Source: Lentzea aerocolonigenes (lineage in GTDB: Bacteria; Actinomycetota; Actinomycetes; Mycobacteriales; Pseudonocardiaceae). Taken from it: DNA of 64,000 nucleotides. The position numbers and the translations under genes were made by a program. Positions 1 through 64,000 of this stretch are shown one piece after another (within the stretch, counting starts at the first letter, position 1; each line of letters opens with the position of its first letter). The stretch is from contig NZ_BBOJ01000009.1 of the NCBI RefSeq assembly GCF_000974445.1, positions 186,001-250,000 on the forward strand, given 5' to 3'. Under the pieces are notes generated by a model. It saw only the letters and a list, made by a program, of their open reading frames with translations. It did no database searches and was not told the DNA's origin.

Positions 1-1492
1 CCAGGAAGTCGGCGTTCTGTGCGCCGAGGCGGGCGTAGTCCGTGACGCACTGCTGGGTGTTCTGCTGCCAGTCGAAGCAGGACAGGTGCAATCCCGCGGC
101 GGTGTTCGGCGCGTACTTGTGCGCCATGTCGATCAGGCAGCGGGCGAGCCCGGCGGCGCTGTCCTCGTGCGATCCGCAGTCCGTCGGATTCGCTGCCTTG
201 ACCTGCGCGGCGATCTTGTGCGGGTCGCCGAGCGACCGGGCGAAGCCCCAGAAGTCGGGCTCGATGTCGATCATGTCGTGCGAGGTGCCGATCTTCTGGA
301 GGAAGAAGCGGTAGTCGTTCAGGTACCGGGTGAGCAGGTCGGCCCTGTTGATGGCCTTGACCTCACCCGGACCATCGCCCTCGCCCGCGAGATCGCCGAG
401 GTCGCGCAGCGAGTACCAGGTCCAGAGGAACTTCTGCGGGCGTGGGCTGCCCTTGTAGGTCGCCTGAGCTGCCTTGGAGTCCCGCCAGGTCACATACGTG
501 CCGGGCGCCGTGGTGCTGCCGTTCCAGCAGCCCCACCAGCTCGTCCACGCGTCCTGGCAGCGGGCCGCCGTGTAGTAGTCAGACGAGGGCGCGGGCTGGC
601 TGTGCACGTAGGCGTACTGCACGTCGAACGGCGCGGCGTTCGCCGAGGTGTCGTTCATCATCCCGCCGATGAGCACCTTGTTGCTGCCCATGAAACTCTT
701 CGCCGAGCTGCCGCCGGGGGCGACCGTGGTCGTCGGAGCCGCCGACGTCGGCTTGGTACCGCTCGGAGCCTGGCTCGCCGGAGCGCTGCTGCCCGGCGTG
801 GCAGTAGTGGTGGGCGCGGCGTTGGTGCTGGAGCTGCCCGCGTTCCCGGTGCCGCTGATGCTGCCGGCCGGGACGAGCTGCCACTGCTGGTTGGCGCCGT
901 TCCAGTCGTGGTACAGCGCGATGCGGCCCCCGTCGGCCTTGGAGCCGATCGGGACCTCGACGGCCTTGTCGTTGAAGCGGTTGATCAGACGCACGTAGCT
1001 GTCCGACGACTTCTTCAGGTGGAACTGCTGGTTGGCGCCGTTCAGATCCTTCCACTGCACCACCTGGGAGCCTTCGGCCTTCGACCAGCCGTAGTTGTCC
1101 AGCACCTTGCCGGAGTACCGGTTCTGCAGCCGGTAGTTCCCGTCACCCGCCTCGATGAACTTCCACTGCTGGTTCGCCCGGCCGGTGCGGCTCCACTGGA
1201 CCACCGGGGCGCCGTCGTACGCGGCGTAGCCGTAGTCGTCCAGCACCTGGCCGGTGCTGCGGTTGACCAGCAGGTACCAGAAGCTGCTGTCCACGGTTTC
1301 CGCCGAGGCCGTGCTGACCACGGCCACGGAGCTGCCCACGACCGCCAGGCCGACGGCCGCCCAGAAACCCCGACGCTGGTACAACCGACGACGGCGATGC
1401 GCCTGCGACCGCCTGAGAACAGCCGATGCGCGACTGCGGCGGGCGCGGCCGCCGTGTTCCGCCTCCGGGGGCGTGGATGGGCGGGGAAACAT
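1..1492 (-). CDS. Secreted ricin-type lectin protein with hydrolase-like C-terminal domain (3' end outside window)
   Basis: About 497 residues are visible; the gene runs off the left edge. A basic N-terminus leads into a hydrophobic stretch (FWAAVGLAVVGSSVAVVSTA, about residues 46-65) that fits a signal peptide or anchor. A ricin B-type lectin region of about 140 residues follows, with repeated NQQW motifs (ANQQWKF, ANQQFHL, ANQQWQL), and then a Ser/Thr/Ala/Pro linker. The remaining domain is rich in Trp, Cys and acidic residues and resembles a carbohydrate-active enzyme, but I cannot name its family. The ATG at 1492 has GGAGAG about 7 nt upstream. The frame stays open to an ATG at 1723, but that start has no ribosome site. 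Likely role: secreted polysaccharide binding and breakdown, inferred from the lectin repeats. Confidence 0.75.
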   Translation of the reverse strand, partial: MFPRPSTPPEAEHGGRARRSRASAVLRRSQAHRRRRLYQRRGFWAAVGLAVVGSSVAVVSTASAETVDSSFWYLLVNRSTGQVLDDYGYAAYDGAPVVQWSRTGRANQQWKFIEAGDGNYRLQNRYSGKVLDNYGWSKAEGSQVVQWKDLNGANQQFHLKKSSDSYVRLINRFNDKAVEVPIGSKADGGRIALYHDWNGANQQWQLVPAGSISGTGNAGSSSTNAAPTTTATPGSSAPASQAPSGTKPTSAAPTTTVAPGGSSAKSFMGSNKVLIGGMMNDTSANAAPFDVQYAYVHSQPAPSSDYYTAARCQDAWTSWWGCWNGSTTAPGTYVTWRDSKAAQATYKGSPRPQKFLWTWYSLRDLGDLAGEGDGPGEVKAINRADLLTRYLNDYRFFLQKIGTSHDMIDIEPDFWGFARSLGDPHKIAAQVKAANPTDCGSHEDSAAGLARCLIDMAHKYAPNTAAGLHLSCFDWQQNTQQCVTDYARLGAQNADFL

Positions 1493-1843
1493 GCCGATGC
1501 TCTCCTTCAACCGCTGCCTCTGCCGAGACCTCTGTCCGGACACCACCCAGTTGCCGCCGCCCCTCGCAAAGGTTGCCCCGGACCGCCAAGTTTTTTCGGG
1601 CACCGCGCGCCGGCCGGCCTGCTCGGCGTTCATCAGGATCTGCTCGGCGTCGGTCTGCCCCTGCGCGGTGAGTCGCTTGCCGAAGATCCGGCGGAAGCCG
1701 AGCTCCTCAGCGGCCCTCCACATCCCGTGCGCTGGTGAGCGATCTTCAGCTGACAGGAATACGCGCGAAGGCGAATGGTGCCGGCCTCTCGTCAAGCCGA
1801 CGCTCTTGGAGCGACAACGTTTCCAGAGACAGGAGGCAGGACG
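1493..1843. promoter_or_regulatory. Divergent intergenic region
   Basis: About 350 bp separate the divergently read lectin gene and the small secreted protein gene, so both promoters should lie here. I see no convincing palindrome or sigma-70-like box. The minus strand is open in the lectin frame back to 1723, so part of this stretch could be coding if a longer lectin form is made. Confidence 0.4.
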
Positions 1844-2398
1844 ATGTCGATCACACGCAGGAGGTTGGCCCATCCGCTCATCGGCGCTGCGGTCGCGACA
1901 GCGGTTCTCGGCCTGGCCGCGGCGCCGTCTGTTGGCGCACAACCGGTTGCCGCGACAGCGCAGGTCGTGCCGGGCGCGCAGGTCCCGCTGGGGTCGCGGT
2001 TCATCCCGCCCCACGTGCGAGGCGATCGCGAGTTCGCCGGCCACGGACCACAGGTCGTGCTGGACGCGACACTCGTGCTGATGCGGTCCCGCATCGACGT
2101 CAGGTTGCACATGCGGGCGACCGAGACGATGTCGGACTGGACGACGGTCGAAGGGACCAGGACGACGACGATCTACTACGCCCCGACGGGGTTGTGCGTC
2201 TCCGGCGTCAGCGTCGGAACGGTCAACAACAGCCACTACCGGGACACCGACCACGACGTCGACGTGCTGACTCCCGGCGGCACGAGCTTCGTCAGCAAGT
2301 ACGAGGTCGTCGGTGACACCAACGGATCCGAGGCGGGTACGCGCACCGGAGTCACGGTTTACACGAAGGCGTTCACGGTGCGACTGGTGCCTTGCTAG
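1844..2398 (+). CDS. Small secreted protein, unknown function
   Basis: 184 residues. The start is the ATG at 1844, with AGGAGG at 1831-1836, a good spacing. MSITRRR is followed by a hydrophobic core (LIGAAVATAVLGLAAAPSVGA), a typical Sec signal peptide with likely cleavage after VGA. The mature part is predicted to be mostly beta strand and keeps two cysteines (one in LCVSGVSV, one the final residue) that could pair outside the cell. I do not recognise the family. The last 4 bases overlap the end of the convergent LuxR gene, so the two 3' ends may interfere. Confidence 0.7.
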   Translation: MSITRRRLAHPLIGAAVATAVLGLAAAPSVGAQPVAATAQVVPGAQVPLGSRFIPPHVRGDREFAGHGPQVVLDATLVLMRSRIDVRLHMRATETMSDWTTVEGTRTTTIYYAPTGLCVSGVSVGTVNNSHYRDTDHDVDVLTPGGTSFVSKYEVVGDTNGSEAGTRTGVTVYTKAFTVRLVPC

Positions 2399-3159
2399 TA
2401 AGGGTCGACCACGCTCAGGTGTGGCATGACCATTGCCGCGGCCTCGGCCCGTGTGCGCGCTCCGGTGCGGTCGAAGATGTGCTCCAGGTGTTTGCGCACG
2501 GTGCTCACCGCGATGAACAACTCCCGTGCGATGGCCGCGTTGCTGCGGCCCTGCGCCGCCAGCTGCAGGACCTCGAGCTCCCGGCGGCTCAGCCGGGGCA
2601 CACCGTCGCGCCTGCGCTGGGCGTCGAGGAAGATCTCGTACAGGTGCGGTCGGAGCAGCTGAAGCACGAGGCGGTCGCGTTCGCTGAAGTCGGCGCCGCT
2701 GTCGCGGTCGAGGATGATCCGACGCGTTCGGCCTGGTTGGACCGGCAGCCTGGCCGACAGCCGGTGCATCTGGGGCGGGCCACCCATCTCGATCACGAAC
2801 GGAGTTCTGGCCAGCTCCGCCTGGGTGTAGAAGTCCGAGTACATGACGACGCTGTGGCGGTCGCCGGTGCGTTCCGGGTAGCCACACGGCAGGAAGTCCC
2901 GCCACAACGACCAGTACGGGTCGTCCGGGTCGACGCTGTCGCGCAGCAGGACGTGCTCACCGCACTCCGACCACTGTTCGACGAGGAAAGCCCCGTGCGG
3001 CGGGTCGAACTCGGTGAAACCAACGGAGTCGCATCGGATCAGGCGGCTCAACCCGTCGAGCGCCGCCCACGGCATCACACCGTCCGGATCGTCGCGCCTG
3101 CTCTCCTCCACGAACGTCACCAGCGCGCGGAGGTCGTGCTCGGACAGAAGCTCGGTCAT
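2395..3159 (-). CDS. LuxR-family transcriptional regulator
   Basis: 254 residues. The C-terminal fifth is a standard LuxR helix-turn-helix (LSRRELEVLQLAAQGRSN..., then VSTVRKHLEHIFDRTGARTR). The N-terminal part of about 180 residues has no receiver-domain aspartate pattern and looks like a GAF/PAS-type sensory region, so this is probably a single-component regulator rather than a two-component partner. The ATG at 3159 has GGAGGT about 6 nt upstream. It is transcribed away from the ABC permease gene, with about 80 bp between the two starts, so it may control that permease. The target is not evident from the sequence. Confidence 0.85.
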   Translation of the reverse strand: MTELLSEHDLRALVTFVEESRRDDPDGVMPWAALDGLSRLIRCDSVGFTEFDPPHGAFLVEQWSECGEHVLLRDSVDPDDPYWSLWRDFLPCGYPERTGDRHSVVMYSDFYTQAELARTPFVIEMGGPPQMHRLSARLPVQPGRTRRIILDRDSGADFSERDRLVLQLLRPHLYEIFLDAQRRRDGVPRLSRRELEVLQLAAQGRSNAAIARELFIAVSTVRKHLEHIFDRTGARTRAEAAAMVMPHLSVVDPY

Positions 3160-3240
3160 CACCCACCTCCCGCGCCGAACGACGCTACGCCGCGCGACAC
3201 CGCACCGGAATACGCTTGCAAGCGAATACAGGGACTCGTT

Positions 3241-4233
3241 GTGGTCATCTACCTGCTTTGCCGTCTGCTGCTGGCCGCGGTCACGTTGCTGGTCGGCAGT
3301 TTCCTGTCGTTCCTGTTCGTGGCGAGCGCGGGCAACCCGCTCGCGGAGGCACGGCTGCGCCCTGGTGTGACCGAGGCCCAGATCCGAGCACTGGAAACAG
3401 ACTTCGGCTTGGACAAACCGGTGCTGCAACGGTATTGGTCCTGGCTCACCGGGTTCGTCCACGGCGACTGGGGGCGCAGTCTCGCGCTGGGCAGCGCACG
3501 AGCGGACGTCCGGACAGCCGTTCTGGACGCGGTATCCATCACCGCTCGGCTGGTCACCGCCGCCGTTGTGCTCGCAGTGGTGTTGGGAGTGCTGGTGGGC
3601 GTGCTTTCGGCGCTCGCCCAGTACTCGATCGTCGACTACGCCGCGACCGGGCTGGCCTACGTGCTGATCTCCATCCCGGTCTTCTGCGTCGCGGTGATCA
3701 TCAAGGCCTGTGGGATCCAGTTGAACGACCTGCTCGAAACCCTCGGGCTGAGCAGGTGGCTCGTCACCGCGGGCCCGCCGGGGTACACCGATGGTCTGCT
3801 GGACCTTCTTTACCGGCACTCGGGGACGTTGGTGCTGCCGACGCTCAGCCTGATGGTGATCAGCTTCGCGGGGTACAGCCGGTTCCAGCGAGCGTCGATG
3901 CTGGAGGTTCTCGACTCCGACTACGTGCGCACGGCCAAGGCCAAAGGCATCTCGCAGGCGCGGGTCGTCATCAGGCACGCGCTGCGCAACGCGTTGATCC
4001 CCGTGGTGACGGCGTTCTCGATGGACTTCGGCGGCATCCTCGGCGGAGCGCTGGTCGTCGAGACGGTGTTCGGCTGGCCGGGCATGAGCCACCTGCTCGT
4101 GAGCTCGGTGCGGCAGTACGACCCGCACATGCTCATGGGCTGGCTCGTGGTGGCCTCGACCATGACCGTCCTGTTCAACCTGGCCACCGATCTGATCTAC
4201 AGCGTGCTCGACCCGCGGATCCGCGCCCGCTAG
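3241..4233 (+). CDS. ABC transporter permease, DppB/OppB-like
   Basis: 330 residues with about six membrane segments. It has the DppB architecture: a first helix, an extracytoplasmic segment (LRPGVTEAQIRALETDFGLD...), the core permease domain, and the EAA-type loop seen here as SDYVRTAKAKGISQARVVIR, followed by HALRNALIPVVTAF. Such proteins form half of the channel of dipeptide/oligopeptide or nickel importers. The GTG at 3241 is the most natural start, though its ribosome site is weak. No DppC partner, ATPase or binding protein is present on either side, which is unusual. The gene may be an orphan or the remnant of an operon broken near the hairpin at 4323. Confidence 0.8.
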   Translation: MVIYLLCRLLLAAVTLLVGSFLSFLFVASAGNPLAEARLRPGVTEAQIRALETDFGLDKPVLQRYWSWLTGFVHGDWGRSLALGSARADVRTAVLDAVSITARLVTAAVVLAVVLGVLVGVLSALAQYSIVDYAATGLAYVLISIPVFCVAVIIKACGIQLNDLLETLGLSRWLVTAGPPGYTDGLLDLLYRHSGTLVLPTLSLMVISFAGYSRFQRASMLEVLDSDYVRTAKAKGISQARVVIRHALRNALIPVVTAFSMDFGGILGGALVVETVFGWPGMSHLLVSSVRQYDPHMLMGWLVVASTMTVLFNLATDLIYSVLDPRIRAR

Positions 4234-4322
4234 GTTCCTCGCAGTGGAAGAGGCCGATGGGACTGGCTGGTCGAATGTGTTCTGGAGCCCGTGCTCCCGA
4301 TTTGCTCCCCAACGCATCGCAA

Positions 4323-4374
4323 ACGGCCCGCCGACGAAATCATCGACAGGCCGTCTGACCAGGTAAAACACACT
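4323..4374. repeat. Degenerate hairpin resembling the island attachment flanks
   Basis: This roughly 52-bp segment is close to 90 percent identical to 50763-50817, the hairpin and AAAACACACT block next to the right tRNA-Val scar. Here the left arm has three C substitutions that break the perfect pairing, and the tRNA part itself is absent to its right. It sits between the convergent permease and nirD genes, so it may also act as a terminator. I read it as an old copy of the tRNA-Val downstream region; that history is inferred. Confidence 0.5.
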
Positions 4375-4422
4375 GCGGCGTCGGGTACCTCTGGATTGCG
4401 AGATCGCCCGCCGGGCCGGTGC

Positions 4423-4740
4423 TCACGGTTGTGGCACGGACACGATGATGTTGCCGTTGTCGTCGAGGTGTGCGGGGTACGTGCGGATCGCTGGTTGGCC
4501 GGTGGCCGAGCAGCCCGTGGCGAGGTCGAAGGTGTGGTTGTGCAGCGGGCAGATGACGACGGTGTCGTCGATCAGGCCGTCGGCCAGTGGGCCGCCCGCG
4601 TGCGGGCAGGTTGCCTGGACGGCGCGGATCCGGCCGTCCCGCAACCGGAACACCGCGATCTGCTGACCGGCGACGACGTGTGCGCGGCCTTCGCCCACCG
4701 GGATGTCGTCGGCCCGGGCCACCGGGTGCTCCGCGCTCAT
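4423..4740 (-). CDS. nirD: Nitrite reductase (NADH) small subunit, Rieske type
   Basis: 105 residues, the usual NirD size. The Rieske-like [2Fe-2S] pattern is complete: CPHAGGPLADG and, after a spacer, CPLHNHTFD (C-x-H and C-x2-H pairs). NirD is the small subunit of the cytoplasmic NADH-dependent siroheme nitrite reductase that makes ammonium. The ATG overlaps the nirB stop in an ATGA junction, so the two genes are translationally coupled. It is the last gene of the nas/nir operon. Confidence 0.9.
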   Translation of the reverse strand: MSAEHPVARADDIPVGEGRAHVVAGQQIAVFRLRDGRIRAVQATCPHAGGPLADGLIDDTVVICPLHNHTFDLATGCSATGQPAIRTYPAHLDDNGNIIVSVPQP

Positions 4741-7205
4741 CGCACCGGCACCCGGGGCAGGACGATCAGCGGGAGCGCGGTGCGGAACTGACCGGGGGTG
4801 ACGGGGTTCTCCCCTTCCAGCCACGGATCCCGGTAGGCCGCCACGGAGGCCTGCATCGCCGCGTCCAGCCGGGCCGCGATGCCTTCGCTGTCCGACACCA
4901 CGACGGCACGGACGTGGTCGATGCCGACGCGGGGGACGAAGGCGTAGGTCCGTTCCAGCCACCGGGCGTTCTCCCGGTAGTACTGCAGGAACCGCCCGGT
5001 GATGGTCATGACCTCGTCCGGACTGTCCACTGTGGTCAGCAGGTCGCCCTTGCGGACGTGCGCGCCCGCCGCGCCGCCGACGTAGATCTCCCAGCGGCCG
5101 CCCTCGACGGCGACCACCCCCAGGTCCTTGACCAGTGCCTCCGAGCAGTTGCGCGGACAGCCGGCGACGGCGAGCTTCAGCTTGCCAGGGCTCTCCAGCC
5201 CCTTGAACCGTTCCTCGATGGCGATCCCCAGCGCGGTGGAGTCACCGAGACCGTACCGGCAGAAGTCGGAGCCGACACAGGTCTTCACGGTGCGGAAGCT
5301 CTTGCCGTAGGCGTGGCCGGACGGCATGCCGAGATCGGCCCACACCTTCGGCAGGTTCTCCTTGCGCACGCCGAGCAGGTCGATGCGCTGACCACCGGTG
5401 AGCTTCACCAGCGGCACCTCGTAGCGCTCGGCGACCTCGGCGATCCGGCGGAGCTCGCCAGGGGTGGTCACCCCGCCCTTGATCTGCGGCACGACGGAGA
5501 ACGTGCCGTCCTTCTGAATGTTCGCGTGCACCCGGTCGTTGACGAAGCGGGCGTCCCGCTCGTCGACGAACTCCGCGCCCCACATCATGCGCAGCAACGA
5601 GGTCAGCGCCATCTTGCTCGCGGCGTCCGGCCGCCCGTCGCGGGCGAGCTCGGCGAACACCGCGGAGACCGAGCGCAGCCCCCGCGACCGGATCTCGGCC
5701 ATGAGTTCCGGTTTGTCCATCGGGATGCACGGCACGTACCAGTTCGCCGCGGGATCATCCTCGATCTTCCCGCCCGCGGCCCATTCGACGATGTCGGCGA
5801 CCAGGCCCTTGCACGAGCCGCAGCCCTTGCCCGCCCTGGTGGCGTTCATGACCCCGGACAGCGTGCGTTCCCCCGCCCGCACGCGGGCGACGAGATCGGC
5901 CTTGCTCACTCCGTTGCAGTTGCAGACCTGGGCGTCGTCGTCCAGTTCGGCCGCGCCGACTGACGGAGCCGGTGTGCCGATGTCGAACAGGAGCTGGATG
6001 CGTTCCTCCGGCAGGGGCAGCCCGCGGTCGAAGGCCTGCATGAGAAAGGCGACCTTGCTCACGTCACCCAGCAGGGTCGCCCCGACGAGCCGGTCGTCGC
6101 GGATTATCACGGTCTTGTACACGCCGTGCCTCGGCTCGGAGAACTGCACGAACTCGTCGTCCTCGCGCTCGGGCTGCTTGAGACCCATGGTCGCCACGTC
6201 GATCCCGGCGACCTTGAGCTTCGTCGCCGTCCGCGAGCCGTGGTAGGCCGACTGCGGGTTGTGCCCGGTGACGTGCTCGGCGAGCACCACGGCCTGCTCC
6301 CACAGCGGCGCGACCAGGCCGTAGACCTCGCCGCGGTGTTGTGCGCATTCCCCGACCGCGTAGATGTCGTCGTCGTCGACCGAGCGCAGCTGGTCGTCGA
6401 CGACGATTCCCCGTTCGACCGTGAGTCCGGAGACGATGCCGAGCCCGACGTTGGGGCGGATTCCCGCGGTGACGACGACCATGTCGCAGTCGATGCTGGA
6501 CCCGTCGGCGAAGGTCACTCCCGTCACGATGTCCTCGTGCCGGATGGCGGTCAGCCGCTGTCCGGTGTGGACGGTGATGCCGAGCTTGTCCACCGAGCGG
6601 CGGAGCACGTGCCCGGCCTGGGTGTCGAGTTGCTGGTTCATCAGCAGCGGCGCGGACTGGACGACGTGCACCTCGAGTTCGAGCACGCGCAGGCCGTGTG
6701 CGGCCTCCAGGCCGAGCAGACCGCCGCCGATCACCACGGCTCGCCGGTGCTCGCGGGCGTGGTGAACCATCGCCGCGCAGTCGTCGAGCGTGCGGAAGCC
6801 GAACACTCCTGGAGTGAGTGTCTTGTCATCGCGCCACATTCCCTCGACGGGCGGGTAGAACGGCCGGCTGCCGGTCGCGATGATCAGCTTGTCGTACGGC
6901 GTGATCGAGCCGTCGTCGGCCAGCACCAGCTTGGCGAACCGGTCGATCCGCACGACGCGGACCCCGGCGTGCAACGTGATCCCGTTGTCCCGGTACCACT
7001 CCACGGGGTTGAGGAAGATCTCGTCCGCGTCGTCGGTGCCGGCGAGCAAGCCGGACAACAGGATGCGGTTGTAGTTGCCGTACGGTTCGTCCCCGAACAT
7101 GGTGATCGAGAACATCCGGTCACCGCCGCGGTGGAGAATCTCCTCCACCGCCCTGGCACCGGCCATGCCGTTGCCCACCACCACGAGCCGCTGCGGGTTC
7201 GTCAC
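4737..7205 (-). CDS. nirB: Nitrite reductase (NADH) large subunit
   Basis: 822 residues, close to the family norm. In order: an FAD/NAD(P)H pyridine-nucleotide oxidoreductase part starting VVVGNGMAGARAVEEIL; a second nucleotide-binding motif VIGGGLLGLEAAHGL; a BFD-like [2Fe-2S] domain (CNCNGVSKADL, then GKGCGSCKGL); and ferredoxin-like and siroheme/4Fe-4S halves. The siroheme cysteines are visible as CVGSDFC (C-x5-C) and AGCPRNC (C-x3-C). It reduces nitrite to ammonium with NADH and NirD in the cytosol. The GTG start at 7205 has GAGGAGGA about 5 nt upstream. It lies 10 bp after the small unknown gene and overlaps nirD by 4 bp. Confidence 0.95.
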   Translation of the reverse strand: MTNPQRLVVVGNGMAGARAVEEILHRGGDRMFSITMFGDEPYGNYNRILLSGLLAGTDDADEIFLNPVEWYRDNGITLHAGVRVVRIDRFAKLVLADDGSITPYDKLIIATGSRPFYPPVEGMWRDDKTLTPGVFGFRTLDDCAAMVHHAREHRRAVVIGGGLLGLEAAHGLRVLELEVHVVQSAPLLMNQQLDTQAGHVLRRSVDKLGITVHTGQRLTAIRHEDIVTGVTFADGSSIDCDMVVVTAGIRPNVGLGIVSGLTVERGIVVDDQLRSVDDDDIYAVGECAQHRGEVYGLVAPLWEQAVVLAEHVTGHNPQSAYHGSRTATKLKVAGIDVATMGLKQPEREDDEFVQFSEPRHGVYKTVIIRDDRLVGATLLGDVSKVAFLMQAFDRGLPLPEERIQLLFDIGTPAPSVGAAELDDDAQVCNCNGVSKADLVARVRAGERTLSGVMNATRAGKGCGSCKGLVADIVEWAAGGKIEDDPAANWYVPCIPMDKPELMAEIRSRGLRSVSAVFAELARDGRPDAASKMALTSLLRMMWGAEFVDERDARFVNDRVHANIQKDGTFSVVPQIKGGVTTPGELRRIAEVAERYEVPLVKLTGGQRIDLLGVRKENLPKVWADLGMPSGHAYGKSFRTVKTCVGSDFCRYGLGDSTALGIAIEERFKGLESPGKLKLAVAGCPRNCSEALVKDLGVVAVEGGRWEIYVGGAAGAHVRKGDLLTTVDSPDEVMTITGRFLQYYRENARWLERTYAFVPRVGIDHVRAVVVSDSEGIAARLDAAMQASVAAYRDPWLEGENPVTPGQFRTALPLIVLPRVPVR

Positions 7206-7215
7206 GGCTTCCTCC

Positions 7216-7563
7216 TCAGATCTCGACCATGCCGAAATCGACCACCAGCGTTCCGGTCACGCCTTCGGGTGCGGCCACGTGGAGCTCGACCCGGGTGTCG
7301 CTGAGCAGATCCTCGACGACCCGCAGCGCGACGTGCGTGGACTCCCTCGCCCCGATGGGGAAGTAGCGCATGGGCTGCCCGTCGCGCATGAGCACCACGC
7401 ACACCAGCTCCGCAGTGCTGTTCCCACCCCGGAAGTACAGCGGCTGCGCGGTGAACCCCAGTGGGACCACATAGGTCAGCGCCGGATCGAGCAGGAACGG
7501 TTTCTCCAGCCCCTGACCTTGGAAGGCGTAGACGCCCTGCAGGAATCGTGGCGTGGTTTGCAC
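7216..7563 (-). CDS. Conserved small protein of the nitrate assimilation operon, unknown function
   Basis: 115 residues, starting at a GTG with GAGGAG 9 nt upstream. No signal peptide, membrane segment, cysteine cluster or known motif is evident. The sequence looks like a compact beta-rich soluble protein (LTYVVPLGFTAQPLYFRGG, later VTGTLVVDFGMVEI). It is locked between nasC (14-bp gap) and nirB (10-bp gap) on the same strand, so it must be co-transcribed. A small accessory role in nitrate reductase or nitrite reductase assembly, or as a subunit, is plausible from position alone. A comparable small gene is reported in some actinomycete nas operons, but I cannot confirm identity. Confidence 0.75.
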   Translation of the reverse strand: MQTTPRFLQGVYAFQGQGLEKPFLLDPALTYVVPLGFTAQPLYFRGGNSTAELVCVVLMRDGQPMRYFPIGARESTHVALRVVEDLLSDTRVELHVAAPEGVTGTLVVDFGMVEI

Positions 7564-7577
7564 TTGGAGAGCTCCTC

Positions 7578-9644
7578 TCAGTCGATCCGGGACACCGAAA
7601 CCGCGCAGGTCTTGAACTCCGGCATGCGGGAGTGCGGGTCGAGCTCGGGGTTGGTCAACGCGTTGACGCCCACCCAGTGGAACGGCACGAAAACGGTGTC
7701 CGGCCGGATGTTCTCGGTGATCCGCGCCCGGAACACCGCCGCGCCGCGGCGCGTGCGCAGCCGCACCAGCTCGTTCGCGGTGACGCCGAGCCGACGAGCG
7801 ACGGCCGGATGCAGCTCCACGTAGGCGTCCGGCTCGATCGCCACCAGCGCGCGCACTCGCCGGGTCTGCGCACCCGACTGGTAGTGCTGGATCGACCTGC
7901 CCGTGGTCAGCCGGTAGGGGAACTCGTCGTCGGGCAACTCTTCCGGCTCCCGGTGCTCGACCGGGTGGAAGCGGGCCCGGCCGTCCGGTGTCGCGAACCG
8001 CTCGGTGAACAGCCGGGGCGTGCCCGGATGGTCCTGCGCCGGACACGGCCAGAAGACGCCCTGTTCGGCGTCGATGCGCTCGTAGGTGATGCCGGCGTAG
8101 TCCGCGGGACCGCCGGCGCTGGCCCGGCGCAGCTCGTCGAAGACCGTGCGTGGATCGTCGGCGAAGTACCGGCCACGGCCGAGACGGTCGGCAAGGGCAC
8201 GCAGTATCTCCAGATCGGTCCGCACTCCTTCCGGTGGCGGCAACGCGCGCCGCCGCCGCAGCACCCGGCCCTCGAAGTTGGTGACGGTGCCGTCCTCCTC
8301 GGCCCACTGCGCGGTCGGCAGCACCACGTCGGCGCGCGCCGCGGTCTCGGACAGGAAGAAGTCGGACACGACGAGGAAGTCCAGTGCCCTCAGGCGATCT
8401 CCGACGTGGTCGCTGTGCGGTGCGGACACGACGACGTTGGACCCCATGACCAGCAGCACCCGCACGTCCACGCCGAGCCGGTCGAGCATCTCGTACGCCG
8501 AGCGACCCGGCCCGGGCAGTTCGCCGGGGTCGACACCCCACACCGCGGCGACGTGGGCACGCGCGGCCGGGTCGTCGAGCCTGCGGTAGCCAGGCAGCTG
8601 GTCGGCCTTCTGCCCGTGCTCACGGCCGCCCTGACCGTTGCCCTGACCGGTGACCGTGGCGTACCCGGAATGCGGACGCCCTGGCAGACCGAGGGCCAGT
8701 GCGAGGTTGACGAACGCGAGCACGGTGTCGGTGCCGTTGCTGTGCTGCTCGGCGCCGCGGGCGGTCAGCACCATCGCCGAGGACGCCTCACCCAGCAGCC
8801 GCACCGCCTCCCGCAGCGCGGCGGTCGGCACCCCGGTGATGCGCTCCACCCGGTCCGGCCAGTACGCCCGCACCGTCCTGCGCACCTCCTCGAAGCCGGC
8901 GGTGCGCGCCGCGACGTACTCCTCGTCGAGGAAGCCCTCCCGGATGGCCAGGTGCAGCAGCCCGTTGGCCAGCGCGAGATCGGTGCCCGGCACCGGTTGC
9001 AGGTGCAGTGCGGAACCGAGGGCCGTCGGCGTGGCACGCGGATCGACGACGATGTGGCGGGCACCGGCCGCGCGCCCCTCGTCGAACCACTGCATGACCG
9101 GTGGCATGGTCTCGGCCGGATTGCTCCCCACGAGCATGATCACATCGGCCTCGGCGATGTCCTGCACCGGGAACGGCATGCCGCGATCGATCCCGAACGC
9201 CTTGCCGGCGGCCGCGGCCGCCGACGACATGCAGAACCGCCCGTTGTAGTCGATCGACGCCGTCCGCAACGCCACCCTGGCGAACTTGCCGAGCTGGTAG
9301 GCCTTCTCGTTGGTCAAACCCCCGCCGCCGAAGCACCCCACGCTGTCCGGGCCGTGCCGCAGCTGACTGCGCCGCACCGCGACTGCGATGCGGTCCAGCG
9401 CGTCGTCCCAGGACGTCGGCCGCAGCGGGGCATCCCGGTGCGACCGCACCAGCGGCACCGTGATCCGTTCGGGGTGGTCGAGCAGTTCCGCGGCACGCCA
9501 GCCCTTTCCGCACAACCCGCCCCGGTTCGTGGGGAAGTCCTCCCACGGGGTGAGCACCGCAGGACGGTCTCCGGCCACCACACGGATCCCGCACTGAAGC
9601 GAGCAGTACGGGCAGTGCGTGGCGGTGGGAGCCGGCCGACCCAT
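7578..9644 (-). CDS. nasC: Assimilatory nitrate reductase catalytic subunit, molybdopterin type
   Basis: 688 residues. An N-terminal [4Fe-4S] site uses C11, C14, C18 (HCPYCSLQCG) and C45 (GGLCGKGW). The molybdopterin oxidoreductase domain follows, with a cysteine at 138 (GRFCMSS) in the position of the Mo ligand. The final quarter is the molydopterin-dinucleotide-binding domain (RLTTGRSIQHYQSGAQTRR). No Tat or Sec signal is present, as expected for a cytoplasmic assimilatory enzyme. It reduces nitrate to nitrite, which NirBD then converts to ammonium. Neither a nitrate transporter nor a separate electron-transfer subunit lies nearby. The gene leads the operon. Confidence 0.9.
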   Translation of the reverse strand: MGRPAPTATHCPYCSLQCGIRVVAGDRPAVLTPWEDFPTNRGGLCGKGWRAAELLDHPERITVPLVRSHRDAPLRPTSWDDALDRIAVAVRRSQLRHGPDSVGCFGGGGLTNEKAYQLGKFARVALRTASIDYNGRFCMSSAAAAAGKAFGIDRGMPFPVQDIAEADVIMLVGSNPAETMPPVMQWFDEGRAAGARHIVVDPRATPTALGSALHLQPVPGTDLALANGLLHLAIREGFLDEEYVAARTAGFEEVRRTVRAYWPDRVERITGVPTAALREAVRLLGEASSAMVLTARGAEQHSNGTDTVLAFVNLALALGLPGRPHSGYATVTGQGNGQGGREHGQKADQLPGYRRLDDPAARAHVAAVWGVDPGELPGPGRSAYEMLDRLGVDVRVLLVMGSNVVVSAPHSDHVGDRLRALDFLVVSDFFLSETAARADVVLPTAQWAEEDGTVTNFEGRVLRRRRALPPPEGVRTDLEILRALADRLGRGRYFADDPRTVFDELRRASAGGPADYAGITYERIDAEQGVFWPCPAQDHPGTPRLFTERFATPDGRARFHPVEHREPEELPDDEFPYRLTTGRSIQHYQSGAQTRRVRALVAIEPDAYVELHPAVARRLGVTANELVRLRTRRGAAVFRARITENIRPDTVFVPFHWVGVNALTNPELDPHSRMPEFKTCAVSVSRID

Positions 9645-9677
9645 ACGGACAGGTTCCGTGGCCCACGTTTCTGAACC

Positions 9678-9693
9678 GTTGTAGCCACGTTAC
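9678..9693 (-). promoter_or_regulatory. Possible GlnR-like site upstream of nasC
   Basis: On the minus strand the sequence reads GTAAC, six bases, then ACAAC. This matches the first half of the actinobacterial GlnR box (GTnAC-n6-GAAAC) fully and the second half only in part (3 of 5). It lies about 35 bp upstream of the nasC start. GlnR is the known activator of nas genes in actinomycetes. The match is weak and needs binding data. Confidence 0.3.
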
Positions 9694-9784
9694 GAAGCCC
9701 GTGAACGCCGAGTCCAGCGCTGCGCCGATCTCGCCGGACCGTCCCACGCCGACCGCTTCTGGCACTCCGGGGTTGTACGCGCAG

Positions 9785-12163
9785 TCACGAATTCTGCTGT
9801 CTTTCCTGTTGGACGATCCAGGCGCTGAGGTGGGTGCGGGTGGAGAAACCGAGCTTGCTCAGGATGCTCGCCACGTGGCCTTCGGCGGTGCGTCGGGTGA
9901 TCACCAGCTGTGCGGCGATCTCCTTGTTGGTCAATCCCTTCGCGACGAGCTCGGCGACCTGCCGCTCGCGGCGGGTCAGTTGCGTGCCCGCGTGAGCCGT
10001 CACGGCGGCGGCAGGGGTAGCGGTCGTCGGCTTCTCGCCGAGCGCGTAGGCAACGGTTTGATCCGGACCGAAGCCGGCGCCGCGGTCGAACGCGGCCTGG
10101 AAGGCACGGTCACCGAGAGCCTGGCGGACCCGCTGCTCACACGCCTTGTGCGGGACGTTCCAGTACGGGGAGGTCTGCGGGAGTGACTCACCGCCCACCA
10201 GTGCCCAGATCCGGTGCGCAGCGCCGAGCAGCACCGCGGCCCGATCGTTCTCGCCCACCACGCCCGCGATCCACGCCAGCAGTTCGACGACCACCGCCGT
10301 GCCGATGGTGTCGTTGAAGGCGTGCGTGATCCGCAAACTGTCCTTGGCATGTGTGCTCGCTCGCGTCAACTCGCCGTGCCGCCATTCGATGTTGGCGAGC
10401 ACGTGGAGCGTGGAGGCCCTGGCCCACTGTTCGCCGTGTCGCTCGCAGAGTTCCAGGCTTCGCCGGCACACCTCGGTGGCACGGGCGAGATCCTCGGAGT
10501 AGAGGGCCATGGTGGACGTGTTGTAGGCGATGATCAACGTGGTGGTCAGTTCGCCGGTGGCTTCGAAACGTGCCAGTGCGTTCTCGAACAACGCCGGGGA
10601 TCGCTCCGGGTCGCCTTCCTGCCATGCCGCGGCTCCCAGGTTGGCGGTGGCGTAGGCCAACGTGGCCTCGTCGCCCAGTTGCTCAGCCAGGTCCCGGGAC
10701 TCCTGCGCCATGGTTGCCAAGCCTGCGATGTCGCCTTGGATGACGGCGAGGTGGGCGTTGACACTCAGGGCGGTGGCCCGTTCCCCGGTCGGCTCGGTGT
10801 CCAGGCTCAGTGCGCGGTCCAGCCAGTGGCGTCCCTCGGCCGAAAGACCGCAGCTCAGCCAGTAGAAGTACAGGATCCCGGCCAGGTGCAGCCCGGTCCG
10901 GGACTCACCGGGGGTGCTGAGGCAGAACTCCAGTGCGAGGCGGAGGTTGGCGTGTTCGGACCGGAGCCGGGCGGCGATCTGGAGTTGGTCAGGGCCGAAC
11001 CAGCGGGCCTCGCCGCGTTCGGCGAGGTTCAGGTAGTAGTCGCGATGTCGTTGGCACAGAACCATTTCTTGCCCGGCCGCGCGCAGGACTTCCTGTCCGT
11101 AGTGCCGGATGGTGTCCAGCAACCGGTAACGGGCCTGTGGGCTGTGCTCCTGGTCTTCCCGGATCAGGATCGACTTGTCCACCAGTCCGGCCACCAGGTC
11201 CAGCACCTGGTGGGGGTCGATGCCGTCCCCGGCGCACACCGCCTCGGCGGCGTCCAGGTCGAAACCGTCGGCGAACACCGACACCCGAGCCCACAGGATC
11301 TGCTCTGGGGGCGTGCACAGTTCGTAGCTCCAGTCGACCACCGCCCGCAGCGTCTGATGGCGAGGCAGTACCGCGTGGCTGCTTCCGCGCAGGAACTGGA
11401 AGCGGTTGTCCAGCCGGTGCAGGATCTGCTCCAGCGAGAGCACCCGCAGCCATGCCGCGGCCAGTTCGATCGCCAGCGGCAACCCGTCCAGCTGGTGGCA
11501 GATCCGTGCCAGCGTCGCGTGGTTGTGGGTGTTCACGGTGAAACCGGGCCGCACGGGTGTCGCTCGCTCCGCGAACAGCCGGATCGCCTCGTTGCTGACG
11601 AGTTTCCCCGGCTGGGGCGGGTTTTCGGGGTCGGGCAGCGGCAGCGGCGGGACCGCGAGGACGTGTTCGGCGGAGATGCCCAGGGCGTGCCGGCTGGTGG
11701 CCAGGATGCGCAGACCCGGCACTGCCGTGAGCAGATCGACCGACAGCTCCGCGCAACCGCCCGCCAGGTGCTCGCAGTTGTCGAGCACCAGCAGCAGTTG
11801 CTTGTCGTGCAGGTGGTCCACCACTGCTTCGCGGGGCGACCGCGCCGACCGGTCACGCAGCCCGATGGTGTCCGCGACAGTCTGGTCCAGCAACGTGTGG
11901 TCCTGCAACGCGGCCAGTTCGACCAGCCACACCCCGTCCGTGAACGCCCGTCGCATCCCGGCCGCCACCCGCACGGCGAGGCGGGTCTTGCCCACACCGC
12001 CGACACCGGTCAGCGTCAGCAGCCGGGTGGTGGACAGCGCCTGCCTGGCTTCGGAGATCTCCTTTCGGCGGTCCACGAAACTCGTGGCCTCGGCGGGAAG
12101 GTTGCCGCACAGGTGCGGCGGTTTCCTGCCCGATGTGGCAGGTCTCTGATTCATCTGTGTCAT
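9785..12163 (-). CDS. NTPase-LuxR regulator (STAND/NB-ARC with C-terminal LuxR HTH)
   Basis: 792 residues. The P-loop is [17 protein letters not shown], the Walker B region is [11 protein letters not shown], and an [19 protein letters not shown] sensor region follows, as in AfsR/SARP-like STAND ATPases. The middle part is helical and repeat-like (TPR-type). The last 60 residues are a LuxR DNA-binding domain ([20 protein letters not shown]...). It has no SARP domain. Such proteins activate transcription after ligand-triggered oligomerisation. The start could be either ATG at 12163 or 12154; neither has a strong ribosome site. It is on the same strand as the nas operon but about 140 bp away, so a link is only positional. 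Confidence 0.85.
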
Positions 12164-12745
12164 CCAGGGGCGAGCCGGATCTCAGGCGACCTGTTTGGCC
12201 GCCACGGGTAGGGAGTCGCCGCAACCGGCGACAGCGTTATCACCGCAGCACAGAGTCTGGCAGGACGATTCCTCGCGGGCGACGAACGTGAAAGTTGATC
12301 ATGTTCGGGGGGATCGGCCATCGACCGGCACACCGATCTCCGTATGCATCCCGGTATTTCTCCCGGTCCCTCCGCGCCGGTTTCGGGACAACCTTGTCCC
12401 CCTCGAGTGCGGGAGGAAGCCAAGATGGCCGTCGGCTCCCGTCGACGCTCGCCCAGGAGTGTGGGCGGCGACGGTCCCCAGGCCCTTCACCTGGCGTCGG
12501 ACATGCGGCGTCCCGCCAGGTCCGGTCCGGAGTTCCGGGCATCGGCCGGCCGGCACTCGAGCAGCGGGTGGCGCTTTTTTCGTCGATCTGTGCCGCCCGG
12601 CAGAGCGCGGTAGGGCTCCGGACTGTCTTTCTCCCCAGCGATCCGGCGCCCTGCCGCGCTCACTTCCTCGTCCACCACCAGATTGAGGTGTGATCACCGT
12701 GCAGGAGACGACCCGTCAGGACTCAGGTGATCGAGTGGGGGCGTC
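12164..12745. other. Intergenic stretch without a recognised gene
   Basis: About 580 bp between the divergently read STAND regulator and a small gene. Several open frames exist on both strands because of the high GC, but none has a ribosome site plus recognisable sequence. A short arm pair (GATCACC near 12691 and GGTGATC near 12726) flanks a possible 16-codon reading frame starting GTG at 12700. I would not call it a gene. Confidence 0.4.
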
Positions 12746-12952
12746 GTGATTCGCGCGCAGGCCTTCGGCGGAGGCGATGTGGTTCACCTCTGGATGCCGG
12801 ATCCGGTGACCGTGCCCGGCCACGCCCTGTGCGGCGTGGCCGGTCCCGCCGTCCGCGAGCAGAACGGTCAGTTGTGCTTGTCCTGCTGGCGGACCCACGG
12901 GGGCTCGCTCGGGTCGGCGTTCACCCGAGCGACCGCGGCGCGCGGCTGCTGA
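12746..12952 (+). CDS. Small cysteine-containing protein, unknown function
   Basis: 68 residues from a GTG at 12746; the only in-frame start after the previous stop. The protein has a Cys in ALCGVAGP and CLSCW further on, with His residues nearby, so it could bind zinc. Small genes of this look (HLWMPDP..., PGHALCG) are common in Pseudonocardiaceae, which I note from general familiarity. The ribosome site (GAGTGGGGG) is poor. It converges with the P450 gene 13 bp away. Confidence 0.45.
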   Translation: MIRAQAFGGGDVVHLWMPDPVTVPGHALCGVAGPAVREQNGQLCLSCWRTHGGSLGSAFTRATAARGC

Positions 12953-12965
12953 CAGGCGAAGCGAG

Positions 12966-14234
12966 TCACAGTTCCGTGCTCGCCGGGCTCGGTGCCGACG
13001 TCGGCGTGAACTGGACGGGGAGGGCCGACAGCCCTCGCATCCAGACCGATGGCCGCCACACCAGGGCATCGGGGGACACCGCCAGAGTGAGGTCGGGCAG
13101 CCGGTCGAGGAGGACCTCGACGGCGGTTCTGGCGATGATTTCGGCGAGTTCGGGCGCTGGGTACACACAGCGGTGTTCGCCGTGGCTGAAGGACATGTGG
13201 GCGCGGTTGCCCACGGAGTCGGCACAGGGGTTCTGCCGGATGCCGGCATCCGCGTTCGCGGCGGCGAGACCGAGGATGAGCAGGTCGCCCGCGCGGATGC
13301 GCTGGCCTCCGAGAGAGGTGTCCCGGGTGGCGAACCGGCCTGCCATGTTCTGCGTGGGTGTGTCTTCCCAGAGCACCTCGTTGAGTGCCTCGCCGATGCT
13401 GTTGCGGCCGCCGGAGAGAGCGAGGGCGAAACGGTCGTCGGTGAGCATCAGCCGGACGGTGTTGCCGATCCAGGCCGAGGTCGGCAGCTGGCCGGCGTTC
13501 ATCACGACGACGATGTCGTTGACGATCTCGTCGTTGGTCAGAGCCGCCGGATGCCCCAGCAGACGTGAGGTCACGTCCGGGCCGGGGTGAGCCCGCCTGC
13601 TGTCGACCAGCTGCGCCACCGCACCGCGAACCCGCGCGAAGGCTTCGAGGGCGTCGGGGCCGCCGTCGAAGGCGATTCCCATGTCGCGCACCAAGGTTGT
13701 CGCCCCGGCATCGGACATGCCGCACGTCTTCGCCACTGCCAGCAGCGGAATGGGGGCGGCGTACTGCGCCGTCAGGTCGGCCTCGCCGGTGCCGGCGAAG
13801 GTGTCGATCAGCCTGTCCGCGATTCGTTCGCAATCCAGGCGGAGTTCGAACGGGTCGATCTGGGAGAGCGCGTCACTGACAGCGCCCGCCCGGCGCCGGT
13901 GCTCCTGCCCCTCGGCGAACAACATGGAGGGTTGGTACGCGAACAGGGGGAGCAGCGGCCAGTCCGGCGGGATCCTGTCCCAGGCGTTCCAGCGACGGGG
14001 GTCGCGAGCGTAGAGCTGGGGACTGCCGGTGACGTGGAGGAGTTCGCGGTAGCCGAGTACGAGCCAGGCGGGGATGTCACCGTCGAGCAGGACCGGGGCG
14101 ACCGGACCGTGCTGGCGGCGCATGTCGCGGTACAACTGGCCCGGGTTGTGCTGGAACTTCGGCCCGTGCAACGCCGTGGCCCTGGGAGTGGCGGCGTGTG
14201 CCGGCGGCCGCGAGAAGTGCTGCGGAGTGGTCAT
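12966..14234 (-). CDS. Conservon-associated cytochrome P450
   Basis: 422 residues. The heme region reads MSFSHGEHRCVYPA, so the cysteine ligand is present within a modified FxxGxHxC motif. The I-helix carries NAGQLPTSAW in place of the usual AGxxT. At the K-helix the normal ExxR is replaced by EVLW. Replacement of ExxR is a known hallmark of the CYP157-type enzymes found in conservons, so membership there is likely. The ATG overlaps the GTPase stop (ATGA), making it the last gene of the conservon operon. Substrate and redox partner are unknown. Confidence 0.85.
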   Translation of the reverse strand: MTTPQHFSRPPAHAATPRATALHGPKFQHNPGQLYRDMRRQHGPVAPVLLDGDIPAWLVLGYRELLHVTGSPQLYARDPRRWNAWDRIPPDWPLLPLFAYQPSMLFAEGQEHRRRAGAVSDALSQIDPFELRLDCERIADRLIDTFAGTGEADLTAQYAAPIPLLAVAKTCGMSDAGATTLVRDMGIAFDGGPDALEAFARVRGAVAQLVDSRRAHPGPDVTSRLLGHPAALTNDEIVNDIVVVMNAGQLPTSAWIGNTVRLMLTDDRFALALSGGRNSIGEALNEVLWEDTPTQNMAGRFATRDTSLGGQRIRAGDLLILGLAAANADAGIRQNPCADSVGNRAHMSFSHGEHRCVYPAPELAEIIARTAVEVLLDRLPDLTLAVSPDALVWRPSVWMRGLSALPVQFTPTSAPSPASTEL

Positions 14235-14839
14235 GGGGTGGTCTCCTGGGCGGCGGACAGGGCGTAGAGGTGGTTGACGAGGGCGATCAGCACGGACTTG
14301 CTCGACTCACGCCATCGGGCGTCGCAATCGATCAGCGGCACCTCGTCGGACAGCGACAGGGCGTCCCGCACCTGGTCCAGGCTGTGCACCGGCGGCTCGA
14401 AGTTGTTGCGGGCGACGATGAACGGCATCCCGTGGTGTTCGAGCCGGTCGATGGCGTACCAGGAATCGTCCAGGCGCCGGGTGTCCACCAGGACGACCGC
14501 GCCCAGTGTTCCGGCGAACAGGCTGTCCCACAGGAACCAGAACCGCGCCTGGCCCGGAGCGCCGAACAGGTACAGCACCATGTGGTCGTCGAGGCTGATC
14601 CGGCCGAAGTCGAAGGCGACCGTGGTGCTGGTCTTGCCCCGCACGGCACCGACGTCGTCGATCCCGGCACCGGCCTGTGTCATGGTCTCCTCGGTGCTCA
14701 ACGGACGGATCTCGCTGACGGAACGGACCATCGTCGTCTTGCCCACCCCGAACCCGCCGACGATCACGATCTTGACCGCGTCCGCGGCGGTGCCGGCCAG
14801 CGGGGGACAGTCGGTCAGGTCAGAGCTTCTGGAGTCCAA
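14231..14839 (-). CDS. cvnD: Conservon GTP-binding protein (CvnD type)
   Basis: 202 residues, starting at TTG 14839 with AAGAAGG upstream. The P-loop is IVGGFGVGKTTMVRS, followed by switch-like FGAPGQARFWFLW in place of DxxGQ. This is the MglA/Ras-like GTPase of actinobacterial conservons (DUF742-adjacent ATP/GTP-binding protein). It overlaps the DUF742 gene by 20 bp and the P450 by 4 bp. In the conservon model the four proteins form a membrane-associated complex loosely like a eukaryotic G-protein system; this GTPase would be its switch. Confidence 0.9.
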   Translation of the reverse strand: MDSRSSDLTDCPPLAGTAADAVKIVIVGGFGVGKTTMVRSVSEIRPLSTEETMTQAGAGIDDVGAVRGKTSTTVAFDFGRISLDDHMVLYLFGAPGQARFWFLWDSLFAGTLGAVVLVDTRRLDDSWYAIDRLEHHGMPFIVARNNFEPPVHSLDQVRDALSLSDEVPLIDCDARWRESSKSVLIALVNHLYALSAAQETTP

Positions 14840-15230
14840 CGAGCACCTTCTTCAGCAATTCGACGTTGGGCAGTCGCTGCACGCCCGCCTGGACCCTTGA
14901 GAGAGAGCGACCTTCCGAGGACTGGTCGTCGGCGTGAGAGCGGACAGAGGGGTGACGGGCGGAGACCCGGCCGGTGTCGAGCAGGTCGCACAGCAGGATC
15001 TTGACGACGCTGACCGGAAGGCCCAGCGCCGCGGAGATCTCCACGACGGCCATCGGCCGATGGCACATGTGCAGGATCCGGATGTGCTCGGACTGCATTC
15101 CCGGGCTGGGCCCGCGTTCGCTGATGATCAGGGTGACCAGATCGAACGCCGTCTCGTGGGCGCGGCTGCGCCCGCCGGTGACGGCGTACAGCCGGTCCGG
15201 GGTCTCGTCGTCGAACGGGCGTCTGGTCAT
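14820..15230 (-). CDS. cvnC: Conservon DUF742 protein (CvnC type)
   Basis: 136 residues with the DUF742 pattern: RLYAVTGGRS near the N-terminus, then a winged-helix-like core (ILHMCHRPMAVVEISAALGL, LPVSVVKILLCDLLDTGRV). DUF742 proteins accompany the roadblock and GTPase proteins in every conservon. The ATG overlaps the roadblock gene stop (ATGA). Function is thought to be regulatory, possibly binding the GTPase; that is family knowledge, not visible here. Confidence 0.9.
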   Translation of the reverse strand: MTRRPFDDETPDRLYAVTGGRSRAHETAFDLVTLIISERGPSPGMQSEHIRILHMCHRPMAVVEISAALGLPVSVVKILLCDLLDTGRVSARHPSVRSHADDQSSEGRSLSRVQAGVQRLPNVELLKKVLVGLQKL

Positions 15231-15643
15231 GGTCTGTGGCTCGGTTCCTGTTCCCGCGGTACTGCGATCAGGTAGTCGCCGAGTTGCTCGACCAGCTCGT
15301 TCATGTTGTGCCCGACCAGACCGACATCGGCGGCTTCGGAGGCCACCACGGCGAGATGCGCGCCTTCTCCCGCCTCCACGATGAACAACAGCCCGCCGTG
15401 GAACTCGATCATCGACTGTCGCACCCCGCCGTTGCCGTCGCCGAACTCGACGGACGCACCGTAGGAAAGGCTCTGGATGCCCGAGGCGATCGCGGCGAGC
15501 TGGTCGGCCCGGTCGATGGTCAGCGCGGAGGTGTGGCAGAGCTTGAGCCCGTCCCTGGACAGCACCAGCGCGTGCTGGGCGCCGAACGTCCGTGCCAGCA
15601 GGTTCTCCAGCAACCAGTCGAGGCCGGGGTTGGTGGTGGTCAT
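15227..15643 (-). CDS. cvnB: Roadblock/LC7 domain protein of conservon (CvnB type)
   Basis: 138 residues. The fold signature includes LDWLLENLLARTFGAQHALV, the LSRDGLKL segment, and a hydrophobic C-terminal strand. Roadblock/LC7 proteins regulate MglA/Ras-like GTPases, and here the GTPase is two genes downstream. It overlaps the kinase gene by 4 bp (ATGA) and DUF742 by 4 bp, so the whole operon is translationally coupled. Confidence 0.92.
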   Translation of the reverse strand: MTTTNPGLDWLLENLLARTFGAQHALVLSRDGLKLCHTSALTIDRADQLAAIASGIQSLSYGASVEFGDGNGGVRQSMIEFHGGLLFIVEAGEGAHLAVVASEAADVGLVGHNMNELVEQLGDYLIAVPREQEPSHRP

Positions 15644-17040
15644 CTGGATTCCTCTTCTGGGGAGTGGGTGAGGTGACGGCCGGGGCTCTGGCTCCTGCTG
15701 GCCTGCCGGAACGTGCTGAACCGGTCGCCGATGTCGCCGCGCGGGCGTACCGGTCCCGGTTGAGGAGCGGGAGAAGGCAGGAGACCTGTCATCGCGGTCT
15801 GTCCGCGGCGGCGTTTGGGCAGGTCTGGCGGATCACCGGGCTCCGGCGCCGCGTGCGCTCCCCCGGCGGAACCGCTTGCCCGGGGTGGCGCCGCCGGCGT
15901 GGGCTCGGGTGTGCGCTCGGCTGACTGCATCACCGGACCGGTGCCACCGTTGCGCGGCTCTGTGATCAACTGCCGGGGGATCAGCATCACCACGCCGGTG
16001 CCCCCGCGCGAGGACGGCCGGAAGGAGACCGTCAGACCGTGCTTGTGGGCCAGGCAGCCGACCACCGCGAGCCCGAGCCGGGTGCCCGACAGCGTCGTGA
16101 GGTTGAGTTGTCCGGCGGAGACGGTCTCCGCGGCGCGGCGCAACGCGGCGGCGCTCATCGCCAAACCTCCGTCTTCGACGGTGACCACGACGCCGGCGTG
16201 CACTTCCTCCACGTACACGTGCACTTCGTCGGAGGGAGGGGAGAAGCTGGTGGCGTTGTCCATCAGCTCGGCGAGTGCGTGGATGACGCCTTCGGCGGCG
16301 TACCCGGCGACGGCGACGGTGCTGGTCGAGTGCATCCGCACCCGTTGGTAGGCACTGATGCGGCTGACCGCGCCACGCAGAACGCTCTCCATCACGATCG
16401 GCTTCGTCCAGCGCCTGCCGGAGCGTGCACCGGTGAGGACCGCGATGCTGTCCGCGAGGCGGCTGGCCTGTGCGGTGGTGTGGTCGAGTTTCAGCAGGTC
16501 GCCCAGGACGTCCTCGGCGCAACGGTTCTCCATGTCGCGCAGGTCCGCGAGCATGCTGGTGGTCAGAGCCTGCACCCGGCCGGCAGCGTTGGCACACGCC
16601 GACATCGCGGCCGTGCGCCGACGTTCACTGCGACCGATCTCGTGCGCCAGCGTCCGCACGATGCGCTGGTGAACGGCATCGGCCGGTTGCGGTACCTGGG
16701 CGAGCACGGTGTCCACCGATTCCCCGTCGCGCAACCGCTCCACCACTGTGCACAGCGTGTAGTCGTTGAGCCGCGCGGCGTCGGCCTGCATCCGTGCGAT
16801 CTGCTCGCGGAGTTGGTCGGCTGCCTGTGCCGTGTACGCCGCGATCGCGAGGGCGATGCACAACAGGACGGATGCCGTCACGCTGAAGGCAGCGACGAGC
16901 GGGTCGTCAGCGGTTGATGTCCGGGCGGTCAGCCAAAGGCAGGTGCCTCCGATGACCACCACCGCGACCGGCAGGGTGAGCAGCGCTCGTCCGATCGGCG
17001 AACGCGTTGCCCGAAGGCTGACGGATGTCTGTGCGGCCAT
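15640..17040 (-). CDS. cvnA: Conservon sensor histidine kinase-like protein (CvnA type)
   Basis: 466 residues from ATG 17040, with GAGGACC about 9 nt upstream. Two membrane segments lie near the N-terminus (LLTLPVAVVVIGGTCLWL and AAFSVTASVLLCIALAIAAY). A HAMP-like or coiled linker (ADQLREQIARMQADAARL) and a dimerisation helix follow. The ATPase domain has the N box (HALAELMDNATSFSPP) and a G-box region (LSGTRLGLAVVG). The last 110 residues are a Pro/Ser-rich tail. No obvious partner response regulator is nearby, as is usual for conservons. It probably senses an envelope signal and acts through the roadblock/GTPase proteins. Confidence 0.9.
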   Translation of the reverse strand: MAAQTSVSLRATRSPIGRALLTLPVAVVVIGGTCLWLTARTSTADDPLVAAFSVTASVLLCIALAIAAYTAQAADQLREQIARMQADAARLNDYTLCTVVERLRDGESVDTVLAQVPQPADAVHQRIVRTLAHEIGRSERRRTAAMSACANAAGRVQALTTSMLADLRDMENRCAEDVLGDLLKLDHTTAQASRLADSIAVLTGARSGRRWTKPIVMESVLRGAVSRISAYQRVRMHSTSTVAVAGYAAEGVIHALAELMDNATSFSPPSDEVHVYVEEVHAGVVVTVEDGGLAMSAAALRRAAETVSAGQLNLTTLSGTRLGLAVVGCLAHKHGLTVSFRPSSRGGTGVVMLIPRQLITEPRNGGTGPVMQSAERTPEPTPAAPPRASGSAGGAHAAPEPGDPPDLPKRRRGQTAMTGLLPSPAPQPGPVRPRGDIGDRFSTFRQASRSQSPGRHLTHSPEEESR

Positions 17041-17532
17041 TGCTGGGTCCTCGAGGGCTGTCGGCGGCAGAGAAAACCTGGTTGTGCATGACTTCCGGCC
17101 AATTACCGTCCACAATGGATAAAGGTGTGCCGGATGGGTGGCGCGCAAAAGATTGCACAGCACGGCGGAGATTTTTGTCGTGGCGTTAAGCAACTGCTCA
17201 CACGATGGCAGCAGCACCCGAGCATTCTGGCACCTCTTGTCGGGCTGATCGGCCAAATCACGTGCTGTTTCGTCCGGCTGAGCGCTTCGAACTGTCGACC
17301 CGTCACGGATCAGGAACCGGAAGTCGTCGGATCGGTGATTCATGAGCAGGTTCCGGACTGGCCGGGTGATCTGTGGCCATCGGGATGGTAGTCGCGCCGA
17401 GGATGTGGATGCAGTAAATGGTGACTCGACTGCGGAGAAACACGTATACCTGTTTTGTACGGGGAAGGGCGCAGTCCACGTGCAAGAAGCCGGACAGCAG
17501 TGCGCGAGTTGCTCGGTACTGCTCGCATCAAC
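17041..17532. promoter_or_regulatory. Conservon upstream region
   Basis: About 490 bp upstream of the kinase gene, with no convincing gene. It is somewhat AT-richer than its surroundings, which suits a promoter region for the minus-strand conservon operon. I see no clear operator. Confidence 0.4.
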
Positions 17533-17572
17533 GTCGAAGGCCTGGAACCGGATTCGGTTCCAGGCCTTCGAC
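17533..17572. terminator. Perfect 17-bp hairpin terminator
   Basis: Two perfectly complementary 17-nt arms (17533-17549 and 17556-17572; the first starts GTCGAAGGCC) surround a 6-nt loop GGATTC. It lies 75 bp beyond the stop of the GH32 gene and most likely ends the sugar operon on the minus strand. There is no long T run, as is common for actinomycete terminators. Confidence 0.75.
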
Positions 17573-17647
17573 CTGCAACGGGCGGGACCGTTCAGGCGCG
17601 TTCAACGCACGGAGTTGCTCCCGACCTGTGAGCGGATCGGCGCAGGG

Positions 17648-18847
17648 TCAGGTTGCGAGACCGATGAGGGCCGTCCCGGTGCACACCTCGACGACGGGAC
17701 CGTCGATGAGAACGTGCACCGGTCCTGGCGCGTCGTGGACAACGGTCTGGGTCCCGCACGAGGTTGCGGTCACCGTTCGCCCCTCGTAACGGACTTCGGC
17801 AGATGAGTGATCATGACCGGCCGGCGTGGTCTCGCCGTCGGCGAGCAGGAGGTGCCGTACACCGGTCCTGCGATCGTCCGCCCCCGGTGCGGGCACGGCC
17901 GGGTGCGGTGTGAGCCGTACGAGGTCGGTGATGGCGTTGTCGAGGCTCAGCCGATAAGGAACGCTGAGTGCGCCGGTCCAGTTGCCATCGACGTCCGCGA
18001 CCTCACGAATCCAGAAGAGCAGGCACGGTTCGCCCTCGGCATCAAGGAACCCGGTGGCCGCGTAGTGGCCGGCCCCGTACGTCAGCTGTTGCCATCGTCG
18101 TACGCGCATCCGGCCGTCTTCGAAGGTGCCGACTCCGGCGAGGACGTCGTGGGTCGTGCCGTCTCGCCACGTTGAGACGATGAGGACGTGCTGGTCGCCG
18201 ATCTGGAGAAGTTGCGGGCATTCCCATGCCTCACCGGACGGTAGGGGGCCGGTCGGGGAGGTCCGTGTGCTCGCCAGCACGCCGTCGTACGTCCACTCTT
18301 CCAGGTCGTCGGACACGAACGTCAACACCGCCGGAGTGCCGTCCCGATAGCCGGCACCCACGAGCATGCGCCATCGGTCGCCGTCGCGGACGACGACCGG
18401 GTCGCGGAACACGCGCAGGTCCTCGCCTGCCGGTGGGGTCACGATGATGTCGCCTTTGTCCCATCGCTGCCAGCCGTCGTCGGCGGGGCGGGCGAGGCGA
18501 ACGGCGCCGAGATCGATGTCCGGCCGGTCGACGGAGGTGTAGTAGATCCTTGCCGAGAGCGCCGATGCCGGGTCGGGGAGGACGAGTCCGCCGGACCAGC
18601 AGCCGAGTTCGTCGTCGCCGGGTTCGAGGGCGATCGGGTGGTGGGTCCAGGTGATCAGGTCGGGGCTCGTCGCGTGGCCCCAGCGGCAGCGCGGGTTCCA
18701 GGCGCGGGCGCCGGGCACGGTTTGGTAGAAGAGTTCGTAGCGGCCGTTGCGCCAGGTGACGGCGAGCGGGTCGTTGAGCCATCCGTCGGGCGCGGTGAAG
18801 TGCACGGCGGGTCTGACCGAGGTGCCGAGCCGGGTGGGCAGGTTCAC
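17648..18847 (-). CDS. Glycoside hydrolase family 32 (sucrose/fructan hydrolase)
   Basis: 399 residues without a signal peptide, so intracellular. The GH32 catalytic motifs are all present: WLNDP with the nucleophile at D26, FRDP (transition-state stabiliser), and ECPQL (acid/base Glu). The rest fits the five-bladed propeller plus a short beta-sandwich tail. It would hydrolyse sucrose, sucrose phosphate or fructo-oligosaccharides. The GTG start overlaps the upstream permease stop by 4 bp, so it is the last gene of the sugar operon, working on what the transporter brings in. Confidence 0.9.
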   Translation of the reverse strand: MNLPTRLGTSVRPAVHFTAPDGWLNDPLAVTWRNGRYELFYQTVPGARAWNPRCRWGHATSPDLITWTHHPIALEPGDDELGCWSGGLVLPDPASALSARIYYTSVDRPDIDLGAVRLARPADDGWQRWDKGDIIVTPPAGEDLRVFRDPVVVRDGDRWRMLVGAGYRDGTPAVLTFVSDDLEEWTYDGVLASTRTSPTGPLPSGEAWECPQLLQIGDQHVLIVSTWRDGTTHDVLAGVGTFEDGRMRVRRWQQLTYGAGHYAATGFLDAEGEPCLLFWIREVADVDGNWTGALSVPYRLSLDNAITDLVRLTPHPAVPAPGADDRRTGVRHLLLADGETTPAGHDHSSAEVRYEGRTVTATSCGTQTVVHDAPGPVHVLIDGPVVEVCTGTALIGLAT

Positions 18848-19782
18848 CCCTTCACCCCGCTCGAGGCGATGCTTCCGATGAAGGCGCGCTGGAAGGAGAG
18901 GAAAAGCACGAGGACGGGAATGGTGATCAGGGTTGCGTACGCCATCATCGGCCCCCAGGCGACGTCGAGTTGGAAGAAGTACTGGACTCCGACCATGACC
19001 GGGCGAAGGTCTTCGGACTGCACGGACATGAGCGGCCAGAGGAACTGGTTCCACGCGTTCAGGAAGGTGAGGATGGCGACCGTCGCGGTGGCCGGGCCGG
19101 CCAGCGGCAGGATGATGCTGCGATAGATGCGGAACCAGTTCGCCCCGTCGATGCGGGCGGCCTCGTCGAGTTCCTTGGGAATGGTCGACAGGTAGGAGTA
19201 GTACAGGTAGATGGAGAACGCGTTCGCGACGAACGGGATGATCTGCACCTGGTAGCTGTCGAGCCAGCCGAACGTCCACAGTGGCCTGCCGTCCTGGACG
19301 ACGAGCCAGGGAAGCTTGTTGGCCCACCACAGCAGTGGCAGGGCGAAGGTCTCGAACGGGACGACGAGCGTGGCGATGATCAGGGTGAGGACGAGGCCCC
19401 TGCCGCGCCACCGCATGCGGGTCAGGGCGAACGCGGCCAGGCTGTTGATCAGCACGCCCAGGACGACGGTGAGCGCGGAGATGCCGATGGAGTTCGCCAG
19501 GAACCGCCAGGCGGGCACGGTGCGGAAGACCTCTGCGTAGTTGGCCAGGGAGATGTCGCCGACCGGGAGGAAGGCCCTGGGGGAGCTGAGGTCGGCGAAG
19601 ATCTGGTCGTCGGGCTTCAGCGATGAGACGAGCATGAAGAGGATGGGCAAGCCGAAGAAGAGGGCGAGCACGGTGCGGACGACGTGGCCGCCGGCGGTGC
19701 CGAAACCTCGGTCAGGTCGTCTGCGGACGGGCTGGCCGGCCGCCTGGCGCACGCCGTCCCGGGTGGCGGTGATGGTGGCCAT
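18844..19782 (-). CDS. Carbohydrate ABC transporter permease (MalG type)
   Basis: 312 residues with six predicted membrane segments. The EAA loop that contacts the ATPase is clear: KELDEAARIDGANWFRIYR then SIILPLAGPA. CUT1-family sugar importers pair it with a MalF-type permease, here 3 bp upstream. The gene overlaps the GH32 start. No dedicated ATPase is encoded; CUT1 systems in actinomycetes often share a common MsiK ATPase encoded elsewhere. Confidence 0.92.
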   Translation of the reverse strand: MATITATRDGVRQAAGQPVRRRPDRGFGTAGGHVVRTVLALFFGLPILFMLVSSLKPDDQIFADLSSPRAFLPVGDISLANYAEVFRTVPAWRFLANSIGISALTVVLGVLINSLAAFALTRMRWRGRGLVLTLIIATLVVPFETFALPLLWWANKLPWLVVQDGRPLWTFGWLDSYQVQIIPFVANAFSIYLYYSYLSTIPKELDEAARIDGANWFRIYRSIILPLAGPATATVAILTFLNAWNQFLWPLMSVQSEDLRPVMVGVQYFFQLDVAWGPMMAYATLITIPVLVLFLSFQRAFIGSIASSGVKG

Positions 19783-19785
19783 GGA

Positions 19786-20724
19786 TCAGTCCTTGTCGCG
19801 GGTGAGGAAGCGCTGCACGAGGGAGACGGTGAGCACGAGGACGAAGAAGACGAGCGAGATCGCCGACGCGTAGGCGGTCTGCTGTTGCTCGTAGCCGGCA
19901 CGGACGGACTGGAAGACGAGGGTCGACGTCGAGTAGAGCGGTCCGCCGTTGGTCATGATCTTGATCTGGGAGAAGAGGCTCAGCGCGGCGATGGTGATCG
20001 TCACGAGGATGAAGCTGCGAGTGGCGCGCAGCCCCGGCCAGGTGACGTAGCGGAACTTCTGCCACCTGCCGGCGCCGTCCAGCTCGGCGGCCTCGTACAG
20101 GTCGCCGGGGATGGTCTGCAGGCCGGCCAGCCAGATGACCATGTGGAAGCCGACTGCCTGCCAGATCGACATGAAGATGATGGCGGGCATCGCCGTCGCG
20201 GGATCGTTCAGCCAGTCGGTGCCCTGGACGAGGTTGAACGACACGGCTTGAAGCATGTGGTTGACCAGGCCGTCGCGCTGGTACATGAACGTCCACAGGA
20301 TCGAAACCACCACGATCGACGTCACCACCGGCACGAAGTACACCGCTCGATAGGCGTTGATGCCACGGATCCGCGCGTTGATCAGGAGTGCGAGAACCAG
20401 GGCGAAGCCGGATTGGAGCGGGACGACGACGAGTCCGAAGTAGACGGTGTTGCGCAGGGACTTCCAGAACAGCGGGTCGGCGAAGAGCCTCGTGAAGTTG
20501 TCCAGTCCGACGAACTGCGGGCCCTGCGGTGAGACCAGTCGCGCATTCGTCAACGACAGCACGAATCCCAACAGGGCAGGGACGAAGAAGAAGGTGATGA
20601 GCAGCACGACCGCCGGTGTGACGAAGGCACGCGCGGTACGCGCCTCCGCCCGGCGTGCGCGACGCAGGCTGCCGCCGGCACCGGGTTTGCCGGCTGACGA
20701 CGAGATGGCGATTGGTGAGGACAC
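19786..20724 (-). CDS. Carbohydrate ABC transporter permease (MalF type)
   Basis: 312 residues starting at GTG 20724 with AAGGAAG upstream. The basic N-terminal tail is followed by about six membrane helices. The EAA loop reads DLYEAAELDGAGRWQKF, followed by RYVTWPGLRATR. It forms the channel with the MalG-type protein. It sits 116 bp downstream of the binding-protein gene, with a hairpin in the gap. Confidence 0.92.
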   Translation of the reverse strand: MSSPIAISSSAGKPGAGGSLRRARRAEARTARAFVTPAVVLLITFFFVPALLGFVLSLTNARLVSPQGPQFVGLDNFTRLFADPLFWKSLRNTVYFGLVVVPLQSGFALVLALLINARIRGINAYRAVYFVPVVTSIVVVSILWTFMYQRDGLVNHMLQAVSFNLVQGTDWLNDPATAMPAIIFMSIWQAVGFHMVIWLAGLQTIPGDLYEAAELDGAGRWQKFRYVTWPGLRATRSFILVTITIAALSLFSQIKIMTNGGPLYSTSTLVFQSVRAGYEQQQTAYASAISLVFFVLVLTVSLVQRFLTRDKD

Positions 20725-20773
20725 GCGGCTCGACTTCCTTCGCTGTGCCGGGACGTAGCCGGACCTGAGGTAG

Positions 20774-20809
20774 CGGGGCGCGGACCCGTGACGTCGGGCC
20801 CGCGCCCCG
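20774..20809. terminator. Hairpin between binding-protein and permease genes
   Basis: Arms 20774-20788 and 20795-20809 pair over 15 bp with one mismatch around a TGACGT loop. Its place right after the binding-protein gene suggests a partial terminator or mRNA stabiliser that keeps binding protein more abundant than permeases, a common arrangement in CUT1 operons. Confidence 0.6.
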
Positions 20810-20840
20810 TGGTGCCGGATGGTTGCTGCGCGGCCTGCGC

Positions 20841-22139
20841 TCAGAAGCCGTAGGAGTTGTTGGCCTTGAGGTCGGCGTCGATGTCGGAGACGGCCTGGTC
20901 GAGGATCTTCTTCGGGTCGCCGCCCGCGATGATGTCCTGTGCGGCCTTGGCGAACGTCGTGGTGAGGAACGGATAGCCGGGCGACGGCGGCCGGACCGTG
21001 GCGTACTTGGCGGACTCGTCGAGGAAGAACCGCTTGGCACCACCGGGCTGCCAGCCGTCGACCAACGCGGCGGCTTCCTCGGTGGCGGGGATGACGTTCT
21101 GCTTCTCCGCCATCGCGGCGAGGTACTTCTTGTTCAGCGAGAACTTGATGTAGTCCACGGCCGCGGCCTTCTGGTCACACGTCGAGCTCACGGCCCACTG
21201 CCAGGAACCGCCACCGATCTTCGGGCCGTTGCCGAAGTCCGGCGGGGGCATGACGATGCCGTCGTCGCCGAGCTTGGACAGGTTGGCGGAGTTCCAGATG
21301 CCCGACCACACCATGGCCGACTTGCCGTTGACGAAGTCGGCGAAGGCGTCGGTGCTGGACTTCGCGGGCGTGTACCCGCTCTTGACCAGGCCCTGGAACC
21401 AGTTCGCCCACTTCAGTGCCGCGTCCCCGTTGAGGTTCCGGTCGGCGGTCTTGTAGCCGTTGCGGTCGATGAGGTCGCCACCGAAGCTCTGGAGGAAGGG
21501 CGAGTAGCCGTAGGTCCACCACTCGGTGCCGCTGTCACCGGTGCCGAGATCGAAGGCGTACTCGTGCTTGCCGCTGGCCTTGATCTTCGCCAGTGCGTCG
21601 GCGAACTCCTGCGCGGTCCACGGCTGGTCGACCGTGGCGATCCGGACGCCGGCCGCGGTGAGGGCGGACTTGTGCGCGAACAAGCCCAGCGCGGCGTCGT
21701 ACAGACCGATCGAGTACAGCTTGCGCTGGTAGTTGCCCAGGGTGCTCTTGAGCTGCTTGGAGACGAGGTCCTGCGGCAGGTCGAGCGGCGCGAGGTAGCC
21801 CGCGTAGGCCCAGTTCGGCACGATCGGCGCGTCCGTGTCGAGGATGCACGGGAGCTTCTTCGCGGTCGCCGCGGCGACGACGGAGTCGTTGTACGACTTC
21901 TGCGGAAACGCCTGGACCTTGACCTTGTAGGTGCTCTGGCTCGCGTTGTAGTCCGCGACGATCTGGTTGACCACGTCGAGCTCCGCCGGGTTTCCGGCGT
22001 TGTGCGTCCAGAGCGTCAGTTCACCCCCGCTGCCACCGCTTCCGCTGGACGCCACGCCGCAAGCGGACAGCGTGAGGGCTGCTGTCGCGACGACCGCGAG
22101 GGTCACCGCGCCGCGTCTCCCGATCATGAACCGCCTCAT
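20841..22139 (-). CDS. Sugar-binding lipoprotein of ABC transporter
   Basis: 432 residues. The start is ATG 22139 with AGGAGG 8-9 nt upstream; an earlier in-frame ATG at 22223 has no such site and lies in the operator. The signal peptide ends in a lipobox (LTLSAC), so the protein is anchored to the outer face of the membrane. The body is a CUT1 extracellular solute-binding protein (ELTLWTHNAGNPAELDVVNQ, later a MVWSGIWNSANLSKL hinge region). With the GH32 in the operon, sucrose or fructo-oligosaccharide is the likely ligand. Confidence 0.92.
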   Translation of the reverse strand: MRRFMIGRRGAVTLAVVATAALTLSACGVASSGSGGSGGELTLWTHNAGNPAELDVVNQIVADYNASQSTYKVKVQAFPQKSYNDSVVAAATAKKLPCILDTDAPIVPNWAYAGYLAPLDLPQDLVSKQLKSTLGNYQRKLYSIGLYDAALGLFAHKSALTAAGVRIATVDQPWTAQEFADALAKIKASGKHEYAFDLGTGDSGTEWWTYGYSPFLQSFGGDLIDRNGYKTADRNLNGDAALKWANWFQGLVKSGYTPAKSSTDAFADFVNGKSAMVWSGIWNSANLSKLGDDGIVMPPPDFGNGPKIGGGSWQWAVSSTCDQKAAAVDYIKFSLNKKYLAAMAEKQNVIPATEEAAALVDGWQPGGAKRFFLDESAKYATVRPPSPGYPFLTTTFAKAAQDIIAGGDPKKILDQAVSDIDADLKANNSYGF

Positions 22140-22211
22140 CCCAACTCCTCCTGACCGGACCGGCCTGCTGCCCGCGACTCGCCGCAGGTGGCGTGCCGTC
22201 TGGGGCCTGAA

Positions 22212-22244
22212 GAAACGTTTCACCAGACTATGAAGTAACGTTCC
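22212..22244. promoter_or_regulatory. Pair of LacI-type operators
   Basis: GAAACGTTTC at 22212-22221 is a perfect 10-bp palindrome, and GTAACGTTCC at 22235-22244 repeats its core with two changes. Their centres are 23 bp apart. They lie between the binding-protein gene and the divergent LacI gene, as expected for the LacI-family repressor that controls the sugar operon and itself. Confidence 0.7.
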
Positions 22245-22360
22245 TTCAGCGTCAAGGACGTGTTTCGGATCCGTGTCCTGCCGGGCGCCCCCGATAGAGT
22301 CCTGTGGCGATGTCAGGTGGGCCTCGCGAAGGGCGCGCCTTGTTCCAGGAGGTGAAGAGG

Positions 22361-23437
22361 TTGGCGACGACTCGTCGGCCGACGCTCAAGGACGTCGCAC
22401 AGGCCGCGGGGGTCTCGACCACCACCGCGTCGGTCGTCCTGACCAACCGCCGGGAGGGCGTCCGTGTCCCGGACGCGACCCGCCACCGCGTCCAGCAGGC
22501 GGCCGAGGACCTCGGCTACCGCCCGAACATCCTCGCCCGCAGCCTGCGGACCCAGACGACCCGCACGATCGGGTTCGTCTCCGACGAGGTGACCACGACC
22601 CCGTTCGCCGTCGGCATGCTCGCCGCCGCGCAGGACGAGGCAGCGCGCCACGGGTACCTGCTGTTCGTCGTCAACCTGGGCCCGAACGCGCCGCTGGCCC
22701 TCCAGGAACAGGCGATCGACCAGCTGGCGCAGCACCAGGTCGGGCATTTCATCTACGGCTGCATGTACCACCGCGTCGTCGACCCGCCCGCGGGCCTACC
22801 GGCGGACGCGGTGTTCCTCAACTGCGAAGCGAGCGGCGGCCGGCACCGCTCCATCGTTCCGGACGAACGACAGGGGGCGTACGAGGTCGTCAAGGAACTG
22901 ATCGAGGCTGGTCACCGCCGGATCGCCTTCCTCGACGACCACCGGCATCCGCCGGCCTCTCGCCTGCGCTTCAACGGTTTCCGGGCGGCGCTCGCGGAGC
23001 ACGGACTGGAGTACGAGCCCGCGCTGCACCTGGAGACGACCCCGTTCGTGCGCGGCGGTCTGGTCCTGTCCGACCTGATCGACCTGCCCGACGAGCGGCG
23101 GCCCTCGGCCGTGTTCTGCTACAACGACCGCATCGCCATGGGCGCCTATCGCGCCGCGCGCGCCCGCGGTCTCCGCGTGCCGGAAGACCTGTCGATCGTG
23201 GGCTTCGACGACCAGGAGTTCATCGCTTCGGAACTCGACCCGCCGTTGACGACGGTCCGTCTTCCGCATCGGGAGATGGGCAGGCTCGCCATCCAGCTCG
23301 TGCTCGACGAACCGGGTGCGCTCGACGACGTGCCCGAGTCCGAGGACGGCGTCATCCGGATCGCCGGTGAACTCGTGCGACGCGATTCCGTCGCCGAGCC
23401 GCGCGGCGCCTGGGGACAACGCACGCCGTCGTCCTGA
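22361..23437 (+). CDS. LacI-family transcriptional repressor of the sugar operon
   Basis: 358 residues from TTG 22361, chosen because AGGAGG lies at 22347-22352 and the protein then begins with the canonical LacI headpiece (RRPTLKDVAQAAGVSTTTAS). The frame is open to a GTG at 22304 that lacks a ribosome site. After the hinge helix (NILARSLRTQ) comes a periplasmic-binding-protein-like ligand domain ending with SIVGFDDQEF. It is divergent from the sugar operon and flanks two LacI-type operators, so it most likely represses that operon until its sugar appears. Confidence 0.92.
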   Translation: MATTRRPTLKDVAQAAGVSTTTASVVLTNRREGVRVPDATRHRVQQAAEDLGYRPNILARSLRTQTTRTIGFVSDEVTTTPFAVGMLAAAQDEAARHGYLLFVVNLGPNAPLALQEQAIDQLAQHQVGHFIYGCMYHRVVDPPAGLPADAVFLNCEASGGRHRSIVPDERQGAYEVVKELIEAGHRRIAFLDDHRHPPASRLRFNGFRAALAEHGLEYEPALHLETTPFVRGGLVLSDLIDLPDERRPSAVFCYNDRIAMGAYRAARARGLRVPEDLSIVGFDDQEFIASELDPPLTTVRLPHREMGRLAIQLVLDEPGALDDVPESEDGVIRIAGELVRRDSVAEPRGAWGQRTPSS

Positions 23438-23457
23438 CCGGTTCGTACGATGGGGGC

Positions 23458-24501
23458 GTGTCAACCCCTGGGGACCAGCGGCCGACGGCGAGCAGATCAC
23501 GCCGAGTGGATGTCGCACGCCTGGCCGGCGTCTCCCCGGCGACGGTCTCCTTCGTGCTCAACCAGACCGCCGGGCAGACGATCAGCGACGAGACGCGGCA
23601 ACGCGTCCTGCAGGCGGTCGCCGAACTCGACTACCGCCCCAACCTCGCCGCGCAGGGGTTGCGGCAGGGGCGCAGCGCGACCATCGGCTTCGTCAGTCAC
23701 GACGCCGACTTCGGCGAGTTCGCCGCGTCCGCGATCAAGGGGGCGCACGAGGCGTGCGTTCGTCAGGGGAGTCTGCTGCTGCTGGTCAACACCGGCGGCT
23801 CGAACAGTCAGGCGGCACAGCTGATCGCCGAGCTGCTCGACCGGCAGGCCGACGCCCTCATCTTCGCCGCGGTCGGCACCAGGTCGGTGGTGCTCCCGGA
23901 CGCCGCGCGGCGAGTTCCCACCGTCCTGCTGAACTGCTTCGCCCCGCACGATCCCGTGCCCGCCGTCCTGCCAGACGAGGTGCGCGGCGGTATGGAGGCC
24001 ACCCAGGCGTTGCTCGACCTCGGCCACCGCGACATCGCCTACCTCACCGGCAAACCCAGCCAGTGGGCCACCAAAGCCCGGTTGCGCGGCTTTCGCGACG
24101 CATTGCGCGGCGCGGGACTCGACCCGCGCGAGCACACCGTGCTGCCCGGCAACTACCACGCGGACTCCGGCTACGAACTGACGCGCACGTTGCTGCGGAA
24201 CGGCCGCCCGCCGACCGCGATCATGTGCGGCAACGACCGGATGGCGGTCGGCGCCGTCATGGCCCTGCTGGAGGCGGGCATCCGGGTGCCCCAGGACGTG
24301 TCGGTCATGGGGTACGACGACCAGTTCCAGCTCGCGGCGGAGATCCGCCCGGCCCTGAGCACCGTGCTGCTCCCGTACCCCGCGATGGGACGACTCGCGG
24401 CCGAGCAACTGGCCGGCGGCGGGGCCACCGTTTCGAGTGGACGCACGCTGGTGCACTGCCCGCTCGTGATGCGCGACTCCACGGCACCACCGGCCCGCTG
24501 A
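23458..24501 (+). CDS. LacI-family transcriptional regulator
   Basis: 347 residues from GTG 23458. The headpiece (VDVARLAGVSPATVSFVLNQ) and the sensor domain (SVMGYDDQFQLAAEIRPALS) are complete. It begins 20 bp after the first LacI gene, so the two may share a transcript. It is followed after about 170 bp by the GH30 gene, whose upstream region has a LacI-like palindrome; regulation of that glycosidase is the best guess. Confidence 0.92.
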   Translation: MSTPGDQRPTASRSRRVDVARLAGVSPATVSFVLNQTAGQTISDETRQRVLQAVAELDYRPNLAAQGLRQGRSATIGFVSHDADFGEFAASAIKGAHEACVRQGSLLLLVNTGGSNSQAAQLIAELLDRQADALIFAAVGTRSVVLPDAARRVPTVLLNCFAPHDPVPAVLPDEVRGGMEATQALLDLGHRDIAYLTGKPSQWATKARLRGFRDALRGAGLDPREHTVLPGNYHADSGYELTRTLLRNGRPPTAIMCGNDRMAVGAVMALLEAGIRVPQDVSVMGYDDQFQLAAEIRPALSTVLLPYPAMGRLAAEQLAGGGATVSSGRTLVHCPLVMRDSTAPPAR

Positions 24502-24607
24502 CGGCGCACCCGAGTGGCACCCCGCTGCGGAATGTCCCGCCACTGACCGGAAACTTCGCGGCAACACGGTCTTGACGTGCGCGGAGGCGGCAGCCTAGCG
24601 TTCCGAA

Positions 24608-24621
24608 CTAACCCGGGTTAG
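24608..24621. promoter_or_regulatory. LacI-type operator upstream of GH30
   Basis: CTAACCCGGGTTAG is a perfect 14-bp palindrome with the central CG typical of LacI-family sites, 52 bp upstream of the GH30 start codon. It differs from the AACGTT sites at 22212, which suggests a different repressor, probably the product of 23458-24501. Confidence 0.6.
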
Positions 24622-24673
24622 TGATTGCACCGCACGGTCCCCTGACCGAACGAGGTTCTCCGGAGGAACAAGC

Positions 24674-27600
24674 ATGGCCAAGTCGAGAGGCACGCCACTG
24701 CTGGCGTCCGTCCTGGGTACGAGTCTTGCGGCCTTCTGTCTCGCGCCGCCCGCCGCACACGCCGCACCGCCGCCGGGGGCCGGCACTGCCGTGAAGGTCT
24801 GGTTGACCGACGTCGACACCGACAAGTGGGTCGCGAGCCAGAGCGACGTGTCGTTCCAGACCAAGCGGACGACCAACCCGCTCACGATCAAGGTGGACAA
24901 CACCGTCAAGTACCAGAAGATGACCGGCTTCGGGGCGGCGCTGACGGATTCTTCGGCCTGGCTGATCAACGAGCTCTCGCCCGAGGGCCGCAGCACCTTG
25001 ATGAAGCAGCTGTTCGATCCCGCCACGGGCGCCGGCCTGAACATGGTTCGCCTGCCGATGGGCGCCTCGGACTTCGCCGCGTCCGGAAACTACTCCTACG
25101 ACGACATGCCTGCGGGACAGACGGACCCGACGCTGCGGAACTTCTCCATCCGGCACGACGAGCCGTACATCATTCCGGAGCTGAAGCATGCGCTCGCGCT
25201 GAACCCGTCGATCAAGATCACCGCTACCCCGTGGAGCCCGCCGGGGTGGATGAAGACCTCCGACAACATGATCGGAGGCACGCTCAAGGACGGGTACGCC
25301 CCGGTGCTGGCCAAGTACTTCGTGAAGTTCATCCAGGCCTACGGCAAAGCAGGCGTACCCGTCCACTACGTCACGCCGCAGAACGAGCCGCTGAACGCGC
25401 CCACGTGGCCCGGCATGTCCCTGACCCCCGCCCAGCAGACCGAGCTGGTCGCCCAGATGGGCAAGGCGTTCGCGGCCGAGAAGCTGCCCACGAAGATCAT
25501 CGCGTGGGATCACAACTGGGACGTGCCGTCGTACCCGGAGGCGATCTTCAACAACCCCGCCACCGCCGACTACGCGGTCGGCGCCGGATGGCACATCTAC
25601 AGCGGCACCCCGATCTACCAGACCCTGACCCACAACGACTACCCGGGCAAGGAGTCCTACCTCACCGAAGCCACCGGCGGTGACTGGCAGGTCAGCAAGC
25701 AGGCGGCCTTCCGCGAGGCGCTCAACACCTGGCTCATCGACGGGACACGCAACTGGGCCAACGGCGTGATGCTGTGGAACATCGCCCTCGACCCCGACAA
25801 GGGACCTCTCAACAGCGACACCAACGGCATCGGCATCTGCCGCGGACTGGTCACCATCGATCCCAAGACCGGCAGCGTGTCCTACAACGTCGACTACCAC
25901 GCGCTGGCCCAGGTCTCCAGGTTCGTGAAACCCGGCGCCCACCGGATCTACTCCAACACGTTCGGGGAGGGAAGCGTCGAGAACGTCGCGTTCCAGAACC
26001 CCGACGGCTCCAAGGTTCTGGTCGCCTACAACGACAGCGCCGCCGAGAAGACCTTCAGCGTCGCCGACGGAACCCAGTCGTTCGACTACACCCTGGGCGC
26101 CGGGGACGCGGTCACGTTCACCTACTCCGGCCCCACCCAGAGCGGCAACGTCCCGGCAGCGGGCAACGTCACCGACCCCACGCACGACTTCACCTTCGGC
26201 GCGACCACGATCACCTACGACCCGGACCTGCTGCCCGTCCAGAACGGCGTCAAGACCGGAAACGACCTGCTCACCTACTCCCTTCCGGCAGGGGCGTCCG
26301 TCAAGACGCCCGGAGCGGCACTCAGCCGGAAGGGGTGGACCGTCACGTCGTCCTCGAACACGGCGGGTGATCCGGCGGCCAACGCGATCGACGGCAAGTC
26401 CGACACCCGGTGGCGCACGGGAATCCGGGCGAAGAGCGGGGACTGGTTCCAGATCGACTTCGGCCGTCCCACGACGTTCAACAAGATCGTGATGGACAAC
26501 ACCGCGGACAACGCCTTCGACTCCCTCGCCAAGTACCAGGTGTACGTCTCGAACGACGGCGTCAACTGGGGCAGCGCCGTCGCCAACGGCTCGGGAGACC
26601 TCGGCAAAGTGGCCATCTCCCTGGCACCGCAGAAAGCGCGGTACGTCCGCATCGTCAGCAGTGCGCCGTCGTTCTTCTTCCGCTGGTCCATCGGTGAGAT
26701 CAACGTGTACGGATCGTCGTACAGGACTGCGTCGATCCAGGCCCCGACCGCGGTGTCCAGGAAACTCGAGCTGCGGAAGTGGACCGCACCAGACGGGGCG
26801 AAAGTGACCGTCGTCTACAACGGAAGCCGCAGCAACCAGAGCTTCCCCGTGTCGGCCGACGGCTCGTACACCTACACACTGCCCGGTGGAACCTCGGCGA
26901 TGTTCACCACGCAAGGCCTGCCGAGCCAGCCGGCACCGACCTTCAGCAGCCTCACGCCGAGCCAGGGCATCCCCGGCTACAAGTTCAAGATCACGGGTTC
27001 CCACTTCGGGAAGACCCAGGGCCTTGGCACCGTCTACTTCGGACCGGTCCACGCCAGGATCGAAAGCTGGTCCGACACCAGCATCAGCGCCTACGTGCCG
27101 GCCGGGCTCGCCAACGGGAAGTACGAGGTGTCGGTGATCGGCGCCGGCGGCAAACCAGCGGGCGGAGCTCAGTTCACCGTCTCAGGCCTGGGCACGGCGG
27201 TGGCCCGCGACGGCTGGACAGCAACGGCGTCGAACGTGAGTCAGTGGCCCACAGACGTGCTGGCGAACATGATCGACGGCGACACCGACTCCAGGTACAG
27301 CTCCGGAACAGCCCAGCAGAACGGCATGTGGATCCAGGTGGACATGGGTCAGCCGCGAACCTTCAACCGGGTAGTGCTGGACTCCGGCAGCAGCACCGGT
27401 GACTACGCGCGCAGCGCCGACGTCTACGTGTCCTCCGACGCGGCCGGCTGGACGAAGGTCGCGTCCGTCAGGGCGAGCGGCCAACAGATCGAGCTGGCCT
27501 CCTTCCCGACGCAGACGGCTCGCTACCTCAAGGTCGTCAACACCGGCAGCTCAGGCAACTGGTGGTCGATCGCGGAAGTCGGCGTGCACCACAAGACAGA

Positions 27601-28027
27601 GCCGGATCCAGAGCCGGATCCGGGCGCCCCGCTGGCACGCGACAGCTGGTCGGCAACGGCGTCCAACGAAAGCCCGTGGCCCAACGACGCACTCGGCCAC
27701 ATCCTCGACGGCGACACCAGCTCCCGGTACAGCTCCGGGACAGGTCAGTACGACGGCATGTGGATCCAGGTGGACATGGCGCGGCCGCAGACCTTCAGCA
27801 AGGTCGAGCTGGACTCCGGCAGCAGCAGGGATGACTACGCCCGCAACGCAGACATCTACGTTTCCTCGGATGGAACCAGCTGGACGAAGGTCGCATCCGT
27901 CGTCGGCGACGGCCAACCGGTCCAGGGTGCATCCTTCCCGGCCCAGACGGCCCAGTACATCAAGGTCGTCAACACCGGCAGCGTCGGCAACTGGTGGTCC
28001 ATCGCAGAGTTCAACGTCTACCGGTAG
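24674..28027 (+). CDS. Secreted GH30 glycosidase with discoidin and IPT/TIG domains
   Basis: 1117 residues; ATG at 24674 with GGAGGA upstream. A signal peptide (up to about AHA, residue 35) is followed by a GH30 (beta/alpha)8 barrel. The acid/base is E238 in TPQNEPLNAP and the nucleophile E332 in YLTEATGG. An associated beta domain follows, then a discoidin (F5/8C) domain at about 550-682, an IPT/TIG fold at about 753-838, and two more discoidin domains at about 840-970 and 986-1117 that are close repeats of each other (IDGDTDSRYSSGT versus LDGDTSSRYSSGT), joined by a PDPEPDPG linker. GH30 enzymes act on beta-glucans, beta-1,6-galactans, xylans or glucosylceramides; the exact substrate cannot be read here. 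Confidence 0.92.
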   Translation: MAKSRGTPLLASVLGTSLAAFCLAPPAAHAAPPPGAGTAVKVWLTDVDTDKWVASQSDVSFQTKRTTNPLTIKVDNTVKYQKMTGFGAALTDSSAWLINELSPEGRSTLMKQLFDPATGAGLNMVRLPMGASDFAASGNYSYDDMPAGQTDPTLRNFSIRHDEPYIIPELKHALALNPSIKITATPWSPPGWMKTSDNMIGGTLKDGYAPVLAKYFVKFIQAYGKAGVPVHYVTPQNEPLNAPTWPGMSLTPAQQTELVAQMGKAFAAEKLPTKIIAWDHNWDVPSYPEAIFNNPATADYAVGAGWHIYSGTPIYQTLTHNDYPGKESYLTEATGGDWQVSKQAAFREALNTWLIDGTRNWANGVMLWNIALDPDKGPLNSDTNGIGICRGLVTIDPKTGSVSYNVDYHALAQVSRFVKPGAHRIYSNTFGEGSVENVAFQNPDGSKVLVAYNDSAAEKTFSVADGTQSFDYTLGAGDAVTFTYSGPTQSGNVPAAGNVTDPTHDFTFGATTITYDPDLLPVQNGVKTGNDLLTYSLPAGASVKTPGAALSRKGWTVTSSSNTAGDPAANAIDGKSDTRWRTGIRAKSGDWFQIDFGRPTTFNKIVMDNTADNAFDSLAKYQVYVSNDGVNWGSAVANGSGDLGKVAISLAPQKARYVRIVSSAPSFFFRWSIGEINVYGSSYRTASIQAPTAVSRKLELRKWTAPDGAKVTVVYNGSRSNQSFPVSADGSYTYTLPGGTSAMFTTQGLPSQPAPTFSSLTPSQGIPGYKFKITGSHFGKTQGLGTVYFGPVHARIESWSDTSISAYVPAGLANGKYEVSVIGAGGKPAGGAQFTVSGLGTAVARDGWTATASNVSQWPTDVLANMIDGDTDSRYSSGTAQQNGMWIQVDMGQPRTFNRVVLDSGSSTGDYARSADVYVSSDAAGWTKVASVRASGQQIELASFPTQTARYLKVVNTGSSGNWWSIAEVGVHHKTEPDPEPDPGAPLARDSWSATASNESPWPNDALGHILDGDTSSRYSSGTGQYDGMWIQVDMARPQTFSKVELDSGSSRDDYARNADIYVSSDGTSWTKVASVVGDGQPVQGASFPAQTAQYIKVVNTGSVGNWWSIAEFNVYR

Positions 28028-28041
28028 CAACCCACACCGAC

Positions 28042-28082
28042 CTCCGAGCCCGGATCAGCCTTCCTGCTGACCGGGCCCGGAG
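28042..28082 (+). terminator. Terminator after GH30
   Basis: Arms CTCCGAGCCCGGATCAGC and GCTGACCGGGCCCGGAG pair with few mismatches around TTCCT, 15 bp beyond the stop codon, and are followed by CCATTTTC. Good candidate rho-independent terminator. Confidence 0.75.
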
Positions 28083-28565
28083 CCATTTTCGGCCTGGCAT
28101 TGCCGATTCGACCGAGTCGGATGCGGTCGAGCCGGCCGGCTGAAACGTCCGCGTGGCTCACACCGCTCGCCTGATCCTGAACTGAAAGGAGGTGCGGCCC
28201 GCTTCATCCTTGCCGGTCAAAGCCCCGCACGCCCTGCTTGCTCGAGGCCGTTCTGTTCGGCAGACGGAGCGCCGGCCTCGGCTTGGGTGGCGGCCCGCAG
28301 TGCAGTTCAGTGCTGCGGAACTGTGCGTCCTGAACGTGTCTCTCCAGTCAGTGGACAGGACCTTTGGGATCTGCTTGATGCAGCGGCAATTTCGCCGTGC
28401 GAGGCTGCATGCTGTGAGCGCATGGGTGGTGGCGAAGAGGTCACCGGCGATTCAATCGGCCGCGATTCGCTGACCTGCGGTTCCACGAAGCTGGATCACG
28501 AGCATTCGTGCGGATCCAGCGGGTTGCGGGAGGACTTCTGCTCCCAATTTGCTCCCGCACAACGC
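28083..28565. other. Gene-free stretch before the left island boundary
   Basis: No frame here has both a start with ribosome site and recognisable sequence. A 14-nt string, TCGCTGACCTGCGG (in 28461-28480), also occurs near the right boundary at about 50697, and part of it recurs at 46268, which hints at shared junction sequence. Confidence 0.4.
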
Positions 28566-28602
28566 AAAGGGCCTGCCGATGGTGGCCATCGGCAGGCCCT
28601 TT
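28566..28602 (-). terminator. Hairpin next to left tRNA-Val scar
   Basis: Perfect 17-bp stem (28566-28582 with 28586-28602) and a TGG loop. On the minus strand it follows the tRNA 3' half directly, as a tRNA terminator would. The other scar has a hairpin of the same size and position but different sequence. Confidence 0.75.
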
Positions 28603-28611
28603 GACCTGGTT

Positions 28612-28664
28612 AAACACACTGTGGGCGATACTGGGATCGAACCAGTGACCTCTTCGGTGTGAAC
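28612..28664 (-). repeat. Left attachment scar: tRNA-Val(CAC) 3' half
   Basis: 53 bp identical to 50809-50861. Read on the minus strand, 28664 down to 28622 is the 3' half of a tRNA: anticodon loop TTCACAC (anticodon CAC, valine), 3' anticodon arm CGAAG, T arm ACTGG/CCAGT with loop TTCGATC, and acceptor strand ATCGCCC plus A. CCA is not encoded. The 5' half is missing to the right, so this is not a working tRNA gene but a copy left by site-specific integration into one. Confidence 0.85.
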
Positions 28665-28932
28665 GGGTCCTGCTGAGTGTCAGGCCGCCGCGTCTGTCTC
28701 CGTATTCGTGTCCTGACATGCGCTAATGGGTTTTCAGGTTCTCGCCGTGTCGCGCACGTCTCGCCTGTGCGCGGCTGTCTCAGCTACCGGATTTACTACC
28801 GGCTCAGATCTTGTGCCCTCAGTGCGGGCCTGCTGATTGGTTTGCTGGCTGGCCTTCTGCGTTGCTGTTAGTTGATGGGAACTGCCAGCGTGTAGGGCTA
28901 CCTGGTGGCGTAGGCGTGGTGGCGTTATCGTT

Positions 28933-28965
28933 GGTCGGTCCGGCTTTTTTCAAGTCGGACCGACC
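28933..28965. terminator. Hairpin with T-rich loop
   Basis: Perfect 10-bp arms GGTCGGTCCG and CGGACCGACC enclose a 13-nt loop that contains TTTTTT. It could end a transcript, but no gene on either side clearly uses it. Confidence 0.5.
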
Positions 28966-29395
28966 GTGAGGAGCCTGGAGTCGCGACTAGGCGAAGGGCG
29001 CGGGCTGGTTGCAGTCTTGCAGAAAGTCCGTAACGTTCGGTGCATCCTTGACTAGGACGCTTGTGTCTGACAGCTGCGCGATGTCGTGTAGTGGATAAGA
29101 TAGCACCCGGCTTGCTCGTGGTGGACAGCGCTCGTCGGCGTAAGAAAGCTTTGTTGCGATGTCCCTTGGTGGGGCTTCTCGTGGAGTTAAGGGTTGCAGA
29201 TAGCGCCTCTTGATGGGCGTTGTCAATCCTGTACATGCCGAGACGTACGTCCGCGCAGTTCAGTAGGCGTCGAGGTGTTGCCAGTCTTCATCCGACACGA
29301 TCGTGGTGTGCTGGCCCGCTTCGCCTATCTCGCCGTCTCTCACGCCTTCACTGCGCTATGGCTGTCGCGCATGACCGACCATCAAGACCCTCCGC

Positions 29396-29445
29396 GCCGA
29401 ACCGCCGAACCGCCGAACCGCCGAACCGCCGAACCGCCGAACCGC
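29396..29445. repeat. 8-bp tandem repeat
   Basis: The unit ACCGCCGA is repeated about six times. The period is not a multiple of three, so it would shift frame with each change in copy number. The surrounding stretch 28665-29546 has no gene that I can support. Confidence 0.8.
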
Positions 29446-29546
29446 ACGCTGATCTGGAACCAGACCCGCCTACGGCACGCGCCGCGCGAGTACGAGCGGC
29501 ACTAAACGAACACCGCACCTACCGATCACTCACCGCCGCAGCACCT

Positions 29547-29626
29547 TCGACGGGACCGTGTCGGCGGAGTCATCCACGAGTATGGCCATGCTGCTTGACC
29601 TGCATGGATGCAGTTTTCGGCACGCA
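29547..29626 (+). repeat. 80-bp direct repeat, left copy
   Basis: About 87 percent identical to 50355-50433 in the same orientation, with one single-base gap. It spans the upstream region and first codons of the frameshifted nuclease gene. The two copies lie just inside the two ends of the tRNA-Val-bounded island. Confidence 0.7.
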
Positions 29627-30280
29627 CAGGGTCCTGGCCGTCACGTCGCCGGACGGCTCGGTGCCGCGCTACATCGGGCAGTTCGTGATCGACCAGCAGA
29701 CCTCCATCGAACCAAACCCGCCCAAGACCAAAGCCCCAGGCGACTGCTACCGCCTGCTGCCCCTCGGCGAGGTCGGCGACGACCCCGCGCTCCACCCGCG
29801 CAGCATCGTCCGCGTGTACGAGCCGCCGACCGACACCCAACCGCCAGCCGGGACCGTCATCACCCAGACGATCTCGAAGGAGAAGATGGAGTGGGCCAAC
29901 CGAACGCACACCCGCCTGCAGAACCAACTGGCGTCCTTCGTCGAAGCACACGGCTTGCGGGCTCTGTCACCGGCACCGACGGCGCCCAGTTCGACGTCGC
30001 GTTCTGGCTGGGCGACACGTTCGTCCTCTGCGAAGTCAAGAGCCTGCCTACTGCAAGTGAAACCGACCAGTTGCGCTACGGCTTGGGCCAGATCATGGAA
30101 TATGCCGCACTCCATGCGCGCCAAGGAGATGAAGTGCAGTCGGTGCTGTACGTCGAACAGCGGCCCTCCGCAGACCAGTGGGAAAGTGCCTGCGCACGCG
30201 GCGGCGTGATCCTGGCCTGGCCAGAGGTCCAGGACCGAGTCCTCGGCGAGCAGCCGATCCGCACTCTCGCGGCCCTGTGA
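29604..30280 (+). pseudogene. Frameshifted PD-(D/E)xK-type nuclease gene
   Basis: Starting at ATG 29604, a frame runs through MDAVFGTHRVLAV, EKMEWANRTHTRLQNQLAS to about 29965. There the coherent sequence jumps to another frame (AQFDVAFWLGDTFVLCEVKS, then QLRYGLGQIMEYAALHARQ) and ends at 30280. The Asp in FDVAFW and the E-x-K in CEVK match the catalytic core of restriction-endonuclease-like nucleases. One base is gained or two lost near 29965; this may be a real inactivating mutation or an assembly error. It precedes the nuclease-NACHT gene by 71 bp. The family is otherwise unknown to me. Confidence 0.65.
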
Positions 30281-30351
30281 CGAAAAGGGGCAGTCGTAGC
30301 CGAGCCGTGGTGTCGCCGAACGATGCCGGTGATGCGCGATACCGTCTCGGG

Positions 30352-33300
30352 ATGCCGAGACCACCCGCAGATTGCAGCAAAACCCAGACGGACGCGGCGA
30401 AACCTGAGGTGGTCCAAGGCCGCTACCTCTACGAGCGGCTGGGCGAGAAACCCTTCCAACAGCTCTGCGGGGCCTTGCTGGCCCGCGAGTTCCCCAACGT
30501 CACCTGCATGCCGATGGGGCAGTCTGACGGCGGCCGCGACATCGTGCGCGACGTGCCCGGCGGCCGAGTCGTGTACCAGGTCAAGTGGTCGGCGAACCCG
30601 GTCCGGCATCCGGTGGCCTGGCTGAAGACCGCACTGGACGGCGAAGCCGCCAACATCCGGCGCCTGGTGCAGGAAGGCGCAACCGAGTACTACCTCATCA
30701 CCTCAGTCGCCGGAACGAGCGTTCCCGGGCGCGGCACGATGGACAAGGTCGATCAACTGCTGTCGCGGTACTCGGCCGAATTTGGCATCCCGATGCGCTG
30801 CTGGTGGCGCGCCGACCTCGATGCCCGCTTGGTCTCCGCTCCGCAGGAGCTGCTGTGGTCGTTCGCGGAGATGCTTGCCGGCTGGGACCTGATCCGCTAC
30901 ATGTCCGACTCCCCTCGGTTGCACGAGCGCGAGGAACTGTTGTGCGACGTGGTGACGAACGTCGTGGCGACCCAGTGGGAGGAGGACTCGAAGGTCAAGT
31001 TCAAGCAGGCGGACATGGACTCGTACGCACTCGATGACCTGTACGTGGACGTCGAGGCGGATCGCGTGGTCCATCCGCAGGGTACGGAGCGCATGGGTTC
31101 GCAACGGCCCGATCTTGAGGGGGTAGGAGGCGCGGCCCAGTACCTGCTCACGACCGACAGGCCGCTGACTCTGGTCCACGGTGCGCCAGGACAGGGGAAG
31201 TCCACTTTCGCCCAGTTCCTGTGCCAGTTGCACCGAACGGCCTTTCGCGCCAAGGCCGTGGCGGAAACCAACGGTGTGGTGGTGGGCGAGTTCGTGGTCG
31301 AGCGACCACGTCTGCCGTTGCGCATCGACCTGCGCGACTACGCCTCCTGGCTACTCGGGCACGATCCGTTCGACTTCGCCGACACCAGCCCGAAGAAACC
31401 CAGGCGAACCGCTCGTTCGCTGGAGTCGTTCCTGGTGCGTCTGCTCCAGGCGAAGGGTGGTGACCTGCCCGTTGGGGTAGCTGAGGTCCACGACCTCATG
31501 GCACGTTTCCCCCTCCTGGTCGTACTGGACGGGCTCGATGAGGTTGCGTCGGCAAAGCTGCGCGAGGACGTCGTGGTCCGCATCGTCGAGTTCACCGCGC
31601 GCCTGGCCGCGAACCGATGGGCTCCGCAGGTCGTCGTGACCACCCGGCCGAACTCGTCGGGACTGGCCGAGCCGGTGGGAAACCAGTTCGAGACGATCAC
31701 CCTGAAACCTCTCGGCCCCGAGCTGCGCCGGTCCTACCTGTCGAAGTGGGCTGACTCGCGCGGACTGCAAACGGGCGACAGGGCGGCTCTCGAGCGCATC
31801 TTCGAGACGCGGTCGGCCGAACCGCACATCGCCCAGCTGGCAGGAAACCCGATGCAGCTGACGATCCTGCTCTACCTCATCCAGAAACGCGGCGACTCGA
31901 TTCCGCACGCCAGGACCGAGCTGTACCGATCCTACATGGAGACGTTCCTCGACCGCGAGGCCGACAAGACCCCGGAAGTCCAGAAGCACCGCAACGACCT
32001 GGAGGAGGTGACGGCCTACCTCGGCTGGTGGTTCCAGTCGCAAGCCGAGTCGACGGGAGCTGGCGGGCAGCTGCCGGTGAGGGAGATCAAGCGAACCATC
32101 CTGAGCTACCTGTACGACGCCGCCAAGGACACCCACCTCGTCGACGAGCTGTTCACGGCCGTCACCGATCGGGTCTGGGCCCTCACAAGCAAGGAACAGG
32201 GGACCTTCCGGTTCGACGTCCAGCCGGTGCAGGAGTATTTCGCCGCCAACTACCTCTACTACGTCGCCGGAGCGGAGCAGCGCCAGTTCGACGCCTCCGA
32301 GGTCTTCCGCGCCTTGGTCCGGCGCCCCTACTGGTTCAACACCTGCCGGTTCTACGCGGGCTTCGCCGCCGTCAACGAACTCGCCGCTCTCGCAGAGGTT
32401 CTGGAGGAGGAGGTCGAAAAGTCCTCGCCTCCCTTCGACACCAAGTCTCTCAAGACACTCATCGCGCACACTCGCGTGGTCATCTGGACCTTGCTCGCCG
32501 ACGGCGTGTTCGCCGCACGACCGAGGACTCAGGAGCGCGTCGTCCGGTTGATCAGCGACGACCTGAGCGTCCGGATGATCGACGACGCGCTGCAGCGGCG
32601 ACAAGATCTGCCGTTCATGGCCGCGGACCGAGGCGGATCTGCTTTCGTTGGTGCGCTGCGGGAGGCCATCGCTGCCGAGCCTCGGCAGCCGATCAACCTC
32701 ATACGTGCCAAGCTCGTTGCCTGCCTGCTGCCGCGGGATGAACCTGCGGCTGCGGAGTTGTGGGACACGTGGTGGCAGTCCCGGCTCAGCGCGGCGGCAG
32801 GAACCAGCGAGGAAATCGTGTGGTTGAAGCTCGGCAGGCCGGCGCGGAGCGCCACCCATCTGCCAGATGCGATCGCATCGAGGTTGACTCTTGATTCGCC
32901 CGGCGCCGTTCAAGCGGCCATGGAAGCAGGATTGTCCGCTCCCAACGACTCCGCGCAGGCAAGCCAACTTCTGCGGGCTGTACTCGATGGGCATTGCAGC
33001 GATGCTTTGCCTGCGGTTTACAGCTGCGAGGCGGCCAATGTGGTGTGGCTGTGGGCTCCACACCACTTCTACCGAAAAGCTGCGGACGAACTGTCAGTCG
33101 TGACCCTCGCTACCGATCATCCAGCATTCATCCCGATCGCGGGTCATCAACGGCACGCCGTCAAGCGCTTGGTTGCCTGGGATCCCCGGTACGAGCGTGT
33201 GCACGAGGCGATGAAGACTCGGCACGGAAAGCGGACGACTACGTCCTCATGGAGCAACACAGCTCGCGAGCTGGCGGCGATCCATGGTCCGTCGCTGCTC

Positions 33301-34068
33301 GGCGCCGAGATCGCGATCATCGGAGCCGCGCTCCCGCCAGATCGCCTGAAGGCCGCCGATGACCTCACAGAGGGCTCGCATCCTTTTGGTGAAAGAACCG
33401 ACTACGGCCTGCTTCTTCGGGAGGTCCGGCTGCAGCGGCTCGATCCCGCGTGGTGGACCTGCGCGTTCGAGAGTTATCCCGACCACCTGTCGCGCGCGAC
33501 ATGGTTGCTGAGCCTGCTCGCCGTCGCAGACACCACCGTGGTGGTCGAATGCTTGGAGCACGTCGACGAGGTAGTCAGCACGCTGCCTGCCTCTGGCCTG
33601 CGCGCGGTTCGGCTCGCCTCAAGCCGGATGGGCGCGTCCGGGCTCGGACGGCGCCTGCACACCAGCGTCCTGAGCCAGCTCGACGGATACTCAGCCGACA
33701 CCGCTTTGCTGGTACTGCACCACACCGTTTTACCGGGGAGTCCCGATCCGCTGGATGAACTTTCCGACGATCTGCTCAGCGCCATGATCAACCTTGAGGC
33801 ATGTTCGTGGCCGGCTGTGCGAGCCGCGCACATGCGCATGACCTTGTCTCCGTCTCTCGCTGTCGGTGACTTACTTCGCTTAGGAGGCCCTAATAGGTAC
33901 CCTGACGCCGTCTCAAGCGGACTGCCCAACGATGTCATGCACGACCTGCTTACGAGACCTGCGGACGTCCCCGTGGAATGGTTGATGGGAGCCGAAGCGC
34001 AGCACTCGGCGACGGTCGCTCAACCTGACTTGGCAGACTTCGCGGTCGCTGAGGGCTGGTTCGACTGA
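30352..34068 (+). CDS. Nuclease-NACHT NTPase (bacterial NLR-like defence protein)
   Basis: 1238 residues counted from ATG 30352; the ribosome site is weak and a GTG at 30310 is possible. The N-terminus is an Mrr-like restriction endonuclease domain: SDGGRD with D63, then YQVKW with Q76 and K78. A NACHT-type STAND ATPase follows, with Walker A HGAPGQGKST (K283) and Walker B LLVVLDGLDE (residues 388-397), typical NACHT spacing. The remaining 700 residues are helical and likely form the sensor. In known bacterial NACHT proteins the C-terminus senses phage and the N-terminal effector kills or degrades DNA. That this gene acts so is an inference from the architecture and its island setting. Confidence 0.88.
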   Translation: MPRPPADCSKTQTDAAKPEVVQGRYLYERLGEKPFQQLCGALLAREFPNVTCMPMGQSDGGRDIVRDVPGGRVVYQVKWSANPVRHPVAWLKTALDGEAANIRRLVQEGATEYYLITSVAGTSVPGRGTMDKVDQLLSRYSAEFGIPMRCWWRADLDARLVSAPQELLWSFAEMLAGWDLIRYMSDSPRLHEREELLCDVVTNVVATQWEEDSKVKFKQADMDSYALDDLYVDVEADRVVHPQGTERMGSQRPDLEGVGGAAQYLLTTDRPLTLVHGAPGQGKSTFAQFLCQLHRTAFRAKAVAETNGVVVGEFVVERPRLPLRIDLRDYASWLLGHDPFDFADTSPKKPRRTARSLESFLVRLLQAKGGDLPVGVAEVHDLMARFPLLVVLDGLDEVASAKLREDVVVRIVEFTARLAANRWAPQVVVTTRPNSSGLAEPVGNQFETITLKPLGPELRRSYLSKWADSRGLQTGDRAALERIFETRSAEPHIAQLAGNPMQLTILLYLIQKRGDSIPHARTELYRSYMETFLDREADKTPEVQKHRNDLEEVTAYLGWWFQSQAESTGAGGQLPVREIKRTILSYLYDAAKDTHLVDELFTAVTDRVWALTSKEQGTFRFDVQPVQEYFAANYLYYVAGAEQRQFDASEVFRALVRRPYWFNTCRFYAGFAAVNELAALAEVLEEEVEKSSPPFDTKSLKTLIAHTRVVIWTLLADGVFAARPRTQERVVRLISDDLSVRMIDDALQRRQDLPFMAADRGGSAFVGALREAIAAEPRQPINLIRAKLVACLLPRDEPAAAELWDTWWQSRLSAAAGTSEEIVWLKLGRPARSATHLPDAIASRLTLDSPGAVQAAMEAGLSAPNDSAQASQLLRAVLDGHCSDALPAVYSCEAANVVWLWAPHHFYRKAADELSVVTLATDHPAFIPIAGHQRHAVKRLVAWDPRYERVHEAMKTRHGKRTTTSSWSNTARELAAIHGPSLLGAEIAIIGAALPPDRLKAADDLTEGSHPFGERTDYGLLLREVRLQRLDPAWWTCAFESYPDHLSRATWLLSLLAVADTTVVVECLEHVDEVVSTLPASGLRAVRLASSRMGASGLGRRLHTSVLSQLDGYSADTALLVLHHTVLPGSPDPLDELSDDLLSAMINLEACSWPAVRAAHMRMTLSPSLAVGDLLRLGGPNRYPDAVSSGLPNDVMHDLLTRPADVPVEWLMGAEAQHSATVAQPDLADFAVAEGWFD

Positions 34069-34269
34069 AGGCAGATATGATCCTTTGCGGACCGGCCCGG
34101 GATGGCGTTGCCCGGTCGTACCGGGATCGCGGTTGTCCTTAGGCCTTGTCCATCACCTGGACGGCTGATGTGGGCGCGCGCCGTTTCTCATGCCGTTTTG
34201 CGCATATCGGCATGTCGCCATCGGGTGCGCCGAGTACCTCAAGGTGCGGCACACCGTGGCGATGAGCTC

Positions 34270-35130
34270 GTGCACCGGCGCGTTGCACGTCGGCCTTGCC
34301 GCACTGGGGATCGGGGCGGGTGACGAGGAGCATCCGTGCTGACCTCCCCGGCATGGTGAGGCGGGCACCAGCAAGGTGCGCTGCGACAGCCTGGACTACT
34401 GGATGTTCCAGGACCTCTACAGCAACAACGGGTTGGTCGAGGCCGCACTGGACCTCCTGGTGCACGACGAGTACCGCAAGAACCCGTCGGCGTTCGGGGA
34501 CTTCGGGCTCGCCCACGTGGAGCGGGCCTACGCGCGGCTCGGCGAGAAGCTGTGGCCGTACCACTCCCTGGACCAGCTCAAGAAACCTCTACGAGGTGAC
34601 ACCCAAGTCCGCCGCGACGACGTCCAGACGGTCCGCTCTCTCGCCGCTGGCTGCGTCTCCGGTGGCCGGCGACGTGGTCAACCTCGACTACGCGGGCTAC
34701 TTTTCCATGCTGTGCTAAGACACCCGCTGGAGCAAGGACGTCGACCACTACCGCAAGGAAGCGGAGTGGACAACGGCGGAGTATCCGCTCGTCGGCCACG
34801 CGATCGGCGTGTACCCGTGCGCGCTCTGGCCGTTTCCTCTCAGGACCGGGTCGTCGATCTCAAGCCCACGCCCCGAATCCTGATGGTGCAGAGCGAACTG
34901 GACGTGATCACCAACTACAAAGGCGCGCAACGGGCACACCACCGCACCTCGGGCAGCACCAGGATGGTCTCGGTCGACGATGAGGGCCAGCACGGCCAGT
35001 ACCTGGCGGGCCCGTCCCACCTGCGTCCAGGAGGTCGGCGACAAGTTCGTCTTCGACGGCTGCCCGCCACGGACGTGGTGTGCGGTACGGCCCCTCTGCC
35101 CGACGAGTTCGCCGTGTTCCCCGTGCGGGA
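34270..35130 (+). pseudogene. Decayed secreted alpha/beta-hydrolase (tripeptidyl aminopeptidase-like)
   Basis: Coherent peptide pieces are scattered over all three frames: YWMFQDLYSNNGLVEAALDL and VERAYARLGEKLWPYHSLDQ; then GDVVNLDYAGYFSMLC; then WSKDVDHYRKEAEWTTAEYP; then ILMVQSELDVITNYKGAQRA and DEGQHGQYLAGPSH. The last ones match the TAP-like C-terminal domain of SlpD/E-type peptidases, including the catalytic Asp and His region. The N-terminal half with the nucleophile is missing. At least three frameshifts make this a clear remnant. Confidence 0.7.
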
Positions 35131-35631
35131 TTCAGTGGCCGCGGTGCCGTGCGCTCCTCCGAACGCAAGATCGCCCCGCCGAGACGTTCCGCCGGTGGAG
35201 AGGAACTGCTCAAGGTCGTCACGCCCATCGACTAAGGCGTCACTTTCCGTTAGTTTGCCCGAGGGTGACGATCAAGGTCTGGCGGACCTGTGCTATGGGA
35301 TTGCGGTTTGTGGTGCTGCAGTAGAGATGACAATACAAGGACAAAAACTGGTCAATCTTTCCGTGTCGGCGTTCACGGTGCGCTGGCGCTGGCCGGCGAG
35401 GCGGTGATGATGCAGTTCAGAGCGGGTTTGATGGCTTGGGTGAGCGAATTCTCCTGAGCTGTACAGCATTCATTGCGCATGTAACCCGTCATCGGCGCGC
35501 ATTCCCCGGAACTGGAGGAAGACTCGAATTCGATACGCCCGAACGGCGCTCTTCGTTAGACTGTTTGGGCGTATTTGCGTAACTGCGGTTGCTCCACCCG
35601 GGTAATGTTGAGTGTTCACCTAACAGGTTGA
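35131..35631. promoter_or_regulatory. Upstream region of the STAND/HEPN/SIR2 operon
   Basis: About 500 bp, AT-richer towards the right end (35440-35600), with no convincing gene. It should contain the operon promoter. I could not settle on a -35/-10 pair and saw no strong palindrome. Confidence 0.4.
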
Positions 35632-38600
35632 GTGCGGCGCGATGTACAACTACTGACCGTGACAGCCGCCGTCGATATGTTCAACGACTTCCGCAGGTGG
35701 CTCAGGGCGCTCGACGACGCGGATCTCGGTGTGGTCCTGATGCTGAGCGGTCCGCTGCGTGCCGCCGCTAAGCTCCCCCGCGGCGCCGCGGGACTGCGGG
35801 CGCCCGTGCGGCGCGAGCTGATGGCGGTGCGTGCACGACTGGCGAAAGCGAAGGTGCATCAGCTCGTCCGGGTCGCGGAGGAAGTGCTGTCGCCGGCCGC
35901 CGACCTCCTCGTGCACCAACTGTCGTTCAACGAGGCCCTGGTCGCCGACCCGTCGAAAGAACAGCTCGCCGAGATGCTCGTCGCTCTCGGGCGTCCTGTC
36001 GGGACGGTGGTGCTGTACGGCCTCCTGCTGGGCGACGCGAACGCCACGCCGACCGCCACGCGGTATCGCACCGAACTCGAGGACGCCCTCCGTAGTGCGC
36101 CCAGGAAATCCTTGTCAGACCTCGTTCAGAGTGGAGATCGTGACGTGACCGACCGCGTAGAGCCCAGTGACGGGCTCGTCGAGCTCGATCTGCGGTTCAC
36201 CGAGTTCCGGGCCTTCGCTGCGGAGATGTCGGCGTCCCTGCGCAGGCTGGCCGACGACGTCGAACGTGGCGGCGTGGCCGTGCTGACCGCACTCGTGGAC
36301 GAGTACGGCACGCGGCGCGATCAACTCGTGCGTGACCTGGAACTGCCGGAACATGCGGTGTTCGCCGACGCCGAGTCGCGGTTGAAGGAGTTGCGGGAGA
36401 AGGAGGCCGAACGGCAGCGCGAGGAAGAATCGGTTGCCGCCCGCGCCGACGAGATCACCGACCAGATCCGCGGACTGGAGACCATTCTCGGCACGCTTCG
36501 CGGAGAGGCCAAGAGCGGGGTGATGGACAGCGTGGCGGCGCTGCGGAAGGAGTACGCGGAGCTCACGTCCTCGGGCGACCTCGACATCGAGATAGACCTC
36601 GAACCAGCGTCTCAGCCCGGGGTGGAAGCGGAGCTGGGGCTACAGCCCGAGGCCTCCGTCGAGCTCCCCGCCGAGCCGGAGCTCCAGCCCGAGCGAGAGC
36701 TGGCTCCACAGCCCGAGTTGCGGGAACCGTTGCAGGACAAGGAGATCTCGGAGCCCTTTCCGTCTGCGGACGTGACCCTCGGGAGCCGTCCGAGCCTGCT
36801 CGAGCACTTGGGGGTCCCGTCACAGGACGAGTTCCTGCACGGCTGGGACGAGGGCGACCCGCCGCTCGCGGTCGACCTGACGCGTGCGGGCAGGCTTGGC
36901 GAGGCCTACTGGGTGACGGCGATGTCGGGAGAGTTCGACCGCCGGGTCGCCGCGTTGCGCTTCGCTGCGGCCGCCTACGCGGTCACGAGCAACGCCGAGG
37001 CCACCGCCGTGCTCGCCGCGCTGGACCTGGACGCCCAGGAGCTGAGCGCCGACACGGAGGCCGCGGTCGTGGTGACCACCGCCGTGCTCAGAGCAGGGTT
37101 GGTCGCGGGGTGGGGTCACCCGCTGCTCGCCCAGCTCGGTCCGGAGCTGACGTTGCCGGCGCCCTGGCAGACGTTGGTGGACGCGTGCATTGCGGCGGTG
37201 CGGCGCGAGTTCCGCGTCGACTTCGAGGTCGGGCTCGTTCCACCGGAGGAGGACGTGCACGAGGCGCGTGCCGAGCTCGGCAGGCAGGCCGCGGTGCTCC
37301 TCGAGGAACTGCCTCGGCGCAAGAACAACTACCAACGCGCCACCCGGGTGCTGCAGCGGCTCATGGTGAAGGGCCAGCCGTTGTCGAACGCGCTCGAGGC
37401 GGTTCGGGCGTGGTCGGACAACGCCTCGAACGGCCAGGCGCTGTCCGAGGTGGCCGCCGAGTTCGCGGCACCGGGAGCTATCGACGGAATGATCAAGGCC
37501 GCCGACGCGGCGATGAGAACGCCCAAGCAGTCACGGGTGCCCATCGTGGCGACGGCGTTGCGCACTTTGCGCCGCTCCGTCGAGGAGGTCGGGGCGATCG
37601 TGCAGGAGGCGGACGCGGTGCACCGCAGGTTGACCGCCGCCGAGTCCGACGACGCCGCGCTCGGTCAGAAGCTGCGCCGCGCGGCCGACGAGGCGGGCTC
37701 CGCCGAGGTTCCTCCCGGGATGGTCGGCGCCGCGGTCTCATTGCTGCACAGGTGGCTGGAGACGACAACCAGTCCTGTGTGGACCGGTTTCGGCCCAGGG
37801 GACTCACCGTTGTCCAGCGAGGCGCCCGGTATCGCCGAGCCGAGCGTCGACGTGCTGCTGCCGCTGCCGGACCTGCCTCGTGACGCACAGGGCCGGCCGG
37901 ACCAGGATGATCTGCGCACGTCGGCGGTGCTCGCGCGGTTGAGCGAGCCGCTGGACCTGGACGCGGCGCTGCGCTCCTACTGTGAGATCGGGAATCTCCG
38001 CAGCGCGCTGAAGATGATCGAGCTGGCCGACACGGGCTTCTGGGCGGAAACCCAGCTGGCCGCGTCGGCCGCGGAGAAGGTCGCCTCAGCACGGGAGGTG
38101 CTCGTCCGGAAGCACCGCGCGAACCTGATGAAGGCGCGTGAGCTGTTCGCCCGAGTGCGCACGCAGAACCTCCTGGACCAGATCGAGGAGTCGACGGTCA
38201 GCGGCCGTCTGATGACGCTCGACAAGGTGCCAGACGGACGGTTCGACGAGGCCGCACGCCACGTGAGCGCTCTCGTCAGCGGCCTCGAAGCCAAGCAGCG
38301 TTCCTGGGGCGAGGAGCTCCGCGCGGAACTCGCCGCGTTGACGCTCACGGACCAGGATCGTCGGCGAGTCGCCGGCCTGTTGGAGGACGACGACACCGTG
38401 ACCGCGGCGGAGTTCCTGGCGTTCGTCCGGGAGGGCAAACCGCTGCCTGAGTACGCCGAGCTGACCGGCCAGGACCTCAAGGCGTTCATCGGCGTGCTGG
38501 CCGACGGTGTCGCTCGCAACCTGATGGCTCCGCAGACCGGCGCCACCCATTGGGCCAAGCTGATCGTGAAGGATGGTGAGCTGGCAGAGCTCGGCGCCGT

Positions 38601-41133
38601 GGGAGTGAAGGCGTGGGACTCGCTCACCGACAACCGCCAGCACGGCGGTGACCAGCTGCCGGTGGTGGTGAAGGACATCCTGCGCGCGCTGGGCCTGAAC
38701 TCTTCGACTCGGCCGCGGGAGTACAACCAGCGGCAACGCCTCGGCTTCCGCAAGTTCCGCGTGCAGGCGGTGCCGAGCGACGGTTCGTACGTGTCGGTGC
38801 TCGGGTCCGCCGCTTCCGAGTACAACGTGATCGTGGTGACGGACGAACGCCGGGGACGGACCGTGCTCGACGTCCTCGGTCCGGAAGAGTCCGGTCGGGC
38901 CAACGTCGTCCTGTACCTGCACCCGATGGACCTGGGCGCGCGCCGCCAGCTCGCGGCACACGCCGTCGGTACCTCTGCACAGGCGCTGGTGGTCGATCCC
39001 GCGGTGTTCAGCTGGGTCGCCGCGAAGGCACCGGGCTCGTGGCGGGCCACCCAGCGCGTCACGTTGCCCTGGACGGCGCTCAACCCGTACACCCCGTTCG
39101 TCGCGGGTCTCGTTCCTCCTGAGGTGTTCGTGGGACGTGCCAAGGAGATGGCACAGGTGATCGACCCGCACGGCGGGTTGTTCATCTACGGCGGACGACA
39201 GCTTGGCAAGTCGGCGTTGCTGCGCAGGGTGGAGGCCACGTTCAACTCGGCCGACGACCAGCACGCCGTCTACCTGGACCTCAAGGGACGCGGAATCGGC
39301 GAGGCCGAACCCGCCAGCCGCATCTGGCGCGAGCTCGTCGTCGAGCTCAAGGAACGCGGAGTGCTGCAGTCCAAGGTGGCCGCCGACGTCTCGGCCGACG
39401 ACGTGGTCACGCAGATCCGCACCTGGCTCAACAACAAGCCCGGCAAGCGCTTGCTCCTGCTGGCGGACGAAGCCGACGCGTTCCTCACCGCCGACTCACG
39501 TGGCGTGCCGACGGCGGGTGGCGTCTCGACGTTCCCGAACGTGTTGCGGCTCAAGGAGCTCATGGAGTCCACCGAGCGGCGGTTCAAGGTCGTGTTCGCC
39601 GGCCTGCACCAGGTGCAGCGGTTCGGTCACCTGTCGAACGTGCCGCTCGCCCACGGTGGTCCCGACATCCTCGTCGGACCACTGGACGCGGCCGACGCAC
39701 GCAAGCTCGTCGCCGAGCCGCTGGCGGCACTCGGTTACACGTTCGAACAGCCCGAGCTGGTCTGGCGACTGCTCGCGGCGACGAACTACCAGGCAAGCCT
39801 GATCCAGATCTTCTGCGAGGAACTAGTGCGCACCCTGCACAACCGGGTCTCGCAGATCCAGGACCTACCGATGCGGATCCGGGAGAGCGACGTCGAGGCG
39901 GTCGCGGCGAGCGACCGGGTACGGGCCCGCATCGCCGAGCGGCTGCGCATCACGATCAACCTCGAGGACCGCTACAGGGTCCTGATGCTGATCATCGCTC
40001 TGGACAGTCTCGAGGACTCCTTCGGCGCCGACTACAGCGCCGGCGAACTCCTGGAGAAGGCCCAGGTCTACTGGCCCGAGGGCTTCGACGACATGACGGT
40101 CACCCAGACCAGGATCCACCTCACCGAGATGGTGGGGCTTGGGTTGCTCATCCGGCTGTCGGGGCAGGACAGGTTCGCGGTGCGCAGCCCGAACGTGGTC
40201 AACATGCTCGGTACGAAGTCGGACCTGGAACGCGAGCTTGGGGAGACCGACTTCGACCTGCCCTACGAGTACAACCCACGCGACGCTCGCCGCCTGCTCC
40301 AGATCGACGGCAACGACGTGGACCGCAGGAGCCCGCTCACCGACGGGCAGCTGTCCGCCCTGACCGGTTCGACCGCGGGGTTGTCCCTCGTCGTCGGATC
40401 TGTGGCTCTCGGCATCGACCGAGTCGCCCAGGCTGTCAGCGACTACGCCAAGGTGCGCAGTCTGAACGTGGACATCTGCAAGATGGGCACCGACGTCACC
40501 AGGGCTCTGCAGGCTGCTTCGCGCCGCAAGCGGCCGACGGTCGTCGTCGCGGACCTGCGCGGCAAGTCACCCACGGAGATTCGTCGCGCGGAGCAGCTGC
40601 TGACCGAGTCGTCCGTAGCCGCAGTGCTGGTGCTGGAGCGCGACGAGGCGGAGAAGCTCGGCGCCGAACCCGTCCGGCTGGCCCGGTGGACGGTCGGCAG
40701 TCTGCGCAGCTGGCCGGAGTGCCCGTTCGATGTGGTCGAAGCACGCACCAGGTTGATCGAGGCCACCGGCGGCTGGCCGGAGCTCGTGGAGGACCTGATC
40801 AGCACCGTGGTCCGGCGCGGACGGACCCAGGCACAGGCGCTCGACATCGCGAGGCGCGGCACAGGCGATCGCGAGTGGGCCGCGAAGTTCCTCGACCAGG
40901 CGGACGTCAGCGCGGGTCTGCGAGACCGGATCGGCGTCTGGGTCGACTACTTCGACCCCGGCGACCTAGCCTCGCCGGCGGACGTCGCGGAAGCGTTGGA
41001 GATCGATCTCGCCCACGCGACAGCGCTGCTGGAAGAGCTGGCGGAACTGGGAGTGCTCGACGAGGGCGCCAACGGCGTCTCCCTCGACCGAGTGGTCCAC
41101 CGCTGCCTGACGACGCTGCGCGGCACGCCGTGA
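35632..41133 (+). CDS. Giant STAND-type ATPase, first gene of putative defence operon
   Basis: 1833 residues from GTG 35632 (AGGTTGA just upstream; a GTG at 35659 is possible). In order: a helical N-terminal region; a charged coiled coil at about 244-310; a Glu/Pro-rich spacer at about 318-370; a long helical array to about residue 1000; and an ATPase core with Walker A GGRQLGKS at 1187-1194 (K1193) and Walker B LLLLADEADAF (D1279, E1280). The ATPase is introduced by FVGRAKEM, a common lead-in for STAND/AAA_16 modules. A winged-helix segment and another alpha/beta domain follow, ending with a second helical/winged-helix part. No nuclease motif is seen in it. It overlaps the next gene by 4 bp. 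I do not know a named family; it probably works as the sensor/switch for the two downstream effectors. Confidence 0.85.
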   Translation: MRRDVQLLTVTAAVDMFNDFRRWLRALDDADLGVVLMLSGPLRAAAKLPRGAAGLRAPVRRELMAVRARLAKAKVHQLVRVAEEVLSPAADLLVHQLSFNEALVADPSKEQLAEMLVALGRPVGTVVLYGLLLGDANATPTATRYRTELEDALRSAPRKSLSDLVQSGDRDVTDRVEPSDGLVELDLRFTEFRAFAAEMSASLRRLADDVERGGVAVLTALVDEYGTRRDQLVRDLELPEHAVFADAESRLKELREKEAERQREEESVAARADEITDQIRGLETILGTLRGEAKSGVMDSVAALRKEYAELTSSGDLDIEIDLEPASQPGVEAELGLQPEASVELPAEPELQPERELAPQPELREPLQDKEISEPFPSADVTLGSRPSLLEHLGVPSQDEFLHGWDEGDPPLAVDLTRAGRLGEAYWVTAMSGEFDRRVAALRFAAAAYAVTSNAEATAVLAALDLDAQELSADTEAAVVVTTAVLRAGLVAGWGHPLLAQLGPELTLPAPWQTLVDACIAAVRREFRVDFEVGLVPPEEDVHEARAELGRQAAVLLEELPRRKNNYQRATRVLQRLMVKGQPLSNALEAVRAWSDNASNGQALSEVAAEFAAPGAIDGMIKAADAAMRTPKQSRVPIVATALRTLRRSVEEVGAIVQEADAVHRRLTAAESDDAALGQKLRRAADEAGSAEVPPGMVGAAVSLLHRWLETTTSPVWTGFGPGDSPLSSEAPGIAEPSVDVLLPLPDLPRDAQGRPDQDDLRTSAVLARLSEPLDLDAALRSYCEIGNLRSALKMIELADTGFWAETQLAASAAEKVASAREVLVRKHRANLMKARELFARVRTQNLLDQIEESTVSGRLMTLDKVPDGRFDEAARHVSALVSGLEAKQRSWGEELRAELAALTLTDQDRRRVAGLLEDDDTVTAAEFLAFVREGKPLPEYAELTGQDLKAFIGVLADGVARNLMAPQTGATHWAKLIVKDGELAELGAVGVKAWDSLTDNRQHGGDQLPVVVKDILRALGLNSSTRPREYNQRQRLGFRKFRVQAVPSDGSYVSVLGSAASEYNVIVVTDERRGRTVLDVLGPEESGRANVVLYLHPMDLGARRQLAAHAVGTSAQALVVDPAVFSWVAAKAPGSWRATQRVTLPWTALNPYTPFVAGLVPPEVFVGRAKEMAQVIDPHGGLFIYGGRQLGKSALLRRVEATFNSADDQHAVYLDLKGRGIGEAEPASRIWRELVVELKERGVLQSKVAADVSADDVVTQIRTWLNNKPGKRLLLLADEADAFLTADSRGVPTAGGVSTFPNVLRLKELMESTERRFKVVFAGLHQVQRFGHLSNVPLAHGGPDILVGPLDAADARKLVAEPLAALGYTFEQPELVWRLLAATNYQASLIQIFCEELVRTLHNRVSQIQDLPMRIRESDVEAVAASDRVRARIAERLRITINLEDRYRVLMLIIALDSLEDSFGADYSAGELLEKAQVYWPEGFDDMTVTQTRIHLTEMVGLGLLIRLSGQDRFAVRSPNVVNMLGTKSDLERELGETDFDLPYEYNPRDARRLLQIDGNDVDRRSPLTDGQLSALTGSTAGLSLVVGSVALGIDRVAQAVSDYAKVRSLNVDICKMGTDVTRALQAASRRKRPTVVVADLRGKSPTEIRRAEQLLTESSVAAVLVLERDEAEKLGAEPVRLARWTVGSLRSWPECPFDVVEARTRLIEATGGWPELVEDLISTVVRRGRTQAQALDIARRGTGDREWAAKFLDQADVSAGLRDRIGVWVDYFDPGDLASPADVAEALEIDLAHATALLEELAELGVLDEGANGVSLDRVVHRCLTTLRGTP

Positions 41134-42503
41134 GCAGGCAGTTGTGGGAACTGCCTTCGCTGCCTGGTCCGCGCGGCCATCTCGACGTCCTGTCGCGTGA
41201 CCTGGATGACGGGTTCAGTTGCGTGTGGGTGCTTCCGGATGAACTGGTCGAGCGGGGAACGGCCGACGATCTCGTCGACATCGCCGGTGCGCGGCCCGAC
41301 AGCGTCCGGGTCGAGGCGCCGCAACGGAGCCGGATGGTGGTGCCCGCGGCGCACCGGTGGCAGGCCCCTGCGGCCGTGACGATGCCGGCATGGGTCCGGA
41401 ACACTTTGGGAATCCTGGATTTCGACGAGCCCCAAGATCCTGCGCCGATCGTGGCGGACCGTCCAGAAGAGACGGTCGTGGACAAGTTGGGCGCGTTGTT
41501 CGATATCCCGCTGACCGGCGACCCGCTGGCGTGCCTCGCCCTGGACGAGCAGCTGTCCGGCAAGGTCGTCGTGCTGTGCGGGTGGGATGGCTGGGACACC
41601 GCGGATCTCGGCGCGTGCGTCAGCCGGTTCACCGCTCTGCTCAAGGAACACGGGCTCGCCCCCACCTCCAGGCCGCGTCTGCTGGTCGCGGTCAGGGAGG
41701 GCGACCTGCCGGCGTCCGTGCTGGAGCGATCCGACCCGGTGACCACGAAGGTGCACTGGTGGTGGGACGTGTACGGCCGCCTGGACACCGCCACCGTCGC
41801 CGCGGCCGTACGTCGGCAATCCCCGTGGAAGACGACGAAAGGCAAGACAGCCATCCTCCGACAGCTGGTCGCGACCGAGGTGCTGATCGAGGTCGCCGGG
41901 CCTGACCTGCTGCTCGCCGAACACCTCGCCGGATCCTGGAACGGCCAGGCATCCACGCTCGCCGAGCAGATCGAAGCGCTGCCGTACGACGCCGTCGACG
42001 ACGTCGTCCCTGCCGAGATCGATGGCCGGGCAGGGGGCGCACGTCCCCCGCAAGCGCTGCGAAGTGCTTGGCGCAAAGGAGTTGTGGACCGGTGGGACAG
42101 GCGCATCCGGATCAGTCCCGCGGCCAAGTTATCGTCCGCTGAGCACGGCAACCTCGACTCGTTGATCTGGCGCGGGCAGAGTCGTGCGCTCACACCTCTG
42201 GTGGACGGATGCCGTGCGCGTCTGGAAAAGGTGTTGCGGGACAACGCGTCGGCGTCAGTCATCGAACTGCTGGAGCGGGGGCAGGACACTCACGACTGGC
42301 GGCGGACTCGTTCCAGGCAGGGGACGCTGGAGCTGGGCGCGATGGCCTGGGCGGTCAGCAGCAGGCGGGTTCAGTTGTCCCGCCCGGATGCCGACCTCTT
42401 GTTCTGCGCGCGGGACGTCCGCAACTCTTTGGCGCACCTGAGTCCGTTGACCGATGAGGAACTCGACCGGCTGGCCGCGGTGATGCCGGAAACCCTGTGG
42501 TGA
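41130..42503 (+). CDS. Unknown protein with C-terminal HEPN-type R-x4-H motif
   Basis: 457 residues starting at GTG 41130, inside the end of the ATPase gene (GTGA overlap), so coupled to it. The N-terminal 340 residues are soluble, rich in Asp and Trp (KVVVLCGWDGWDTADLG, VHWWWDVYGRLDT), and unlike any family I recognise. The last 100 residues are helical and end in ARDVRNSLAHLSPLTDEEL, where R431-x4-H436 fits the active site of HEPN ribonucleases of the Swt1/RNase LS-like kind. If correct, it is an RNA-cleaving effector or an RNA-binding HEPN protein. The motif is short, so structure prediction is needed to confirm it. Confidence 0.75.
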   Translation: MSRQLWELPSLPGPRGHLDVLSRDLDDGFSCVWVLPDELVERGTADDLVDIAGARPDSVRVEAPQRSRMVVPAAHRWQAPAAVTMPAWVRNTLGILDFDEPQDPAPIVADRPEETVVDKLGALFDIPLTGDPLACLALDEQLSGKVVVLCGWDGWDTADLGACVSRFTALLKEHGLAPTSRPRLLVAVREGDLPASVLERSDPVTTKVHWWWDVYGRLDTATVAAAVRRQSPWKTTKGKTAILRQLVATEVLIEVAGPDLLLAEHLAGSWNGQASTLAEQIEALPYDAVDDVVPAEIDGRAGGARPPQALRSAWRKGVVDRWDRRIRISPAAKLSSAEHGNLDSLIWRGQSRALTPLVDGCRARLEKVLRDNASASVIELLERGQDTHDWRRTRSRQGTLELGAMAWAVSSRRVQLSRPDADLLFCARDVRNSLAHLSPLTDEELDRLAAVMPETLW

Positions 42504-42512
42504 GGTGAGAGC

Positions 42513-44048
42513 ATGTCCTTCGCGCGAAGTGCTGATCCGTTCTTCAGCGACTCGGACACCTACACCTTGATCGAGCACATCGCGAACCAGCGATCGCTCG
42601 TGATCTACGCCGGTGCCGGCGTCACGATTGACCGGACCGGGCAGTCGTGGCCGGCTCTCGTTGAGAAGCTGCTCAGAAAGCACAAGGACAGCGACGAGGT
42701 CTGCCGGGCGATCATGGCGACGAATACCCCGCTGCAGGCCGGCTCGATCGTGAGCCAGCTGTACCTCAACAGGTCGGACGGGTGGCGGACCGAGCTCGGC
42801 AACGACATCCGTGGCTGCCTCTACGAAGGCCGCGCCTGGCGGCAGGGCTCACTCGCGACGGCCGCGGTGAGGCTCGCGGCGGCGTTGGCTGACCACGGGC
42901 GGGAGTACTGCGTCGTCACCACCAACTACGACGACTTCATCGAGCAGGAAGTGCGCGTCCTCGCCGAGGACCGTGCGCGACGCGGCCTGCCTCCGATCGA
43001 GCTGCGGACCTCGGTGGTCGAACCTCAGGATGCACATCCGGACTTCGAGATCGTGGACCACGTCGAGCCCGGCCAGATCCTGCATCTACACGGCTACGTG
43101 CCCAACAGGACCGGGGAAGCCACCGACGTGGTCCTGAGCGAGAAGGACTACATGGCATCGCAAGCGCGCACGAGCGCGGTGCTGGAGTACCTCTTCCGCC
43201 GGCACTCGGTGATCATCGTCGGGTCGAGCCTGACCGACGCACCGCTGCTGAGCGCGCTCGCCAAGACCGTTCCCGGCGATAACGAGCAGCGGCTGCGAGT
43301 GGCGGTGACACCGTTGCAGAGCCTGCAGTTCCCGCCGGACTCGGACGCGTTCATCGGTGACGTCAAGGAAAGCGTCACTGACCGGATGGCTTCTTTCGGC
43401 GTGCGTGCGGTTTTCCCGGACTTCTTCTACCAGACCGCCCAGTTCCTGGCCGAGGCGAGGATCAGCCTGGACCGTCGGGACCCCGACGCCGTGGGACTGC
43501 CCGCGTCCGCGGTCGCGAGGTACCGCACCCGGCTGCACTCGTGGTGGAAAGCGTGGAGCGAGGAGCGCGGCGGCACCGAGCTCGAACGGCAGTTGACAGA
43601 CCACCAGAAGCTGTGCGAGGCCATGGCACGCATCCGCCAGATGCTCAGCATCCCCCAGGCGGAAACGGTGAAGCTGGAGATCTGGGTGAGGTGGGACCCC
43701 AGGAAGCCTTCGGGTCTGCGGCTCTGGGCGTCCACCACGAACCTGTGGCAGCACACCGAGGTGATGAGATGCGCCGACATCGTCGCGAACTCGGCGTACA
43801 CGTCGGTCCAGGCGTTCTGCTCGGGCCAGCCGGGCATTTACCCGTCTGACAGCGACAGGTGGAAGACCTACCTCTGCGTGCCGACGAGGGTCGACTCGGT
43901 CGACGGCGACCTGCCGATCGCCGTGATCTCCCTGGCGTCGATGCGAGACGGGAAAACGTCGCGGATCAGCGAGAAGAACGGCGCGCTGCTGCGCCGGGTC
44001 ATCGTCGAGGTGATGAAGCCGGTCGCGGAGGCGATCACCGGGGGATGA
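42513..44048 (+). CDS. SIR2-like NADase effector with C-terminal GAF-like domain
   Basis: 511 residues; ATG 42513 comes 9 bp after the previous stop, with GAGGTGAG in front. The N-terminal 300 residues carry SIR2 motifs: YAGAGVT (G34-A35-G36), VTTNYDDF (N138), LHLHGYV (H193) and IIVGSSLTDAPLL. In defence SIR2 proteins (ThsA, Dsr-type, SIR2-STAND) the matching Asn and His hydrolyse NAD+ to stop phage growth. From about 370 on, a separate domain (VKLEIWVRWDPRKPSG, then IAVISLASMRDGK) resembles a GAF-like sensor. It closes the three-gene operon; its last 14 bases overlap a convergent small gene. Confidence 0.85.
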   Translation: MSFARSADPFFSDSDTYTLIEHIANQRSLVIYAGAGVTIDRTGQSWPALVEKLLRKHKDSDEVCRAIMATNTPLQAGSIVSQLYLNRSDGWRTELGNDIRGCLYEGRAWRQGSLATAAVRLAAALADHGREYCVVTTNYDDFIEQEVRVLAEDRARRGLPPIELRTSVVEPQDAHPDFEIVDHVEPGQILHLHGYVPNRTGEATDVVLSEKDYMASQARTSAVLEYLFRRHSVIIVGSSLTDAPLLSALAKTVPGDNEQRLRVAVTPLQSLQFPPDSDAFIGDVKESVTDRMASFGVRAVFPDFFYQTAQFLAEARISLDRRDPDAVGLPASAVARYRTRLHSWWKAWSEERGGTELERQLTDHQKLCEAMARIRQMLSIPQAETVKLEIWVRWDPRKPSGLRLWASTTNLWQHTEVMRCADIVANSAYTSVQAFCSGQPGIYPSDSDRWKTYLCVPTRVDSVDGDLPIAVISLASMRDGKTSRISEKNGALLRRVIVEVMKPVAEAITGG

Positions 44049-44286
44049 GCGTGGCCTGCTTCCCGTACTCGCTGACTCGCAGCTCCAGCTCCGCGCGGAG
44101 GTGCGTGTCGAGATCGGCGAGCGTGCGTTCGTCGCCCAGCTCCAGACAGGCGTGGACGTTCTGTTCGACCAGCTCGTCGAACGGCAGCGGTGTGATGGGT
44201 TTCGTGCGCATCAGAACCGTGCCGACCCGCTCGTACACCCAGCCTGATGGCAGCGACTGCGATCCGTGCTCGACTGGTGACGCCAT
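44035..44286 (-). CDS. Small acidic protein, unknown function
   Basis: 83 residues from ATG 44286, with GGGAGG 8 nt upstream. The sequence is soluble and helical (PFDELVEQNVHACLELGDER, then LDTHLRAELELRV). It is convergent with the SIR2 gene and overlaps its 3' end by 14 bp. No family recognised. It may belong with the 44365 gene, whose start lies 78 bp away on the other strand. Confidence 0.6.
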   Translation of the reverse strand: MASPVEHGSQSLPSGWVYERVGTVLMRTKPITPLPFDELVEQNVHACLELGDERTLADLDTHLRAELELRVSEYGKQATLIPR

Positions 44287-44364
44287 CGCCACGACCTCCC
44301 GTCGACCGTTGTGCTACTTCATCGTCCTCGGCCCACCCCATATAACACCGGAACAGTGATCGAC

Positions 44365-44676
44365 ATGAGCAATGAAGCGACTCCACTCGCGCGCTGGACG
44401 GTGCCGGCGGTCGCCGTCGTGGTCCTGGCGATCAGCGGCGGCGTGCTGGCCGTTCTGCGGCAGTCGGTGGACGGCTTGGTGTTCGCCGCGGCGGACAAGA
44501 AGGCGACGGCGCTGCTGGACATGGTGAAAGTCGCGGCGTCGCTCGCGGTCGGTGGAGGCGGCCTGTTCGCGTTGTACCTGGCCGCACGCGGGCAGCGCAC
44601 GCAGGAGCTCAAGCTGGCGCTGCGCCCGCTCGCGGTGACGGAGGAGATCCGGCGATGGGTACATGAACTGCTCTGA
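44365..44676 (+). CDS. Small membrane protein, possibly truncated
   Basis: 103 residues from ATG 44365. Two membrane segments are visible: VPAVAVVVLAISGGVLAVL and VAASLAVGGGGLFALYLAA. After them comes a cytoplasmic basic stretch (ARGQRTQELKLALRPL) that ends soon. Actinomycete membrane proteins that start this way usually carry a long C-terminal domain such as pentapeptide repeats; here it stops after WVHELL, so the gene may be a truncated version. No function assigned. Confidence 0.5.
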   Translation: MSNEATPLARWTVPAVAVVVLAISGGVLAVLRQSVDGLVFAAADKKATALLDMVKVAASLAVGGGGLFALYLAARGQRTQELKLALRPLAVTEEIRRWVHELL

Positions 44677-45020
44677 CAGCTACTAGATGACCTGAGTGCC
44701 GACCTGCTGCTGTGTCCTCCTCTGGCCAGCGCTGGTTGGTTCAGCGGCTGTCGCGTTCCTCCCCGCCTGCGCTTCAGGCGACCTGGCTGGTCGGGTAGCG
44801 GTCTTTGACGTGGGCGTGGAAGTACTTGCCGTGGCTTGGCGCCGCCATGAACTTGTCGTGCACCTCTGCCGGGACACCGGTGTACTGGTAGGTGTGGCCG
44901 CTCTTGAACACCACCTCCAGAGTGGCTGAAGCGCTGTCGTATCCGATGGACCGGGTCTGCTGCACGGATTGGTGACATCTGAGTTGGCTTGCCGTGATGG
45001 TGAGCTGGGAGGATGTCGCT

Positions 45021-45329
45021 GTGCCCAAGCCCTACCCCCAGGAGTTCCGCGACGATGTCGTGCGGGTCGCTCGTGACCGCGAGCCCGGCGTGACGGTCGA
45101 GCAGATCGCCAAGGACTTCGGGGTGCACCCGATGACGTTGTTCAAGTGGCTGCGCCAGGCCGAGATCGAGGACGGCGCCAAGCCCGGTACGAGCCGGGCC
45201 GAGTCGGCGGAGCTGCGTGAGGCGCGTAAGCGGATCAAGTTGCTGGAGCAGGAGAACGAGGTCCTGCGCCGGGCGACCGCGTACTTGTCGCAGGCGAACC
45301 TGCCGGGAAAAGGCTCTACCCGCTCGTGA
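45021..45329 (+). CDS. IS3-family transposase OrfA
   Basis: 102 residues from GTG 45021 with GGGAGG 8 nt upstream. The N-terminal helix-turn-helix (YPQEFRDDVVRVARD, IAKDFGVHPMTLFKWL) binds the IS ends. The C-terminal leucine-zipper region (RIKLLEQENEVLRRATAYL) mediates oligomerisation. Its stop overlaps the OrfB start in the -1 frame, the usual place for OrfAB control. Confidence 0.92.
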   Translation: MPKPYPQEFRDDVVRVARDREPGVTVEQIAKDFGVHPMTLFKWLRQAEIEDGAKPGTSRAESAELREARKRIKLLEQENEVLRRATAYLSQANLPGKGSTRS

Positions 45330-46186
45330 ACGAGCTGGCCGCGGACGGGATTCCCGTCGCGGTGACGTGCCGGGTCTTGAACATCGCTCGACAGCCGTAC
45401 TACCGGTGGCGTGCCCGCCCGGGCACCGCTACTGAGTTCGAGCGGGCTCAGCGGGCGAACGCGTTGTTCGACGCGCACCGCGACGATCCGGAGTTCGGCT
45501 ACCGGTTCCTGGCCGACGAAGCCCGCGACGCCGGCGTGTCGATGGCGGATCGGACCGCGTGGCGGATCTGCTCGTCCATGGGCTGGTGGAGCGCGTTCGG
45601 CAAGAAACGCGGCCGCAACGGCAAGAAGACCGGCCCGCCGGTGCACGACGACCTGGTCCGCCGCGACTTCACCGCCACAGCGCCGAATCTGTTGTGGCTG
45701 GCCGACATCACCGAACACCGCACCACAGAAGGAAAGCTGTATCTGTGCGCGGTCAAGGACGTCTCCTCCAACCGGATCGTGGGCTACTCCATCGACTCCC
45801 GGATGAAGTCCCGTCTCGCCGTCACCGCGCTCACCAACGCCCTCGCCCGCCGCGGTGACGTCGCCGGCTGCGTGGTGCACACCGACCGCGGCTCGCAATT
45901 TCGATCCAGGAAATTCGTCCGTGCACTCGCTCGTCATGGCCTGACCGGGTCGATGGGCCGGGTCGGCGCTGCGGGCGACAACGCCGCCATGGAGAGCTTC
46001 TTCGCGTTGCTGCAGAACAATGTTCTCGACCGGCGTACCTGGAACACTCGCGAGGAACTGCGGATCGCGATCGTCACCTGGATCGAACGCACCTACCACC
46101 GCCGCAGACGCCAAGCTGCCCTCGGCAGGTTGACCCCCATCGAATACGAAGCAATCATGACCACGCCAGCCAGTCAGGCTGCGTGA
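45326..46186 (+). CDS. IS3-family transposase OrfB (DDE integrase core)
   Basis: 286 residues starting at GTG 45326. The catalytic triad is complete: D in LLWLADITEHRT, D in VVHTDRGSQF, and E in NAAMESFFALLQNN, in the spacing of the IS3 rve domain. The HTH_21-like N-terminal part precedes it. The coding frame is in -1 relation to OrfA, so it can be made either from its own GTG or as an OrfAB fusion. Confidence 0.93.
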   Translation: MNELAADGIPVAVTCRVLNIARQPYYRWRARPGTATEFERAQRANALFDAHRDDPEFGYRFLADEARDAGVSMADRTAWRICSSMGWWSAFGKKRGRNGKKTGPPVHDDLVRRDFTATAPNLLWLADITEHRTTEGKLYLCAVKDVSSNRIVGYSIDSRMKSRLAVTALTNALARRGDVAGCVVHTDRGSQFRSRKFVRALARHGLTGSMGRVGAAGDNAAMESFFALLQNNVLDRRTWNTREELRIAIVTWIERTYHRRRRQAALGRLTPIEYEAIMTTPASQAA

Positions 46187-46351
46187 CTACAACTGTCACC
46201 TACTCGTGCAGCAGACCCACCGGATGTTGGACGAGATGACGTGCCTGTGCTGCATGGTTCTCCCGCTTTCAGGGCTTCTGACCTGCGGATTCAGTGAGGG
46301 CGAAAATTGTCGGTGTGCTGCGGTACAACTACAGGGAGCGGAGGGGACGAC

Positions 46352-46567
46352 ATGACAGATCAGAGACCTGACGGGCGACTGCCGAACCCCAACGGCTGCC
46401 GGTGGTGCGGGGCGGACAGGCACGGTCACGACCAGCGGTGGGTCCCAGGAGTGAAGTGGCACGGCTGGGAACCGCCGACGAGCGAGCAGCGCAAACACCG
46501 CATGCTCGCCCGCCGCGCCAGGCGTCCGGACTGCGGCCGCGGAGCTACTGACTTGCTAGCTTCCTGA
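46352..46567 (+). CDS. Small probable zinc-binding protein
   Basis: 71 residues; ATG 46352 with GGAGGGG about 7 nt upstream. CRWCGADRHGHDQRW has two Cys and two His close together, then a KWHGWEPPTSEQRKHRML tail. Short proteins of this type recur in actinomycetes and their mobile elements; function unknown. Its last 23 bases overlap the 3' end of the convergent OLD-family gene. Confidence 0.6.
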   Translation: MTDQRPDGRLPNPNGCRWCGADRHGHDQRWVPGVKWHGWEPPTSEQRKHRMLARRARRPDCGRGATDLLAS

Positions 46568-48365
46568 GCCTGGCGAAGGTGTCACGAAGCTCGCGGGGAA
46601 CCTGGTCAGGCTCTTCGAGCCGCATCGTGACTTCCAGGACCATCGCCGGCTTGCCACGAGGGAAGTTCTCGGACTGCTCGCGCAACATGCGAGCGACCTT
46701 GTCGCTGAACTTGCCCTCACCGCGCTGAGCGGTGAAGTCGGCTGCGGTCCAGTCGCCTCCCGGCCGCGGCCAGGCCACGTTGGCCGTGCGTGCCCAGATG
46801 TCGTCGTCGAAGAGCTCCTCCAGCTCCTTCTTGTTCGTGGACTTGCCCAACCAGGAAACGACTTCTTCCTGGCGGGTTCCGAACTTTGTGGAGAGGTTGG
46901 CGGGACTGAAGATCCTGCTCTGGGTCTCGCTGTCGGCGTCGATCATCAGGACCACCGTGCGGTCGTGCTTGACCAGGTAGCTCGCCAGGTGCAGAGCGCC
47001 GTCGTTGCCGCCACATGCCCACAGCGCTATCCCAGCGGCCTGCAGCGACAGCCCTTCGGAGAGCGCGAACAGCACCGGGATCGCCTGCTGCTCGGTCTCG
47101 CCCTCGACGGCGAGGAAGCAGCGTTCGTGCAGCAGCACGGAGTTGCGCAGGCCGACCGCCGCAGCCACGGCGCCGAGGTGCCGGTCGAAGTCGGCGTGTG
47201 CCGCGGTGCCGAGACGTTCGACCAAGGTCCGTCGATGCTCGTCGAGGCGCAGAAGCACGACGTCCCGGATGTCGACGCCGTCGATCAGGTTCATCGAGTG
47301 GGTCGCCACGACGACACTAACGTGCGGCAGGTTCGCCTGCTCGCGGATCAGCCTCATGACCTCGCGCTGGAAGTGGTAGTCGAGGTGAGTGTCGGGCTCG
47401 TCGTAGACCACAATCGACTGGACGGGCGGCATGACGGCCTCTGCGCAATCGGCTGCCGGGCTGTCGAGAAGCTCACTGGTGGCTTCCCACACGGCCATGG
47501 AGATGCGGCGCGCGCTGCCCTGACCAGACCGGTCGAGCCGGACCGCCTCACCGCTCGCCCGCTCCAGCCGCAACGATGTCGGTCCCAGCACCGGGGCCAC
47601 GGTCACGGTCGGCTCGACGGTGACCGTCGCGATGTCCGGGCACCGCTCGGCGATGTGGTCGGCCAGCGGCTTCGCCTCGATCGCCAGCCAGTTCGTGGCG
47701 TCGGTCGCGAGCTCCTCGATCTGACCGCGAACGGCGGATTCGTCCAGATAGGACTTGAACCGTACGCTGAGCACGGACCGGATCGCCGCTTCAGGCTGTA
47801 GTGCGGTGCCGTCGAACGCGGCCAGTCGCGGCATCCGGTCGAGCAGCCCTCGTGGGACCTCGGTCCAGCCTTGACTGCTCGAGTGCTTGGCGGCGTGCTC
47901 GCGCAACGCGGTGAGCAGCTCGGGCTTGTTCGCCTTCGCCAGGCCCATGCCGTACGACACGGCGAGCGTCCGCAGTTCGGGCACGCGCTTGCTGTCGAGA
48001 TCGCGCAGGTCCTCGTCGTCGGGCATCGCCGCCCAGATCTGGTAGCGCGGATCAGCCCCGGCCTCGGCGATCCGGCGAACGCGGACCGAGGCCGGCAGCG
48101 CGAAGGCCTCCTGCTCCAGCACGTCGAGCGAGAACGTGCCGGTGACCTCCACGTGTGACTGTCTTTCGCCCGCCTGACCCGCGAGGTACGTCCTGTCGTC
48201 GTCGGTCAGCTTGTGCGTGCCGAGCAGGAACCCCAGCGCGCCGAGGGCGGCGGACTTACCGCCGTCGTTCGGTCCGGCCAGGATCGTGGGCTTGCTGATG
48301 GGGATCTCCGCGACGTCGGCGAGCGAGCGGAATCCTCGTACGGAATAGCTTTGAAGATGCGCCAA
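46545..48365 (-). CDS. OLD-family ATP-dependent nuclease (AAA ATPase + TOPRIM)
   Basis: 606 residues. The ABC-type ATPase has Walker A LAGPNDGGKSAAL, a signature-like RSGQGSARR, Walker B IVVYDEPDTHLD and the H-loop VVVATHS. The C-terminal TOPRIM domain follows: FLAVEGETEQQAIPVLF (first Glu) and VLMIDADSE (DxD). This is the arrangement of OLD and GajA nucleases. GajA pairs with the helicase GajB, but no helicase gene is next to it, so it looks like a single-gene (class 1-like) OLD system. The only reasonable start is TTG 48365, with a weak ribosome site. Defence role inferred from family and island context. Confidence 0.88.
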   Translation of the reverse strand: MAHLQSYSVRGFRSLADVAEIPISKPTILAGPNDGGKSAALGALGFLLGTHKLTDDDRTYLAGQAGERQSHVEVTGTFSLDVLEQEAFALPASVRVRRIAEAGADPRYQIWAAMPDDEDLRDLDSKRVPELRTLAVSYGMGLAKANKPELLTALREHAAKHSSSQGWTEVPRGLLDRMPRLAAFDGTALQPEAAIRSVLSVRFKSYLDESAVRGQIEELATDATNWLAIEAKPLADHIAERCPDIATVTVEPTVTVAPVLGPTSLRLERASGEAVRLDRSGQGSARRISMAVWEATSELLDSPAADCAEAVMPPVQSIVVYDEPDTHLDYHFQREVMRLIREQANLPHVSVVVATHSMNLIDGVDIRDVVLLRLDEHRRTLVERLGTAAHADFDRHLGAVAAAVGLRNSVLLHERCFLAVEGETEQQAIPVLFALSEGLSLQAAGIALWACGGNDGALHLASYLVKHDRTVVLMIDADSETQSRIFSPANLSTKFGTRQEEVVSWLGKSTNKKELEELFDDDIWARTANVAWPRPGGDWTAADFTAQRGEGKFSDKVARMLREQSENFPRGKPAMVLEVTMRLEEPDQVPRELRDTFARLRKLASQ

Positions 48366-48747
48366 TGACTGTCCATCTCGAATAGTCGATCGAAAGGGAT
48401 CCTCCGGCCACCTTGCTGCGATCCGCCTCGCCGCGACCTGGTGGGGAGCACCCTAGAGGGTCACTCGGTCGGAAAGAAAACCGACGCGCCGCACGTTTCG
48501 TCGCAGTCGGTTCGGAGGTGGCTCAGGGTGTCACTCGATTGAGTGACGCCCTGTTGGCCGAGGTCATGAGATCGCGCGACATCGAGGCGTTGCTCGCCGG
48601 GGTGGAATTCGAGATTTGATTGTCTGGACCAATTCGCAGATTGGAGGGTAGGTTCTCCCCTCTCGTGCTGCCCCGTAGCACTCACCGGCGAAACGGCGAG
48701 AAACACCAGAAGTCGCAGTGGGAACTTCTGAGCAGCTCGAGGTGTTT
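48366..48747. other. Uncertain stretch upstream of OLD-family gene
   Basis: A plus-strand frame ends at 48619 with VTRLSDALLAEVMRSRDIEA and LLAGVEFEI, which looks protein-like but has no convincing start or known family. It may be the tail of a lost gene. The OLD-gene promoter should also be here. Confidence 0.35.
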
Positions 48748-48870
48748 GGGGCAGGTACTGTGCATCGAGAGCATCTGGGCGACCAATTTCCGGAACCTCG
48801 CAGATCTGTATGTGGCGATCTGGCCGGGCGCGGTGGTCGTTGGCGAGAACCACGCGGGCGGCTCCATGCG
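48748..48870 (+). pseudogene. N-terminal remnant of an AAA/SMC-like ATPase
   Basis: The frame reads LCIESIWATNFRNLADLYVA then VVVGENHAGGS, which is the start of an OLD/SMC/RecF-like ATPase with Walker A altered (AGGS instead of GKS). No usable remainder follows in the same frame. It could be the front end of the ATPase whose tail lies at 49831-50298. Confidence 0.6.
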
Positions 48871-49179
48871 GGCGTGGTCCACTGCAGCCTGGAAGGTCGA
48901 GCACCTCGCCGGCGATCGTCACGCCCGCCTGTGTGCCGCCGCTCTGGCTGTGGCCGCGAAGGTCGCGGCACCGAGCCAGTCGTCGCTGCCGGAGCCGATG
49001 GCAGACACCACGCGGGGAGTGAACCCGCCGATTGCGGAGTCGATCGCGATGCCGGACAGCCGGGTTCGTGCTGGACATCTGGCCGTACAGCGAAGGCCAG
49101 TCACCGCTGACGGCCGAAGAACAGACGCCGAAGTGTGCAGGATGGCTGCTGCGAGCACAGACCACCGAGCTCCATGGCC

Positions 49180-49345
49180 CTTCACCGACGAGATCACCCT
49201 GCACTCCGGCCAGACTCCCGTGGTGGTGCGGCGCCCCGGTTACGCGCAAACACCGTGGGCGACGCGGTTGCCTGGTTGCCGGAACAGCGCGTGCTGTTCA
49301 CCGGTGACCTCTTCTTCACCAACGAGTCCGGACGAGCCGGTCACA
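49180..49345 (+). pseudogene. Metallo-beta-lactamase-fold remnant
   Basis: Two frames carry adjoining pieces: FTDEITLHSGQTPVVVRRPG and, after a shift, TVGDAVAWLPEQRVLFTGDL plus FFTNES. The GD in LFTGDLFF matches the metal-ligand Asp region of the MBL fold. The upstream HxHxDH motif is absent. A fragment only. Confidence 0.6.
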
Positions 49346-49509
49346 GGCACGGGAAGATCAGGAACATACACGCGCCGCAGGTGTGCGCGTGTCGGTGTGG
49401 TCGATCGAGAGCATCCGGCAATGCGCGCCCGCAGCGATCCGGTTTCGGCTCACACGGGGCAGTGTCACTAGGCGGCCACTCGACGAATCGACTGTCGCGT
49501 CAGCACATC

Positions 49510-50298
49510 AGATGAATACCCGAGACGTCGAACAGTCCAAGGAGATCATCAGGCAGCAGCAGGAGGCCGAAGTGGCGCTGCTTGCCCAACGCGAAAGAGT
49601 CAGGGAGATCCAGGCGCGGTGGAGGCGGTTGCAAAGCCCCGGAAGCCGACCTCCGCACGCAGACGGCGATGGTGAGAAGACAAGTTCGGCCGAGCCCGGC
49701 GAGAAGGCGTCGCGGCGCTTGAAGCCTTGGTTCAGGCGAGGAGCAAACAGTCCCAAGTGGACATTGAACTAGCTCAAGCACGCGAGGCGACACGGCCATT
49801 GCGGACGCTCGAGACGCTCTTCCCGCAGGGGTGACTCTGACCGTCGCACTCCAGACGACTACGTCAACTCGTGACGACCTTCTGAGGGAGGTCGTGCGCC
49901 CGCTGGCCAGCGAGGTGAACCAGCGTTGGAAAACCCTGTTTCCAGCTCGCGGCGACCTGCGCACCACGGCGTACGGCGAAGTTACCCGAGCCATCAGCGG
50001 GCACGACCTGCCTTTCACCGCGTTCAGCACAGCCGAAAGCATAGGAGCAGCGATCATCATCCGGCTGCTCACGGCTCAGACGGCGACCGGAGCGAGTTTC
50101 TGCTGGTTCGACGAGCCGCTCGAACACCTCGATCCGGAGGTTCGCCGACGCGTTGCGAACCTGCTCTCCCGTGCGGCAAGGGGAGCTGGCCCGCTCCGGC
50201 AGGTGGTGGTTACAACCTATGAGGAACAACTGGCTCACCACCTTCATGTACGGGATGAACAGCACGTACACCTCATCGACGTTCGCCAAACCACTTGA
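49510..50298 (+). pseudogene. C-terminal remnant of an SMC/RecN-like ATPase
   Basis: A coiled-coil piece (VEQSKEIIRQQQEAEVALLA) starts near 49512. After at least one frame change, the frame ending at 50298 gives 155 residues with FTAFSTAESIGAAIIIRLL (signature-like) and FCWFDEPLEHLDPEVRRRV (Walker B and D-loop), then VVTTYEEQLAHHL. This is the C-terminal ATPase lobe of an SMC-like protein. Without the N-terminal P-loop it cannot work alone. Confidence 0.65.
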
Positions 50299-50354
50299 TG
50301 CGTGGATCGTCGAACGCCGTGGGACTTTAAAACAAGCGGTGTAACTCTCGATCA

Positions 50355-50433
50355 TCGACGGGACCGTCTCGGCGGAGTTATCCACGAGTATCGTCATGCG
50401 GCTTAACCTGCGTGGATACAGTCTCGGCACGCG
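50355..50433 (+). repeat. 80-bp direct repeat, right copy
   Basis: Matches 29547-29626 at about 87 percent with one gap. It repeats the upstream sequence and first codons of the frameshifted nuclease gene, but no nuclease frame follows here. Confidence 0.7.
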
Positions 50434-50624
50434 CAACGTCAGGACCTCGAACACGAGCCCCCAAGACAGTGATTGGTCTGCTCTAGCTGCCCTTGTCGAC
50501 GGACTGATGTGACGTGCGGCGAGGCAGGTTTGCTACCACTTTTACTACCGAGGCTCCGAGAGCAGAGAGCGCTCGACACCGAGAGATCTTCGATCTGCGC
50601 AGGTCAGAGGCTTCGGTTGTGATG

Positions 50625-50661
50625 ATGATGCCGAGAACGAACCTGGTGACCTCTTCGGTAG
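50625..50661 (-). repeat. Degenerate copy of the attachment scar
   Basis: GTGACCTCTTCGGT at 50648-50661 is identical to 14 bases of the 53-bp scars, and the 23 bases before it match with several changes and one extra base. It lies about 150 bp left of the intact scar copy. Best read as an older, decayed integration site. Confidence 0.5.
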
Positions 50662-50762
50662 TGGGCGAATAGATCACGGGCTGGATGGGCGAAAAGTCGC
50701 TGACCTGCGGATTCGCTGTCCGCAGACCTGAGGTTGGCAGGGCAGTTCCGCCCTACGCAACT

Positions 50763-50800
50763 CAGACGGCCTGTCGATGAAATCATCGACAGGCCGTCTG
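50763..50800 (-). terminator. Hairpin next to right tRNA-Val scar
   Basis: Perfect 18-bp stem (50763-50780 with 50783-50800; first arm starts CAGACGGCCTG). On the minus strand it follows the tRNA 3' half, as the natural terminator of the tRNA gene would. It is nearly identical to the sequence at 4323-4359. Confidence 0.75.
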
Positions 50801-50808
50801 ACTAGGTA

Positions 50809-50861
50809 AAACACACTGTGGGCGATACTGGGATCGAACCAGTGACCTCTTCGGTGTGAAC
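50809..50861 (-). repeat. Right attachment scar: tRNA-Val(CAC) 3' half
   Basis: Identical over 53 bp to 28612-28664. The tRNA 3' half occupies 50819-50861 on the minus strand. Again the tRNA 5' half is missing to the right, so the working tRNA-Val gene must lie elsewhere, probably beyond 64 kb. It should be both the right end of the 22-kb island and the left end (attL) of the conjugative element that follows. Confidence 0.85.
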
Positions 50862-51053
50862 TCTCGGCAGAGAGGTCAACTTCAGTCTTTGTCGAGGTCA
50901 GAGGGCCTATGGTGCTCTCTGTAGGTCAGCGGCCACCAGGCTGGTTGCTGTACTTCGCTGCTGTACAGCAGGACGCGAAGTCCGTCCTGACTGAGGCGTA
51001 AGCGCTGGGAGAGTAATGAATGCCCCACCGGAAGCCTGCGCCTCAGGTACCCG

Positions 51054-51764
51054 CTAGGCCGTCGCGTGCCAGTGGACGACGTATCCCGCTGCCTCGGCTG
51101 CGATGAGTGCATCGAGCTTCGACAGGTTCGTTCGCTGCGACATCTTGAAGGACTTGCCGCGGCGAGCGTCCAGCACCAACGCTGTCGCTCCGGGGAGCGT
51201 CTCGTTCATCGTGAGCTGGAGGATACGGAGGCCCACGTTCGCCGCTTCCTGAGTGAGCGGGAGCTCCTTCAGGTACACCAATACGGCGAACAGTGATCCA
51301 TCTGGAAGACGGAGCCCGAGGTGTGGCTTGACCGTCAGTTCGAGGTCTCCTGATCGCCAACTGGTCCCGTTGACCTGGACGCCGGTGGCCTTGAGCTTGC
51401 GCAGCCAGGCCAGGTAGCCGGTCTTGATCTCGGTGAACGCCTTGGCTTGACCGCGTTTCGAGGCGTTCTCGATCGCTCGGTCGAAGATGGAGTCAGGGTT
51501 CGGCGAGTTAGCTGCGCTGCGCATGGCGTCCCGGGCTGGCTCGTAGAAGCCTCGACCGTGGAAGTCGTCTGCGAGGTAGACGGCCTTCTGGTCGGACACG
51601 ATGCTGATGCGACCTCGTTGGCCGCTGGTGGCGTACTCCATGAAGGAGATCGCGCTGATTCTGACCGGGGACAAAGGTGTTCTCCAGTGTTCGTCGTCGA
51701 GGAACACCCGCCCCGACCTTAAGACTGTGTTAACGATGTGGCTGATCACTGGGCGATCAGCCAC
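51054..51764 (-). CDS. Hypothetical protein
   Basis: 236 residues from GTG 51764 (a GTG at 51749 is possible; neither has a good ribosome site). Soluble, mixed alpha/beta, with a middle helix rich in Lys and Ala (FDRAIENASKRGQAKAFTEI) and a strand-rich end (LFAVLVYLKELPLTQE, TALVLDARRGKSFK). No signal peptide, membrane segment or known motif. It is the first gene inside the right-hand element, and its start lies in a strong palindrome. I do not recognise the family. Confidence 0.65.
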   Translation of the reverse strand: MADRPVISHIVNTVLRSGRVFLDDEHWRTPLSPVRISAISFMEYATSGQRGRISIVSDQKAVYLADDFHGRGFYEPARDAMRSAANSPNPDSIFDRAIENASKRGQAKAFTEIKTGYLAWLRKLKATGVQVNGTSWRSGDLELTVKPHLGLRLPDGSLFAVLVYLKELPLTQEAANVGLRILQLTMNETLPGATALVLDARRGKSFKMSQRTNLSKLDALIAAEAAGYVVHWHATA

Positions 51765-51767
51765 ATC
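51735..51767. promoter_or_regulatory. 13-bp perfect inverted repeat at gene start
   Basis: Arms GATGTGGCTGATC and GATCAGCCACATC flank a 7-nt spacer, covering the start codons of the hypothetical gene. It could be an operator or an mRNA hairpin that hides the start. Confidence 0.5.
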
Positions 51768-51799
51768 TACAGCTAGGGTCCGTAGTTGCGAACACAGGG

Positions 51800-51911
51800 C
51801 CCACGGAGGGGTGCTACCTCAGGCAGGTAGTCCCGCCGTGGGTCTAACTGTATGTGGCGATCCCGACAGAACGGGGGGTGCCACACAGGTGAATCTCGTT
51901 TTGTCACCTGT
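51800..51911. other. Two hairpins in a gene-free stretch
   Basis: 51800-51842 folds into a two-part stem (CCCACGG with CCGTGGG outside, CTACCT with AGGTAG inside, loop CAGGC). 51885-51911 pairs ACAGGTGA with TCACCTGT. They lie in the 740-bp gap 51768-52508, which otherwise contains nothing I can support as a gene. They may be leader or small-RNA structures. Confidence 0.4.
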
Positions 51912-52508
51912 CGTTTGGTTGCAGTCGGTCATCGGATCTACCTGATCGCCGCTTGCTGTGGCCATCCATCTGGCTGATGCCTCACTACCGTGGTTTGGCG
52001 ACACTGACTGCGCTTGGCTCGTGACGGCCTGCGCCGGCAGAGTCTTCGGCTGCGGTCCGGATTGGCCGACATGATCACGAAGGGAAGCCTGGACAGTGTG
52101 GGACTCCAGGCCGACCGCTTCGGTGTGAACGGCACCGGCTACGCCAAACCGGCGTCACCTCGAGACCTTCTGCCAGCAGCTTCACGATGGCCCGCTTCCT
52201 TGGGCACGTCATACCGACAGGTGAACACGAGGTCAGCGATGGGGGTACTCGCGTTCTTAGACGGCAACCTTGTTCCCTGTAGTGAACTGCTCCTGGCGGT
52301 GGGGCAAGACTCGACGCTGTCGCGGCCAGTTGGCGTTTGAGTCGCTGATCGAAATCGCCGAGGCGACTGCAAGAGACCTGTACGTCATAGACGCCGGTCA
52401 GTGCTACTGCACATGCCACCGAACGATCTTGTTGGTAACGGCATCCAGTAACACTCAACGCTTGTTGGTCGATTAGTCGTTGCCCTACTCAGACGGGAGG
52501 ACCTGGAA

Positions 52509-53072
52509 TTGTCTGCCAAAAAGACTTCGAAGAGTGCTGCGTCCATGCCCAAAGCGTCAGATAAGGTCAATTGGACGAACGCCGTAACCGCAGTAGCTGC
52601 CGTTGGAGCATGGATCACGAGTACTGTGGTGGCTGTACACGGCCCGTTCAATCAAGGTGACATTGCAAAGCAGCAATTCATTGCAAGAGTAGGTGTAGCG
52701 TGCAGCGCTCAGCGTATGTGGGAATTTGACACGTTGCTCGCACCTGGAACAAGGCTCGATAAGGGTAAGCTTGACACTATTCTCCCGTACCTTGAAGGCT
52801 CGATGAAGGCTTTTCGGGAGATCGCGGCACCGAAAGAGATGCAAAAGGAGTGGGCTGACGTGGTGAAGAGGAATGATCAGCGGCTGACAATTTGGCTCGA
52901 CGCGCGGAAGATTGCCGACGCGCAACCTGACGATGCTGTAGACGATATAAACACGTATCTCCAAGCGCAGGTGCAGAGCCTAAATTCTCTCGACCAGAAG
53001 AACGCCGAATGGTACGCCGCAAACAGTGTCAGCTGTGCGCCGCAGCAGCCGATAAAGACCAAACAGAGCTGA
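52509..53072 (+). CDS. Membrane-anchored hypothetical protein
   Basis: 187 residues from TTG 52509, with GGGAGG 8 nt upstream. A basic N-terminus and one membrane helix (AVTAVAAVGAWITSTVVAV) are followed by about 140 residues probably outside the cell, with two Cys (GVACSAQRM, SVSCAPQQ) that could bond. The outer part is helical (GSMKAFREIAAPKEMQKEWA). No family recognised. The DNA is clearly AT-richer than the chromosome part, as in the neighbouring DUF262/HEPN genes, which suggests foreign origin. Confidence 0.7.
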   Translation: MSAKKTSKSAASMPKASDKVNWTNAVTAVAAVGAWITSTVVAVHGPFNQGDIAKQQFIARVGVACSAQRMWEFDTLLAPGTRLDKGKLDTILPYLEGSMKAFREIAAPKEMQKEWADVVKRNDQRLTIWLDARKIADAQPDDAVDDINTYLQAQVQSLNSLDQKNAEWYAANSVSCAPQQPIKTKQS

Positions 53073-53149
53073 GCGTGCCTCGCTGGGGCGCGGGCGCAAT
53101 TGGTGTTTCCGCTGTCCGGTAACCCCGTGAATGGTTATCGACTGGTCGT

Positions 53150-53644
53150 CTAGTCAATTAGTCGTTGATGCACCCATTGATGGATATTGTCGATCAGTTC
53201 TTTATAGGACTTGATGTTCGCTAGACCTCCACCGTAGCTTTTTCCATGCGCCGTGTCGTTACGTATCTTCAGCAGTGTTCCAAGGAGATCGCGATTGGCA
53301 TCCTTGTCCAGAAACTCCTTTAGTTCTTCAGTCCACGCATCGCTCAGTCGACCAATTAGTTTCTCGAACGCACCTGGATTCAGGTTTGGCGCGTTCTTGA
53401 ACCACGATAGAGCGAATGTCTTGGCGACAGGCCCGGATGTGTCTGACACGTAGGCACATATTGCCATATGTAGGAGCTGCTCAAGATACCCGGAAAAGCG
53501 AACGCATAGGTACAGGTGCAAGTCCTGTTGCACGTTAATCGGTACGGTGGTGTACGAATCTCTGTATCGTTGGTAGGTTGAGTCTACCGCCGATTTCATG
53601 CGGTGTATCTCACGCCGCGCCTGTTCTCGGCTGCTCGTCGTCAT
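53150..53644 (-). CDS. HEPN-domain protein, partner of DUF262
   Basis: 164 residues. Helical throughout, ending with LLKIRNDTAHGKSYG, where R128-x4-H133 is the HEPN RNase motif. It resembles the MAE_28990/RiboL-PSP-type HEPN proteins that are found next to DUF262 genes. The ATG overlaps the DUF262 stop (ATGA), so the two proteins are made together. Likely the toxic RNA-cleaving half of a two-gene defence pair; this role is inferred from the motif and neighbour. AT-rich compared with the rest of the window. Confidence 0.8.
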   Translation of the reverse strand: MTTSSREQARREIHRMKSAVDSTYQRYRDSYTTVPINVQQDLHLYLCVRFSGYLEQLLHMAICAYVSDTSGPVAKTFALSWFKNAPNLNPGAFEKLIGRLSDAWTEELKEFLDKDANRDLLGTLLKIRNDTAHGKSYGGGLANIKSYKELIDNIHQWVHQRLID

Positions 53645-54813
53645 GGCTGCTCAAACGCCTTGACGGCAAGCTGAAGGCGCTTGTTTACGCTCGCGCGGTG
53701 GGACGTACTCTTTTCGGTGTTCTCCCGAAATGCTTTGTCACTTTCCAGATTGGTTAGGCCGCGTTGCACGTCGCCAGGTGCAATCGATGTGTTTGACCGA
53801 ATGGCCAAAGTGAGTCCTGAGAGGATTGCATCGGTTCGCGCTGCGTTGATGCTGCGTTCTCGTCGGAGTGCCTTCTCGCCTGCGGCTTCAACTAGCAAGG
53901 CGCACGCCTTTGCGAATTCCTCTTTCTCTCGTTCGGCTTCTTGCTCGGTCATTCCTTGGTTGGCGTCAAGGAAGTCCGTCATGAACGTTGCGAGTGGGGG
54001 CTTGAAAGCCTTATCGTCGGAACTGAGTCGCAGGGCGACGCTCTTCAGTGATAGATAGCGAAGGATCAACTCCTGGTCCTTAAGATCTCGGTGTACTGGG
54101 CCGAATAGTGTGCGCCAGTTCTTGTCAACGTTCATTTCTCGAATGGTTTGCATCAGGCGGCCGGGGAAGATGGCCACTCGGATTTGCTGCTCGTTGAGCT
54201 TTGTGCCGCCGCTGTTAATTCGCTCGAACAGGGCGTATATCGCCAGCTTTCCTTTGTCCCCTGTGGGTAGAACGACAGTGGCTTGGATCAACGCGTTGTT
54301 GAGTAGCCGTTGGTCGGCAGGCTGAAGCTGGTCGTAGGTCAAGCCGTGAAACGACTGTTTGCTAGAGGCGTAGTCCAGAGCGAAGTCGCGCTCTTCAGTG
54401 GGCGCCTGGTATTTTCCGCGATAGAAATCACGCAGGGTTGTCAGTCTCTGCTGGCCGTCCAAGACGATGTACTCGCGTGATTGCAGTTCGACGAGAAAGA
54501 TGCCCGGAACCGGATATCCGAGCAAGATTGATTCTATGAATCGGTCCATCTGCTTTTTCTTCCACACGAAATTTCGCTGGAAGGCGACGTAGCCAGTACT
54601 CGCTACTCTTGGTTCTTCAGGATCGAAGCGGGGGACAATCAACTCGCCGCGATTGAACCTGCGGACAAGTCCCTCGACATCAAAGTCGACTCCAAAATAG
54701 CGAAGGGATTCTTCTGCTGATGGAGGGCTGAGCTCGACTTCATTTTCATCTTCCTCCGGGTCTAGAACCTCGGTGTCGGAGTCATCGAGCGAGCTTTCGT
54801 TGATATCCGTCAC
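53641..54813 (-). CDS. DUF262-family protein (ParB/GmrS-like nucleotide-binding fold)
   Basis: 390 residues from GTG 54813, with AGGAGA about 9 nt upstream. An acidic tail of 30 residues precedes the DUF262 domain, which has FQRNFVWKKKQMDRFIESI and the diagnostic YIVLDGQQRLTTL (DGQQR at 119-123), then FERINSGGTKLNEQQIR. DUF262 occurs in the GmrSD enzyme and in many small defence cassettes, where DGQQR is needed for NTP hydrolysis. No C-terminal DUF1524 HNH domain is present; the HEPN partner probably replaces it. Confidence 0.9.
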   Translation of the reverse strand: MTDINESSLDDSDTEVLDPEEDENEVELSPPSAEESLRYFGVDFDVEGLVRRFNRGELIVPRFDPEEPRVASTGYVAFQRNFVWKKKQMDRFIESILLGYPVPGIFLVELQSREYIVLDGQQRLTTLRDFYRGKYQAPTEERDFALDYASSKQSFHGLTYDQLQPADQRLLNNALIQATVVLPTGDKGKLAIYALFERINSGGTKLNEQQIRVAIFPGRLMQTIREMNVDKNWRTLFGPVHRDLKDQELILRYLSLKSVALRLSSDDKAFKPPLATFMTDFLDANQGMTEQEAEREKEEFAKACALLVEAAGEKALRRERSINAARTDAILSGLTLAIRSNTSIAPGDVQRGLTNLESDKAFRENTEKSTSHRASVNKRLQLAVKAFEQP

Positions 54814-54894
54814 GCTGTCTCTCTCCTGTGTGCTCTCTGATTGACTTGGTCCCTCAACGAGGGCCGGGAGGTGCGTCGAGGGACTTCAATGCGG

Positions 54895-56373
54895 TCATTT
54901 AATGTTGTTGAGAATATGGTCGCGGAACTCCCAGGACCGTGCGAGGATGCAAGCGCCAGGCGACGCCATCGGTTCAGAAGTCAACATCCTCTTGACGGTC
55001 TCGTTAGAGAACGGAACGCCCTCTGAGACGGACGTCGACTCGATCGCCGTCACCAGTGCCCCTTCTGCGTTGATCTGCACCGTGTTTCCGAAGATGTCAT
55101 CGAAGACATCGTCATCGATGACCACAACCGTTAGCAGAGTGGCGGTCAACGTGAGAGTGTCGAGTCCCATACCAAGGCAGTAGGCGTTCAGCCTGTTCTC
55201 GGCTCGTGCCTTCTCCAGTGCCCTGTAGAACGCCCAGTCGTCGTACTGGATCGGCACACCCTGACTGCCGTCGCGCTCAGGCTCGCCCAGCAGCTCCTCG
55301 GAGTACTCGCGGACCATGTTGCGCCACAGGTTGAAGTCGTTCTTCATGTCCCATGAAGCAACGCTGGATGGCTGGAACTCGCCTGCGGGGATGAGTCCGT
55401 AAATGCCGGCCGCGGTGGCTACCTTCGCGGGATCACGCCAATGCAGCAGGAACGTCGCCCGGCCGGTGTCGCGCTGGCGGCGCAGTGTGAGCGTCTCGAT
55501 CGCGGGCATGACCGCACGCCGACGCAGATCGAACGGATCACCGATCAGCCCGCGTAGCGGCAGAGCCGTCCAGTCGGGTACTTCGTCAGCTGGCCCGGAT
55601 CGCACTACCGAGGCCAGCTCGTGCGCGGCAGCCTCCGAAGCGTCCAGCTTGTCGAAGTAGGTACCTAGCCCGAAACCCAACCGCGGGGAGTCGCCACGGA
55701 GATCCGCGCTGAGCAGGCGGTAGCTCGCGCGGTTCTCGAAGAGCGCCGGCCGATCCAGGTACCGAATTGCTGAGGTGTACCGCTCGAACCGGTGGCCCGG
55801 CGCACGCAATGGCAGCACGCTCGACGCCTCTGGCTCGGCTCCGGTCACCTCGATCGGGACAGGCTCTTCCAACCAGTCAAGCTCGATGTCCTCAAGTCGG
55901 ATCGGCCGTTCAGGCATCCACTCTGGTCGCGCCATGAACGGCGCGTCGCCCATGTGGAACTCGGAGCTGTACAGCTGTTTGGCGAGCTGCGCCAGCTCGC
56001 CGCGGTGGCGGTTCAGGAAGCGCCGGTTGCGCCTCCAGTCACTTTGGCTGGCCTCCACGGGGTCAGCGGCATCAACGAGTGCGTCGGTTGCTGGGGGAGC
56101 GACTGGCTGAAGCAGTTCCTGTGAGACGCCGACGTGGCTCGGAGGGATGTTCAGGCGGTTGGCGATGCGTAGCAATGTCTCCAGGTCGCGCACCTGGCGT
56201 TGGCCGGTCTCGATCTTTGAAACGTAGGACTGGTCCAGGTTCAGCAGCTTCGCCATCGCCGCCTGGTTCAAGCCGTTCGCCTGGCGGTACTCCCGCAGCA
56301 CCTCGGCAAGCAGGCCGGTGTTCAGGCTCGCCTCCTGCGTCGGCCTGGACAACCACTGCTCTTCTTCGGCCAT
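54895..56373 (-). CDS. XRE-family regulator with large C-terminal domain
   Basis: 492 residues from ATG 56373 (GGGAG upstream; an earlier ATG at 56433 has poor spacing). The N-terminal helix-turn-helix (LREYRQANGLNQAAMAKLLN, then QSYVSKIETGQRQV) is typical XRE. The C-terminal 200 residues resemble regulators of actinomycete integrative elements and contain MVREYSEELLGEPER, which is close to, but one residue out of register with, a Nudix box. It may sense a nucleotide. It is divergent from the conjugation genes and probably controls the element. Confidence 0.8.
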   Translation of the reverse strand: MAEEEQWLSRPTQEASLNTGLLAEVLREYRQANGLNQAAMAKLLNLDQSYVSKIETGQRQVRDLETLLRIANRLNIPPSHVGVSQELLQPVAPPATDALVDAADPVEASQSDWRRNRRFLNRHRGELAQLAKQLYSSEFHMGDAPFMARPEWMPERPIRLEDIELDWLEEPVPIEVTGAEPEASSVLPLRAPGHRFERYTSAIRYLDRPALFENRASYRLLSADLRGDSPRLGFGLGTYFDKLDASEAAAHELASVVRSGPADEVPDWTALPLRGLIGDPFDLRRRAVMPAIETLTLRRQRDTGRATFLLHWRDPAKVATAAGIYGLIPAGEFQPSSVASWDMKNDFNLWRNMVREYSEELLGEPERDGSQGVPIQYDDWAFYRALEKARAENRLNAYCLGMGLDTLTLTATLLTVVVIDDDVFDDIFGNTVQINAEGALVTAIESTSVSEGVPFSNETVKRMLTSEPMASPGACILARSWEFRDHILNNIK

Positions 56374-56518
56374 TTTCTTGGCGCTCCCGTGTCTCGCTCG
56401 GTTGCTTGACCAGCACGTATGCCGGTCAGTCATTCCCTTTGGTGCGATAGGACAAACGGTCTTTGGACATTGGGTTGTCGCGGGCTCGATGCTCGATCAC
56501 ATGAAGCCGAGCAAGCAC

Positions 56519-56905
56519 TCAGTCCGCGGGCAAGTCGGTGAGCAGGTCCTCAAGACGCTCGTCGATGGCGTCAACCTCGCGGCGGACCGCACGCAGTTGC
56601 GTGCGCAGTTCGACCAGGCCTGCTCGGGTGTCCCGCAAGTGCTGTTCGGGGGAGGTGGCTTTGGCGTTGTGGTCCGAGACCACGGCGCCGGCGTTTGGTT
56701 TGACCTTGACGCGGCCTTCGGTGGCCAGGATTCGCACCGCCTCGCCGATGGTGTTGGGCGCGGCGCCGTACATCTCCGCCAGCTGGCGATAGCTGGGGAG
56801 CTTCGTTCCAACGGGGTACTTGCCGGAGTCGATCTCATGGCGCAGTAGATCAGCGAGTTCGGCGCGATTGCGCTGCTCAGAACCAGTCTCAACATCCTCG
56901 GCCAC
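56519..56905 (-). CDS. GntR-family repressor (KorSA-like)
   Basis: 128 residues from GTG 56905. A winged helix of the GntR type (LADLLRHEIDSGKYPVGTKL, RQLAEMYGAAPNTIGEAVRI, TEGRVKVKPN) is followed by a short coiled coil (LVELRTQLRAVRREVDAIDE) for dimerisation. No metabolite-binding domain. Short GntR proteins of this kind repress transfer genes in actinomycete elements such as pSAM2. It is divergent from the 57014 operon, with palindromes in between. Confidence 0.88.
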   Translation of the reverse strand: MAEDVETGSEQRNRAELADLLRHEIDSGKYPVGTKLPSYRQLAEMYGAAPNTIGEAVRILATEGRVKVKPNAGAVVSDHNAKATSPEQHLRDTRAGLVELRTQLRAVRREVDAIDERLEDLLTDLPAD

Positions 56906-56937
56906 GACGTCAGCCTACCGGTGTCTTAAGCCACCTG

Positions 56938-56966
56938 TTGACACGTGTTGCCCTCTTCCCTACTGT
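56938..56966 (+). promoter_or_regulatory. Sigma-70-type promoter of the transfer-gene operon
   Basis: TTGACA at 56938-56943 and TACTGT at 56961-56966, separated by 17 bp, a near-ideal spacing. It points at the gene starting at 57014. Confidence 0.65.
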
Positions 56967-56981
56967 CTCAAGTCACATCAA

Positions 56982-56995
56982 CTGACTTAAGTCAG
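56982..56995. promoter_or_regulatory. Palindromic operator, probably for GntR repressor
   Basis: CTGACTTAAGTCAG is a perfect 14-bp palindrome just downstream of the -10 box. Related strings occur at 56923 (GTCTTAAGCCAC) and 56965 (GTCTCAAGTCAC), so three operator-like sites surround the promoter. Suits repression by the adjacent GntR protein. Confidence 0.7.
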
Positions 56996-57013
56996 TTTTA
57001 GGAGGTTCACCCG

Positions 57014-57283
57014 ATGAAGTCCCGAATTTTGATCACGTCTTTCCACAGCGAGGACCGGCTTCACCTGGTCGATGAGATCGCTGGTGGCGTTGCCGATGCA
57101 TCCGCCATGGGCGATCTGGAGCTGCTGAGTGCCGCACTTCAGGAGGCGTTGCAGGCTCACGAGAACGGTGAGGTCATCGGTCCCGGGGTGGACGAGGTGA
57201 CGCTGCGCCGGGCTGAACGACGCGCCCGTCTCGCGGACGACCGCCGTGAGCAGAACACGGTGGTTCTGGGCGGTGTGGCGTGA
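57014..57283 (+). CDS. Small protein, first gene of transfer operon
   Basis: 89 residues; ATG 57014 with AGGAGG at 57000-57005. Acidic N-terminal half (HLVDEIAGGVADASAMGDLE) and basic helical end (LRRAERRARLADDRREQN). No known motif. It overlaps the WhiB gene by 4 bp. Its place directly behind the controlled promoter suggests a regulator or early gene of the element. Confidence 0.7.
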   Translation: MKSRILITSFHSEDRLHLVDEIAGGVADASAMGDLELLSAALQEALQAHENGEVIGPGVDEVTLRRAERRARLADDRREQNTVVLGGVA

Positions 57284-57609
57284 AGACCGCCCGCGAGATC
57301 GAGAAGACCCGTGTGGAGCACTCGCTGAGCAGGCATGACGGGCTGTACCAGCTGCTGGTGACGCTGCCGGGGGCGAACTTCGGGGGCCACCCCGCCTGCA
57401 CCGACGAGGACCCGGAGCTGTTCTTCCCCGAGCCCGGTCAGGTGGCGCAGATCAGCGAGGCGAAGTCGGTGTGCGTGTCCTGCCCGATCGCCACGGCGTG
57501 CTTGTCGTACGCGCTGCGTCACGGCGTGGAGGGCGTGTGGGGCTGCACCACCGAAGACGAGCGCCGGGCGATGCGCCGGCCGGACTGGACCGGGAAGGCG
57601 GTGGCGTGA
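57280..57609 (+). CDS. WhiB-family iron-sulfur regulator
   Basis: 109 residues from GTG 57280. The four [4Fe-4S] cysteines are present: HPACTDED, then SVCVSCPIATACLSYALR (C-x2-C-x5-C). The G(V/I)WGG-type turn appears here as GVEGVWGCTTEDERR. WhiB proteins bind sigma factor region 4 and regulate transcription. Element-borne WhiB copies are common in actinomycete plasmids and phages. Confidence 0.93.
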   Translation: MKTAREIEKTRVEHSLSRHDGLYQLLVTLPGANFGGHPACTDEDPELFFPEPGQVAQISEAKSVCVSCPIATACLSYALRHGVEGVWGCTTEDERRAMRRPDWTGKAVA

Positions 57610-58013
57610 TGAACGAGTTGATGGAGATGACGGAGCTGGCTGCGCGAGTGCTGCGGAAGCACCCGGTGGCGCCGCGTGTGGCCTACGTCAGCGTTGGCTA
57701 CGGGAGCGCTCGTGGTGGGTTGGGCGTGGACTTCCAGCTGCCTGGGGGCAGGAATGCGCAGCAGGCGGTGACGTCGGTGGCGAGGTGGGCCGCGGCGCTG
57801 GACACGGTCGTGAGCGTCATCGACCACGACAACTACGTGGAGATCAGTGCTTACGCCACTGTGGACGGAGGTCCGGTCCGTGTGTGGGATCACCTGCACG
57901 GGCGTGAGATCGCCGAGCTGATCATGGCTACCGGTGTCGATGTCTACGACACGCGGACGGAGTTCGAGCCCGCGGTGCTGCTGGCTGCGTTCGCGGCTGA
58001 GGCGGTGGCGTGA
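57609..58013 (+). CDS. Hypothetical protein of integrative element
   Basis: 134 residues; ATG 57609 overlaps the WhiB stop by one base. Predicted soluble alpha/beta (VAYVSVGYGSARGGLGVDFQ, TVVSVIDHDNYVEISAYATV). No catalytic motif seen. Transcribed with its neighbours. Confidence 0.75.
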   Translation: MNELMEMTELAARVLRKHPVAPRVAYVSVGYGSARGGLGVDFQLPGGRNAQQAVTSVARWAAALDTVVSVIDHDNYVEISAYATVDGGPVRVWDHLHGREIAELIMATGVDVYDTRTEFEPAVLLAAFAAEAVA

Positions 58014-58222
58014 TGCGGTTCTTCGCGATGTGGCCGCTGGCCGCGTTCGGGTCGTTGCTCAAGCTCGTGTTCTGGGCCGCAGTCATCGGCGTTCTGTGCT
58101 ACCTCGCGTTGCCGGAGTCGTTGCTGCCATTGGCTTTCGCGGCGCTTGGTGGCTTCGTGCTGGCGATGGTGCTGGTGCTCAAGGCGGTCACGAAGTCGCG
58201 TTCGAGGCGGGGTGAGCGGTGA
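58010..58222 (+). CDS. Small membrane protein
   Basis: 70 residues from GTG 58010 or ATG 58013. Two membrane helices (LLKLVFWAAVIGVLCYLAL and PLAFAALGGFVLAMVLVLKA) and a basic tail. Overlaps both neighbours by 4 bp. Small Spd-like membrane proteins accompany TraB in actinomycete plasmids and help spread; this may be one. Confidence 0.7.
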   Translation: MMRFFAMWPLAAFGSLLKLVFWAAVIGVLCYLALPESLLPLAFAALGGFVLAMVLVLKAVTKSRSRRGER

Positions 58223-59574
58223 TGACGCTGGTGGATCGCAAGGCGGTGCGGATCGCGGCGAGTACCGAGGCGGACATCCGGCGTGCCGACGCTGCGGCGA
58301 CGCGAGAGCTTGAGGTGGCTCGCGCGGAGATCGAGCTGGCCCGCGAGCGTGCTCAAGATGAGCGTGCGGCACGCCTGGCCCGGCACGAGGATCGGCAGGC
58401 CGAGCGCGCCCGGAAGCGGCTGGAACGGCAGGAACGCAAGGCCGATCGCCGGGAGCTGGCCGAGCAGCGGCGGGTGGTGCGTGCGGCCTGGTCGGCGCGT
58501 GTGACCGGGTGGCTGGCGGATCGGGTGATCGTGGTGCCGATCGTGCTGGCGATGGTGGGCGCGTGGTGGGGGCAGTTCCAGCTGTTCAGTCAGCGGCTTG
58601 GGTGGCCGGCGCTGCTGGCTGCTGCGGCGGCGACGGGTATCGAGTGCATCGGGTTCGTGTGCGGCCGGTTGGCGCATGTGGCCCGGCAGGCGGTCGTGGT
58701 GGCCACTGTGGACGGCCGTCAGGTGGAGCGTGATGACTCCGCGTGGGTGGAGCGTCTGGTGATGTGGCTGGTGGTCGGCTACGCGGCCGGGTCGAACTGG
58801 GCGCACTCGGGTGACCCGACGGTGGGTGTGCTGTCGATCGTGGGTGTGGCGGTGTGGGAGACGCGGGAACGTCGTGCGCACCGTCAGGCGCTCGCGGCCG
58901 CCGGTCGGCTTCCGGCACGGCGTCCGCGGTTCGGTCTGGTGCGGTGGTTGCGGTACCCGATGTGGACGTGGCGGGCGTGGTCGGTCGCGCTGCGGCACGG
59001 CCTGACCGACGCGACCGAGGCATTGGCAGTCGCCGACCGCGAGGCGGCCGAGCACCGCGCCCGCAAGGCCGCGGACAAGGCGCTCGGGTGGAGGGCGCGG
59101 CGTCGGTTCGGTCGCGTCGTGGCCGCCCGGATCAAGGCGACCGACGAGGAACGCCGCCGCGTGGCCGAGGCGGTCATCCGCGAGGCGGAGCAGGTGACCG
59201 GGGCAGCGGCTCTGCTGTTCGGTCCGGACGTCCTTCGGCAGCGGGCGACCGGGCCGCGACCGACCAGTGACAAGGCCCTCGGTGACCGCGACGACGAGCG
59301 GCCCGGCAGGTCGCGTTGGCTCGGATGGTTGCGGGTGGCCGGTCACGGCGACCGCGTGGCGGCCGAGACCACCGATACCGAGCCCGTGGTGATCGACGGC
59401 GTGGACATCACGGACCTGATGCCCGCCGCGCGGCAGGCCGCGACCGAGCTGGGCGACCGGCTGTCGCGTGACGCGCTGTGCGACGCCCTGCGCGCGGCCG
59501 GGTTGACGGTCGGTGGCAAGCGCCGCAAGGCCGTTTACGACGCGGTGCTGGCCGAACGCGACCGAGCTGCGTGA
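58219..59574 (+). CDS. Membrane protein of integrative element (DUF2637-like/Spd-like)
   Basis: 451 residues from GTG 58219 or ATG 58222. A charged coiled coil of about 90 residues (ELARERAQDERAARLARHED) leads into three or four membrane helices (VIVVPIVLAMVGAWWGQFQL, ALLAAAAATGIECIGFVCGR, LVVGYAAGSNWAH, GVLSIVGVAVWETR). The long basic C-terminal part ends in a helix-turn-helix-like stretch (LSRDALCDALRAAGLTVGGK). It resembles the DUF2637/Spd proteins upstream of traB. Role in transfer is inferred from position. Confidence 0.7.
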   Translation: MMTLVDRKAVRIAASTEADIRRADAAATRELEVARAEIELARERAQDERAARLARHEDRQAERARKRLERQERKADRRELAEQRRVVRAAWSARVTGWLADRVIVVPIVLAMVGAWWGQFQLFSQRLGWPALLAAAAATGIECIGFVCGRLAHVARQAVVVATVDGRQVERDDSAWVERLVMWLVVGYAAGSNWAHSGDPTVGVLSIVGVAVWETRERRAHRQALAAAGRLPARRPRFGLVRWLRYPMWTWRAWSVALRHGLTDATEALAVADREAAEHRARKAADKALGWRARRRFGRVVAARIKATDEERRRVAEAVIREAEQVTGAAALLFGPDVLRQRATGPRPTSDKALGDRDDERPGRSRWLGWLRVAGHGDRVAAETTDTEPVVIDGVDITDLMPAARQAATELGDRLSRDALCDALRAAGLTVGGKRRKAVYDAVLAERDRAA

Positions 59575-59666
59575 CCGGCAGGGTGCGGCATCCACGCCGC
59601 GGTGGGTGCCGCGCCCGGCCGGCCATCGCACTCGGCAGGTCACAGTCCCGAGAAGGGGTACAGCAG

Positions 59667-60023
59667 ATGGGCAACAGCCAACTGACGTTCGGGGAGCCGG
59701 AGTTCTTCGCCAGCTCCCACATCCACGACTACTGCAACAACGTGCGCACGCTGATGCGGCCGCTGGTGAGCGAGCTGCACGTGAGCGCGGAGGAGCTGGA
59801 AGCGGCGCTCAAGCACGTGAAGTCGGTCAACCCGCACGTGTTCGGGCTGGACTCGCGGGTGCGGGCCAAGCTCGTCGCCGCGCACCTCAAGCGCGCGTCC
59901 GAGGCGGCCGAGGTGATCTGCGCGTCGGCGGTGCGCACGTACCTGAGCTTCCGCAAGCACTACGTGGCGGAGATCGACATGACCGCGAAGAACCGCGGCC
60001 GGAACTTCCAGTTCGACAAGTAG
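59667..60023 (+). CDS. Hypothetical protein preceding traB
   Basis: 118 residues; ATG 59667 with AAGGGG about 8 nt upstream. All-helical, soluble (LMRPLVSELHVSAEELEAAL, KLVAAHLKRASEAAEVICAS). It lies 53 bp before traB. Perhaps an accessory transfer protein; no motif supports more. Confidence 0.7.
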   Translation: MGNSQLTFGEPEFFASSHIHDYCNNVRTLMRPLVSELHVSAEELEAALKHVKSVNPHVFGLDSRVRAKLVAAHLKRASEAAEVICASAVRTYLSFRKHYVAEIDMTAKNRGRNFQFDK

Positions 60024-60076
60024 GACGTCGCGTAACCGTTGGTACCGCGAGGAAACCGCACGGAAGGGAGAGATCA

Positions 60077-62053
60077 GTGGGAAGCAGGCGGATGGCAGGC
60101 GGCGACCTCGCGGCCAGCAACTCCGAGCAGGGTTACTACGTCCCGCGCAACTACGTGGGCAGCAAGGTGGCCCCGTACCTGGGGCAGTGGATGCTGATGC
60201 TGCTCGCGTGGCCCGTGGGGGCGCTCACGCACTGGATGATGGCCGACTCGGCACAACTTCCTTGGCTCACACCGGGTCTGGCCGTGATGGGCGCTGTTCT
60301 GGCTGGTGTGGCGTGGAAGGCGGGCGGCACCCGCTCACCGATCACGCAGACCCATGCGGCGCTGACGGTGCTGATCGGCACGGGCTGGATGGTGGCCTGC
60401 GCGATCACCGCGCCGTGGACGAACCCGCTGTTCGGGCTGTGGCTCTACGGCGGCGCCGGGCTGGCGATCTCGTGGAACATCCGCCGTGCTCTGCGCGGTG
60501 GCGAGGGTGACGCCACGAGCGGGCTGTTCGAAAAGGTCAAGCTCGCTGGGGTGAAGACGAAGGCGATCGAGGTGGCCCCGAACAAGGTCACCGCGGCTCT
60601 GGCTCTTCCTGCTGGTGAGGTGTCGGTGGAGGACGTGCAGGGGGCGTCGAACAAGCTGGCCGGCGCGCTGCGGCTGCACAAGGGTGCGGTCCGCATCAGC
60701 GGCGACCCAGACGACCTGTCGCAGGCCACGATGACGATCGTTCCCAACGACGTGCTGCGCCACCCTCAGCCGTGGCCTGGTCCGTCGGCGCCGGGTGGGT
60801 CCATTGTGGAACCGCTGGTTCCGGGCCTGTACGAGGACAACGAACCGGTTCAGCTGTGGCTGCCCGGTGACAAGAAGACCGCCCGTCAGCTCACCCACGT
60901 GCAGGTCAATGGCATGAACGGCTCGGGTAAGTCGCACGGCGCCAAGATCGCGTGGACCGAGATCGCCACGCGCCGCGACGTGGTGCTGATCGTGCTCGAC
61001 CCGTCCAAGGGCGAGCAGACCGTCGGGTTCCTCGGGGACAACGTGCACACCGTGACCGGACACAAGGAGTGCGCGCAGTTCATCACCCGCGTGCCCGCGG
61101 CCATCACCGAGCAGGCCTCGCAGCTGGGCAAGTGGGGCTTTGACCAGTGGGTGCCGCAGGCCTACTCCGAGCACGACATGCCGTTCATCGTGCTGTGGAT
61201 CGAGGAGGCTTCGCGGGTGCTCGAAGACGCCGCGACGCTGACCACGATCGCCGAAGAGGCCAGGTCCGCCGGTATCTCGGTGGTGTTGTCGCAGCAGAAG
61301 TCCAGCTTCCGCCGCATGAGCACCGACATCCGCTCGCAGCTCGGTGCGGGCTGGTGCTTCGGCGTCAACGACGCCAGCGACGCCGCGTTCTGCCTGTCCG
61401 ACGAGATCGTGGAAGCGGGCGCGGCGCCGGAGCGGTGGAAGAACCGCCGGGCGGGCTCGTTCTACCTGGAGGCGCCCGGTATCGAGGAGGACCGGATGGT
61501 CATGCCCGCCCGCACGTTCGCCACCACCGACGCCGACATGTCCGCCGCTATCAACGATTGCCGCGACGTGCGCGCCGCGTTGTGGCCGCGTACCGCCGAA
61601 CTGCTCGGACTGCCCACCCGCCCTGCGGGAACCACGACGGCGCCCGCGGGCATCCGCGAGAACTTCGCCCCGCTGCACAGCCTGGAGTCCATGCCCGACA
61701 TCACCGACGAGGAGGCGTCCACCCCGCTCGAACTGCCCGCTGACCCGGAGTCCGATCTGGACGGCGACATGGACACCGAGCTGCCCGAGGACATCCCGCT
61801 GGATCTGCCGACCGGGCGCCCGCCGCGCCGCGTGGCACGGGATCGCCTGCGCCGCATCGTCGAGAAGCTCGTCGCCGACGGCCGCCAGGAGATCACCGTC
61901 CGGGACCTGCCCGACCCCGAAACCACCTTCGGCCGTAGCCGCTCATGGGTCTCGGGTGAGCTCGCCGCGCTGGCCCGCGACGGGGTGCTGCAGGAGGTCG
62001 GCACCGACGGCAAGGCCACCGTGTACCGCCCCGCGACCGGACACGCAGCGTGA
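60077..62053 (+). CDS. traB: TraB/FtsK-like DNA translocase for conjugation
   Basis: 658 residues from GTG 60077, with GGGAG 8 nt upstream. Four membrane helices (MLMLLAWPVGALTHWMM, VMGAVLAGVAWKAG, VLIGTGWMVACAITAPW, FGLWLYGGAGLAISW) precede the motor domain, with Walker A VNGMNGSGKSHGAK and Walker B FIVLWIEEASRVLE. The C-terminus is a winged helix (FGRSRSWVSGELAALARDGV) like the FtsK gamma domain that reads 8-bp DNA signals. In actinomycetes one TraB hexamer moves double-stranded DNA between mycelia without a relaxase. Confidence 0.9.
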   Translation: MGSRRMAGGDLAASNSEQGYYVPRNYVGSKVAPYLGQWMLMLLAWPVGALTHWMMADSAQLPWLTPGLAVMGAVLAGVAWKAGGTRSPITQTHAALTVLIGTGWMVACAITAPWTNPLFGLWLYGGAGLAISWNIRRALRGGEGDATSGLFEKVKLAGVKTKAIEVAPNKVTAALALPAGEVSVEDVQGASNKLAGALRLHKGAVRISGDPDDLSQATMTIVPNDVLRHPQPWPGPSAPGGSIVEPLVPGLYEDNEPVQLWLPGDKKTARQLTHVQVNGMNGSGKSHGAKIAWTEIATRRDVVLIVLDPSKGEQTVGFLGDNVHTVTGHKECAQFITRVPAAITEQASQLGKWGFDQWVPQAYSEHDMPFIVLWIEEASRVLEDAATLTTIAEEARSAGISVVLSQQKSSFRRMSTDIRSQLGAGWCFGVNDASDAAFCLSDEIVEAGAAPERWKNRRAGSFYLEAPGIEEDRMVMPARTFATTDADMSAAINDCRDVRAALWPRTAELLGLPTRPAGTTTAPAGIRENFAPLHSLESMPDITDEEASTPLELPADPESDLDGDMDTELPEDIPLDLPTGRPPRRVARDRLRRIVEKLVADGRQEITVRDLPDPETTFGRSRSWVSGELAALARDGVLQEVGTDGKATVYRPATGHAA

Positions 62054-62067
62054 CACCTAGCGGGTGC

Positions 62068-62097
62068 CTGACGTCAGCGCACGTCACCTGACGTCAG
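62068..62097. repeat. Phased palindromes after traB (possible clt site or operator)
   Basis: CTGACGTCAG occurs at 62068-62077 and again at 62088-62097, exactly 20 bp apart, and ACGTCA also appears between them at 62081, giving three copies at 10-bp spacing. An alternating GC/GT tract follows at 62118-62142. In pSAM2-type elements TraB recognises short repeats near traB (clt); a regulator site is the other possibility. Confidence 0.5.
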
Positions 62098-62244
62098 GCG
62101 CCCGCACTCCCGCCCAATGCGCGCGGGTGCGCGTGCGCGCGCGAAACCCCATTCATAACACCGTTCTGATTGAAGGCTGACGACACGTCGGCCTGGTCTC
62201 GCACACCCCAAATCGACTACGCAGAGTGACATCTGGAGGGCGTC

Positions 62245-62733
62245 ATGACCCGCTGTGAGTTCGTCGCAGTCCCCACTCAGCAGCACAACACCGAGGCCGT
62301 AAAGGCCGCAGACCTGGAGGTGCGCGACGAGCTGCGCCGCACCGACACCAAGGCGATCGGCATGCTCGGCTTGTTCAGCGTCGCGCTGGCCGCGCTGCTT
62401 GCGCTGATCGCCGCGCACCCCAGCACCTTCGCCACCGTCCTGCTGCGACTCGCGGCCCTGCCGGTCGCCGTGTCGATCGTGCTGCTGCTGTCGGTGATCC
62501 GCCCCGGCATCGTCCACAACAGCCCGCACGGCTTCCCGCGCTGGGCCATCTTCCGCGGCCAGCCCGCGGCGCTGCTGGACGACCTCACCGCACCCGACGC
62601 CCTCAATGGCCGCCTGGAAGTGCTGGCGGCGCTGTCGGCCAGCCTGCTGACCAAGTACCGGCGCATCCGCGCGGCAGTGCACCTGCTGGCCACCGGGTTC
62701 GCGCTGCTCACCCTCGCCTCGTTCACCGCCTGA
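62245..62733 (+). CDS. Pycsar-effector-like membrane protein (DUF5706-like)
   Basis: 162 residues; ATG 62245 with GGAGGG 5 nt upstream. An N-terminal helix (EVRDELRRTDTKAIGMLGLF) leads directly into two membrane segments (SVALAALLALIAAHP, LAALPVAVSIVLLLSVI); a cytoplasmic loop follows, then a helix (SLLTKYRRIRAAVHLLATGF) and a last membrane segment. The pattern matches the Pycsar effector TM domain (PycTM). No uridylate/cytidylate cyclase gene is nearby within the window. In mobile elements such proteins may protect the element or its host, or work in entry exclusion. Confidence 0.7.
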   Translation: MTRCEFVAVPTQQHNTEAVKAADLEVRDELRRTDTKAIGMLGLFSVALAALLALIAAHPSTFATVLLRLAALPVAVSIVLLLSVIRPGIVHNSPHGFPRWAIFRGQPAALLDDLTAPDALNGRLEVLAALSASLLTKYRRIRAAVHLLATGFALLTLASFTA

Positions 62734-62749
62734 ACCGCAGGGGATCACC

Positions 62750-63220
62750 GTGACCACCACCGCCGCACAGCAGGCCGTGTACGAGATCGAGACCCTGGCC
62801 CACCACGAGGCCGCGCACGCCGTGATCGCCCTCGTCGGCGGCGGCACCGCCCCGAAGGTGCGGATCTGGCAGGCCAGCCCGACCCGCTGGCGGGGCTGGA
62901 CCGACATGACGTTCGACGAGACCCCCGAGGGCGACCACGCCGCCGCGCTCGCGCTGCTGGCCGGCGTCCCCGCCGAACGGTTCTGGCTCGAATCCCACAA
63001 CGTCCCGCGCGCCCGCTGGCCGCACGACGTGGACAGCAGCGGCGCCTACGACCGCCAGACGGTCCACGAGTGCCTCGCCCGCATCCCGCGCGACCAGCGC
63101 CCCGCCTTCCACGCGGTGCAGAGCAAGGCCGAACGGCTCGTCATCGCGCACTGGGACCGCATTACCGACCTCGCCGCCCGCCTCATCGAGGCGCGTTGCC
63201 TGCACCACGTCACCGCCTGA
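62750..63220 (+). CDS. HExxH protein, M41/FtsH-peptidase-like
   Basis: 156 residues from GTG 62750. The N-terminal ETLAHHEAAHAVIALVGGG contains HEAAH, the zinc motif of M41-type peptidases (HEAGH in FtsH). A possible third ligand Asp/Glu follows in HDVDSSGAYDRQ. No ATPase or membrane part is present, so this is a stand-alone, short peptidase-like domain. It is followed by a second HExxH gene 18 bp away. Role unknown. Confidence 0.7.
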   Translation: MTTTAAQQAVYEIETLAHHEAAHAVIALVGGGTAPKVRIWQASPTRWRGWTDMTFDETPEGDHAAALALLAGVPAERFWLESHNVPRARWPHDVDSSGAYDRQTVHECLARIPRDQRPAFHAVQSKAERLVIAHWDRITDLAARLIEARCLHHVTA

Positions 63221-63238
63221 GCGTTCAGGGAGCCACCG

Positions 63239-63667
63239 ATGACCGAGATTGATCCGTACCGGCTCGCCGTCGCGGTACACGAGCTGGGCCACCTCATCGC
63301 GTGGCAGCGGGCCGGGCTGCACATCAACGAGATCCGCGTGTTCGGCACCGGCGAGCGGGCAGAGGGCTACGTCGACCTCGGCAGGCAGCGCATCCGCGAT
63401 ACCGACCAGGCCCGCGCCTACCTGGTCGGCCTGCTCACCGGCAGGGAGGCGGAAGTGCGCTGGTGCGAGCTGTCCGGCATGCGTCACCACGACTACACCA
63501 GCGAGCCCGACATGCGCAGCTTCCGGCGCCTGCGCCGCCACAAGCTCGCCCGCCATCTCACCGACGCCGAACTCCGGCACGACGCGCGAGCGCTGGTGCG
63601 CGCGCAGTGGGAGCAGATCACCCGACTGGCGCCACGGCTCGCCCGGTGCGGCTGGCTCCCGCTGTGA
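63239..63667 (+). CDS. Second HExxH protein, peptidase-like
   Basis: 142 residues; ATG 63239 with AGGGAGCC upstream. LAVAVHELGHLIAWQRAGLH holds HELGH near the N-terminus. The middle (QARAYLVGLLTGREAEVRWC) and the basic C-terminal helices resemble its neighbour in layout but little in sequence. Probably a diverged tandem partner of the 62750 gene; whether either cleaves protein is open. Confidence 0.7.
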   Translation: MTEIDPYRLAVAVHELGHLIAWQRAGLHINEIRVFGTGERAEGYVDLGRQRIRDTDQARAYLVGLLTGREAEVRWCELSGMRHHDYTSEPDMRSFRRLRRHKLARHLTDAELRHDARALVRAQWEQITRLAPRLARCGWLPL

Positions 63668-63743
63668 CTCGCGCACCGCGCCGCCTGCCGATCGCACACG
63701 TCCACGGCTGAACCCCAAACACACCAACGAAAGGAACACGACC

Positions 63744-64000
63744 ATGGCCGGTCTTCCCGAGGTCACCGTCGCCGGAACCCTCACCGCCGATCCCGAACTC
63801 CGCTTCACCCAGTCCGGTATCGCCGTCGCGAACTTCACCGTCGCCGCCAACGACCGCCGCTACGACCAGCAGTCCGGGCAGTGGGTCGACGGCGACGCCA
63901 CGTTCCTGCGCTGCACGCTGTGGCGCCAGCCCGCCGAAAACCTCGTCAACTCCGTCGGCAAAGGCAACCGGGTGCTGATCACCGGAACGCTGCGGCAGCG
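63744..64000 (+). CDS. ssb: Single-stranded DNA-binding protein (3' end outside window)
   Basis: 85 residues are visible from ATG 63744, with AAAGGA upstream. The OB-fold start is typical of SSB: PEVTVAGTLTADPELRFTQS, then FTVAANDRRYDQ and FLRCTLWRQPAENLVNSVGK. Element-borne ssb genes support replication of the excised circle or its transfer. Replication, xis and int genes are expected to follow. Confidence 0.9.
   Translation, partial: MAGLPEVTVAGTLTADPELRFTQSGIAVANFTVAANDRRYDQQSGQWVDGDATFLRCTLWRQPAENLVNSVGKGNRVLITGTLRQ

Follow-up and report, generated by a model that had tools for sequence, protein, structure and literature searches.

In the window, the stretch of 64,000 nucleotides of Lentzea aerocolonigenes that was analysed, three genes follow one another on the forward strand. 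Gene 1 (35632-41133) encodes a giant STAND/ORC-type ATPase of 1833 amino acids, identified from its ORF and from profile and fold matches. Gene 2 (41130-42503) encodes a protein of 457 amino acids with an N-terminal alpha/beta part and a C-terminal HEPN domain. It overlaps gene 1 by 4 nt and starts with the GTG of the GTGA at 41130. A gap of 9 nt separates its end at 42503 from the ATG at 42513 of gene 3 (42513-44048), which is preceded by a ribosome-binding-like GAGGTGAG and encodes a SIR2_2 protein of 511 amino acids. Gene 3 adjoins the conserved pair described below and lies outside it. A sequence-only reading of this DNA had listed the three same-strand ORFs with this overlap and this gap, and the coordinates were confirmed. 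On the reverse strand, a small convergent gene of 85 amino acids (44035-44292) shares 14 nt with the 3′ end of gene 3. The third-position GC of gene 1 (0.87), gene 2 (0.83), and gene 3 (0.89) fits coding genes; a scan of the locus for promoters and terminators was uninformative. The window also encodes OLD/GajA-like, NACHT, and GmrSD proteins.

The giant ATPase and the HEPN protein

To judge from the sequence, the GTG at 35659 may be an alternative start of gene 1; the listed gene 1 ORF of the closest relative, locus L026 of Lentzea xinjiangensis, begins at the matching position. The STAND/AAA core that had been read from gene 1 holds up. Residues 1181-1329 match the Pfam family AAA_22 (E 6.7e-6, 26.9 bits against a cut-off of 27), a match to ATPase_2 was found as well (Pfam, E 6.3e-4), and the predicted model of residues 890-1833 (mean pLDDT 86) resembles structures of the PDB, namely an NLR resistosome (E 4.4e-7), SSO1545 (E 2.9e-6, TM-score 0.57 over the target), and Orc/Cdc6 proteins. 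ClpC, Cdc48, and RuvB from other AAA+ families likewise match the model, and the C-terminal half of gene 1 is predicted to adopt a STAND/ORC-type fold. Its Walker A motif GGRQLGKS (residues 1187-1194, forward strand 39190-39213) has G and K positions that are invariant in two alignments. Of 94 loci, 93 show the Walker A pattern and 83 a strict Walker B pattern, and K1193, D1279, and E1280 are invariant in all 13 aligned sequences. No Pfam match to an effector domain was found in gene 1.

Compared with L026, gene 1 is under purifying selection to a degree that differs by region, with dN/dS values from 0.07 (residues 1131-1560) to 0.37 (residues 1-330). Five further relatives share 71-80% identity with the window in residues 1131-1560 and 30-40% in residues 1-330. 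On the basis of dN/dS and identity, this fast-evolving N-terminal region (forward strand, 35632-36621) is a candidate sensor.

The HEPN domain of gene 2 (residues 352-452, forward strand 42183-42485) is marked by the conserved residues E401, R431, N432, and H436. A match to HEPN_Swt1 (PF18731) over these residues has an E-value of 0.0016 and, with 19.2 bits, lies under the cut-off of 27.5; seven other gene-2 proteins gave three weak matches (E 0.017-0.03) and four times none. All 47 aligned rows have R431, N432, and H436, and 45 have E401, the rows being the window and 46 of 58 complete homologues after exclusion of eight near-copies by a 78% identity filter and of L041, L054, L075, and L079 by hand. 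The R-x4-H motif, which had been noticed at the end of gene 2 before any search, is present in 66 of 67 loci; the exception, L065, is truncated at a contig end. HEPN motifs are described as R-x4-6-H with a polar residue after the arginine (PMC3710099), and gene 2 follows this pattern with R431, N432, and H436. Gene 2 likely encodes an RNA-cutting enzyme, with RNA as its presumed target. Its dN/dS between the window and L026 is about 0.13.

The predicted model of gene 2 has a mean pLDDT of 89. Its fold matches to AAA+ proteins are weak (best E 3.9e-3); none of the 50 fold matches listed is a HEPN structure and none reaches E 1e-3. From this model, the N-terminal part may tentatively be called AAA+/STAND-like without a Walker A motif, the pattern of which was found there in one of the 47 rows. 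A shared origin of parts of gene 2 and gene 1 was considered and found no support in a profile comparison.

Recurrence of the pair and other partners of the ATPase

Among the 79 related loci listed, which are skewed to close relatives, gene 1 is followed on the same strand by a homologue of gene 2 in 59 according to a profile search, and in 57 according to BLAST with gene 2 of the window alone. The two genes are at most 60 nt apart in 57 of the 59 pair loci, the gene-1 ORF being interrupted in the other two, and most of the pair loci have exactly the 4-nt overlap of the window. In the host family, gene 2 was found in 10 of 249 genomes, each time directly preceded by gene 1. Pair loci come from Actinomycetota, Myxococcota, Acidobacteriota, Verrucomicrobiota, Pseudomonadota, and Rhodothermota, several of them metagenome-assembled. 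Genes 1 and 2 are a conserved unit.

Relatives of gene 1 also occur on 27 plasmid records, and a gene-2 homologue was present in 8 of the 15 that were inspected. Phage records gave no gene-1 match. Viral contigs contain four loci with a gene-1 relative, one of which (L119, on a phage-like contig) has a gene-2 homologue.

Twelve of the 79 loci, without exception from Streptomyces, have the same SDR/fabG-like gene (named by eye) next to the pair, an arrangement that also fits a resident chromosomal role and counts against defence. It would suit a module that resembles a toxin-antitoxin pair or serves a stress response, where gene 1 would keep a toxic HEPN RNase in check and answer to a signal of the host instead of a phage. 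HEPN toxins are indeed described in toxin-antitoxin pairs (PMC3710099). We regard such a module as unlikely, however, as a protein of 1833 amino acids whose N-terminal region changes fast does not resemble a simple antitoxin, plasmids and a phage-like contig carry copies, and relatives of the ATPase are coupled to helicases and to pPIWI_RE.

These couplings belong to a wider set of partners. In nine loci, called once by Pfam and otherwise by BLAST, a beta-CASP/RMMBL protein stands behind the ATPase, and these loci form one clade with a support of 99. The underlying tree comprises 97 of 101 loci, with L019, L020, and L022 left out as copies and L021, which is not a copy, left out as well. Other ATPase clades are without a HEPN partner. 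Some gene-1 relatives adjoin DinG-type helicases, and in some Alphaproteobacteria a gene-1 relative is fused to pPIWI_RE and followed by a protein with HEPN and AAA_33 domains (HEPN-kinase). The ATPase could tentatively be seen as the centre of an undescribed and widespread immune system whose RNA-cutting partners (HEPN, HEPN-kinase, beta-CASP) are exchangeable and in which the pPIWI_RE fusion might bring guide-directed RNA targeting; we give this somewhat below even chances.

The helicase partners, together with structural matches to ORC/Cdc6, RuvB, and clamp-loader folds, would also agree with a HEPN domain that binds RNA or DNA without cutting it, in a pair that handles nucleic acid during replication or repair. 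The identity of the HEPN active-site R, N, and H in all 47 rows argues against this, as does an alternative partner that is a beta-CASP RNase-like protein, and we consider it improbable.

The SIR2 gene and its convergent neighbour

Gene 3 matches SIR2_2 of Pfam above the cut-off (E 1.5e-13), and N138 and H193 are identical in the three sequences compared, in agreement with the catalytic Asn and His that had been assigned to it; its product would be expected to consume NAD. The ThsA profiles of the Thoeris system in PADLOC are not significant (E 0.039 and 0.056). A PDB sequence search with gene 3 returned nothing credible, and a gene-3 profile found the SIR2 chains of KomC alone, weakly (best E 0.032). 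A GAF-like tail, which had also been proposed, was not recovered, as the tail has no Pfam match up to E 10 and its comparison with 12 GAF_2 domains encoded elsewhere in this genome was not significant (P 0.12, against E 6.6e-7 for a GAF-versus-GAF control). The short stretch aligned in that comparison is the one that looks GAF-like.

Plasmids gave no match to the SIR2 protein, and none of 12 pattern matches on viral contigs encodes a relative. Homologues of gene 3 were found in 3 of the 249 family genomes, of which only that of the window has the pair; the other two are without any gene-1 homologue. The small convergent gene has a homologue in another genus (locus L108 of genome G505), with 43% identity over 65 amino acids and an E-value of 9e-20 for this single comparison, and it lies there in the same convergent, overlapping position after a SIR2 gene. 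Gene 3 seems to be an independent neighbour of the pair.

Of the loci examined, only two have gene 3 next to the pair, that of the window and L026. In L026 it is a remnant, as the DNA homology ends about 120 nt into gene 3, while genes 1 and 2 are intact (88 and 91% identical to those of the window). This remnant shows that the common ancestor of the two already had a SIR2 gene behind the pair. A search covering 50 of the 59 pair-bearing genomes found a SIR2_2 protein in two, both times on another contig. From the close spacing, the sequence-only reading had taken the three genes as one unit, which stands for genes 1 and 2 with their 59 of 79 loci and is unsupported for gene 3; checked for synteny, homologues of all three were almost never found together.

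A true three-gene operon, with one giant sensor that switches on both a HEPN RNase and a SIR2 NADase as effectors, would be a lineage-specific extension of the pair. The 9-nt same-strand spacing and the ribosome-binding-like sequence before gene 3 speak for it, and so does the L026 remnant, whose arrangement is the same and therefore older than the split from the window. Yet none of the other pair loci examined has a SIR2 gene next to the pair, this gene has decayed in L026 beside an intact pair, and it occurs without gene 1 in two genomes, one with the same convergent small gene; this operon is improbable. After the survey of loci, the SIR2_2 search, the decayed copy of L026, and the SIR2 locus that stands by itself in G505, a STAND-HEPN-SIR2 system of three genes was set aside. 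The idea that one sensor combines NAD depletion with RNA cleavage is likewise unsupported, since the pair recurs without gene 3 and the SIR2 gene without gene 1. The case of the window illustrates that tight gene spacing in one genome is insufficient to define a system.

Proposed mechanism and comparison with known systems

The locus probably holds two separate things, a defence pair of genes 1 and 2 with a HEPN RNase switched by an ATPase, and a SIR2 gene with a convergent neighbour of its own. The pair looks like an undescribed defence system, and a role in defence is suggested for it, with the ATPase as putative sensor and switch. The copies on plasmids, the one on a phage-like contig, and the OLD/GajA-like, NACHT, and GmrSD proteins of the window count in favour of this role. 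The ATPase would hold or assemble the HEPN protein, and its fast-evolving N-terminal region would meet a signal of the invader, which may be a nucleic acid or a phage protein. An ATP-driven rearrangement could then switch on the HEPN domain, which would cleave RNA and stop phage production or growth. The SIR2 gene and its convergent neighbour would have arrived behind the pair in this lineage. Gene 3 may be co-transcribed with the pair here, though the pair need not require it. Should the pair prove to act in defence, it would represent a further and wide class of RNA-targeting systems, with a single ATPase combined with various RNases.

No named system was recognized: genes 1 and 2 have no match up to E 1 in a 2023 copy of PADLOC, the BrxC models of which do not match gene 1 up to E 1 either. 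NCBIfam gave nothing significant for genes 1-3, and PDB sequence searches with genes 1 and 2 gave nothing credible. A literature search, with bioRxiv outside its scope and few subscription papers within it, returned no fitting earlier description of the pair.

In Avs and SIR2-STAND proteins, a STAND switch drives an effector, SIR2 among them, within a single polypeptide, whereas the ATPase and the effector of the window are encoded by separate genes and SIR2 is no conserved partner.

The DUF499-centred, BREX-related systems, described with a HEPN domain fused to DUF499 and with a methylase and a helicase, resemble the pair in linking a STAND/ORC-Cdc6 AAA+ ATPase to a HEPN RNase of the Swt1/Abi2 type (PMC12839542, PMC3710099). 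In the window, by contrast, the ATPase and the HEPN protein are encoded by two genes, and no match of gene 1 to DUF499 was found up to E 1. BrxC and BrxB of BREX likewise combine a large active STAND/ORC ATPase with a smaller STAND-like protein that lacks Walker motifs, the likeness of the latter to gene 2 being tentative; no HEPN domain is described there for BrxB (PMC12839542).

CoCoNuT systems share HEPN effectors with the pair and are predicted to target RNA, a Vsr-like nuclease taking the place of HEPN in Type III-B; they are described as built on McrB GTPases (PMC11090510), whereas gene 1 has AAA_22/ATPase_2 matches and a predicted STAND/ORC fold. With a defence role of the pair, the little-studied pPIWI_RE proteins would gain a context as well, one of them being fused to this type of ATPase. 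The pPIWI-RE triad consists of an REase, a DinG helicase, and pPIWI-RE, and the main text of its description mentions neither HEPN nor ATPase (PMC3702460); the likeness lies in the gene-1 relative fused to pPIWI_RE and in those beside DinG-type helicases.

Recurrence and features of the ATPase-HEPN gene pair

The genome containing the window belongs to an actinomycete and has a size of 10.69 Mb. The three ORFs were found where the sequence-only reading had placed them. Gene 1 (35632-41133) encodes a giant STAND/ORC-type ATPase, gene 2 (41130-42503), which shares a GTGA overlap with gene 1, a HEPN protein, and gene 3 (42513-44048) a SIR2_2 protein. In the profile search, the SIR2_2 match of gene 3 was clear and the HEPN_Swt1 match of gene 2 weak, while the AAA_22 and ATPase_2 matches of gene 1 were just under the cut-offs or weak.

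Genes 1 and 2 form a real pair, which looks undescribed. The survey of named genomes used an alignment of 13 gene-1 proteins as query and yielded 79 loci from the best 80 matches, a sample therefore biased toward close relatives. A gene-2 relative was present in 57 of these 79 loci by BLAST with gene 2 of the window as sole query, and in 59 by a profile seeded with nine gene-2 proteins and rebuilt from its own matches. The profile also detected a homologue in 8 of 15 further loci from plasmids and other genomes (three of these repeat named-genome loci). In all 59 loci gene 2 lies 3′ of gene 1 on the same strand, in 57 at a distance of at most 60 nt and mostly with the 4-nt overlap seen in the window; in the remaining two (L064, L077) the gene-1 ORF is interrupted ahead of gene 2. 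Furthermore, gene 2 was found in 10 of 249 genomes of the host-family sample, and gene 1 is located directly upstream in all nine besides the window's own. Among the matches listed from named genomes, the nearest gene-1 relative is that of Lentzea xinjiangensis (locus L026). The pair is also present in one other genome of the genus in the family sample (G402), possibly L. xinjiangensis itself.

For the C-terminal half of gene 1, the predicted model (mean pLDDT 86) resembles NLR resistosomes, Orc/Cdc6 and SSO1545, and other AAA+ proteins match too. Between the window and L026, a custom-made Nei-Gojobori count on these two sequences gave a dN/dS of 0.37 for residues 1-330 and of 0.07 for residues 1131-1560. 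Such faster change of residues 1-330 would be expected of a sensor, but also under relaxed constraint.

Of 67 gene-2 proteins, 66 carry the R-x4-H motif, and the last is truncated by the end of its contig. In an alignment of the window's protein with 46 of 58 full-length homologues, R431, N432 and H436 are identical in all 47 rows and E401 in 45. The best explanation, which we regard as probable, is that the ATPase would sense an invader and would then switch on the HEPN RNase encoded by gene 2. Gene order, the conserved active site and the change of partners are direct observations, and sensing, activation, RNA cleavage and a role in defence are inferred. The explanation is slightly less sure because the 50 fold matches listed for the gene-2 model (mean pLDDT 89) include no HEPN structure, and because four of seven gene-2 proteins scanned gave no match to the HEPN_Swt1 profile. 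The N-terminal alpha/beta part shows weak AAA+ fold matches (RFC, MuB, RuvB, ORC, Apaf-1, RPP1) with a best E of 3.9e-3 and low TM-scores. In this part, 1 of 47 rows contains a Walker A pattern.

The SIR2 gene and its small convergent neighbour

The sequence-only reading had included gene 3 in one three-part STAND-HEPN-SIR2 system, in which a single giant sensor would switch on both an RNase and an NADase. This reading is partly confirmed: its ORFs hold, but the three-part system is not supported, as SIR2 is rare beside the pair and separate in the family genome G505. Of the 249 family genomes, 3 have a gene-3 homologue, counting the window's; in the class sample of 394 genomes the window's own is the single carrier. 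No gene-1 homologue was detected in the two other family genomes with gene 3. A SIR2_2 protein occurs in 2 of 50 pair-bearing genomes searched (of 59), those of L048 and L059, at positions exceeding the length of the pair's own contig. In L026, with identities of 88% for gene 1 and 91% for gene 2, the DNA homology to the window stops about 120 nt inside the SIR2 gene. SIR2 already stood behind the pair before the window and L026 split, which makes a three-gene system slightly more likely; we still consider it improbable.

In G505, encoding a SIR2 protein 59% identical to that of gene 3, a convergent small gene (L108:12473-12721) overlaps the end of the SIR2 gene, as in the window (44035-44292, minus strand). 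The two products, from two genera, are 43% identical over 65 aa. The SIR2 protein of a further family genome (G557) shows 37% identity, and its gene has a small convergent ORF at the equivalent place, for which no similarity to the small gene of the window was found. Based on the SIR2 distribution, the end of homology in L026 and the small gene of G505, SIR2 and its convergent neighbour look like a separate unit. The small gene, found besides the window's genome only in G505, is possibly a regulator or inhibitor of the SIR2 gene.

Exchange of the ATPase partner

Other clades of the ATPase have a different neighbour gene. In a tree built by a quick method, which has several long branches (98 rows, the window and 97 of 101 loci), 68 rows are labeled HEPN, 9 beta-CASP, 3 PLD-SNF2 helicase, 9 DinG-type helicase or a protein of about 740 aa found with it, and 9 other or none found; the HEPN label requires at least five changes. 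The beta-CASP rows (L083, L086, L088, L090, L091, L095, L097, L098, L103) form a single clade with a support of 99, in which a beta-CASP/RMMBL metallo-RNase-like protein takes the place of HEPN (Pfam for L088, BLAST for the others).

In addition, a Microvirga plasmid (L110:1750-11934) encodes a 3394-aa protein in which the three pPIWI_RE domains are fused to the giant ATPase with its AAA_22 domain (Pfam); the gene after it encodes a HEPN protein that also has a kinase-like AAA_33 domain. The same arrangement was found on a Bradyrhizobium plasmid (L111:2032-11334; fusion by BLAST, AAA_33 by Pfam). In Azospirillum (L016:2179-11955) this version is split into two ORFs within the pPIWI_RE RNaseH domain, with profile positions 1-153 on the upstream ORF and 229-287 on the ATPase ORF. 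RNA is the putative target chiefly because the ATPase is repeatedly coupled to RNase-like proteins, an argument to which the helicase partners do not add support.

Genomic setting and known systems

Gene-1 relatives occur in 27 of 72,556 plasmid records, and no match to gene 1 was found in phage records. In one of four viral loci, a phage-like IMG/VR contig (L119:4809-11341) with adjoining genes that are tail-like by eye, a gene-2 homologue again follows the ATPase. Twelve of the 79 loci from the best 80 matches, all from Streptomyces, share a common site adjoining an SDR/fabG-like gene (named by eye), which counts against a pure defence reading.

The window further encodes a NACHT protein (30178-34068; E 5.2e-7), its N-terminal part restriction-endonuclease-like by eye, and an OLD/GajA-like protein near genes 1-3 (46545-48365, minus strand) with AAA_15 and OLD-like TOPRIM matches. 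Two overlapping ORFs (44994-46186), by eye an IS3-type transposase, lie between the SIR2 and OLD-like genes. A GmrSD_N protein (53641-54813, minus strand; E 1.7e-28) and a protein (24674-28027) matching an NCBIfam endo-1,6-beta-glucanase model below and an NADase-type glycan-binding domain above the cut-off were also observed.

PADLOC (2023 version) and a literature search yielded no model or description matching the pair. The closest known systems are the BREX-related DUF499-HEPN systems and BrxC/BrxB; gene 1 gave no match to either.
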